Shown here one piece after another: positions 1-30,932 of a stretch of 30,932 bases of DNA. This DNA is from a virus, in IMG/VR virus record IMGVR_UViG_3300046313_000283, positions 1 through 30,932 of that record; one strand, 5' to 3'. Numbering within the stretch: position 1 is the stretch's first letter; every line of letters starts with the position of its first letter. The notes beneath the pieces were generated by a model that made no database searches, was not told the DNA's origin, and saw nothing but the letters and a program-made list of their open reading frames with translations. Both the position numbers and the translations under genes were made by a program.

Positions 1-98
1 TTGGCATTATACGCGCGCTGGATTTCACGAATATACTCATCAGTGTGGTGGATTTTCAGGCTAGCAAGCCGCGCTGATAGTGTGGGGTCTGCGGTCAT
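1..98 (-). CDS. Hypothetical protein, partial (N-terminal 32 residues)
   Basis: This is the first part of a minus-strand gene that runs off the left edge of the window. It starts at ATG (98-96), which overlaps the TGA of the gene before it in an ATGA arrangement, as elsewhere in this operon. The visible residues begin MTADPTLSARLASLKIHH and are hydrophilic, with no recognisable domain. The frame is open to the edge. The tight coupling makes a real gene likely, but nothing can be said about its function. Confidence 0.65.
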   Translation of the reverse strand, partial: MTADPTLSARLASLKIHHTDEYIREIQRAYNA

Positions 99-262
99 TT
101 GCGTTTCGCCTTCTGTTTGCGCGCGGCTTTGATCTTGCTACGGTTTTTGGTCGCCTTACGTAGCGGTCTGGTAACATTGTTTGCAGCCAACCAACGCATT
201 GATCGGCCCGGTTCGGCGGCAAACATGGCTATAGCAACGGCCTTCCACTCGCGATCTATCAT
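95..262 (-). CDS. Small basic hypothetical protein (55 aa)
   Basis: Its function is not recognised. The protein is 55 residues long and begins MIDREWKAVAIAMFAAEPG. Its C-terminal half is very rich in Lys and Arg (ending KIKAARKQKAKRK), which would suit nucleic-acid binding; this is inference from charge only. I chose ATG 262 because it overlaps the upstream TGA (261-259) as ATGA. The same frame is open upstream to an ATG at 346, but that would lie deep inside the preceding gene. It is the tenth gene of the leftward operon, with unknown neighbours on both sides. Confidence 0.7.
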   Translation of the reverse strand: MIDREWKAVAIAMFAAEPGRSMRWLAANNVTRPLRKATKNRSKIKAARKQKAKRK

Positions 263-657
263 TCTGTGGCCTTTCCGAACGGGGCTAGGGCGTTGCGGGC
301 GTGATTGGTAGCTTCCCAAAAAATACCTTCGTTGTTTTCGCGCCACTCGGCATGATTAACCATCAGTCGCAAAGCATCCACCAACGCCCGCACCTCTGGC
401 AGCGCCATAGCCGCCGAGAGTTGATCGGTGGGCGCGATGACTTCAAATGCCGGGGCCATGAATTCTTGATACTCGTCTTCAAGCAATTCTTTCGCCATTG
501 CGAGTGTTGGCCGCAGAACACCGATACCGCGAAGGTCGATCTTAAAGCGCCCATCTTCGCGGAAATATATGCTGGTAGTGTAACCAGCGAAACCACGCCC
601 AAGAAGACTGAATTTGCCATTTTCTTCCCACACCAGCGGCTTGATGCGCACGGTCAT
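259..657 (-). CDS. Hypothetical phage protein (132 aa)
   Basis: It belongs by look to the loose group of phage early proteins that open with a phrase like 'IKPLVWEE', followed by short beta-rich sequence; no biochemical role is known to me. The N-terminal half (about 1-45) alternates aromatic and charged residues and suggests a small beta sheet. Residues 50-132 look helical, with several Ala/Leu/Glu stretches. It starts at ATG 657, overlapping the upstream stop by four bases, and its own stop overlaps the next gene. It is co-transcribed with the other small leftward genes. Confidence 0.85.
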   Translation of the reverse strand: MTVRIKPLVWEENGKFSLLGRGFAGYTTSIYFREDGRFKIDLRGIGVLRPTLAMAKELLEDEYQEFMAPAFEVIAPTDQLSAAMALPEVRALVDALRLMVNHAEWRENNEGIFWEATNHARNALAPFGKATE

Positions 658-1079
658 GACGCACCGCCGATCTTGGCGTGCAGGAGTTCAAGATCATCGG
701 CAGGCAAGTGATAGATATTGTCTGGGTCAGCTTGCAGGAATTCGATCAATTCTGCAACGTGCTTTTGCGCGCTAAACTTCGCCCGCGCCTCTTTCACCGC
801 CGCGTCGATCATGGCTTGCAGCGCCGCTTGTGCATCGGGTGGGGTTAGGGCGCGGATGGATTGAGCCAAATCATTCATATGCGGCGATGTCGCTACAGTG
901 TCCGCTATATGCTTAACCAGTGCTGCAATGATTGCGTCGGATAGGTCGGTGCGGGTGTATTTGATAGGATATGGCATCGTGCTAATGTACGACAACACAG
1001 TTATTGCCTCCGTGGAAATCTGACCCTGTGCAGCAACAGCGGGGTTCCAATTGATCCAAATCTTATCCGGCGCGGTCAT
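654..1079 (-). CDS. Hypothetical phage protein with YTRTDL segment (141 aa)
   Basis: The opening (MTAPDKIWINWNP) and the YTRTDL segment near residue 43 resemble many uncharacterised phage early proteins that share a 'KIW...Y.RADL' layout. The role of that group is unknown. The rest is mostly helical, Ala-rich sequence (about 48-115). Near the C terminus there is a short DxxNIYHLP stretch that recurs as DIYHLP in the protein encoded at 1639-2103, so the two may share an ancestor or a binding partner. The start ATG 1079 overlaps the upstream stop (ATGA). Confidence 0.85.
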   Translation of the reverse strand: MTAPDKIWINWNPAVAAQGQISTEAITVLSYISTMPYPIKYTRTDLSDAIIAALVKHIADTVATSPHMNDLAQSIRALTPPDAQAALQAMIDAAVKEARAKFSAQKHVAELIEFLQADPDNIYHLPADDLELLHAKIGGAS

Positions 1080-1642
1080 AGCGGTTTCCCTTCGGTGGCC
1101 GCGCTGTCCGTTTTCACCCCAATCTTTGCAAGTTCTGCAATTACAGCATCTGCAATTTCAGTCCCACGCCGTTCGACAAGATCATAATAAACGATATGAT
1201 CCAGCAGAATATTAGCAGCTTCTCTAGCATTGGTTTTCATAGGAATTTTGCCGTTTAAAATGTCATCGATCTGGCCAGACAGTTCTCCATTCCCACCGCT
1301 ATCTTCGTCAAGCAACGATGGGCATTCACCGACGACCATTGCGTGAAGTTCTGCCAATGCTTCAGTCAGCGCATTAATATTGTTGGCGTCCACGCTATGC
1401 GTCATTGCCGCATCTGCATCCATGCTGGCCGCCATTGCCGTAAATGCGTCTTGTTTTTCAGCCCTGTCGGCAAGCTCCGTCTCAAGAGCCAAGGCATATT
1501 CACGGCTTTCCGTCAGTTCAGTTGATGCCGCCTGAAGCGCATTGGTTAGATCGGTAATGACAGATCGGCACCGGGCAGGATACAAGTCGGTGTCTGCGAT
1601 ACGTCTAGCAGTATCAAGGAGTGTGGTGAGGTGTGCGGTCAT
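1076..1642 (-). CDS. Hypothetical helical protein (188 aa)
   Basis: No family is recognised. Residues 1-75 look like a long amphipathic helix or coiled coil with repeated Leu, Ala and Glu. An acidic, Gly/Ser-containing linker follows (about 108-125, around LLDEDSGGNGEL), and then a second helical part. There are no Cys clusters, signal peptide or membrane segment. It starts at ATG 1642, overlapping the upstream stop by four bases, and is translationally coupled on both sides. A structural or protein-binding role would fit, but this is a guess. Confidence 0.85.
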   Translation of the reverse strand: MTAHLTTLLDTARRIADTDLYPARCRSVITDLTNALQAASTELTESREYALALETELADRAEKQDAFTAMAASMDADAAMTHSVDANNINALTEALAELHAMVVGECPSLLDEDSGGNGELSGQIDDILNGKIPMKTNAREAANILLDHIVYYDLVERRGTEIADAVIAELAKIGVKTDSAATEGKPL

Positions 1643-2103
1643 AGCGTTTCTCCTTTTGCGAGGGCGGCGTCAATATCACCAACCCAATCTTCATCTGAGC
1701 CTTCGAATTCGCAGCCTCGACCGCAAAGCATCGACAGGATGCTACTGCGGGCACTAGTCAGCGCCACTTCCAACGCCTCCACCCGCGCCAATGCGGCGTC
1801 ACGTTGGTCTTCTAAATCCCGAGCCAAGATCGACTTGCCGTCTTTGCCTATGTATCGGTATGTCTGCGCTTGTTGCAGCGCGTCACGTTCGGCCCGTTGC
1901 GGGGTGAGTTCTGCGGATAGGGCGAGCCACCCATTAAAACGATTGACCATTTCGAAGAAAATATCGGGGTGCATCACTTCATATTTTTCATTGCGCGCGG
2001 GGAGCGCCACAAGGTTTCCAAATGTGCCACTTGGCAGATGATAAATATCACCGTCTTCGTCAATATCCAGCGCCGCCGCGCTCATGTCCAGTTGTTCGGT
2101 CAC
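1639..2103 (-). CDS. Hypothetical protein, GTG start (154 aa)
   Basis: Function is unknown. The start is GTG 2103, which overlaps the upstream TGA as GTGA; an in-frame ATG lies six codons further in. The N terminus is acidic and carries DIYHLP near residue 20, a motif shared with the protein encoded at 654-1079. The middle (about 65-120) is a predicted coiled coil with heptad-like Leu/Ala/Arg spacing (QRDAALARVEALEVAL). The C-terminal part contains a CGRGC pair of cysteines and acidic residues. It is one member of the coupled leftward operon. Confidence 0.85.
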   Translation of the reverse strand: MTEQLDMSAAALDIDEDGDIYHLPSGTFGNLVALPARNEKYEVMHPDIFFEMVNRFNGWLALSAELTPQRAERDALQQAQTYRYIGKDGKSILARDLEDQRDAALARVEALEVALTSARSSILSMLCGRGCEFEGSDEDWVGDIDAALAKGETL

Positions 2104-2405
2104 TTCATCACCTCAATAACTTCGATCATCCCCAACTGTTGGCGATTAGACACCACGCCGCTCACAAGCCCAATCCAAAAACGGCGAGGCTCACGATTTT
2201 CCCGCGTAACCCTGAATGCGATGATGGAATTGATCCCATCATTCACCGTCCAGCAATGGTGTTGGAACTCTTTAGCTTTCCATGTTACAACAGTCGCGCC
2301 CTGCTTCGACCCGCGAACCGCCTGAATTTCGCTTTCAGGATGGACCGGGCAATCTCCGCCCGCCCATCCGTGCCAATTGCCGTCGTTATAGTTTGGTTTA
2401 TCCAT
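2100..2405 (-). CDS. Hypothetical protein (101 aa)
   Basis: Not recognised with certainty. It begins MDKPNYNDGNWHGWAGGDCPVHPES, a pattern seen in several phage early proteins where a short GxxHGWxGGxCPVHP head precedes a beta-rich body. The CPVH and HHCW segments could bind a metal, but the spacing matches no known finger. ATG 2405 was chosen because it shares one base with the upstream stop (TGATG). A longer frame reaching 2483 would overlap the previous gene by about 80 bases and is less likely. Confidence 0.75.
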   Translation of the reverse strand: MDKPNYNDGNWHGWAGGDCPVHPESEIQAVRGSKQGATVVTWKAKEFQHHCWTVNDGINSIIAFRVTRENREPRRFWIGLVSGVVSNRQQLGMIEVIEVMK

Positions 2406-2737
2406 CACACCGAAACCCCCATATAAGCCGCGCCGCAAATGCCGAACGCAATCGCCGCGCCAAGGGCCAGCACCCCAAGCCAAATCTGCTTTGTGGAATA
2501 ATTGAACAAAACATCATCCCATGGCGCGCGGGGGTTAACCGACGGTCCGAAGTCTTCCGGCATGGCGTCAAGCAACATCGGGGCTTCGGGCACAAATTCC
2601 GAGCCGTTATCCCGCGCCCACTCAATCATTGCGGCTTCGGGGGCTTCGGTGCGGGCGGTGGAAAAGTTCGCGGCGGTGATCGGCTTGCCAGCCAAGCGGC
2701 GGTGGCGCGATACCATTGGCAGGACGTTAGATTGCAT
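2405..2737 (-). CDS. Putative tail-anchored membrane protein (110 aa)
   Basis: Function is unknown. The first 80 residues are soluble and polar. Residues about 85-108 (starting IWLGVLALGAAIAFGICGAA) form a clear hydrophobic span at the very C terminus, so the protein is probably anchored in the inner membrane with its bulk in the cytoplasm. No lysis-type features such as two or three spans or a dual start are seen, so I do not call it a holin. The start ATG 2737 lies inside the end of the preceding gene (11-base overlap), and its stop is coupled to the next gene. Confidence 0.8.
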   Translation of the reverse strand: MQSNVLPMVSRHRRLAGKPITAANFSTARTEAPEAAMIEWARDNGSEFVPEAPMLLDAMPEDFGPSVNPRAPWDDVLFNYSTKQIWLGVLALGAAIAFGICGAAYMGVSV

Positions 2738-2924
2738 CGGTGGCCTCTTGGCTTGGGAAAACGGTTACAGTGGCGCGATACCAACCGTCGGGGCGGGAAC
2801 ACTGGACGCGATAACCACGGCCAGCAGCAACAGCCGCTTGCGTGATCAGATTGACCTCGCGTGCCCGATCCTCTGCGGTCTGTTCGTCGAATGTGTAGAC
2901 CTGATCTTTCATCTCAATCTCCAT
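2727..2924 (-). CDS. Small hypothetical protein (65 aa)
   Basis: No family is recognised. The protein begins MEIEMKDQVYTF and has a helix-like first half (about 14-35) followed by an alternating beta-like stretch (YRVQCSRPDGWYRATVTVF). It overlaps the upstream gene by 11 bases and the downstream gene by 11 bases, both in different frames. It lies inside the coupled leftward operon, which is the main reason to believe it. Confidence 0.72.
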   Translation of the reverse strand: MEIEMKDQVYTFDEQTAEDRAREVNLITQAAVAAGRGYRVQCSRPDGWYRATVTVFPSQEATDAI

Positions 2925-3150
2925 TCAATGTCATTGCGTCGATAAAAGGCAACGCGGGGTTTCCAGCGCTATTATACGTATCGCTGCTATATGGGTGCAG
3001 GCGGGCTTGCGCGGCGACGTAGGCGGCATGTTCCGCGACTTCCCGCTTGTGCCGTGCCGCCTGATAGTCAGCGTGATCTTGGATGTAGGCAGGAACGCCT
3101 TCGCACTCATTGTCCCTATCATCCGGGATGTCGTCTTCGCAGTGGCGCAT
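2914..3150 (-). CDS. Small acidic hypothetical protein (78 aa)
   Basis: Unknown function. It starts at ATG 3150, one base after the stop of the pentapeptide-repeat gene. The N terminus is strongly acidic (MRHCEDDIPDDRDNECEG), followed by an Ala-rich helical segment and a short tail. A second frame across the same bases is also open, but its start lies inside the upstream gene. This frame is favoured by the tight junction with the upstream stop. Confidence 0.68.
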   Translation of the reverse strand: MRHCEDDIPDDRDNECEGVPAYIQDHADYQAARHKREVAEHAAYVAAQARLHPYSSDTYNSAGNPALPFIDAMTLNGD

Positions 3151-3151
3151 A

Positions 3152-3649
3152 TCACAGCCCCGCCATGCGTTTCATGTCGGAAAGCGCCGTGTCATTATCA
3201 CAGTAAAAATTTGGCAGGCGTTCAGTTTTCCAACGCTCAGGATCAGACGCCAAATAGATAGCCATAGCAGCTCCTGGCGTTCCGATTTTACCCTCAAGGT
3301 CAAGGCCTTCTTGACCAGATACAGCCAACACCCACCCGGCGCGGCATTGCGCCGTCCCGCAAGTATGCCCGCTGCCCTCTGCAAATGTTGACATATCAAA
3401 CAATTCAGGATTAGCGGTTGCTGCCGCATAAACCTTTTCGTGGATATTTTCAACGATAGGGGCCCCGCCCAGATCGGCCCCGCGCAGATCGGCCACGCCC
3501 AGATCGGCCCCGTGCAGATCGGCCTTATTTTTAAGTCCCCATACGACTGCTAGGCCGATTTTCACATATTTACTCACGCCATCCGTACAGTCGATTTCTG
3601 CGGTGAACTGAATTTTTCCGGTGAAGCGGTTAAGAATGTCAAATTTCAT
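3152..3649 (-). CDS. Pentapeptide-repeat protein with CRAGW-type C-terminal domain (165 aa)
   Basis: This is the first gene of the leftward operon. Residues 1-40 form a small beta-rich head (MKFDILNRFTGKIQF...). Residues 42-63 hold about four and a half A-D-L-x-x pentapeptide repeats, a motif family that folds as a right-handed beta-helix. Residues 66-163 form a separate domain with ENIH, LFDM, HTCGTAQCRAGWV, A.AIYLAS and ND.AL.DMKR.A. The same domain, with the same order of conserved residues, ends the Cys-triplet-repeat protein at 10714-11547, so the two are paralogous in that half. I chose the second of two adjacent ATGs because AAGGAGG sits five to six bases before it; a longer frame to 3721 has no such site. 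What the domain does is unknown. Confidence 0.9.
   Translation of the reverse strand: MKFDILNRFTGKIQFTAEIDCTDGVSKYVKIGLAVVWGLKNKADLHGADLGVADLRGADLGGAPIVENIHEKVYAAATANPELFDMSTFAEGSGHTCGTAQCRAGWVLAVSGQEGLDLEGKIGTPGAAMAIYLASDPERWKTERLPNFYCDNDTALSDMKRMAGL
3461..3526 (-). repeat. 15-bp tandem repeats coding for pentapeptides
   Basis: Four near-identical 15-bp units (core GATCGGCC on the plus strand) encode KADLH, GADLG, VADLR and GADLG. The short, well-conserved array suggests recent unit gain or loss by slippage. Confidence 0.8.
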
Positions 3650-3769
3650 CATGCCCTCCTTGGCTTGCCCTGACATTGCCACGCCGCGCGACGGGGTGCA
3701 AGACATATTTTGCGCAACCACAATTCTTTTTTTGTTGCAATGCCGTTGGCGGCGCTATATGGTGGTCAC
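3650..3769. promoter_or_regulatory. Divergent control region between leftward and rightward operons
   Basis: This 120-bp gap separates the two divergent operons. Rightward, TATATG at 3756-3761 could be a -10 box, with TTGTTG at 3732-3737 as a weak -35 (18-bp spacer). The start point would then fall almost on the ATG at 3770, so the message would be leaderless or nearly so. A perfect 8-bp palindrome TTGCGCAA lies at 3710-3717 and a T7 run at 3727-3733. The palindrome matches the ends of the larger palindrome at 10597-10612 and could be an operator for the HTH protein encoded next to it. No convincing leftward promoter could be picked by eye. The leftward mRNA carries AAGGAGG just before its first gene. 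Confidence 0.5.
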
Positions 3770-3982
3770 ATGAAAAAAGAAAACCACCCACTTATCGCCT
3801 ACCTGAAAGCCGAAAAGCTGTCAGTGGTATGGCTGGCAAAGCAGCTTGGGATTTACCGGGTTACGCTTTCTAATAGCATCGCTAACGGCGTGTCACTTGA
3901 GCGCCGTCAAGCAATCGAAACCGCCACGCGAGGGGGCTTTCCGGTCTCTGCGTGGCCTGATCATGGCGAGGATAAGGCATGA
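3770..3982 (+). CDS. Cro/CI-like helix-turn-helix regulator (70 aa)
   Basis: This small DNA-binding protein sits directly at the divergent promoter, which is the classic place for a phage repressor or Cro. Residues about 17-41 (SVVWLAKQLGIYRVTLSNSI) read as a helix-turn-helix: an Ala-Lys first helix, a Gly turn, then a recognition helix. The tail is short, with no dimerisation or cleavage (LexA-like) domain, so it is closer to Cro or YdaS than to CI. The start at ATG 3770 has no Shine-Dalgarno sequence, in keeping with a leaderless mRNA from the -10 box nine bases upstream. Frames reaching back to 3710 would pass through the promoter. Whether it controls lysogeny or only the early genes cannot be told; no integrase is seen nearby. 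Confidence 0.85.
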   Translation: MKKENHPLIAYLKAEKLSVVWLAKQLGIYRVTLSNSIANGVSLERRQAIETATRGGFPVSAWPDHGEDKA

Positions 3983-4137
3983 ACGCCGCTGCTATCACGT
4001 TCGTCGTGCTTTGCGTCTTGAATTCCGGCGTGAAAATTTTACGCCACGGTCAGGCTATCGTCCAAAGCGGCCCCATTGCTGTTCTTGATTTGGGGCTGGC
4101 AATGTTTTTGCTTTATCAAGCGGGGTTATTCAAATGA
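3979..4137 (+). CDS. Small membrane protein (52 aa)
   Basis: This short gene has four-base overlaps at both ends (ATGA with the regulator before it and with the gene after it). The product begins MNAAAITFVVLCVLNSG. It has one hydrophobic stretch at about 3-20 and a second at about 32-50, separated by a short basic loop (KILRHGQ). It is probably a two-span inner-membrane protein. Its function is unknown; membrane proteins next to phage early regulators are often exclusion or host-takeover proteins, but nothing here proves that. Confidence 0.75.
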   Translation: MNAAAITFVVLCVLNSGVKILRHGQAIVQSGPIAVLDLGLAMFLLYQAGLFK

Positions 4138-4322
4138 CGGATGCACATACGCCGGGGCTGATAGCGGCGCTGGAAAACCTGATGGATCAAGTGTCCCTGC
4201 CAGACGAGGCTTGCAGATGCCACATTTCCCCGCCGTGCAATGACTGCGTTGAGTGGTCGGCAACGCGTGATGCGATGGATCAGGCCCGCGCGGCAATCGC
4301 CAAAGCCAAAGGGGTGGCGTGA
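4134..4322 (+). CDS. Small Cys-rich hypothetical protein (62 aa)
   Basis: Residues about 27-38 contain CRCHISPPCNDC, four cysteines and one histidine within a short span, which suggests a metal-bound knuckle. Helical, Ala-rich sequence flanks it on both sides (LIAALENLMDQV and ARAAIAKAKG). The start ATG overlaps the stop of the membrane-protein gene, and the stop shares a base with the next start. No named family is recognised. Confidence 0.8.
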   Translation: MTDAHTPGLIAALENLMDQVSLPDEACRCHISPPCNDCVEWSATRDAMDQARAAIAKAKGVA

Positions 4323-4543
4323 TGTGGTTGCCGATTGATAAAGATACGCCTGTCGGGATCAACCTAAATCTTGGCCGTCACCGCTATAAGTTTCGCAGCG
4401 GGGAACCTGAATACGTTCTCGGATGGGAAACTGAAGTTGGCATTGCTTGGGATGCAACTTGGTTTGGCCTTTCGCGCCGACGCGCCGCAAACTGGCGTGA
4501 ATATACACACTGGCAACCACTTCCACCGCCACCCACAACCTAA
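4322..4543 (+). CDS. DUF551-like protein (73 aa)
   Basis: The layout MWLPIDKDTP ... YTHWQPLPPPP is that of DUF551 proteins, common in phages and prophages, where an N-terminal 'W.P..E..P' and a C-terminal 'THWMPLP.PP' bracket a small beta-rich body. Their biochemical role is unknown. I chose ATG 4322, which overlaps the upstream TGA as TGATG; a GTG one codon earlier is also possible. It is the last gene before a hairpin that may end or slow this transcript. Confidence 0.8.
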   Translation: MWLPIDKDTPVGINLNLGRHRYKFRSGEPEYVLGWETEVGIAWDATWFGLSRRRAANWREYTHWQPLPPPPTT

Positions 4544-4583
4544 CCGCCTGCCGCGCCTATCCTCCCTTGGCGCGGCCAACTAC

Positions 4584-4608
4584 CGCCCGGCTGATATGGC
4601 TGGGCGGG
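4584..4608 (+). terminator. Hairpin, possible weak terminator
   Basis: CCGCCCGGC and GCTGGGCGG pair over nine positions (one G-U) around a seven-base loop. It lies in the 90-bp gap after the DUF551-like gene. No run of T follows, so it may only attenuate transcription or protect the RNA. Confidence 0.3.
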
Positions 4609-4635
4609 CTTTCCCATCAACCAAAGGATATGAAT

Positions 4636-4983
4636 ATGTATAGCGAAGTCGAAATTATCGCCATGATGTGCCACGCGGCAAATAAAGAATGGTGCGAAAT
4701 TCATGGGGACACATCGCAGCCAAATTGGTTTGACGCGCCAGACTGGCAGCGGGAAAGCGCAATCAATGGGGTGATGTTCCATATTGCCAACCCATCGGCG
4801 GGCGATAGCGCATCACACGATAACTGGATGGTTGAAAAAATTGCAGCCGGGTGGGTTTATGGCGACGTTAAGAACCCTGACGAAAAGACACACCCTTGCA
4901 TTGTGCCGTTCACCGCATTGCCACCGCAGCAACAGAAAAAAGATGCAATCTTCCGTGCAATTGTCCACGCGATCCACGGCTAA
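4636..4983 (+). CDS. RyR-domain protein (115 aa)
   Basis: The middle and C-terminal part matches the RyR repeat known from ryanodine receptors and from many bacterial and phage proteins: HDNWMVEKIAAGWVYGDVKN followed by EKTHPCIVPFTALPP (about residues 61-96). In phages the domain is usually found alone, as here, and its role is unsettled; it has been proposed to bind nucleotides or peptides. The start ATG 4636 has AAGGA seven bases upstream; the ATG two codons earlier sits too close to that site. The gene stands slightly apart from its neighbours, behind the hairpin at 4584-4608. Confidence 0.88.
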   Translation: MYSEVEIIAMMCHAANKEWCEIHGDTSQPNWFDAPDWQRESAINGVMFHIANPSAGDSASHDNWMVEKIAAGWVYGDVKNPDEKTHPCIVPFTALPPQQQKKDAIFRAIVHAIHG

Positions 4984-5140
4984 ACCCATCCCGGCACCCG
5001 CCGCGATCACCTAGCCCCGTGCAGGTGTCACACAGGCCGTAGGTTTTGACTATGGCCGCTCCCCATGCCCCCGCTGCGCTAAACCGAAATGCGCTAACAT
5101 TTTGTCACAGTGGCGGGGGCGAATATCACAAGGATAAATC
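4984..5140. other. Short non-coding gap
   Basis: There is no complete gene with a proper start here. A weak promoter-like pair, TTGTCA (5102-5107) and TATCAC with a 16-bp spacer, precedes the DUF3310 gene. A frame from 5015 to 5137 encodes a Cys-rich segment (CPRCAKPKC) but has no usable start codon ahead of it. Confidence 0.4.
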
Positions 5141-5353
5141 ATGGCCGATCTCGTCAATCACCCGCCGCATTATGTCAGCCATCCGAGTGGCATTGAGTGC
5201 ATTCAAATCACCGAACATATGGGCTTCAATCTCGGCAATGCGGTGAAATACATTTGGCGCGCTGATCTTAAGGCCGATGCAATTCAGGACTTGGAAAAGG
5301 CGCGATGGTATCTTGATCGGGAAATTATGCGAAGAAAGTTGCTTGACAAGTAA
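5141..5353 (+). CDS. DUF3310 family protein (70 aa)
   Basis: The sequence shows the full signature of DUF3310: VNHPPHYVSHPSGIECIQITE, then FNLGNAVKYIWRADLK, then DLEKARWYLDREI. The family is spread across phages of many hosts and is sometimes annotated as a nucleotide kinase, but I see no P-loop and the activity is not established here. It is about 70 residues, the usual size of the minimal form. AAGGAT lies a few bases ahead of the ATG. It sits among early replication genes, which fits a role in nucleotide or DNA metabolism. Confidence 0.92.
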   Translation: MADLVNHPPHYVSHPSGIECIQITEHMGFNLGNAVKYIWRADLKADAIQDLEKARWYLDREIMRRKLLDK

Positions 5354-5377
5354 TGCCGAATGTCATCTAGCAGGCCC

Positions 5378-5566
5378 ATGGATAACATCATCACCGAAAT
5401 CAAAGATTACTGCGCGGCGCGGAAAATAACCGCGACATACCTTGGATTGCTTGTCATGAAAAACGGCTACATTTTCCCGCGCTTAGAGCGCCGCTTGGCC
5501 TCGATAGAGCGCGATAAAAAGCGCATCCGGGATTACATCGCCGCCAACCCCCCGAAGGTGACGTAA
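5378..5566 (+). CDS. Small HTH-like DNA-binding protein (62 aa)
   Basis: The protein begins MDNIITEIKDYCAARKIT. Helical segments around 'TATYLGLLVMKNGYIFPRL' fit a small helix-turn-helix protein type common in alphaproteobacterial phages, in which the second helix is followed by a basic recognition helix and a final 'R..I..YIAANPP' tail. The start is uncertain: ATG 5378 has only AGCAGG upstream, while ATG 5360 adds six residues. Its stop TAA overlaps the ATG of the resolvase gene, so the two are translated together. It may be a regulator or a DNA-binding partner of replication. Confidence 0.75.
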   Translation: MDNIITEIKDYCAARKITATYLGLLVMKNGYIFPRLERRLASIERDKKRIRDYIAANPPKVT

Positions 5567-6006
5567 TGGCCTTTTATCTTGGGGTAGACCCCGGAAAGCA
5601 AGGCGCGCTTTGCGTTCTGGACGGTGACGAAATGACAATCCAATGTCACGATATGCCAGATACAACGGCGGGGCTGCACGACCTTATCAGCAGCTTGCCG
5701 TTGATCAAAGTGGCGCTACTGGAAAGGCCGTTTTTCCCGCGCATGATCGGCATTAACAACGCAGTGAAAATTGCAGAGGCTTACGGGACATTGAAGGGCG
5801 CACTTGCTTGGCGATCAATTCCTTGCCGCGAAATTGCACCTGCTGACTGGAAAAAACGCCTAGGGCTTTCATCCAGCAAGGCCGCATCACGCGAAAAGGC
5901 TACAATGTTTTTCCCAGATAGCGCATCCGTTTGGGCACGCGTCAAAGATGATGGTCGCGCCGAAAGCGCCCTTATCGCTTGGATCGCAAGGGAGTTGCGC
6001 AAGTGA
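5566..6006 (+). CDS. RuvC-like Holliday junction resolvase (146 aa)
   Basis: This is an RNase-H-fold nuclease that would cut four-way DNA junctions left by recombination or replication, so that the DNA can be packaged. The family marks are a first acidic residue in GVDPGKQGAL (D8), a second in LLERP (E53), a helical middle, and a C-terminal acidic cluster in VKDDGRAESALIAW (D128/D129 and E133). At 146 residues it is close to the usual length of phage RuvC proteins. ATG overlaps the upstream stop (TAATG) and the stop overlaps the next GTG start. Confidence 0.88.
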   Translation: MAFYLGVDPGKQGALCVLDGDEMTIQCHDMPDTTAGLHDLISSLPLIKVALLERPFFPRMIGINNAVKIAEAYGTLKGALAWRSIPCREIAPADWKKRLGLSSSKAASREKATMFFPDSASVWARVKDDGRAESALIAWIARELRK

Positions 6007-6287
6007 CGTTCTCGATTGATACAGGCGGCCCGCTGTTTTCCGGCGCACGTGAATTCATTCCTGATTGGCTGCAAGATCAGTGCCCAAGCGAATACACCGA
6101 CGCGCAAGTCGTGCAAGCCTATGCACATCACATTATTGGCAACGCGACTGTGCCAAAAAAAGTTGAAACGGTGCGAAAGCATCTCCTAATGAATTGGCGC
6201 TTTATTGCGGCGCTGGGCGAAGAAAGCCCGGCACTGTTCGATGAGGTCCTAACCGCATACGTTGAACGCGCAACCGCGTTTGACTGA
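6003..6287 (+). CDS. Hypothetical protein, GTG start (94 aa)
   Basis: No family is recognised. GTG 6003 overlaps the resolvase stop as GTGA. The protein (MTFSIDTGGPLFSG...) has several Trp and aromatic residues and a helical segment ending in LMNWRFIAAL. It lies between the resolvase and a probable DNA-binding protein in what looks like the replication operon, so a role in DNA metabolism is plausible but unproven. Confidence 0.8.
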   Translation: MTFSIDTGGPLFSGAREFIPDWLQDQCPSEYTDAQVVQAYAHHIIGNATVPKKVETVRKHLLMNWRFIAALGEESPALFDEVLTAYVERATAFD

Positions 6288-6348
6288 CCCGACCGGGCGG
6301 CACCCGGAAACCCGTCGCAAGGCGACACTCGAAGAAAGCGTAAACATC

Positions 6349-7029
6349 ATGGCATTCGAAATTGACACTGGCGAATCTGGCGCATCCCAAGGCCCTTGGA
6401 TCACATGGAGCAGCAACGGATCGGCTGAAAAAGGCCTGCCGCCCCGCTCTTGGGTTCTTCGCGGCAAGGACGCCAACGGCAACAAGTCCGAAACAGCAGC
6501 ACCTGCGTTCGCCACTGGCTGCGTTATGGATTTGGACACTCTGAAATTGGGTTGGGAAAAAGACGGCGCGAAGGGTATGGCCCCAGAACGCAAATGGAAC
6601 CCATCCATTTCACAATCGACGCAGCGCCCTGACGAAAGCAAAAAACAAAGCGGCGCGTTTGCATGGTCGAAAGCTCTTACCGTTCGCCTAGCAATCGGTG
6701 GCGGACAGGCTGCGACTTGGGAACAGGGCAGCTTTGCCGCATATGAAGCGTTTACCGTCCTATCAAAGCAGATCATGGCTGAATGGGCGGCGAATTCGCA
6801 GAACGGCGCGCTGTTGCCTCTGGTTGTTCAAACAAGCGTGGAAAAACGCGACCTTCCAAACGGTTCGGCAAACATCCCAACGCTACGCGTTGAACGCTGG
6901 GTTCCGCGTCCAGACTGCCTCAAGGCTGACGCCCCGGTCATTGCAGCAGATGCCGCGCCACCCGTTGCAGCGCCCGTTGCTGCACCAGCCCCGGCGGCTG
7001 CATCTATCCCAGCGGGCGCAGCCTTCTAA
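6349..7029 (+). CDS. Hypothetical protein, possible ssDNA-binding protein (226 aa)
   Basis: The first 180 residues are beta-rich with many Gly, Trp and Lys residues (for example WITWSSNGSAEKGLPPRSW and GWEKDGAKGM). A Pro/Ala-rich, disordered tail follows (about 185-226). A compact body plus flexible tail, in the slot directly before the primase-helicase, is what phage single-strand binding proteins look like. However, I cannot show an OB fold, and the tail lacks the usual acidic DDIPF tip; a tip of that kind appears instead on the protein encoded at 10016-10579. I chose ATG 6349; the longer frame begins with TTG inside the previous gene. It is followed by a hairpin. Confidence 0.88.
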   Translation: MAFEIDTGESGASQGPWITWSSNGSAEKGLPPRSWVLRGKDANGNKSETAAPAFATGCVMDLDTLKLGWEKDGAKGMAPERKWNPSISQSTQRPDESKKQSGAFAWSKALTVRLAIGGGQAATWEQGSFAAYEAFTVLSKQIMAEWAANSQNGALLPLVVQTSVEKRDLPNGSANIPTLRVERWVPRPDCLKADAPVIAADAAPPVAAPVAAPAPAAASIPAGAAF

Positions 7030-7058
7030 TAGCGCATAAACAGCGTGACATAACAAAC

Positions 7059-7082
7059 GCCGCGTCCGATAACGGGCGCGGC
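7059..7082 (+). terminator. GC-rich hairpin after the possible ssDNA-binding gene
   Basis: GCCGCGTCC and GGGCGCGGC pair over nine positions, one of them T-G, around the loop GATAAC. No T-run follows, so strong termination is doubtful. It may set the transcript ratio between the abundant binding protein and the primase-helicase downstream. Confidence 0.35.
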
Positions 7083-7108
7083 ACAATCAAATCAGAGAGG
7101 CGGGTAAA

Positions 7109-7414
7109 ATGATTTTTTACCAAAATCCACAGGTTGCAGAGCAAGCGCAGAATATTTCCGCTTTCACTGAAATCATGGCAGAATTCCCCAACATATCACT
7201 ATTTTTCCCAAATGAGGGAAAAGCGCCTTGGCACGTCCAAGCCGTGATTGATTGCGGTCAATACCCAATCACCCTCAACTTTTGGCCGCACGTGCTTAAG
7301 GCGCAGCGCGAAGGCGAGCGAAGTGTTCAAGGCATTGCTGAAATCACTAAAATTATTGAGGACGCGATAGCAGACGCCCTTGCCGATGACATTAACTTGA
7401 TCGAAGGGGTGTAA
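7109..7414 (+). CDS. Hypothetical protein (101 aa)
   Basis: No family is recognised. The protein (MIFYQNPQVAEQAQNISAF...) mixes helical and beta-like segments with a central WHVQAVIDCGQYPITLNFWP and ends in an acidic helix (ITKIIEDAIADALADDINLIEGV). A GAGAGGCGGG stretch before the ATG supplies the ribosome site. It precedes the primase-helicase gene by one base and is probably translated with it. Confidence 0.85.
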   Translation: MIFYQNPQVAEQAQNISAFTEIMAEFPNISLFFPNEGKAPWHVQAVIDCGQYPITLNFWPHVLKAQREGERSVQGIAEITKIIEDAIADALADDINLIEGV

Positions 7415-7415
7415 A

Positions 7416-9551
7416 GTGGTGCCGCAAGAATCGCTATCCGCAAAACCAGAGGCTATTCGCGCTGATCTGGTATACATGACCCGCCGATGGTCTGAACTCA
7501 CTGAAAGGTGCATGTTTGAAATCCGCGCCTTCAAAGAAGGTAGCCAAACACAAACTGCCAAATTCGCCCCAGATTGGATTGACGGCCCGGATGGCGCTGT
7601 GCAGTGGATCACGGCCCTAAACGCCATGGGCTACAATATCTATGCAGTCAGAAACCCAATTCGGCAAAAATGCAGTGGGTCCGCATCTGACACCGATATT
7701 GTCGCAGCATTCTTTCTATGGGCTGATTGCGATGACCCCGCCGCCGCTGGCAACGTCCTGCGCTTTGACGGCCCGAAATGGTCGGCTTCAGTTGTAACCG
7801 GAACAACCCCAAGCACCCGCGCCCATACCTATTGGGAATTAGCAGAGCCTTGCACCGATATGGCCGCTTGGCGGGCAATGCAGGCCACTATTGCGGCACA
7901 CTTCGCATCCGATAGCACCGTGATCAACCCAAGTCGCATTATGCGCGTAGGCGGGACCATAAGCTATCCAAGCACCCAAAAGCAGGGGCGTGGATATGCG
8001 TCTGAATTGACGGAACTGCGCACCGAATATGCAGACCCACGCGCCCCTGTTAGCTTAGAGCAAATGGCCCGCGTGTTCGGAGACCGGGAACCCGCCCGCA
8101 AAGCCTCGACCGTGGCCGCGCCGCGCATTGGCGGGGGCTTACAGATTGATACCGGGTCCAATGTAACGCCTCTTGATCGGGATCGCTTGGCAATTCAGGC
8201 AATGAGTGGGATGGACTGGCACAACGCCGTAATTCGGCTTGTGGCGTCATATGTCGGAAAGGGACTGTCGGACGATGAAATCCACGCCCTGACGCAGCCA
8301 CTAACACTCTCTGGGTATACAGGGCAAGACACGGCCCAAGAGGTGCAGACGGCCATAGACGGCGCGCGGCGCAAGGGCTGGACGCCAGAAACGCAATATG
8401 CCAACCCGGCCGCATTGCAAGCGCCCACTGTGGCGATAGCAACAGACTTTGACGCCCCCGCCACAGCGCCACAAACAGCCCGCGCCGTCGATCTTGAATG
8501 GTTTGATGATGCGACCCCCGCACTTGGCGGGTCATATATCATCAAGGGCGTTCTAGACGCGGGGTCAATGTCTGTGGTTTACGGGCCGTCAAACAGCGGC
8601 AAAACATTCTTTGCCTTTGACGTGGCCTATCACATAGCAATCGGATCAACATGGCGTGGCATCCGGGTAAAGCAATCCGCCGTCCTATATCTCGCCGCAG
8701 AGGGCGGGCGGGGCGCGCTGAACCGCATGTTTGCACTTAGGCAGGAACATGGCATCTGTGATGTGCCTATGGCTCTTAAACGCGCTGGCCTCGACCTACT
8801 GCATGATCAAGCTGACCTGCAACACATCACAGACCTAGCAGCCGAGGTTATGCGTCTAAAACCCGGCCTACCGCTTGTGATCGTGATTGATACCCTGTCG
8901 CGTATCATGGCAGGCGGTGACGAAAACAGCGCCGCCGATATGACCGCCCTTATCCGCAATATCGACGCCGTGCGAGAGGCGACAGGGGCGCATATCATGC
9001 TGGTCCACCACACGGGCAAGGACACAGCGAGAGGCGCGCGAGGACACAGCAGCTTGCGCGCCGCCACAGATACCGAGATCGAAGTGAGCAACGAGAATGG
9101 CGCGCGGGCAGCTATCGTCACTAAACAGCGTGATCACCAAGGCGGCGAAACCTTCGCTTTCGCGTTGCGCACCGTAACCCTAGGCACCGATCAAGACGGC
9201 GATGAAGTCACTTCTTGCGTGGTGGAAGTAGAGGATAGCGACGCCTTTAAAGCGGCCAAGAAGGCCCAAAAGGGGCGTGGTAAAAACCAAACCATTATCA
9301 TGGAATCGTTTGATCAGATGATTGCAGAGGGGCTTGGAAAGGGCAATCCGGGGGGCGTTGGAATGCCGGAACCGGGGCAGTTCTGGGCAGTCGATGCAAA
9401 CGATTTAAGGGCCATTTCTCAGGGAAAAATGATCGGAGACAACGCCGCCAAACTTTTTCGCACCGCATGGGAAGGTTTGACCGGAAATGGCGGCCTTTTT
9501 GTGTCGGGGAATAACCTTGCTTGGCGAATTGACCGTAGAAAATCAAATTGA
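7416..9551 (+). CDS. Primase-helicase fusion protein (711 aa)
   Basis: This is probably the key replication enzyme: it would lay RNA primers and unwind DNA at the fork. The N-terminal part (about 1-240) resembles the archaeo-eukaryotic type primases of plasmids and phages, with an acidic DxDD patch in FFLWADCDDPAA (99-110) and the later NPSRIMRVGGTISYP stretch. The C-terminal part (about 360-610) is a RepA-like (AAA_25) hexameric helicase with Walker A GPSNSGKT (390-397), Walker B VIVIDTLSR (487-495), LVHHTGKD (529-536) and GARGHSSLRAATD. The start is GTG 7416 or the next codon, also GTG. No DNA polymerase is seen in this window, so the phage either uses the host enzyme or encodes one beyond the edges. 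Confidence 0.92.
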   Translation: MVPQESLSAKPEAIRADLVYMTRRWSELTERCMFEIRAFKEGSQTQTAKFAPDWIDGPDGAVQWITALNAMGYNIYAVRNPIRQKCSGSASDTDIVAAFFLWADCDDPAAAGNVLRFDGPKWSASVVTGTTPSTRAHTYWELAEPCTDMAAWRAMQATIAAHFASDSTVINPSRIMRVGGTISYPSTQKQGRGYASELTELRTEYADPRAPVSLEQMARVFGDREPARKASTVAAPRIGGGLQIDTGSNVTPLDRDRLAIQAMSGMDWHNAVIRLVASYVGKGLSDDEIHALTQPLTLSGYTGQDTAQEVQTAIDGARRKGWTPETQYANPAALQAPTVAIATDFDAPATAPQTARAVDLEWFDDATPALGGSYIIKGVLDAGSMSVVYGPSNSGKTFFAFDVAYHIAIGSTWRGIRVKQSAVLYLAAEGGRGALNRMFALRQEHGICDVPMALKRAGLDLLHDQADLQHITDLAAEVMRLKPGLPLVIVIDTLSRIMAGGDENSAADMTALIRNIDAVREATGAHIMLVHHTGKDTARGARGHSSLRAATDTEIEVSNENGARAAIVTKQRDHQGGETFAFALRTVTLGTDQDGDEVTSCVVEVEDSDAFKAAKKAQKGRGKNQTIIMESFDQMIAEGLGKGNPGGVGMPEPGQFWAVDANDLRAISQGKMIGDNAAKLFRTAWEGLTGNGGLFVSGNNLAWRIDRRKSN

Positions 9552-9574
9552 AACAATGGCTTAGTGCAAAAAGG

Positions 9575-9682
9575 GAAGGAGGGAATACTAGGGGAATACT
9601 AGCGTTATTCCTCTTCTCGAAGCCCGTAGGCATAGGGGGGAAGGAGAGGAATATTGCCTATAGGCATATTCCTCTTCCCCCC
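9575..9682. repeat. Two related inverted repeats in a gene-free stretch; possible origin or control site
   Basis: The 231 bases between 9552 and 9782 hold no gene I can support. They contain two copies of a purine/pyrimidine-rich inverted repeat. Copy A has arms at 9575-9587 and 9606-9616 (TATTCCTCTTC). Copy B has arms at 9635-9658 and 9663-9682, closing on the palindrome TGCCTATAGGCA, with about 20 base pairs and two small bulges. TATTCCTCTTC occurs in both right arms. Inside copy A, GGGAATACTAG stands twice in direct tandem (9581-9602). The position just after the primase-helicase gene suits an origin; a transcription terminator is the main alternative, although no T-run follows. Confidence 0.6.
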
Positions 9683-9728
9683 GCCGGTTCGCGGGACTAC
9701 TTTGGAAGAATGTGATTAAATATTCCAT

Positions 9729-9757
9729 TTGACACTTAGCGGGATTTAATGGAGTAT
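9729..9757 (+). promoter_or_regulatory. Possible promoter
   Basis: A perfect TTGACA lies at 9729-9734. The best -10 at 17-bp spacing is only GAGTAT (9752-9757); TATTAG follows at 9755 but is too far away. It would drive the gene starting at 9783. Confidence 0.4.
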
Positions 9758-9782
9758 TAGAATTAATAATATGGAGCGTGAA

Positions 9783-10019
9783 ATGATTGATAAAAATATC
9801 CCGATCCCAGAGCATGATGTCTTCGGCACACATACTGGCAGGGGCAGGCCGCCAAAGCATCCCTTTGTGAAAATGGATGTAGGTGACAGCACCTTTTACC
9901 AAGGTGAAAATGCAGGAGGAAAGGGGATGGACGCGGCGAAGAAAATAGGAAGGCTGCGGGGGTGGAGATTTATCGGGCGGTCAGAAAATGACGGCATTAG
10001 AATTTGGCGGGTCGCATGA
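9783..10019 (+). CDS. Small hypothetical protein (78 aa)
   Basis: Unknown function. The protein (MIDKNIPIPEHDVFG...) carries a basic RGRPPKHP segment around residues 21-28, like an AT-hook (core GRP), and a C-terminal half containing GWRFIGRSENDGIRIWRVA that reads like a small winged-helix tail. A DNA-binding role is therefore plausible. ATG 9783 is preceded by GGAG at a six-base distance; an in-frame ATG at 9771 contains that site itself. Its stop overlaps the next start (ATGA). Confidence 0.8.
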   Translation: MIDKNIPIPEHDVFGTHTGRGRPPKHPFVKMDVGDSTFYQGENAGGKGMDAAKKIGRLRGWRFIGRSENDGIRIWRVA

Positions 10020-10579
10020 AACATCACCGCCAAAACAGACCAAACGGATTGCTCACGCCGGGGGCCACTGACATCGAAATTAGATGCGATCACGCCGCCG
10101 CCCCGTTTGACAGGCTCGCAATCCAAATGGAACGCACTTGGGGAATCGACCAACTCCCCGGCTTGGTGTCGCCCGCTACTGCCGAAAAGTACGGACGGGC
10201 CATAGCCCACCTCAATGACGTGATCAAAGAGGGCAAGCCAGAGGATACCGCCGCCGCCGCCGCCAACTGTGTTCGCGGCATGAACGCTATGGATGCAGAG
10301 GCGCGCGCCCTTGGACACAAGCCAGTCACCGCAGACGTGTTTGAATTCGAATATGAAGGCCATCACTTCGGCGTGGTTCGTGACGTGAACGTATCGGCTA
10401 TCGCAGAGGCGCAAATTCCCGGCATCACCATCTACACTATGCGTGAGGTAGCTATCGCTCTACACGCCTCTCGCAATGCCGTCGCCATGGTAAAAGATGC
10501 GTTCCCCGGCGCGCAGGTTGCGGCGATACGGAAAAGGACGGCAACAGAAGAATCGATCGATGATGAAATTCCTTGGTAA
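10016..10579 (+). CDS. Hypothetical protein with SSB-like C-terminal tip (187 aa)
   Basis: The body is not a recognised domain: a helical part (about 30-110, with WGIDQLPGLVSPATAEKYG and CVRGMNAMDAEA) followed by a beta-like part (VFEFEYEGHHFGVVRD) and a final helix-loop section. The last residues, EESIDDEIPW, resemble the acidic tip DDDIPF by which bacterial SSB binds its partner enzymes. The phage protein may use it to dock on the same host partners, or may itself be a DNA-binding protein. ATG 10016 overlaps the previous stop; the upstream TTG start is less likely. It is followed by a promoter and a structured leader. Confidence 0.85.
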   Translation: MKHHRQNRPNGLLTPGATDIEIRCDHAAAPFDRLAIQMERTWGIDQLPGLVSPATAEKYGRAIAHLNDVIKEGKPEDTAAAAANCVRGMNAMDAEARALGHKPVTADVFEFEYEGHHFGVVRDVNVSAIAEAQIPGITIYTMREVAIALHASRNAVAMVKDAFPGAQVAAIRKRTATEESIDDEIPW

Positions 10580-10585
10580 TGGCGA

Positions 10586-10615
10586 TTGACATGGTTTTGC
10601 GCATATGCGCAATAT
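10586..10615 (+). promoter_or_regulatory. Promoter with palindromic operator in its spacer
   Basis: A perfect -35 TTGACA lies at 10586-10591. A weak -10, CAATAT, lies at 10610-10615 (18-bp spacer). Between and overlapping them is a perfect 16-bp palindrome, TTGCGCATATGCGCAA (10597-10612), where a bound dimer would block RNA polymerase. The predicted start point near 10621 falls at the first base of the folded leader at 10622. It would drive the Cys-triplet-repeat gene. Confidence 0.6.
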
Positions 10616-10621
10616 ACCCCT

Positions 10622-10680
10622 GCGCGGCTCACTATCGGCTTGATCACCGATAGCTGGCGTCCCTCCCCGCCGAGCCGCGC
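10622..10680 (+). promoter_or_regulatory. Structured leader: candidate three-way-junction RNA element
   Basis: The outer stem GCGCGGCTC (10622-10630) pairs perfectly with GAGCCGCGC (10672-10680). Inside it are two hairpins: CTATCGG/CCGATAG (10632-10638 with 10647-10653, eight-base loop containing the palindrome TGATCA) and GGCG/CGCC (10656-10659 with 10668-10671, eight-base loop). Linkers between helices are zero to two bases. The ribosome site GAGGAG follows at 10701-10706. It may be a cis-regulator of the Cys-repeat gene, a small RNA, or simply a terminator-like fold of the gene before it. Confidence 0.55.
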
Positions 10681-10713
10681 ACACTTTCATGGGGGGATTT
10701 GAGGAGATGAGAA

Positions 10714-11547
10714 ATGATGGATAATAAAGAAATCACGTGGGTAACTGATGCAAACGGGAATAAGTGTTCCGACGCATATTTCGGAACAATCGAAAAAGCA
10801 CAGGCGGCGCTTGATTCTTTAGTCGATTGCTGGAATTGTGTAAACTGCTCCCGCTGCTCCGACTGCTCCCGCTGCTCTGGCTGCTCTGGCTGCTACGACT
10901 GCTCCTACTGCTCTGACTGCTCTGGCTGCTCCTGCTGCTCCCGCTGCTCCGACTGCTCCCGCTGCTACGACTGCTCTGGCTGCTACGACTGCTCCTACTG
11001 CTCTGGCTGCTCTGGCTGCTCTGGCTGCTCCGACTGCTCTGGCTGCTCCGACTGCTCTGGCTGCTCTGGCTGCTCCGACTGCTCTGGCTGCTCTGGCTGC
11101 TCCGACTGCTCTGGCTGCTCTGGCTGCTCCGACTGCTCTGGCTGCTCCTACTGCTCTGGCTGCTCTGGCTGCTCTGGCTGCTCCGACTGCTCTGGCTGCT
11201 CCCGCTGCTCCGACTGCTCCGACGAGGTTGGCGATTTTGTTGCGCCAATTGTGCCTAAAATTGAAAATATCCATTCGGTTGTTTTGGGCGCTGTTAGCAA
11301 TGCGGGTGCGCTTGATATGGCTTCATGGCACACGTGCAACACCACCCATTGCCGCGCTGGGTGGGTTGTGCATTTAGCTGGAGATGCGGGGTATACACTT
11401 GAGCGGTTTCACGACACGGCGCTTGCTGCGCAGTTGATCTACAAAGCCAGCGGATACCAAATCAGCCCATGCCGTTTTTACGAAAGCAACGATGTTGCAA
11501 TGGCAGACATGCAGCGCCTTGCGGCGGAAAGCGCGGCGTCAGAATGA
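10714..11547 (+). CDS. Cys-triplet-repeat protein with CRAGW-type C-terminal domain (277 aa)
   Basis: Three parts are visible. Residues 1-38 form a small head (ITWVTDANGNKCSD...). Residues 39-170 are 44 uninterrupted triplets C-x-x, almost all Cys-Ser-[Gly/Asp/Arg/Tyr], giving 45 cysteines and a run of overlapping CxxC pairs. Residues 171-277 form a domain with ENIH, ALDM, HTCNTTHCRAGWVV, LIYKAS and ND.AMADMQRLA, the same as in the pentapeptide-repeat protein at 3152-3649. The regular Cys spacing could bind many metal ions, form stacked disulfides or make a narrow solenoid; none of this is shown. No signal peptide is present, so it would stay in the reducing cytoplasm, favouring metal binding or free thiols. 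GAGGAG lies seven bases before ATG 10714; a second ATG follows at once. It has its own promoter and leader. Confidence 0.9.
   Translation: MMDNKEITWVTDANGNKCSDAYFGTIEKAQAALDSLVDCWNCVNCSRCSDCSRCSGCSGCYDCSYCSDCSGCSCCSRCSDCSRCYDCSGCYDCSYCSGCSGCSGCSDCSGCSDCSGCSGCSDCSGCSGCSDCSGCSGCSDCSGCSYCSGCSGCSGCSDCSGCSRCSDCSDEVGDFVAPIVPKIENIHSVVLGAVSNAGALDMASWHTCNTTHCRAGWVVHLAGDAGYTLERFHDTALAAQLIYKASGYQISPCRFYESNDVAMADMQRLAAESAASE
10828..11223 (+). repeat. 9-bp tandem repeat array coding for Cys triplets
   Basis: Forty-four consecutive 9-bp units, mostly TGCTCTGGC and TGCTCCGAC, are read as Cys-Ser-Gly and Cys-Ser-Asp. A 27-bp higher-order unit (Gly, Gly, Asp) repeats about three times near 11059-11139. The Cys codon is TGC and the third codon ends in C throughout, so variation is limited to few positions. 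The array should change length easily, always in frame by three residues. Confidence 0.92.
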
Positions 11548-11804
11548 CCACCCCCATCGACTACACCCCCCGCGCTGAGGCATACGCCGCCACGTGTCCA
11601 AGCCCCGCCGTTGCCTATGCGGTGATCAGGGGGCTAATGCTGGATTATCCGATGTCAGAGGCGGCTAAAGCTGCCGATGTTTCCATCCATGTCGCGCGCG
11701 ATTATTACGTGAAAATGACCCGCGCCATGTCCGACAACGGGAAATTCACCGAGGCCGCGCAGGAAGCACTCCGGGCGGCGTTAAAGCGGAGGGTCGAGGC
11801 GTGA
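11544..11804 (+). CDS. Small HTH-like protein (86 aa)
   Basis: Residues about 37-58 (MSEAAKAADVSIHVARDYYV) read as a helix-turn-helix of the kind that recognises DNA, framed by helical Ala-rich sequence. A short basic tail (KRRVEA) ends the protein. ATG 11544 overlaps the stop of the Cys-repeat gene, so it is probably translated from the same mRNA; an upstream ATG at 11469 would lie inside that gene. It may act as a regulator of this block. Confidence 0.82.
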   Translation: MTTPIDYTPRAEAYAATCPSPAVAYAVIRGLMLDYPMSEAAKAADVSIHVARDYYVKMTRAMSDNGKFTEAAQEALRAALKRRVEA

Positions 11805-12427
11805 GTTTGCAAAATACGTCATCGGCGGTTATGCAGCAAAACAGAGAGCCGCATGGGTCGCTTGGAGACTTCCCAACGCCACCGTGGGCAACACGGGCAA
11901 TGCTCCAACGCCTAAACCCATTGCTGAAGTCAACCTGCCGTGAGCCTGCTGCGAATCGTGGGCATATGGTCAAGCCATTGCGCGCATTTTTCGGCAATGT
12001 CGAGGCGTCTGATATTCACGACTATGGCGCTGGCTTTCCGGTTCAGGATTATCTGTTCGGCCCTAACCCTGAGACTGTCGATTGGACAATCACAAACCCG
12101 CCCTTTCAACTGGCAGAGCAATTCATCGTGCGGGCATTGGAGACAAGCCGCGAGGGAGTTGCGGTTATTGTTCGCAGTGCCTTCCTTGAGGGGGTAGGCC
12201 GTTATCGCGGGCTGTTCAGCGTAACCCCGCCCACCCTTGTGTTGCAATTTTCGGAGCGAGTTGTAATGCACAAAGGCAAGCTATCAGCGAAAGGCAGCAC
12301 GGCAACCGCTTATTGCTGGATCATTTGGAAGCACTTGCACAATGGCCCAACCCATATGGGGTGGATTCCACCGTGTCGGAAACAGCTTGAAATGCCAGAT
12401 GATTATCTGACAGGAATCACAGCATGA
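11801..12427 (+). CDS. N6-adenine DNA methyltransferase-like protein (208 aa)
   Basis: The catalytic motif of amino-methyltransferases is present as TNPPF (98-102), and the AdoMet-binding motif as EPAANRGHM (48-56), a form of the usual EPACG.G. The order (AdoMet site, then NPPF) is that of gamma or Dam-like classes. At 208 residues it is small and lacks an obvious target-recognition domain, and no restriction enzyme is near, so it is a solitary phage methylase, perhaps protecting phage DNA or tuning promoters. A start at GTG 11801 overlaps the previous stop as GTGA. A pseudo-enzyme cannot be excluded because the AdoMet motif has Ala-Asn where Cys-Gly is common. Confidence 0.88.
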   Translation: MSLQNTSSAVMQQNREPHGSLGDFPTPPWATRAMLQRLNPLLKSTCREPAANRGHMVKPLRAFFGNVEASDIHDYGAGFPVQDYLFGPNPETVDWTITNPPFQLAEQFIVRALETSREGVAVIVRSAFLEGVGRYRGLFSVTPPTLVLQFSERVVMHKGKLSAKGSTATAYCWIIWKHLHNGPTHMGWIPPCRKQLEMPDDYLTGITA

Positions 12428-12837
12428 AACCCACCCCTATGACAGCCTACCGAACCGCCACCAGTGCCCGCGTTCTGCCGCCCGTTTCCGCGCCAAAGCC
12501 TGCCCTCTATGCGGGGCGGGTGGCGGAACTCATGGCGCTGGGCCTAACCGCAGTGCAGGCCATGCACCGGATAGAGCGTGGCGATAAGCATCGCGCCCTC
12601 GCCCCGAATAACCAAGCGGGAAATCAAGGCTCACCACGCAAGCCCCGGCCAATGTCCAATCAGCGGCAAGTTGCATTGGCATCGCTCACGGACGAATTCA
12701 CCGACGCAATCCCCGGCATTGCGGAAAAGCTGGAAATCAGCAACACCGCCGCCCGGTCGCTATTGCGGGCAATGGTTTCCGATGAAAAGGTCGAGTGCAG
12801 GAAAACCAACGGGCGGATTATGTGGAGGCGGTTGTGA
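12424..12837 (+). CDS. Hypothetical protein with C-terminal winged-helix-like region (137 aa)
   Basis: Residues 30-52 (AGRVAELMALGLTAVQAMHRI) are helical. A basic, Pro-rich linker follows (about 55-80). Residues 83-137 look like a winged helix: ALASLTDEFTDAIPGIAEKL, then TAARSLLRAM and a beta hairpin ending CRKTNGRIMWRRL. This arrangement suggests DNA binding. The ATG overlaps the methylase stop, so the two may work together, for example by guiding the small methylase to its sites; this is inference from context only. Confidence 0.85.
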   Translation: MKPTPMTAYRTATSARVLPPVSAPKPALYAGRVAELMALGLTAVQAMHRIERGDKHRALAPNNQAGNQGSPRKPRPMSNQRQVALASLTDEFTDAIPGIAEKLEISNTAARSLLRAMVSDEKVECRKTNGRIMWRRL

Positions 12838-13052
12838 ATATCGAACTTGAAATCAAAGGCGCAACCGACAAAGAGGTAGCCGATTTTCTTCGCACCCAGT
12901 TGACGAAATATGAGCCGCGCAAGCCATATAACCCTTGGCTTGCATTTGTATGGGGATTATCGCTCATGGCGATGCTGAATATCGGAGACGTGCATATTTG
13001 CGTTGGGGAATGTGATGGAAGTGGGTTCAAGCTATCGGATGCGCTCAAATGA
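12834..13052 (+). CDS. Putative single-span membrane protein (72 aa)
   Basis: The gene starts with GTG 12834, overlapping the previous TGA. The protein has a soluble acidic N-terminal part (NIELEIKGATDKEVADFL). A hydrophobic stretch around residues 46-61 (NPWLAFVWGLSLMAMLNIG) could cross the membrane, and a short tail with two cysteines follows. Function is unknown. The stop overlaps the next start as ATGA. Confidence 0.75.
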   Translation: MNIELEIKGATDKEVADFLRTQLTKYEPRKPYNPWLAFVWGLSLMAMLNIGDVHICVGECDGSGFKLSDALK

Positions 13053-13297
13053 ACCCAGTTTTCCGTGATGGCCGATATTATCCATCCCAAACGGCTTTTG
13101 CTCGGGCTATGGATGTCACCCCATCGGCTGTTGGAATGGCGCTATACCGCGGCACTCTCGACAGTGTTGGGGTTAAGCGTGGCGGCAAGCTGAAGCCCGT
13201 GAATGTCAATGGGGTGGATTATGTCAGCAAAAAGCAGGCGATGGCAGAGCTAGGCATTCATTGGGCGGCGTTGGAAAGACAGATTAAAGCAAGATGA
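13049..13297 (+). CDS. Small HTH DNA-binding protein (82 aa)
   Basis: Residues about 12-33 (PSQTAFARAMDVTPSAVGMAL) fit a helix-turn-helix of the phage regulator kind: Ala-rich first helix, Val-Thr-Pro-Ser turn, recognition helix. A second helical region (KKQAMAELGIHWAALERQIK) may be another HTH or a dimerisation helix, as in 'two-box' small phage DNA-binding proteins. Coupled by ATGA overlaps on both sides. It probably regulates transcription in this block. Confidence 0.83.
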   Translation: MNPVFRDGRYYPSQTAFARAMDVTPSAVGMALYRGTLDSVGVKRGGKLKPVNVNGVDYVSKKQAMAELGIHWAALERQIKAR

Positions 13298-13476
13298 CCC
13301 CAGCCGAGGTTCGCAACGCTTCCATGTGCCAAGGCAAGCGGGCGCTGACATACTGCGAGGCCGTGGCGATCCCAAAGCGGTCAACACCATACGGCAAGAA
13401 CCGCGCGAAATACCGCTGCCCCGTCTGTCGCGCTTGGCATTTGGGGCAGCATCCGAAAAAGATCAAGCGGGCGTAA
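13294..13476 (+). CDS. Small zinc-ribbon-like protein (60 aa)
   Basis: Cysteine spacing CQGKRALTYCEA ... YRCPVCRAWHLGQH suggests a zinc-binding fold with CPVC as one half and a Cys or His pair as the other. Such small proteins are common among phage early and middle genes and may bind nucleic acid or proteins. The basic composition (KKIKRA at the end) supports nucleic-acid contact. The start ATG overlaps the previous stop. The next gene is served by its own promoter. Confidence 0.82.
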   Translation: MTPAEVRNASMCQGKRALTYCEAVAIPKRSTPYGKNRAKYRCPVCRAWHLGQHPKKIKRA

Positions 13477-13484
13477 AATATGCG

Positions 13485-13513
13485 TTGACGTGTTACGCGT
13501 AAGGCGGTATATG
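13485..13513 (+). promoter_or_regulatory. Promoter with palindrome in its spacer
   Basis: TTGACG (13485-13490), a 17-bp spacer and TATATG (13508-13513) make a good sigma-70-type promoter. The spacer holds the perfect palindrome TTACGCGTAA (13493-13502), a plausible operator. The layout parallels the promoter at 10586. Confidence 0.6.
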
Positions 13514-13546
13514 TTGTGTATGGAAACGCAAACGAGGATTACGAAA

Positions 13547-13720
13547 ATGACCAAGACTCAAGCAATCTCGAAAATGATCCTCGACGCCTATGGCGATAAC
13601 ATTGGGTCGCCAAACAAAGAAAAGCTGAAATCGGCGATTGATGCGGTTCTCTTCCCCGGCGCATATGACAGCCTTGTGGATAGCCTGTATGATGATCTTC
13701 GGGCAAAGGCGGCCGCATGA
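13547..13720 (+). CDS. Small hypothetical protein (57 aa)
   Basis: No family is recognised. The protein begins MTKTQAISKMILDAYGDNI and is helical and acidic towards the end. ATG 13547 is preceded by GAGGA eight to nine bases upstream. An in-frame ATG at 13520 coincides with the predicted transcription start of the promoter at 13485 and would give a leaderless, nine-residue-longer product. Its stop overlaps the next start (ATGA). Confidence 0.75.
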   Translation: MTKTQAISKMILDAYGDNIGSPNKEKLKSAIDAVLFPGAYDSLVDSLYDDLRAKAAA

Positions 13721-13869
13721 CCAACGCCGCCAACCAAGCAGCCCACCGCGCCCGCCAAATAGCGGACGGGCGCGTCCTAATCCGGGCATGGGTTCCCGGC
13801 GCAATCGCATCGGCTATCAAGGCCACAATCGCCGCTATGGTGGCAGAGCATGAGGGAGAGAATGAATGA
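13717..13869 (+). CDS. Small protein, possible ribbon-helix-helix (50 aa)
   Basis: This short gene has ATGA overlaps on both sides. Its product begins MTNAANQAAHRARQIADGRV. The middle, a short beta-like GRVLIRAWV followed by helical AIASAIKATIAAMVA, resembles the ribbon-helix-helix fold of small phage and plasmid repressors, in which the strand contacts DNA as a dimer. The match is one of pattern only. Confidence 0.72.
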   Translation: MTNAANQAAHRARQIADGRVLIRAWVPGAIASAIKATIAAMVAEHEGENE

Positions 13870-14096
13870 CAACCAATAACGGCGGGCCAGCTTTTCCGGC
13901 ACGGCCAACAGAGCATCTTCTTGGGGGCGGATCGATCACTACGCATCACGGCATGAGTTTGCGCGATTACTTCGCCGCGCAGTCGCTGAAGTGGGCCGGG
14001 CATGGCGATTGGTTTCACCAAAATCCAAAAGATGCGGCGACGCGGGCCTATCAAATGGCCGACGCCATGATTGCCGCCCGCGAGGCAACAGAATGA
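13866..14096 (+). CDS. Conserved phage hypothetical protein (76 aa)
   Basis: The layout NGGPAFPARP ... GMSLRDYFAAQSL ... AYQMADAMIAARE is found in many small phage proteins of diverse hosts; their role is unknown. It is of the usual length. The start overlaps the previous stop by four bases, and an ATG also overlaps its own stop, although the frame behind that ATG is short and doubtful. Confidence 0.85.
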   Translation: MTTNNGGPAFPARPTEHLLGGGSITTHHGMSLRDYFAAQSLKWAGHGDWFHQNPKDAATRAYQMADAMIAAREATE

Positions 14097-14114
14097 CACG
14101 CGAAACATACCTCG

Positions 14115-14351
14115 ATGGTGACAATCGACCCGCACCACAAGTCAAAAACTGTCACCCTCGCCGCGCTCCCCGGATTGCCGACGCAACAGCTTGACCGCCA
14201 CGAGACCGCGCCCCGGCTGTTGCCAGTGCGAGGGCTGCGCATCAAGCCAAAGCTATCCCATGCAGCGCAAGAGCGGGCATTTGATCGGGCGGCCGATGCA
14301 CTCGCGGCGAAAATCGCGGGGCTTGGGGTATTGGCGCAGGTGGTGTTGTGA
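14115..14351 (+). CDS. Hypothetical protein (78 aa)
   Basis: No family is recognised. The protein contains a basic middle (LLPVRGLRIKPKLSH) and an Ala-rich helical end (AFDRAADALAAKIAGLGVL). The start is uncertain: ATG 14115 or GTG 14118, neither with a clear ribosome site. A competing frame, 14093-14194 (33 residues), begins with an ATGA overlap on the previous gene but is short. I prefer the longer frame because its stop abuts the next gene. Confidence 0.58.
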   Translation: MVTIDPHHKSKTVTLAALPGLPTQQLDRHETAPRLLPVRGLRIKPKLSHAAQERAFDRAADALAAKIAGLGVLAQVVL

Positions 14352-14368
14352 TGGGAAAGGATATGGGA

Positions 14369-14866
14369 ATGAAAATTGAGAATGGAAAGCGCTACAATAC
14401 GCGCTTCGGTGAAGTAGATGGGCCTATGAATGTGCCGCCGATTGGCAAGTGGCGAGGAAACGTTATCGCTGATTGGGATGATCACGGCTGGTGCGAAGGT
14501 GGCAAGTTCCGAACGGATGGCAAAACTGACAGCCGCGACCTGATTTCAGAATATATCGAACCAGCAACCGCCCCCGACATGTCGCAAAACCGCGTGCCGT
14601 GGGGGCTGTTGACCGATGTGGAGCAGGCGGCGCTTCATGCGTGGGTCTCGCTAGGCATGCCTATTGAGGTTTTCCGGCATCGCGGCTTTTTGCCAATGCA
14701 AATAGCGCAAACTATTTCACCTCATCGGGAAGATATATACCGCACCGTATCCCCGCCCGTGATCACCGAGGAACGCCACGACATCACCACAGCATCCGGG
14801 CAGCTTGTCACCGTCACCATGACATTGCACGACGGCAAGCCTATCAGCGGAACGGTGGCGGTCTAG
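14369..14866 (+). CDS. Hypothetical protein (165 aa)
   Basis: The N-terminal part (MKIENGKRYNTRFGEVDGP) follows a pattern seen in many short phage proteins, where 'GKRY.TR.G...GP' begins a small beta-rich domain of unknown role. The C-terminal part has a helical WGLLTDVEQAALHAW segment and beta-like ending (LVTVTMTLHDGKPISGTVAV). ATG 14369 has AAGGA seven bases upstream; ATG 14351, which overlaps the previous stop, is the alternative and adds six residues. It is the last gene before the late promoter. Confidence 0.82.
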   Translation: MKIENGKRYNTRFGEVDGPMNVPPIGKWRGNVIADWDDHGWCEGGKFRTDGKTDSRDLISEYIEPATAPDMSQNRVPWGLLTDVEQAALHAWVSLGMPIEVFRHRGFLPMQIAQTISPHREDIYRTVSPPVITEERHDITTASGQLVTVTMTLHDGKPISGTVAV

Positions 14867-15065
14867 GCGAAGCCATGCAAGCTATGAGTGCAGCGCGCTG
14901 GCCCTGTCGTATACCGCGCAAACCATGGCACCAAGGGCGCGGAATAACGCCAGTATCTCGCCGCGTGACCTTGGACAAACCCGGCAGCCCGTGCTACCAT
15001 GTCCAACGTGATCAAATCATAAGGACGGCCAACAATCCGCAAGGAACTGGACCGATGGTAACGAT
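14867..15065. promoter_or_regulatory. Late-operon promoter region
   Basis: No convincing gene lies in this 199-base gap. TTGGAC (14971-14976), an 18-bp spacer and TACCAT (14995-15000) form a reasonable sigma-70-type promoter in front of the packaging and virion genes. A leader of about 60 bases follows, with AAGGA at 15041-15045 ahead of a four-codon frame. Confidence 0.5.
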
Positions 15066-15069
15066 ATGA
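15055..15069 (+). other. Four-codon leader frame overlapping the small terminase start
   Basis: ATG GTA ACG ATA TGA reads MVTI and its stop overlaps the ATG of the small terminase gene (ATGA). AAGGA lies nine bases before it, while the terminase ATG itself lacks a well-placed site. Ribosomes may therefore reach the terminase gene by re-initiation. Confidence 0.35.
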
Positions 15070-15353
15070 GCGAGGAGCCTAAAAAAGGCACCAATACGGG
15101 CAATCGGGGGATGGGCAGGCCCAAGGGCGCGCCAAACAAGATCACCGCTGACATCCGCCGCGCGATCCTTGAGGCAGCAGAGGCAGCGGGTGGCGAAGGC
15201 GGAACTGTCGGGTATCTGACGCTTCAGGCAATCGAAAACCCCGGCGCATTTATGGGCCTTCTGGGTAAGATTTTGCCTAGCGTTGTCGTGGGTGATCCTG
15301 AAAACCCACTGAACGTTATTACTCGCATTGAACTTGTTGCGGGCGGCAAGTGA
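15066..15353 (+). CDS. terS: Terminase small subunit-like protein (95 aa)
   Basis: It would recognise the phage DNA and hand it to the large subunit for packaging. The N-terminal GRPKGAPNKITADIRRAILEA is a basic, helix-forming DNA-binding type found in small terminases of this compact kind. The middle (TVGYLTLQAIENPGAFMGLLGKILP) is an oligomerisation-like helix pair, and the VITRIELV end is typical. The call rests on this pattern and on the position immediately before the large subunit, with a GTGA overlap. Confidence 0.78.
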   Translation: MSEEPKKGTNTGNRGMGRPKGAPNKITADIRRAILEAAEAAGGEGGTVGYLTLQAIENPGAFMGLLGKILPSVVVGDPENPLNVITRIELVAGGK

Positions 15354-16639
15354 CAACCGTTCGATTGGAGTTGCCAGAAAAGCTTGTTCCACTGTTTGAG
15401 GGGGAGGCTGACGTTCGCGCGGCTGACGGGGGGCGGGGTTCCGCGAAAACCCGCACGTTTGCAAAAATGACAGCCGTGCGGGCGATGATGTGGGACAAGG
15501 CAGGGCGGTCGGGCCAAATCCTATGCGGTCGCCAGTTTATGAACTCGCTGTCAGATTCATCGCTTGAGGAAGTCAAGGCGGCTATCAGGTCAGAGCCTTG
15601 GCTTATGGCCGCTTTTGATATTGGCGAGAAATACATCAAAACGAAAAGTGGGCGGGTTTACTACACATTTACAGGCCTTGACCGGAACATTGCCAGCGTC
15701 AAATCTAAGGCGCGCATTTTGCTTTGCTGGGTCGATGAGGCGGAACCAGTAACCGATGAGGCTTGGACAACGCTAATCCCGACGCTGCGGGAAGAAGACA
15801 GCGAACTTTGGGTAACGTGGAATTCCAAGCGGAAAAATGCGCCAGTCGAAAAGCGGTTCAAGGATTCAACGGACCCGCGCGTTAAATATGTCCGCATCAA
15901 TTGGCGAGACAACCCGTGGTTTCCTGATGTTCTTGAGCGTGTCCGCCAGAGGGATTTGCGCGATAGGCCGGACCAATACCCGCATATCTGGGAAGGCGAT
16001 TATGTGAGTGTAGTTGAGGGGGCATACTTTGCAGCAGCACTAACGTTGGCCCGCGCGGAGGGCCGCATTGGCCGGGTTGCCGCTGATCCACTCATGACAA
16101 AACGCGCGATCTGGGATATTGGCGGCACCGGGGCTAAAGCTGACGCCTGCGCAATCTGGATTGTTCAGTATGTCGGGAGGGAACTGCGTTTCCTCGATTA
16201 CTACGAGGCGCAAGGCCAGCCGCTTGCCACGCACGTTGCATGGTTGCAGGCTAATGGCTACGGCGCGGCTCTGTGTGTCCTGCCCCATGATGGGGCAACC
16301 AATGACCGGGTGCATGATGTAAGCTATGAGAGCGCGCTGCGGGCCGCTGGCTTTGAAGTGCAGGTTGTTGCCAACCAAGGGGCAGGGGCGGCAATGCGCC
16401 GGGTAGAGGCAGCGCGACGCCTATTCCCAAGCATGTGGTTTAATGATAAGTGTTCCGCAGGACTTGACGCAATAGGCTGGTATCATGAAAAGCGGGATGC
16501 AGAGCGCGGTATCGGCCTTGGCCCAGATCATGACTGGTCAAGCCATGGGGCCGATGCTTTCGGGCTTGCTGCTGTTGCCTATGAGTTGCCAATCGTTGGC
16601 AAGACAGAACCGAAATTCGAACGGCGCAAGGTGGTCTAA
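15350..16639 (+). CDS. terL: Terminase large subunit (429 aa)
   Basis: This is the ATP-driven motor and nuclease that packs DNA into the procapsid through the portal. The N-terminal ATPase shows Walker A GGRGSAKT (27-34) and Walker B ILLCWVDEAE (123-132) with the catalytic Glu beside the Asp. The C-terminal RNase-H-like nuclease shows a first Asp in IWDIGGTGAKAD (D256), a PHDG stretch (312-315) and HGADAFG (399-405) with a late acidic residue. Length and order fit the Terminase_3/6 families. GTG 15350 overlaps the small subunit's stop, and the stop overlaps the portal ATG. Confidence 0.95.
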   Translation: MTTVRLELPEKLVPLFEGEADVRAADGGRGSAKTRTFAKMTAVRAMMWDKAGRSGQILCGRQFMNSLSDSSLEEVKAAIRSEPWLMAAFDIGEKYIKTKSGRVYYTFTGLDRNIASVKSKARILLCWVDEAEPVTDEAWTTLIPTLREEDSELWVTWNSKRKNAPVEKRFKDSTDPRVKYVRINWRDNPWFPDVLERVRQRDLRDRPDQYPHIWEGDYVSVVEGAYFAAALTLARAEGRIGRVAADPLMTKRAIWDIGGTGAKADACAIWIVQYVGRELRFLDYYEAQGQPLATHVAWLQANGYGAALCVLPHDGATNDRVHDVSYESALRAAGFEVQVVANQGAGAAMRRVEAARRLFPSMWFNDKCSAGLDAIGWYHEKRDAERGIGLGPDHDWSSHGADAFGLAAVAYELPIVGKTEPKFERRKVV

Positions 16640-18882
16640 TGGCTGATATCAAGATCATTGCGAATTTGGTGGGTGAGGCCGAGCGCCACGCGGAAAGCCA
16701 GTCAAAAGACCGCATCCGAGCGACGGAATACTATCAAGGCACTATGGCCGACACGCCTAGCGACAAGGGCAAGTCCAGCATGGTGACGCGCGATGTTCGG
16801 GCGAATATTAAGCGGGTGCTCCCTTCCATTGTTCGCACGATCTTGAATGCCGACGAGGTTGTCGAATTCATGCCCGTGGGTGAGGGCGACGAGGAAGCCG
16901 CTAAACAGGCATCCGATTACATCAACTACGTTGTTATCCCTGAATCCGATGGCCGCAACGCGATCTATGACGCTATTCATGACGCGCTTTTGCACCGAAA
17001 TGGCGTGATCAAATGGTGGTTTGAGGAAAAGAAAACTGCCGCATTTTCGTCACACTCTGGCTTGACCGAGGACGCGGTTTTGCAACTGATCGGTGAAGAT
17101 GGCGTTGAGGTTGTGGAGCGATCCGAGCGGCAAGAAACGGTTGAAGAGGGCGGGCAACAGCAGGTTGTCACCGTCTATGACTGCAAGATCAAGCGGGCAA
17201 TCACAAGCCGCAAAACCCGCATTGCTGCGGTTCCGCGCGAACGGTTCCTGATCCACCCCGACGCCGTGACGCTAGACGATAGCATTCTGACAGGCGAAAA
17301 GACGACCATGCGCAAGAGCGATCTTGTCGCAATGGGCTACGACTTCGAGCTTATCCGCGATCTGCCAACGGCTGACGAGGACGACACAGAACGCGACATT
17401 CGCCGCGATAATATCACGCGCGAGGCGGAAGAAACCGGGCCGAATTCCGAGGTAGATTACTACGACCTTTTTGTTCGAATTGACATGGACGGCGACGGCA
17501 TTGCCGAATTGCACCATATGTGCTTTGCAGGCGGGCTGACAGAGCGGCACCTGCTTTCCGACGAGGAATGCGATGAGGTGCAATTCACCGATATCTGCGT
17601 GATGCGCCAACCGCACCAATGGGAAGCGGTGTCGCTCGCTGACGACCTGATGGATTTGCAGCGGGTTAAAACCGTGCTGCTGCGTCAAACACTCGATAAC
17701 ATCTATTGGCAAAACAACCCACAGCCGACGGTGCAAGAGGGCGTTGTATCCAATATGGACGCGGTGATGAACCCTGAATTCGGCCTGCCTATCCGTGTTC
17801 GGCAAGGGGTGGACGTTCGGGCGGCGCTTGGGTTTAATCAGGTTCCATTCGTGGCATCCAATTCCTTCGCCATGATGGAATACATGGACAAGGAAGCGCA
17901 GGACCGCACGGGCGTAAGTGACGCATCGGCTGGCCTTGCGCCTGATGCTCTACAAAACATGACGGCCAAGGCGTCAGCCATGATTGAACAGGCTGGCATC
18001 GGGCAGACTGAACTGATGGTTAAGACGGCGGCGGATGGGCTTAAGCGGCTGTTCCGTGGGCTTTTGCGCATGATTATTCGGCATCAAGACATCCCGCGCA
18101 CGGTTCGGCTTCGCAACAAGTGGGTGCAGGTTGACCCGCGCGACTGGAATTCTGAAATGGATTGCACGGTTAACACGGGCCTAGGCGCGGGCACCCGTGA
18201 GCGCGACATGATGATGATGCAGCAAATCATGGCAATGCAGGAAAAGATGATTATGGCGTTTGGGCCTGATAACCCATTTGTGAAGCCTGATCAGGTTTAC
18301 AACGCGACGGTGCGGATGGTCGAGGCGGCGGGCGTGAAAAACCCAAGCATGTTCTTCACCGATCCGAACCCCGAAGAAGTGCAGGCCAAGCTGGACGCGG
18401 CCAAGAACGCGCCCGATCCAAACGCGCAGAAAATGCAAGCGACCATGCAGATTGAGCAAGCGAAAATGCAGGCCAATATGCAGGTCGAGCAGGCCAAGCT
18501 GCAATCCACCATGCAGCTTGAACAGGCGAAAATGCAGGCCAGCACGCAGAAAGAGGCGGCGCAAATGGAAGCCGATCTTGCGGTTAAGCAGGCGGAGCGC
18601 GAAACGCAGCTTATGCTAGCTTCGCAGGAATTGGCGTTTAAGCGCGAGGAACTGGCGGCAAATCAGCGGCTTGAATTCACCAAGCTTGGCATGTCCCAAA
18701 GCGAGGACGGCTCGCCCGTTGACGCGCGCGGCAATGAGATGATGCAGGTTTTGCAGCAGGTTTCCGCGATGGTCGGGGCGGTGAGTGATCAACTGCAAGG
18801 CGCGCAACGGCCCAAGCGTATCGTGCGCGATGGCAACGGCGATATAATCGGACTTGAACCCTATGACGCGGCGGTGAACTGA
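16639..18882 (+). CDS. Portal protein, P22-like (747 aa)
   Basis: Twelve copies should form the ring through which DNA enters and leaves the head. The size is close to the P22 portal (about 725 residues), and the course of the sequence matches: an N-terminal helical region with RATEYYQGTM, a wing-like middle with the RERFLIHPDA and DIDGDGIAELH-type segments, a DNA-tunnel region around LLRQTLDNIYWQNNP and a long C-terminal barrel. The barrel (about 595-690) is very rich in Gln, Met and Ala and contains 11-residue repeats. It lies between large terminase and structural genes, with one-base TAATG and TGATG junctions. Confidence 0.93.
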   Translation: MADIKIIANLVGEAERHAESQSKDRIRATEYYQGTMADTPSDKGKSSMVTRDVRANIKRVLPSIVRTILNADEVVEFMPVGEGDEEAAKQASDYINYVVIPESDGRNAIYDAIHDALLHRNGVIKWWFEEKKTAAFSSHSGLTEDAVLQLIGEDGVEVVERSERQETVEEGGQQQVVTVYDCKIKRAITSRKTRIAAVPRERFLIHPDAVTLDDSILTGEKTTMRKSDLVAMGYDFELIRDLPTADEDDTERDIRRDNITREAEETGPNSEVDYYDLFVRIDMDGDGIAELHHMCFAGGLTERHLLSDEECDEVQFTDICVMRQPHQWEAVSLADDLMDLQRVKTVLLRQTLDNIYWQNNPQPTVQEGVVSNMDAVMNPEFGLPIRVRQGVDVRAALGFNQVPFVASNSFAMMEYMDKEAQDRTGVSDASAGLAPDALQNMTAKASAMIEQAGIGQTELMVKTAADGLKRLFRGLLRMIIRHQDIPRTVRLRNKWVQVDPRDWNSEMDCTVNTGLGAGTRERDMMMMQQIMAMQEKMIMAFGPDNPFVKPDQVYNATVRMVEAAGVKNPSMFFTDPNPEEVQAKLDAAKNAPDPNAQKMQATMQIEQAKMQANMQVEQAKLQSTMQLEQAKMQASTQKEAAQMEADLAVKQAERETQLMLASQELAFKREELAANQRLEFTKLGMSQSEDGSPVDARGNEMMQVLQQVSAMVGAVSDQLQGAQRPKRIVRDGNGDIIGLEPYDAAVN
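18433..18564 (+). repeat. 33-bp repeats coding for 11-residue units in the portal barrel
   Basis: Four consecutive units encode MQATMQIEQAK, MQANMQVEQAK, LQSTMQLEQAK and MQASTQKEAAQ (residues 599-642); a fifth, more diverged unit follows. Eleven-residue periodicity is typical of hendecad coiled coils with a slight right-handed twist. Confidence 0.85.
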
Positions 18883-19301
18883 TGGCATCCTTGATTTTCA
18901 ACAGCGCGCTTCGTGACGAGGCAATCGGCGGGGTGGACTACGACACCGACACATTCAAGGTTATGCTGACAACATCGGCGTATACCGAAAACAAAGACAC
19001 CCACACCAAGCGGTCGGACATCACAAGCGAAGTGGTCGGCGCGGGCTATACGGCTGGCGGCAACACTGTGACGGTGACGGTTGGCGCAGTGGATACGGCA
19101 AACGACCGAGTTGATATTTCACTCGGCGGCACCACTTGGGCGGCATCGACGATCACGGCGCGCAAGGCGGTCTATTACAAATCGCGGGGCGGCGCGGCTT
19201 CGGCTGATGAAATCATTGCGGTGATTGACTTCGGCGCTGATGTTTCAACCACTGTCGGCACGTTCACGCTGACGGCCTCGACGCTAAGGAAGCAGAACTA
19301 A
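18882..19301 (+). CDS. Structural protein, head or tail decoration-like (139 aa)
   Basis: The sequence (MASLIFNSALRDEAIGGVDYDTDTFKVML...) is of a kind widely found just after the portal or near tail genes of podoviruses and siphoviruses, where it is annotated only as structural. Features include the DTDTFKVMLTTSAY opening, RSDITSEVVG, AVYYKSRGGAAS and a C-terminal FTLTAST. It is almost entirely beta-rich with many Thr and Ser. It is probably a virion component; whether it sits on the capsid or the tail cannot be decided. Start overlaps the portal stop (TGATG). Confidence 0.85.
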   Translation: MASLIFNSALRDEAIGGVDYDTDTFKVMLTTSAYTENKDTHTKRSDITSEVVGAGYTAGGNTVTVTVGAVDTANDRVDISLGGTTWAASTITARKAVYYKSRGGAASADEIIAVIDFGADVSTTVGTFTLTASTLRKQN

Positions 19302-20488
19302 TGCTGATCCTATCCCAAACGTCAGTCATTCGCATTGTCACATCGGCAGCGGCTCAAATTGAGGTACACGCCTCTGTTGTTGATATTGCCGGAACGGTTG
19401 TTTCTGTGCCCGATCCCGTCAACACGCCACACATCACGACAGCGGCAACAACGACGGTTGTCCCATCCCCCGGCGCTGGGGTGAAGCGCAACGTCAAGCA
19501 CCTCAACATTACCAATGACCATGCAAGCGCGTCTTGTTCGGTTACTGTAGAGCATTTTGACGGGACAACCGCGATTGAACTCATGGCGTTCACCTTGTTG
19601 CCCGGTGAAAACATGATCTTCAACGAGGAAGGTCGATGGGCGCACCGTGACGCGCAGGGGGCAGAATATCCCCCGGCGGGCCTTGGCGCTTACAATGGTT
19701 TTTCAGTTGGCCTCATGAAATCCACAACCGCCCCCGATGCGGCTGGCTATTGGTATTGCACGTCAAAGGATGGCGGCTTTCCGGGCGCATGGAACCCCGG
19801 CACACCCGGCCTAAATGGCCGCAACACCGACGGAACGGTATCGCCTGACTTCGGGTGTATCCCGATTAAGAACCCCGCAGCCGGGGCTAATTTTATCACC
19901 GAACTGCAAATGGCGGCATCAGTTAACCACTCGCACCTTTTGTTTGATGTGCTTTGGGTGAATAGTGGTCTTGTGGTGACAACGCTTACCGCGCAGGCGA
20001 TCACACAGCCGACGCTCCCCGCTCGCGACATTAACGGCACCACAAACGGCGAGGGCTGCAATATCGCCATGCTGTTTACGGCGGCTGCGACCAATGCGGC
20101 GGTGATCAGCAACACTACTGTTTCCTATACCAATTCGGACGGGGTTGCTGGTCGCACGGCAACGCTATCTGCAATTGTCGGTTCGCAAATCCCTGCAACA
20201 CCTGTTAACGGAACGCTGATTTGGTTTAACCTAGCGGCGGGGGATCGTGGCGTTCGTTCGATCCAGTCTGTGACGCTTGGCACCTCATTGGCGACGGGGT
20301 CTGTTAGCATGATGGTGACGCGCGATGTTGCGACAATCGGCACAACCATTGTTAACGTGACCGCGCAAAAGGTTGTCGGGTCGCCGGGGATCAGAATTTA
20401 TAACGGCACGGCCTTGCTGCATTGCGTCCTTGCCAGCGCGCCAACTGCAACCTTTGTTGCTGGTGAAATATCGGTAGCGGAGCGGTAA
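19301..20488 (+). CDS. Beta-rich virion protein (395 aa)
   Basis: No named family is recognised. The protein is rich in Thr, Val, Ala and Gly with alternating hydrophobic residues throughout, as in phage tail, spike or decoration proteins. The N-terminal third (about 45-125) looks like a beta sandwich (VKRNVKHLNITNDHASASCS...). The middle contains Trp- and Gly-rich loops (GYWYCTSKDGGFPGAW), and the end has long beta strands. It overlaps its neighbours by one base. The position between portal and scaffold argues for a head-associated component, but a receptor-binding or decoration role is possible. Confidence 0.85.
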   Translation: MLILSQTSVIRIVTSAAAQIEVHASVVDIAGTVVSVPDPVNTPHITTAATTTVVPSPGAGVKRNVKHLNITNDHASASCSVTVEHFDGTTAIELMAFTLLPGENMIFNEEGRWAHRDAQGAEYPPAGLGAYNGFSVGLMKSTTAPDAAGYWYCTSKDGGFPGAWNPGTPGLNGRNTDGTVSPDFGCIPIKNPAAGANFITELQMAASVNHSHLLFDVLWVNSGLVVTTLTAQAITQPTLPARDINGTTNGEGCNIAMLFTAAATNAAVISNTTVSYTNSDGVAGRTATLSAIVGSQIPATPVNGTLIWFNLAAGDRGVRSIQSVTLGTSLATGSVSMMVTRDVATIGTTIVNVTAQKVVGSPGIRIYNGTALLHCVLASAPTATFVAGEISVAER

Positions 20489-21330
20489 TGTCAGGCGGGG
20501 TTTTCAGTGCTGATATTGCCCCGGAAGGCTGGTTTGACAAGCTGTCAACTGATGAAGGATGGTTCAGCTATGAATTCATATCTCAAGGCTCTGGGGCGGT
20601 AGACGCAACAGCCCCCGGCGCAAGTCTGGGGTATGCGCTGTCACTACTTCCCGGCGCTGCATCTGGCGGCGGCGCTATTGACGCGACAGCCGACGGCGCA
20701 ACCATATCCTATGCGGAAAGCATAATATCCGGCGCGGCAACGGCGTCTTCGCAGGCCAGCGGCGCAACCGTTGGCATCGGCTATTCGATCATTGCAGGGG
20801 CCGCGCAGGCGGCGTCCCAAGCGCAGGGGCAGGCGTTGCCGCTGGCCTACTCGCTATTGCCGGGGGCCGCGTCTGGCGAGGCCAATGCCACGGCAAGCGG
20901 AGTGACGGTATCCTATGCCTATGCGCTGCTTGCGGGCATTGCATCTGGGGCCGCGTCGGCAACGGGCGGTCGCGGCGATGACGCTTTTAGGTCAGCCGGG
21001 GCGGCGCGCAAATTCTGGGCCGACAAAGCCGATGAATGGCTAGAGCAAAGCATCGACCGGATCAAAGCCGCCGCGCCAAAGTCAGAGGATGCGCGCGAAG
21101 CTGTTGCCGATGACATTCTATCCGAGGCCAGCGATAGGTTGATGGATTGGCCCGCGTTTGCACCACAGATTGACGCGGTGCAGCGTATCGCCCAGCGGCT
21201 TGCGGTTCCGACTGTGGACTATTCGGAAATTGCGCGCTATATTGCCGAACAAATGCAGGCCGTGGAAGCCGCCCGTCGTGTAATGCGGCGCAAGCGCGAT
21301 CTCGAGGCCCTTTTGCTGCTGGTGGATTAA
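20488..21330 (+). CDS. Repeat-containing virion protein (280 aa)
   Basis: The N terminus (1-35) carries two similar EGWF segments. Residues 40-157 consist of five repeats of 22-26 residues with the pattern A.G.[TS][ILV].Y..[LI][IL].GAA[ST], suggesting a small repeated beta unit. Residues 165-280 are helical and charged (WADKADEWLEQSIDRIKAA...; RRVMRRKRDLEALLLLVD), probably a coiled coil or binding arm. Function is unknown, but the late-operon context indicates a virion part. The repeat region is much less charged than its surroundings. Confidence 0.85.
   Translation: MSGGVFSADIAPEGWFDKLSTDEGWFSYEFISQGSGAVDATAPGASLGYALSLLPGAASGGGAIDATADGATISYAESIISGAATASSQASGATVGIGYSIIAGAAQAASQAQGQALPLAYSLLPGAASGEANATASGVTVSYAYALLAGIASGAASATGGRGDDAFRSAGAARKFWADKADEWLEQSIDRIKAAAPKSEDAREAVADDILSEASDRLMDWPAFAPQIDAVQRIAQRLAVPTVDYSEIARYIAEQMQAVEAARRVMRRKRDLEALLLLVD
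20605..20958 (+). repeat. Five imperfect repeats of about 22-26 residues
   Basis: Units begin at residues 40, 66, 90, 112 and 134 of the encoded protein. Each carries a Tyr followed by aliphatic residues and a GAAS/GAAT/GIAS-type end, for example YALSLLPGAAS, YSLLPGAAS and YAYALLAGIAS. The DNA is diverged, so the array is older than the Cys-triplet array. Confidence 0.75.
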
Positions 21331-21558
21331 ATGACAGACAAAGACCGCATGTCCCTCGCCGAGCAAATGCTTGCAAACCCGCTTTTCAGCGTAATCATGA
21401 ATGAACTCGAAGCATCGGCTATCGAGCGCATGGTTTACGCCGCCAATGACTTAGCCCGCCATGAGTGCCAGCTGCGCATTCAGGCGGTTCGTTCTTTCCG
21501 TTCCGATTGCAAGGATCTCCTTCGCAGCAACCGCGAACGAAAAGCGGTGGTTGCATAA
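21331..21558 (+). CDS. Small conserved phage protein (75 aa)
   Basis: The layout AEQMLANPLFSVIMNELEA ... RMVYAANDLARHECQ ... RSFRSDCKDLLRS follows a pattern seen in many short phage proteins located between portal and capsid genes, where the role is not known. It is fully helical with mixed charge. The ATG directly follows the preceding stop. It may assist head assembly. Confidence 0.83.
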   Translation: MTDKDRMSLAEQMLANPLFSVIMNELEASAIERMVYAANDLARHECQLRIQAVRSFRSDCKDLLRSNRERKAVVA

Positions 21559-21589
21559 TGCAGCACCGCCCCAAGCCTAAAGGCGCACT

Positions 21590-22495
21590 ATGACAGACGA
21601 TATCAACAACCCAGACGATGGGACTGAAGAAGTCACCGCCCAAGCACCCGATACCACAGGGGAGTGGGACTACTACGACCCCGAAGAGGATAACGTAGAA
21701 GCCCCCGAAACCGCTGCGACCGAAGATGGGACAGAAGAAGCGGCCCAAGAGGCCGATGTCGGTGAAGCCGCTGCAGTTGAGGCCCCGCTTGATGCGGTGG
21801 TCAAGATGGCGGACGGCACCACGGCCAAGGTTTCCGACCTTTTGCAAGGGAATCTACGTCAAGCCGACTACACGCGGAAATCGCAAGAACTGGCGTCAAG
21901 CCGTCAAGCGGTGGAAGCGAACCTTCAGCGTATCGAAGGCATCACCGAAGCGTTTATTGACCACCTCACTAAGCTTGTGCCCGAAGCCCCCGATCATGCT
22001 TTGGCCCTGCGCGATCCTAACGCCTACACGCGCCAACTGGCGCAGCATCAGGCGGCTATGGCGCAGGTCCAGTCATTGGTTGAGATCGGCTCACAGCCCA
22101 AGCAAATCAAGTCGGCGATCACTGCGGAAAACCAAGCGGCGCAATTGGCGGAAGAAAACCGCATGTTGCAAGATCGGTTCCCCGCGATTGCCACGAGGGA
22201 AGGCCGGGATAAGTTCTTTTCAAATGCGGCGGCTGTCGCAAATGATATGGGCTTTTCCAATGACGAACTTTCGAAGGTCACTGATCACCGAATTTTCGCC
22301 ATGGCTCACTATGCCAAGATCGGCATGGATGCGGTTAAAACGCGCGATGCGGCAAAGGCCAAACTTCAGGCCGCGCCGCAAGTTTCCCCCCGCAGGCCCG
22401 GTCAGGCTCAAGGTGGGAATCGGAATGCTGAGGGTATGAAGAAGCTCGCCCGGTCTGGGTCCATGAAGGACGCATTGCGGATTGAGTTCGATTAA
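21590..22495 (+). CDS. Scaffolding protein (301 aa)
   Basis: It would guide capsid protein into a procapsid and leave before or during DNA packing. The pattern supports this: a strongly acidic, disordered N terminus (1-65), the segment VVKMADGTTAKVSDLLQGNL common in podovirus scaffolds, a long helical Gln/Ala/Glu middle (about 90-200), and a basic C-terminal tail (SPRRPGQAQGG ... KKLARSGSMKDAL) of the type that binds coat protein in P22. Placed directly before the major capsid gene. AAGGCG lies a short distance ahead of the ATG. Confidence 0.88.
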   Translation: MTDDINNPDDGTEEVTAQAPDTTGEWDYYDPEEDNVEAPETAATEDGTEEAAQEADVGEAAAVEAPLDAVVKMADGTTAKVSDLLQGNLRQADYTRKSQELASSRQAVEANLQRIEGITEAFIDHLTKLVPEAPDHALALRDPNAYTRQLAQHQAAMAQVQSLVEIGSQPKQIKSAITAENQAAQLAEENRMLQDRFPAIATREGRDKFFSNAAAVANDMGFSNDELSKVTDHRIFAMAHYAKIGMDAVKTRDAAKAKLQAAPQVSPRRPGQAQGGNRNAEGMKKLARSGSMKDALRIEFD

Positions 22496-22519
22496 CCCCC
22501 CATAAAAGGACGTAGCATA

Positions 22520-23512
22520 ATGGCTACCATTGCAAACACCTTCCAGTCTGCCAGCGCCAAGGGCAACCGCGAAACGCTGCACAATGTCGTGTCGATGATT
22601 GATCGGGAAGACACCCCGATTTATTCGATGATCGAAAAGGAAACCTTCACGGGCATCCACCCTGAATGGGAAACCGATTCCTTGGCTGCGCCGGGCGATA
22701 ACGCGCAGTTGGAAGGCGATGAATATACGTTTGGTGCTACTACGCCAGCCGTGCGCATGGGTAACTACACCCAAATCTTGCGCAAAGAAGGCATTATCTC
22801 GCGGACGCAGGACCGCGTTGACAATGCGGGTTCGCACGAACAAACCCGCCGCCAAAAGGTCAAAAAGGGCGTTGAAATTCGCCGCGATGTGGAATGGTCG
22901 ATCCTTTCGCCAAACGCCTCTGTTGCGGGCGCAACCCGCAAGAGCGCGTCGATGTCGTCGTGGATCGCGTCCAACGCATCGCGCGGCGCGACTGGCGCAA
23001 ACGGTGGCTACAACACAGGCACGGGCCTGACTGCTGCCCCAACCAACGGCACCCAACGCGCTTTCACTAAGCTGCTGATGGACGGTGTGATGCAACAGGG
23101 CGCGCAAAACGGCGCTAAGTTCAAGCACGTTTCTGGATCGCTTTATATCAAGTCGGTTTTCGCAACGTTCATGTCCGACGCCAACGTTGCGGCTTTCCGC
23201 TATGCGGCGAAAGAGGGCGAAGAGAACACGATGGTTGCGACCGCCGATGTCTATCTTGGCCCGCACGGCAAGGTCATGTTCCACGAAAACGTGGTGCAGT
23301 CCGGATCGGCGGCCTTGGCGCGCAACGTGTTCTTCATTGACCCTGAGTTCCTCAAGTGGGGCTGGCTGGACAAAATCCAAGAGGACAAGTTGGTTTCGCG
23401 CACGGGCGATGCGAACAAGTTCGTCCTCATTGGCGAGGGCGCGCTGAAAGTGTCGAACGAAAAAGGCTTGGGCGTGGTTGCTGACGTGTTCGGCATGACT
23501 GCGGCTAGCTAA
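22520..23512 (+). CDS. Major capsid protein, DUF5309-type (330 aa)
   Basis: This is the main shell protein. The sequence closely follows the DUF5309 family, whose members form HK97-fold heads in podoviruses such as SU10: NVVSMIDREDTPIYSMI, HPEWETDSLAAPGDNAQLEGDE, VRMGNYTQILRKEGIISRTQD and the long basic helix KVKKGVEIRRDVEW. The C-terminal part has the NVFFIDPEFLKWGWLDKIQ and final KGLGVVADV strands typical of the family. AAAGGA lies nine bases before the ATG, suiting high expression. A strong hairpin directly follows the stop codon. Confidence 0.94.
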   Translation: MATIANTFQSASAKGNRETLHNVVSMIDREDTPIYSMIEKETFTGIHPEWETDSLAAPGDNAQLEGDEYTFGATTPAVRMGNYTQILRKEGIISRTQDRVDNAGSHEQTRRQKVKKGVEIRRDVEWSILSPNASVAGATRKSASMSSWIASNASRGATGANGGYNTGTGLTAAPTNGTQRAFTKLLMDGVMQQGAQNGAKFKHVSGSLYIKSVFATFMSDANVAAFRYAAKEGEENTMVATADVYLGPHGKVMFHENVVQSGSAALARNVFFIDPEFLKWGWLDKIQEDKLVSRTGDANKFVLIGEGALKVSNEKGLGVVADVFGMTAAS

Positions 23513-23519
23513 TGAAACC

Positions 23520-23541
23520 GGGCGGGCTTAACGGCCCGCCC
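23520..23541 (+). terminator. Perfect GC hairpin after the capsid gene
   Basis: GGGCGGGC and GCCCGCCC form a perfect 8-bp stem around TTAACG, eight bases beyond the capsid stop. No T-run follows, so it may partly stop transcription or shield the abundant capsid mRNA from 3' decay while the next genes are still read. Confidence 0.5.
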
Positions 23542-23561
23542 CTCATCTAATGGAGGCCCCC

Positions 23562-23726
23562 ATGGCTAAAGAAGAAAACACGGTGAAAGCGGTTATCCTG
23601 CGCGATTATTGGGATGAAAACGGCGAGCGACACAATGCCGGGGCCGTTGTTGACGTGTCGAAAGATGTGTTGATTGACGGCATGGGAAAGGGCATCTTGG
23701 CCCATGCGCCGAGCGAAACGGAGTAG
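23562..23726 (+). CDS. Small virion-region protein (54 aa)
   Basis: The product (MAKEENTVKAVILRDYWDENGER) is a short beta-like protein with the 'V.A.IL.DYW...G.R..AG.VV.V' pattern seen in small phage proteins next to capsid genes, where some act as head-associated or Rho-N-like factors of unclear role. TGGAGG lies six bases ahead of the ATG, a good ribosome site. Placement after the capsid hairpin suggests a head or head-closure function. Confidence 0.83.
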   Translation: MAKEENTVKAVILRDYWDENGERHNAGAVVDVSKDVLIDGMGKGILAHAPSETE

Positions 23727-23731
23727 TTTCT

Positions 23732-24055
23732 ATGATTGTTCGGGATGGTGATTGGACGCTTCATTCTGCGGATGTTCGCGCGGGTAAATACGTTTGGACC
23801 CGCCGCAACGATGATGGGTCTATCACCTCCCGGACAGACACGCATTGTGACGCGATTGCAGACGTGAATAAGGCGCAGCGCAATATGTCTGCGAATAACT
23901 GGAAGGGCGACTGGCATATGATCGCGTCAATTCCAAAGGCAATCGCATGGGATCAGTTGGTCCCGGCCCATTCTGCGGGCGATGACAAGTTTGTCTCAAA
24001 GTGGCTAAATGATAGCGACAACCGCGCATGGCGCACTAAAGAGGGGCGCGTCTGA
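23732..24055 (+). CDS. Structural-region hypothetical protein (107 aa)
   Basis: The protein starts with a beta-rich region (IVRDGDWTLHSADVRAGKYVW) and continues through a middle with NKAQRNMSANNWKGDW. It ends in SKWLNDSDNRAWRTKEGRV, an ending found in several podovirus head proteins between capsid and adaptor genes. The role is unknown. The stop overlaps the next start (TGATG), and the junction to the gene before is only five bases. Confidence 0.85.
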   Translation: MIVRDGDWTLHSADVRAGKYVWTRRNDDGSITSRTDTHCDAIADVNKAQRNMSANNWKGDWHMIASIPKAIAWDQLVPAHSAGDDKFVSKWLNDSDNRAWRTKEGRV

Positions 24056-24642
24056 TGGCCTATGCAACGGATGCGTTTGCCGACTTCATTGACCTGCGCA
24101 CGGCGGTCATTGAGCATGTCAAAGACCCCGGCATAGCGGACGTATTCCCGCGATTGCTGGCGATTGCGGAAAGCCGCTTAAATCGAACCCTGCGGATGCG
24201 GGCGCAAATCACCAGTGCTACTGTGACATTTGTTGACGGTCGCGCGCCAATCCCCACCAATCTGGCGGAGGTGATCGGGCTTTATGACGCCACCGGGGCG
24301 GAATACGTCCAGCAAGCCGCGCAAGATCGGTCTGGGCGGTATTACTCCATCCAAGGCGATGAGCTCGTGACGCTGGCCTTTGCTGGCGATTTGACACTTG
24401 ATTTCTACGCGATGATCCCGCCACTGGGTACTTCGATCACGGCGACAAATTGGCTGTTGTCCAAATATCCAGAGGTTTACCTATACGCTGTCGGGTTTGA
24501 AGCTGCAAAGCAGACGCAAAATGCCGATCTGGCGAGCGCCACCAAGGCGTTGCTGGATGGGGCGATTGCCGAGGCTAAGGCAGATGATATGACCGCCCGC
24601 TATTCGCGCGCGCGGGTCCGGGTTTATGGGGTGACGCCATGA
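24055..24642 (+). CDS. Head-tail adaptor protein (195 aa)
   Basis: It probably forms the ring directly below the portal. The arrangement matches podovirus adaptors: an N-terminal helix pair (TAVIEHVKDPGIADVFPRLLAIAESRLNR), a beta middle (ATVTFVDGRAPIPTNLAEVIGLY), the DLTLDFYAMIPPL strand and a C-terminal helical bundle (WLLSKYPEVYLYAVGFEAA ... AIAEAKADDM). P22 gp4 and SU10 adaptors play the equivalent role; the match here is one of pattern and position. Overlaps the next gene by four bases. Confidence 0.75.
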   Translation: MAYATDAFADFIDLRTAVIEHVKDPGIADVFPRLLAIAESRLNRTLRMRAQITSATVTFVDGRAPIPTNLAEVIGLYDATGAEYVQQAAQDRSGRYYSIQGDELVTLAFAGDLTLDFYAMIPPLGTSITATNWLLSKYPEVYLYAVGFEAAKQTQNADLASATKALLDGAIAEAKADDMTARYSRARVRVYGVTP

Positions 24643-25241
24643 GTTTCCTAACAATCTGTCAAGAATTGGCGAAAAGCGTGGGCCTTGAATCGCCTGATTT
24701 GGTCATGACCTCGCCGAAACGGGAATGGGCCGAGGCGGTCGTCATGTCAAACGCGGTTGGCGATGAAATTGCACGGCGCGTGGATTTTGGCGTTTTACGC
24801 AAATCAACGACGCTTGCGGGGGATGGGGTAACGCAAGCTTACACCCTGCCCCCTGACTTTTCACGCATTATCCCCGGCATTGGGGTGCAAAGTGCGGGCG
24901 CGACTGTTAGGCCGCTCACAAACGCTGAATGGGCGTCGCTGCCCCCCGTTGTGGGTGTGCCCCGCTATTTCCTGCTGGAGGCCCGAAGCATTACGCTTTG
25001 GCCGTTCATGGCGTTGTCGGCAAGCGCGACCGTGCGCTATCAGTCGCGCAATTGGTGCGGCAATGGGTCCAACAAGTGGGCATCGGATACCGACGTTGCG
25101 CTGGTCGATGAGGAGCTTATGGTAAAGGGCCTGATCGTGCATTGGCGGCGTCAAAAGGGCATGCCTTATGAGGATTATGAGGCAGAGTATGAGGCGGCGC
25201 TAACCGCCGTTGCGCGCTTTGACGATAGGAGCCGCATTTAA
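24639..25241 (+). CDS. Head-closure or tail connector protein (200 aa)
   Basis: A second connector-like protein follows the adaptor. It has an N-terminal helix region (CQELAKSVGLESPD), a beta part containing YTLPPDFSRIIPGI, WASLPPVVGVPRYFLLEA and ITLWPF. A helical end (EELMVKGLIVHWRRQKGM, then YEAEYEAALTAVARFDD) completes it. The 'YxLPPDF..I' and 'L.P.P' marks occur in proteins of podovirus necks. It likely joins the adaptor ring to the nozzle. Exact place in the virion is inferred from gene order. Confidence 0.7.
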   Translation: MSFLTICQELAKSVGLESPDLVMTSPKREWAEAVVMSNAVGDEIARRVDFGVLRKSTTLAGDGVTQAYTLPPDFSRIIPGIGVQSAGATVRPLTNAEWASLPPVVGVPRYFLLEARSITLWPFMALSASATVRYQSRNWCGNGSNKWASDTDVALVDEELMVKGLIVHWRRQKGMPYEDYEAEYEAALTAVARFDDRSRI

Positions 25242-26830
25242 TGCAAGTCCTTCCCAAGCGCAAAGCCCCGCCAAAGGGGCAGCCGCCAATGCAGCCAGCA
25301 CAGGCGTTTTCGTTTCCGTCGCCTATGCGCGGGCTTGTGTTGAATGAAAACATTGCGCTGCCCACCCCCGGCGGCGCGCTGATTTTGGACAACTGGATTT
25401 GCACGACTAAGGGCATCAAGGCGCGGGGCGGCACGGCGCTGCATGTCCCTCTTGGCGGTGAAGTTCGGGCGATGTTCGTCTACCGATCGGGCGGTGTGGA
25501 GATTGCCTTTGCGGCAACCGACACGACAATCAGCAACATCTCTGTTTCTGGGATTGTTCCGCCTGCGGTGAACATTTCAGGCCAGACAAGCGGCGTGTAT
25601 TCTCACGAGCAATTCGGCACGGCAGGCGGCGATTACCTATATGCGGTGAACGGCACTGACAAAGCGCAGCTATTCGATGGGGTGACGTGGACGCAGATTG
25701 ACGGGCTATCAGTGCCAGCTATCACTGGCGTATCGACTTCGCTGTTTTCCAATGTGTGGTCTTTCGCTAATCGGCTGTTTTTCGTTGAAAAAAACACAAT
25801 GACGGCGTGGTATTTGCCAGTTGATAGCATTGGGGGGCTGGCGAGTAGTTTTTCACTGGCTGGCATTTTCAAGCGCGGCGGGTCGCTTCTATTCGGGGCT
25901 ACATGGTCGATGGATGCAGGCGACGGCCTTGACGATAAGTGCGTGTTTGTCAGCGATCAAGGCGAGGTCGCCGTTTATGAGGGCACGAACCCCGGTAGCG
26001 CTGCGGACTGGCATAAGGCAGGCGTTTACAGCATCACGCCGCCGCTTGGCTCTAAGGGCAAGATGCAGGCAGGCGGTGATCTGTTGATTGCAACGCAGGT
26101 TGGCCTTGTGCCGATCTCGCAGGCGATTTCACGCGACCCCGCTGCGCTTGAATTGGGCGCAGTGACGAAGAATATTACCCCGCTATGGCAAAAAAAGGCG
26201 TTTGAGCTTGGGGCCGGGGCTTGGGAAATTGAGAAATGGCCGTCTGAAAATATCATCATTGTTTCGCAGCCGGGGGACAATGAGAGGTCCTGCCTTGTGT
26301 GCAACCTGCAAACGGGGGCATGGTCTAGGTTCACAGGAATAAGCGTTCAATGCCTGACTTACTTTGACGGGTCGGTGATGTTTGGCGGCAAGGATGGGTC
26401 GATCTATCGCTTCGAAAGCGGCGGTAGCGATGACACTATTCCATACACCTGCGTTTATTTGGGTCAGCACGACCCCATGGCGACGCCGGGAATTGAAAAG
26501 ACGATTGCGCAAATGCGGGTCACGTTTCAGCTTTCGACCCCCGCTGCGCCTTTCATATCTGCCAAGGTCAACCACGATCTTGCGATAAGCTCGCCACCTA
26601 ATGCCGCAACTGAGGAATCAAGCGCAGCCGTTTGGGGTGTTTCCATTTGGGGCGATGCGACTTGGGGCGGGTCTAGCATTGCGCAGACGCGCGCGCTTTG
26701 GTCAGCAATCGGTCGCACGGGCTATGCAATTGCCCCGGAGGTTCAGCTTACATTTGGCAGCATATCCAAGCCAAAGATTGAGCTTGTTGGTATTGACGCA
26801 ACTTTCCATGTTGGGGCGATGGTGACATGA
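25241..26830 (+). CDS. Tail nozzle / DNA-stabilisation-like protein (529 aa)
   Basis: The protein is beta-rich throughout with repeated short strands, as in the beta-propeller nozzles of P22 gp10 and T7 gp12 relatives. The first 50 residues (PMQPAQAFSFPSPMRGLVLNENIA) contain the 'FPSP..G' head typical of podovirus nozzle proteins, and the middle shows propeller-like repeats such as YLYAVNGTDKAQLFDG and NVWSFANRLFFVE. It closes the bottom of the tail and keeps packed DNA inside. TAATG and ATGA junctions link it to its neighbours. Confidence 0.8.
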   Translation: MQVLPKRKAPPKGQPPMQPAQAFSFPSPMRGLVLNENIALPTPGGALILDNWICTTKGIKARGGTALHVPLGGEVRAMFVYRSGGVEIAFAATDTTISNISVSGIVPPAVNISGQTSGVYSHEQFGTAGGDYLYAVNGTDKAQLFDGVTWTQIDGLSVPAITGVSTSLFSNVWSFANRLFFVEKNTMTAWYLPVDSIGGLASSFSLAGIFKRGGSLLFGATWSMDAGDGLDDKCVFVSDQGEVAVYEGTNPGSAADWHKAGVYSITPPLGSKGKMQAGGDLLIATQVGLVPISQAISRDPAALELGAVTKNITPLWQKKAFELGAGAWEIEKWPSENIIIVSQPGDNERSCLVCNLQTGAWSRFTGISVQCLTYFDGSVMFGGKDGSIYRFESGGSDDTIPYTCVYLGQHDPMATPGIEKTIAQMRVTFQLSTPAAPFISAKVNHDLAISSPPNAATEESSAAVWGVSIWGDATWGGSSIAQTRALWSAIGRTGYAIAPEVQLTFGSISKPKIELVGIDATFHVGAMVT

Positions 26831-27294
26831 CCTATCAAATCAGCATCGAAAACGGCCATGACAACTATTCAGAATTGGAGCCAAACTATCGGGCCCATTT
26901 CTCCGAAATGCAAGCTCGGCTGATGGCCTCCGGCGTGCAAATTGGCGGATATAACCCACGTCTTGACCTGTATTTTGAAGCATTTGACGGCAAATGGTTG
27001 ATAAATTACGTGGTTAGGTTTAAAGGTAAGGCTGTAGGGCATAGCAACGTCTATGTGACAGCGGACATGCACACCAGTGAGAAAATTGCGTCTGAAGATA
27101 CGATCTATATCCTTCCAGAACATCGGAACGGGATCGGCAAAAAGCTCGTGCAATTTATACTTGTGGACCTTCAGTCGCGCGGTGTTAAGCGTGTGCAAAT
27201 TTCACCAGTTACAGATCTTCGTGTGGCGAAAATATGGCGGCGGATGGGCTTTACTGATGTGGCGAGCCTAATGTCTTACACCTTCAAGGATTAG
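26827..27294 (+). CDS. GNAT-family N-acetyltransferase (155 aa)
   Basis: GNAT enzymes move an acetyl group from acetyl-CoA to an amine. The acetyl-CoA loop is visible as LPEHRNGIGKKLV (about 97-109), the R/Q-x-x-G-x-G/A signature, in front of the usual helix. The last strands and helix (VKRVQISPVTDLRVAKIWRRMGF) are typical too. The protein is complete, and is built into the tail gene cluster through an ATGA overlap with the nozzle gene. The substrate is unknown; a virion protein, a host protein or a small toxic amine are all possible. Confidence 0.88.
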   Translation: MTYQISIENGHDNYSELEPNYRAHFSEMQARLMASGVQIGGYNPRLDLYFEAFDGKWLINYVVRFKGKAVGHSNVYVTADMHTSEKIASEDTIYILPEHRNGIGKKLVQFILVDLQSRGVKRVQISPVTDLRVAKIWRRMGFTDVASLMSYTFKD

Positions 27295-27298
27295 CGAT

Positions 27299-28282
27299 AT
27301 GTGCGTTTCTGCCCCAGCACCCACCCCGCCTAAAGAGACCAGCGCTGCAACGACGGGCGGGAATGTCACTACTGGCATCACCAACGCATGGCTGCAAAAC
27401 ATGGACGAAACGGGGCCGGATGGGTCGCGCACGTTCACGCAAAGTGGCACGCAGTCGGTGACAGACCCCTACACGGGCATGACGTACCAAGTCCCTCGCT
27501 TCTCGGTCAACACCACGCTTTCCGCCGCGCAGCAGGGTATTAAGACGCAGCAGGACGCGGCAAGCCTGAACTTGGCAACGCTGGGGAATAACCTTTCCGG
27601 CACCCTCGGCAAACAGTTGACGGGCAACTTCTCGCTTGGCAATGAGGCAATCGAAAGCCGCCTGATGGATTTGGGCCGCAAGCGGCTTGACCCGATGTTT
27701 GCGCAGCGCGATGAGGATTTGCGGACGCGGCTTTCAAACCAAGGCATTAAGGCCGGGTCGCAGGCTTACGACCGCGAAATGAACAACCAAGGCCAGCAGC
27801 AGAATGACGCCTACAATCAGCTTTTGCTGACCGGGCGCGGGCAGGCCGCGAACGAATTGCTGACCGAGGATAACCAACGGATCAACCAGATTTCCGCGCT
27901 GTTGGGTGGTGGGCAGGTTTCGCAGCCGAACTTCCAGACATCGGCGGGCATTGGCGGGATTGCGGGCACTGATAACGGCGCGATCATTGCGAATAGCGAT
28001 GCGGCGCGGCAAGCGGCTTGGCAGCAGAAACAAGCATCCTTGGGTTCTATGCTTGGCGGTATCGGCGGGCTCTTCTCGCTATCCGATGAAAACGCCAAGA
28101 CGGATAAGAAGAAGATCGGCGAAACCAAGGACGGCATGGGGCTTTACAGTTTCAAATACAAAGGTTCACCGAAAACCGAAGTCGGGCTTATGGCTCAAGA
28201 GGTTCAGAAGAAAAAGCCGGGGGCTGTTCGCAAGGGCAGCGACGGTTTCCTTCGCGTTGATTATGGAAGGGCGCTGCAATGA
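27299..28282 (+). CDS. Virion protein with C-terminal S74 self-cleaving chaperone domain (327 aa)
   Basis: Residues 1-250 are Gln/Asn/Gly/Ala-rich with helical segments (TTLSAAQQGIKTQQDAASLNL; RLMDLGRKRLDPMFAQRDED). The last 66 residues match the peptidase S74 chaperone: LSDENAKTDKKKI with the Ser262-Lys267 pair at the expected five-residue distance, then GLYSFKYKG, VGLMAQEV and DGFLRVDYGRAL. S74 domains drive trimer assembly and then cut themselves off just before the Ser. Usually they end spikes and fibres; this is a short form on a protein beside ejection genes. AAGGA lies eight bases before ATG 27299. Confidence 0.87.
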   Translation: MCVSAPAPTPPKETSAATTGGNVTTGITNAWLQNMDETGPDGSRTFTQSGTQSVTDPYTGMTYQVPRFSVNTTLSAAQQGIKTQQDAASLNLATLGNNLSGTLGKQLTGNFSLGNEAIESRLMDLGRKRLDPMFAQRDEDLRTRLSNQGIKAGSQAYDREMNNQGQQQNDAYNQLLLTGRGQAANELLTEDNQRINQISALLGGGQVSQPNFQTSAGIGGIAGTDNGAIIANSDAARQAAWQQKQASLGSMLGGIGGLFSLSDENAKTDKKKIGETKDGMGLYSFKYKGSPKTEVGLMAQEVQKKKPGAVRKGSDGFLRVDYGRALQ

Positions 28283-30222
28283 CTTTCGCGCAGGGTATGT
28301 TTTCGATTGATCAAAAAGCAACCCCGGATCAGGTCGCCAAAAAGCGGGCAATGATTGCGGCGCTTATGCCCCGGTATGGGTCGGCCAAATATGTAGGCGA
28401 GGGTCTTGGGCAGTTGGCGCATGGCGTCATGACTGGCATTCAAAACCGCAAGTTGGATAAGGTCGAAGGCGAAGGTGCGGCGGGTGCGAATGATATTTTC
28501 AGCCGCTTGATGGGCCGTCAAGGCGCTGCTCAAGGTGGCGGCGCGGGGCCCATGTCGGTTCTCGGCATCCCGCCAGAGACAAGCCAGCCAATGCCAGCGG
28601 CGGATAGCGGCATGATCGGCGCGCAAGGTGGCGGCTCATTTGGGCTTCCTGCTGCGGATGCTGGCGGCATGCAAGGCGGCATGTCTATGCCCCCGCAAAA
28701 GTCTGGCGGGCTGGACTTCGGTGGTCTTGAGCAACAATATGGATTGCCAGCGGGCTATCTTGCCAACGTCGCGCAAATCGAAAGCGGCGGCGATCCAAAC
28801 GCGCAGAACCCCAATTCCAGCGCGGGGGGGATGTTTCAGTTTATTGACAGCACGGCCAAGCAATACGGTGTCACTGATCGGTTTGACCCGACGCAGGCAG
28901 CAAATGGCGCGGCGCGGCTGGCTGCGGATAACGCGGCTTCACTGCGCAAGGTCTTGGGGCGTGAGCCTACGGCGGGCGAGTTGTATCTTGCCCATCAGCA
29001 GGGTGCGGGCGGCGCGTCTAAGCTGCTGTCCAACCCTAACGCGCTGGCGTCTGCTATTGTCGGCTCTGAGGCCGTGCGATTGAACGGCGGCACGGACAAT
29101 ATGACGGCGGGCGAGTTTGCGAACAAATGGGTTAGCAAGGTAGGCGGTGGCCAAGGCGGCGAATACGCCCCGCCACAAATACCAATGACAGAGCTTTACG
29201 CCGCGATGCAAAGCCCGTGGATGAATGATCAACAGCGGGCAATGATCGGCTCGATGATTGATCAGCAAACCCAAGCCGCCGATCCTATGCAGCAAATGCA
29301 GATGCAAAAGGCGCGGATTGAGCTTGATCAAATGCAGAACCCCGGCGCGCCTAAGCCGATTGAGGTTGGCGGCGTGTTGCTTGATCCGACGACCTATCAG
29401 CCTATCTTTGATAGTCGGGTGCAGGCGGGCGGTGATGGGTTCACCCTCGGCGCTGGGCAGCAACGCTATGACGCGCAAGGCAATATGATTGCAAGCGGGC
29501 CTGAGGCGGTTGCACCCCGGCCTCTCAATCCGCAAGAGCGTCAACAGTGGGGCATCCCCGCAACTGACACCCGGCCATATGCGATTGAGTCCGGCAAGCC
29601 ACCGCAATTGATCGGCGGTGGCGGCGTTACGGTCAATAATGACATCGGCGGCGGCGGTAAGTTTGAGGAAGCCTTCGCCAAGGGGGATGCTGACACCGTT
29701 GCATCTGTTTACAATTCCGGCTTGTCTGCGCAGCGCAATTTGGGGCGGATTGATCAGCTTGAAGGGCTTTTGTCCCAGTCCCCAACCGGGATGCAAGGCG
29801 CGCTTGCACAGGCCGCTGGCGAATGGGGCATAAACACCGAGGGTCTCGATGCGGTGCAATCCGCGCAGGCTATTATCAACTCTCTCGTTCCTGAGCAGCG
29901 GCAACCCGGTTCCGGCCCCATGTCTGACGCTGACTTGGCGCTGTTTAAGCAATCGCTTCCCCGCATTATCAACCAGCCGGGGGGGAACAAGACCATCGTG
30001 GACACTATGCGGGCGATTGCTCAGTATGACGCGGAAGGGGCTTCCATCGTGCAGCGGCTTCGGTCTGGCGAGTTGACGCGCCCGCAGGCGTTTGAGGCGC
30101 TTCAATCCCGCGCTAACCCGCTTTCATCGGCGCAAGGCACAGCAGGCCAGCCAGCGCAACCGACTGGGGCGGGCATCCCTGACGATCTAACGCCTGAAGA
30201 AAAAGCTATGTTGGGGTTGTAA
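28279..30222 (+). CDS. Ejection protein with lytic transglycosylase domain (647 aa)
   Basis: It probably travels in the virion and opens peptidoglycan during DNA entry. Residues about 150-255 form an SLT-type transglycosylase: catalytic Glu168 in VAQIESGG, then SAGGMFQFIDSTAKQYG (181-197) and LYLAHQQGAGGASKLL. Gly/Met/Gln-rich flexible sequence precedes it (80-145). The long C-terminal part (about 330-647) alternates Gln-rich helices and Pro/Gly loops, as expected for a protein threaded through a narrow tail. The ATG overlaps the previous stop. No separate endolysin is seen in the window; this enzyme serves entry rather than release. Confidence 0.88.
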   Translation: MTFAQGMFSIDQKATPDQVAKKRAMIAALMPRYGSAKYVGEGLGQLAHGVMTGIQNRKLDKVEGEGAAGANDIFSRLMGRQGAAQGGGAGPMSVLGIPPETSQPMPAADSGMIGAQGGGSFGLPAADAGGMQGGMSMPPQKSGGLDFGGLEQQYGLPAGYLANVAQIESGGDPNAQNPNSSAGGMFQFIDSTAKQYGVTDRFDPTQAANGAARLAADNAASLRKVLGREPTAGELYLAHQQGAGGASKLLSNPNALASAIVGSEAVRLNGGTDNMTAGEFANKWVSKVGGGQGGEYAPPQIPMTELYAAMQSPWMNDQQRAMIGSMIDQQTQAADPMQQMQMQKARIELDQMQNPGAPKPIEVGGVLLDPTTYQPIFDSRVQAGGDGFTLGAGQQRYDAQGNMIASGPEAVAPRPLNPQERQQWGIPATDTRPYAIESGKPPQLIGGGGVTVNNDIGGGGKFEEAFAKGDADTVASVYNSGLSAQRNLGRIDQLEGLLSQSPTGMQGALAQAAGEWGINTEGLDAVQSAQAIINSLVPEQRQPGSGPMSDADLALFKQSLPRIINQPGGNKTIVDTMRAIAQYDAEGASIVQRLRSGELTRPQAFEALQSRANPLSSAQGTAGQPAQPTGAGIPDDLTPEEKAMLGL

Positions 30223-30224
30223 TA

Positions 30225-30932
30225 ATGGGTATCACCGACGAGCAATTCAAAGCAGCGGCGCGCAAGGCATATGAGGCGGGGGATGTTAAGACCGCCCGCA
30301 GTTTGCTTGCGCGGGTATCGAAGGCCCCCATTCAACATCAAGCCCCTGTAATTGGGACGGATCAGCGCGCGGCCAATGTAACAGCCAATGCAGATCGGCA
30401 GGCGCAAATTGACGCCGCCGCAATGCAGGGTATGGGAGCGCAGCCGACCAAGAGCTTTAACGACCAATGGGGCGAAAACTTTGCCAGAGTTTTGCAGCCT
30501 ATTGCAAACTTCGGTAATCGGGCGATGGAAAGCGCGACCTTTGGCGTTCTTGGCGATGAATATCGTGCCGCCGTCCAAAGTGTTTTGCCGGGGGTGGATT
30601 ATGAGGGGGCGCTTGCAAATGAGCGCGCGCAAGAGGCCAGCATGGGCTTGCCTGCCCAGATCGGCGCTGATGTTCTTGGCGGCCTTGCGCCAGGGAAGCT
30701 GGGCGTCAATCTAATGCAAGGTGCGTCTAGCCTTGGCGGTTCAGTGTTGCGCGGCATGGGCTTAGGCACAGCGGGCGGCGCGGCTCAGGGCTGGATGGAA
30801 GGCGAAGGCGGGGCTGATAACCGCGCGGTAGGATCGGCCATAGGCGGCACTCTGGGCGGCGTTATTGGCGGCGCGACGCCTCTTGTTGGCGCACTCGGTC
30901 GGCAGGCCGTTCGATCTGTGTCTGATTCCGCG
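30225..30932 (+). CDS. Putative internal virion / ejection protein, partial (first 236 residues)
   Basis: The frame is open from ATG 30225 to the right edge. The start (MGITDEQFKAAARKAYEAG, then DVKTARSLLARV) is a 'AYEAGD..TAR.L' pattern found at the head of many podovirus ejection proteins. Residues from about 140 on are rich in Gly and Ala with hydrophobic stretches (IGADVLGGLAPG; SAIGGTLGGVIGGATPLVGAL) that could insert into a membrane. Its position just after the transglycosylase fits a partner that builds the trans-envelope channel. The C-terminal part is missing. Confidence 0.82.
   Translation, partial: MGITDEQFKAAARKAYEAGDVKTARSLLARVSKAPIQHQAPVIGTDQRAANVTANADRQAQIDAAAMQGMGAQPTKSFNDQWGENFARVLQPIANFGNRAMESATFGVLGDEYRAAVQSVLPGVDYEGALANERAQEASMGLPAQIGADVLGGLAPGKLGVNLMQGASSLGGSVLRGMGLGTAGGAAQGWMEGEGGADNRAVGSAIGGTLGGVIGGATPLVGALGRQAVRSVSDSA

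What the first reader, a model, noticed from the sequence alone, without database searches (positions are those of the whole stretch)
3152..3649. Same C-terminal domain behind two different repeat solenoids (pentapeptide and Cys-triplet)
Seen: residues 66-163 here and 171-277 of the protein at 10714 share ENIH, the DM pair, HTC..T..CRAGWV, A..IY.AS and ND.A..DM.R.A in the same order. One carries pentapeptide repeats in front and the other Cys triplets. Inference: a modular family in which a fixed effector or docking domain is paired with exchangeable short-period repeats, used twice by one phage in opposite operons.
Basis: seen in the sequence. Interest (0 to 1): 0.75.

Follow-up and report, generated by a model that had tools for sequence, protein, structure and literature searches.

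The report
Phage repeat proteins sharing one domain
Two early proteins of this phage end in the same small helical domain although one carries five-residue repeats and the other forty-four cysteine triplets in front of it; hundreds of relatives show that the domain recurs behind at least four kinds of short repeat, probably as part of a little-studied toolkit that phages use on their hosts.

Summary
Residues 66-163 of protein A (3152-3649, -) and 183-272 of protein B (10714-11547, +) are homologous (BLOSUM62 score 150; 2000 shuffles: mean 25, maximum 52) and hit the same uncharacterised family, PHROG 31265. A 59-row profile folds confidently as an all-helical domain without a match in PDB or Pfam. 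It is a repeat-fused branch of a large stand-alone family (CGTxACxAGWA, PHROG 889).

In 156 distinct relatives every gene that could be judged has short repeats in front: pentapeptide, Cys triplet, YdcK-type hexapeptide or leucine-rich-like. Three corrections. (1) "Exchangeable" is too strong: the Cys-array domains form one clade and A/B are not recent duplicates (AU p = 0.026). (2) "Solenoid" is not shown: A has about four pentapeptides, and AF2 leaves B's array as low-confidence coil. (3) A's N-cap is more promiscuous than the domain: at least five different C-terminal domains follow it.

Arrays differ in length between proteins with identical domains, yet Cys is kept in 1565 of 1566 triplets. 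Genes lie in early regions; the cognate P22-type gene sits among anti-restriction and anti-RecBCD genes. An early host-interaction or counter-defence role is likely but unproven.

The parts
3152..3649 (-). gene A, 165 aa: N-cap + about 4 pentapeptides + shared C-terminal domain
   Evidence: SD AAGGAGG upstream of the start
3524..3649 (-). A, N-terminal cap (residues 1-42, 'NRFTGKIQFTAEIDC...GLAVVWGLKNK')
   Evidence: conserved in about 50 viral contigs; followed by at least five different C-terminal domains elsewhere
3458..3523 (-). A, short pentapeptide array (residues 43-64)
   Evidence: TRF period 15, 4.3 copies; Pfam Pentapeptide 16.7 bits, below cut-off
3161..3454 (-). A, shared C-terminal domain (residues 66-163)
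   Evidence: AF2 all-helical, pLDDT 86.5, pTM 0.79
10714..11547 (+). gene B, 277 aa: N-cap + 44 Cys triplets + linker + shared C-terminal domain
10714..10827 (+). B, N-terminal cap (residues 1-38, 'WVTDANGNKCSDAYFGTIEKAQAALDSLVD')
   Evidence: conserved cap of Cys-array proteins; folds in AF2 with moderate confidence
10828..11223 (+). B, array of 44 Cys-x-x triplets (residues 39-170), mostly CS[GDRY]
   Evidence: TRF 10844-11223, periods 18/27; unit counts; AF2 coil, pLDDT about 30
11260..11529 (+). B, shared C-terminal domain (residues 183-272)
3770..3982 (+). divergent small HTH (Cro-like) gene next to A, suggesting that A is the first gene of the leftward early operon
   Evidence: weak PHROG hits to DNA-binding / regulator families (0.0012 and 0.042)
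7416..9551 (+). AAA_25 ATPase, marking the early replication/recombination region in which B lies
   Evidence: Pfam 7.9e-37

Best explanation
A and B are two distant members of a modular family of phage early proteins built as N-cap + short tandem repeat array + small C-terminal domain. SHOWN: the C-terminal domain is homologous in both. It is a roughly 90-residue domain, all-helical in a confident prediction, and a repeat-fused branch of the stand-alone CGTxACxAGWA family (PHROG 889). Relatives carry it behind pentapeptide, Cys-triplet, YdcK-type hexapeptide and leucine-rich-like repeats. Array length differs between proteins with identical domains while the repeat chemistry is strictly kept; the repeat kind itself changes rarely. 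INFERRED: the protein is made early in infection and stays in the host cytoplasm. The constant C-domain binds or acts on a conserved partner. The array is a length-adjustable polar arm or decoy surface (for pentapeptides a DNA-like rod; for Cys triplets a flexible or metal-structured strand) whose unit number can be changed quickly by replication slippage or unequal exchange. The most likely net role is counter-defence or take-over of a host nucleic-acid enzyme.
For: Homology and fold. Parent family without repeats; hhalign probability 97.8, E 1e-12. Repeat kinds in front of the domain. Cap re-use. Two other C-domains also occur behind both pentapeptide and hexapeptide arrays. Same domain, different array length: 13 against 20, 4 against 9, 22 against 24 at 100% domain identity, 20 against 28 at 97%; phages L and ST64T, >99.9% identical, differ by one pentapeptide unit in an early-left gene (PMC8022706). 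Selection on the array: Cys in 1565 of 1566 triplets while all six Ser codons occur and the third residue is almost only D/G/R/Y/N/S/H. Early position: near recombinase-, exonuclease-, helicase- and methylase-like genes (my reading of clustered neighbour sequences); YqaJ genes beside the Bordetella copy. The cognate pentapeptide gene of P22-like ST104 lies between ral and 17/c3/kil/erf/abc1/abc2. Pentapeptide proteins can mimic DNA (PMC10886550).
Against: No member with this domain has a known function or assay; Pfam, NCBIfam, PDB, PADLOC and fold searches are empty. The ST104 gene has a different C-terminal domain, so its context is only an analogy. McbG and QnrB, the pentapeptide proteins tested against BREX, did not inhibit it (PMC7261183). 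A's own array is too short to be a DNA-like rod. The Cys array is not predicted to fold. Early position fits many other roles.
Confidence: 0.42

Rival explanations
1. B is a metal- or thiol-handling protein: the CxxCxxC array binds many Zn, Cu or Fe-S centres (metallothionein-like), and the H/C-bearing C-domain is part of that chemistry.
For: CxxCxxC spacing is that of metal-cluster sites (own knowledge); Cys kept in 1565 of 1566 triplets; the C-domain has an invariant Cys pair plus His; AF2 gives no fold for the metal-free array.
Against: The same domain works behind pentapeptide, hexapeptide and leucine-rich-like repeats that have no Cys ladder. One His of the motif is replaced in A (HTCGTAQC) and the spacing of the other varies. 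No metal-resistance neighbours were noticed among the clustered neighbours.
Confidence: 0.17
2. The arrays are near-neutral minisatellite expansions (linkers) and only the C-domain matters.
For: Arrays change length while the domain stays identical; AF2 coil in B; the domain exists without repeats in the parent family.
Against: In 1566 triplets position 1 is non-Cys once, although synonymous Ser codons are mixed even inside single arrays; position 3 avoids hydrophobics. No intact repeat-free gene was found in this branch. Caps specific to each array are conserved.
Confidence: 0.13
3. Superinfection exclusion or another lysogenic host-modifying (moron) function rather than counter-defence.
For: Found in bacterial genomes and a Bordetella prophage-like plasmid; the P22-type cognate gene is near sieB and 17.
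Against: Genes lie in early recombination/replication regions and, in the window, in both early operons; no signal peptide or membrane segment is evident in A or B.
Confidence: 0.15
4. Structural or tail-associated repeat protein (collagen- or fibre-like).
For: Weak PHROG hits of B's array to tail fibre / collagen-like families (0.18-0.28).
Against: Those hits are low-complexity level; the genes sit far from the terminase-portal-tail block (15350 onward) and next to regulator and replication genes.
Confidence: 0.03

Closest known systems
PHROG 31265 (phage family, function unknown)
   Same: Covers the shared domain in A, B and all 38 tested members
   Different: Annotated only as unknown; the link to Cys triplets, hexapeptides and leucine-rich-like repeats is not stated for it
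PHROG 889 / stand-alone CGTxACxAGWA proteins
   Same: Same helix - MxxW - CxTxxCxAGW helix - helix layout; hhalign probability 97.8; all 38 domain members hit it weakly
   Different: Stand-alone proteins, usually 110-190 aa, without repeats; the upstream His and the TTH motif are not general
DUF5758 (PF19062) and P22-type pentapeptide proteins (ST104 orf19)
   Same: Same N-cap (DUF5758 group) or same layout of repeat array plus small C-terminal domain in an early phage gene
   Different: Different C-terminal domains
Pentapeptide DNA mimics MfpA / Qnr
   Same: AxLxx repeats
   Different: Those have long solenoids and dimerise through C-terminal helices; A has about four repeats and a different C-domain
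YdcK beta-solenoid (PF18836)
   Same: One viral relative carries this repeat before the domain (L092, 1.6e-13)
   Different: Repeat only; no relation of the C-domain

Membership tests
PHROG 31265 / PHROG 889 superfamily | profile match over the domain | tested here: met
   6.6e-52 and 1.5e-25 for 31265; weak for 889 in all members; profile-profile 97.8%
PHROG 31265 / PHROG 889 superfamily | CxTxxCxAGW motif with both Cys | tested here: met
   invariant H31, C33, T35, C38, G41, W42, G48 in 59 rows; C34, G35, T36, A38, C39, A41, G42, W43 in the stand-alone set, which was collected with that motif
Pentapeptide repeat protein (PF00805) | A(N/D)LXX array above the gathering score, forming a right-handed quadrilateral helix | tested here: not met
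   A scores 16.7, below 20.2, with about four units; longer arrays exist in relatives
Beta-solenoid repeat protein (B's Cys array) | regular solenoid fold | tested here: inconclusive
   AF2 gives coil, pLDDT about 30, although AF2 tends to over-predict solenoids; shallow alignment, no metal in the model
Metallothionein-like metal binder | stoichiometric metal binding through Cys | not testable with these tools
   needs purified protein
DUF5758 protein | PF19062 C-terminal domain | tested here: not met
   no hit in A or B; met in L010 and L020, which share A's N-cap
Known anti-phage defence protein | PADLOC model match | tested here: not met
Anti-defence / DNA-mimic inhibitor | inhibition of a host nuclease, restriction enzyme or gyrase | not testable with these tools
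   context only

The most novel reading that the evidence does not exclude
Phages maintain a combinatorial set of early proteins in which several N-caps, at least four repeat chemistries (pentapeptide, Cys triplet, YdcK hexapeptide, leucine-rich-like) and at least five small, often Cys-bearing C-terminal domains (CRAGW, DUF5758, AGCRxF, IGCxxH, GDCACLVGT) are recombined over evolution. The array would be a fast-mutating tunable arm and the C-domain the specificity module of a counter-defence repertoire, with Cys-triplet arrays a previously undescribed repeat fold or metal-structured strand.
Probability: 0.22. Interest if true: 0.8.

Novelty: new variant of a known kind. Interest (0 to 1): 0.56.

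Why it matters
It turns a chance-looking similarity into a defined, widespread phage domain (405 relatives in one viral scan, 33 loci in bacterial genomes) that Pfam and NCBIfam do not describe. It links four repeat classes usually studied apart. Because cap, array and C-domain combine separately, nature has already made the swap experiments: the same domain on different arrays and the same cap on different domains can be compared directly to ask what short repeats do in phage early proteins. The perfectly kept Cys triplets (6-49 per protein) are a concrete target for structural work.

Tried and rejected
Chance similarity between low-complexity proteins: rejected, the aligned parts are non-repetitive and score far above shuffles. 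Recent duplication of A or B inside this phage: rejected, A and B lie in different clades and holding them together costs 51 log units, AU p = 0.026. Assignment by solved structure or fold: nothing; the best viral model is a 74-residue protein at 42% identity over the aligned part, probably of this same family. AF2 of whole B as evidence for a Cys solenoid: it predicted coil instead. Ten apparently repeat-free genes: two cut at contig ends with no repeat left to judge, five with short, truncated or frameshifted Cys arrays, three with very short pentapeptide stretches. Array difference between the window and the 99.94% identical contig IMGVR_UViG_3300046314_000160: not used, that contig ends inside the array. 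Literature for PHROG 31265, 889 or 30739: none. A profile scan with the AGCRxF domain failed for lack of conserved stretches, and a genome scan with it gave 2 of 385 genomes. My first script for the DANGN-cap loci used a wrong pattern and was repeated.

Full report
WHAT WAS CLAIMED AND WHAT IS THERE. Protein A (3152-3649, minus, 165 aa) and protein B (10714-11547, plus, 277 aa) are real ORFs with ribosome-binding sites. The claimed motifs are present in order. Residues 66-163 of A and 183-272 of B align with score 150; 2000 shuffles give mean 25.2, sd 4.6, maximum 52. Both hit PHROG 31265 (6.6e-52 and 1.5e-25). The record (30,932 bases, all of it the window) holds exactly these two copies. A has about four pentapeptides; B has 44 Cys triplets. 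The phage resembles Sulfitobacter phages pCB2047-A/C in its portal gene (about 73%).

WHAT THE DOMAIN IS. No Pfam or NCBIfam family and no PDB chain matches it. A 59-row alignment has invariant H31, C33, T35, C38, G41, W42 and G48. AF2 gives an all-helical domain with confident helices (mean pLDDT 86.5, pTM 0.79; the loop before the Cys pair is uncertain) and no solved relative by fold. All 38 members tested hit PHROG 889 weakly. A DNA pattern for CGTxACxAGWA found 73 viral stretches; the proteins are stand-alone, usually 110-190 aa, without repeats in the parts printed, and those scanned hit PHROG 889. Profile-profile comparison gives probability 97.8, E 1e-12 over 86 columns. The shared domain is therefore a repeat-fused branch of a large unnamed family.

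WHAT STANDS IN FRONT OF IT. Viral scans (405 relatives in the last, best 80 kept) and a genome scan (33 loci, mostly Pseudomonadota, also Bacteroidota and others) gave 156 distinct proteins: 81 with pentapeptides, 61 with Cys triplets, 3 leucine-rich-like, 1 hexapeptide, 10 unclassified by script. The hexapeptide case is a Pfam YdcK beta-solenoid (L092, 1.6e-13). The leucine-rich-like cases are L130, L094 and L216; they match no Pfam model, so that name is mine. Of the ten unclassified, two are cut at contig ends with no repeat left to judge, five are short, truncated or frameshifted Cys arrays (L082 read directly), and three have very short pentapeptide stretches. No intact repeat-free gene of this branch was seen.

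HOW OFTEN THE REPEAT KIND CHANGED. On a tree of 144 domains the repeat label needs 6 changes against about 50 for shuffled labels (few columns, many open forks). In a 60-row tree the Cys group is one clade (99*), pentapeptide bearers are not one clade (AU p = 0.005), and A and B held as sisters are rejected (p = 0.026). So repeat kinds were swapped a few times, long ago, and then inherited. Of 70 records or genomes searched, four have more than one copy: the window mixes pentapeptide and Cys, one other record mixes Cys and leucine-rich-like, one has only pentapeptide copies, and a Xanthomonas genome has two copies of the same pentapeptide version.

THE OTHER MODULES. A's N-cap (NRWT..VQFTAEIDC) plus pentapeptides is followed by this domain in only 6 of 38 complete proteins. 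The rest end in DUF5758 (Pfam 7e-20 and 3e-20), an AGCRxF domain, an IGCxxH domain, a GDCACLVGT domain or a short tail. B's N-cap (DANGN) with a Cys array almost always carries this domain: 43 proteins by script plus most of the 19 'other', by inspection. The AGCRxF domain also stands behind hexapeptides (L451), and the IGCxxH domain behind hexapeptides in Aeromonas phage Aer_P220 and a Vibrio phage. The mix-and-match is thus a property of a wider class, not of this domain alone.

THE ARRAYS. Proteins with identical C-domains differ in array length: 13 and 20, 4 and 9, 22 and 24 units; a 97% pair has 20 and 28. Metagenome assembly can collapse arrays, but the published phages L and ST64T (>99.9% identical) differ by one pentapeptide unit in an early-left gene (PMC8022706). 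In 1566 Cys triplets position 1 is not Cys once; Ser (about 87% of position 2) uses all six codons; position 3 is D, G, R, Y, N, S or H with almost no hydrophobics. That indicates selection on the protein, although homogenisation of units may contribute. Pentapeptide arrays use D/N/V/Y, R/S and G/D at positions 2, 4 and 5, the outward-facing positions (PMC10886550), a similar polar set. AF2 leaves B's array as coil at pLDDT about 30. Since AF2 tends to over-predict solenoids for perfect repeats (PMC11795689), this is a caution against calling it a solenoid; a metal-bound fold is not excluded.

CONTEXT AND FUNCTION. A is next to a divergent small HTH gene (weak hits) and B lies in the region of an AAA_25 ATPase. 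Around relatives, recurring neighbours look like single-strand annealing proteins, YqaJ-type exonucleases, helicases, methylases and repressors (my reading of the sequences, not a family scan). The Bordetella plasmid copy is beside YqaJ genes, excisionase and integrase. The P22-like ST104 pentapeptide protein with the IGCxxH domain lies between ral and 17, c3, kil, erf, abc1 and abc2. An early cytoplasmic host-interaction protein, most likely counter-defence, is the best reading; the partner is unknown and this step is inference. The pentapeptide proteins tested in a BREX assay (McbG, QnrB) did not inhibit it (PMC7261183).

VERDICT. Observation confirmed; interpretation right in outline, too strong on 'exchangeable' and 'solenoid'. 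New variant of a known kind.

Noticed in passing
L008-L053: One N-cap plus pentapeptide array is followed by at least five unrelated C-terminal domains (CRAGW, DUF5758, AGCRxF, IGCxxH, GDCACLVGT), most of which have no Pfam family; each shows a recurring Cys motif.
   Followed up: partly
L293-L365: The stand-alone CGTxACxAGWA family (PHROG 889) has no Pfam model in the members scanned, although exact motif matches occur in 73 viral stretches.
   Followed up: partly
L461 (Vibrio phage 1.139.B): DNA encoding hexapeptide repeats in front of the IGCxxH domain is annotated as CRISPR spacers in the public record, probably wrongly.
   Followed up: no
Aeromonas phage Aer_P220 (L459); Acinetobacter phage MD-2021a: Repeat proteins with the IGCxxH domain carry doubtful names (MFS transporter, Ser/Thr protein kinase B); the Aer_P220 gene call also stops short of the domain.
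   Followed up: no
window 11086-30932: IMGVR_UViG_3300046314_000160 is 99.94% identical over 19.8 kb and its contig ends inside the Cys array, so the array probably broke the assembly.
   Followed up: yes
window 18429-18573: 33-bp tandem repeat (4.4 copies) inside the C-terminal part of the portal gene, encoding a Q/A/K-rich, probably coiled stretch.
   Followed up: no
L124, L125 (Xanthomonas sp. NCPPB 1128): Two copies of the pentapeptide version with the same sequence lie about 37 kb apart on one contig, perhaps two related prophages.
   Followed up: no
L114, L115, L127, L129, L134: Cys arrays have a second, unrelated N-cap (IF..Y..F..R.DK..NGVS..FA..NP.W), also seen in Bacteroidota genomes.
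   Followed up: partly
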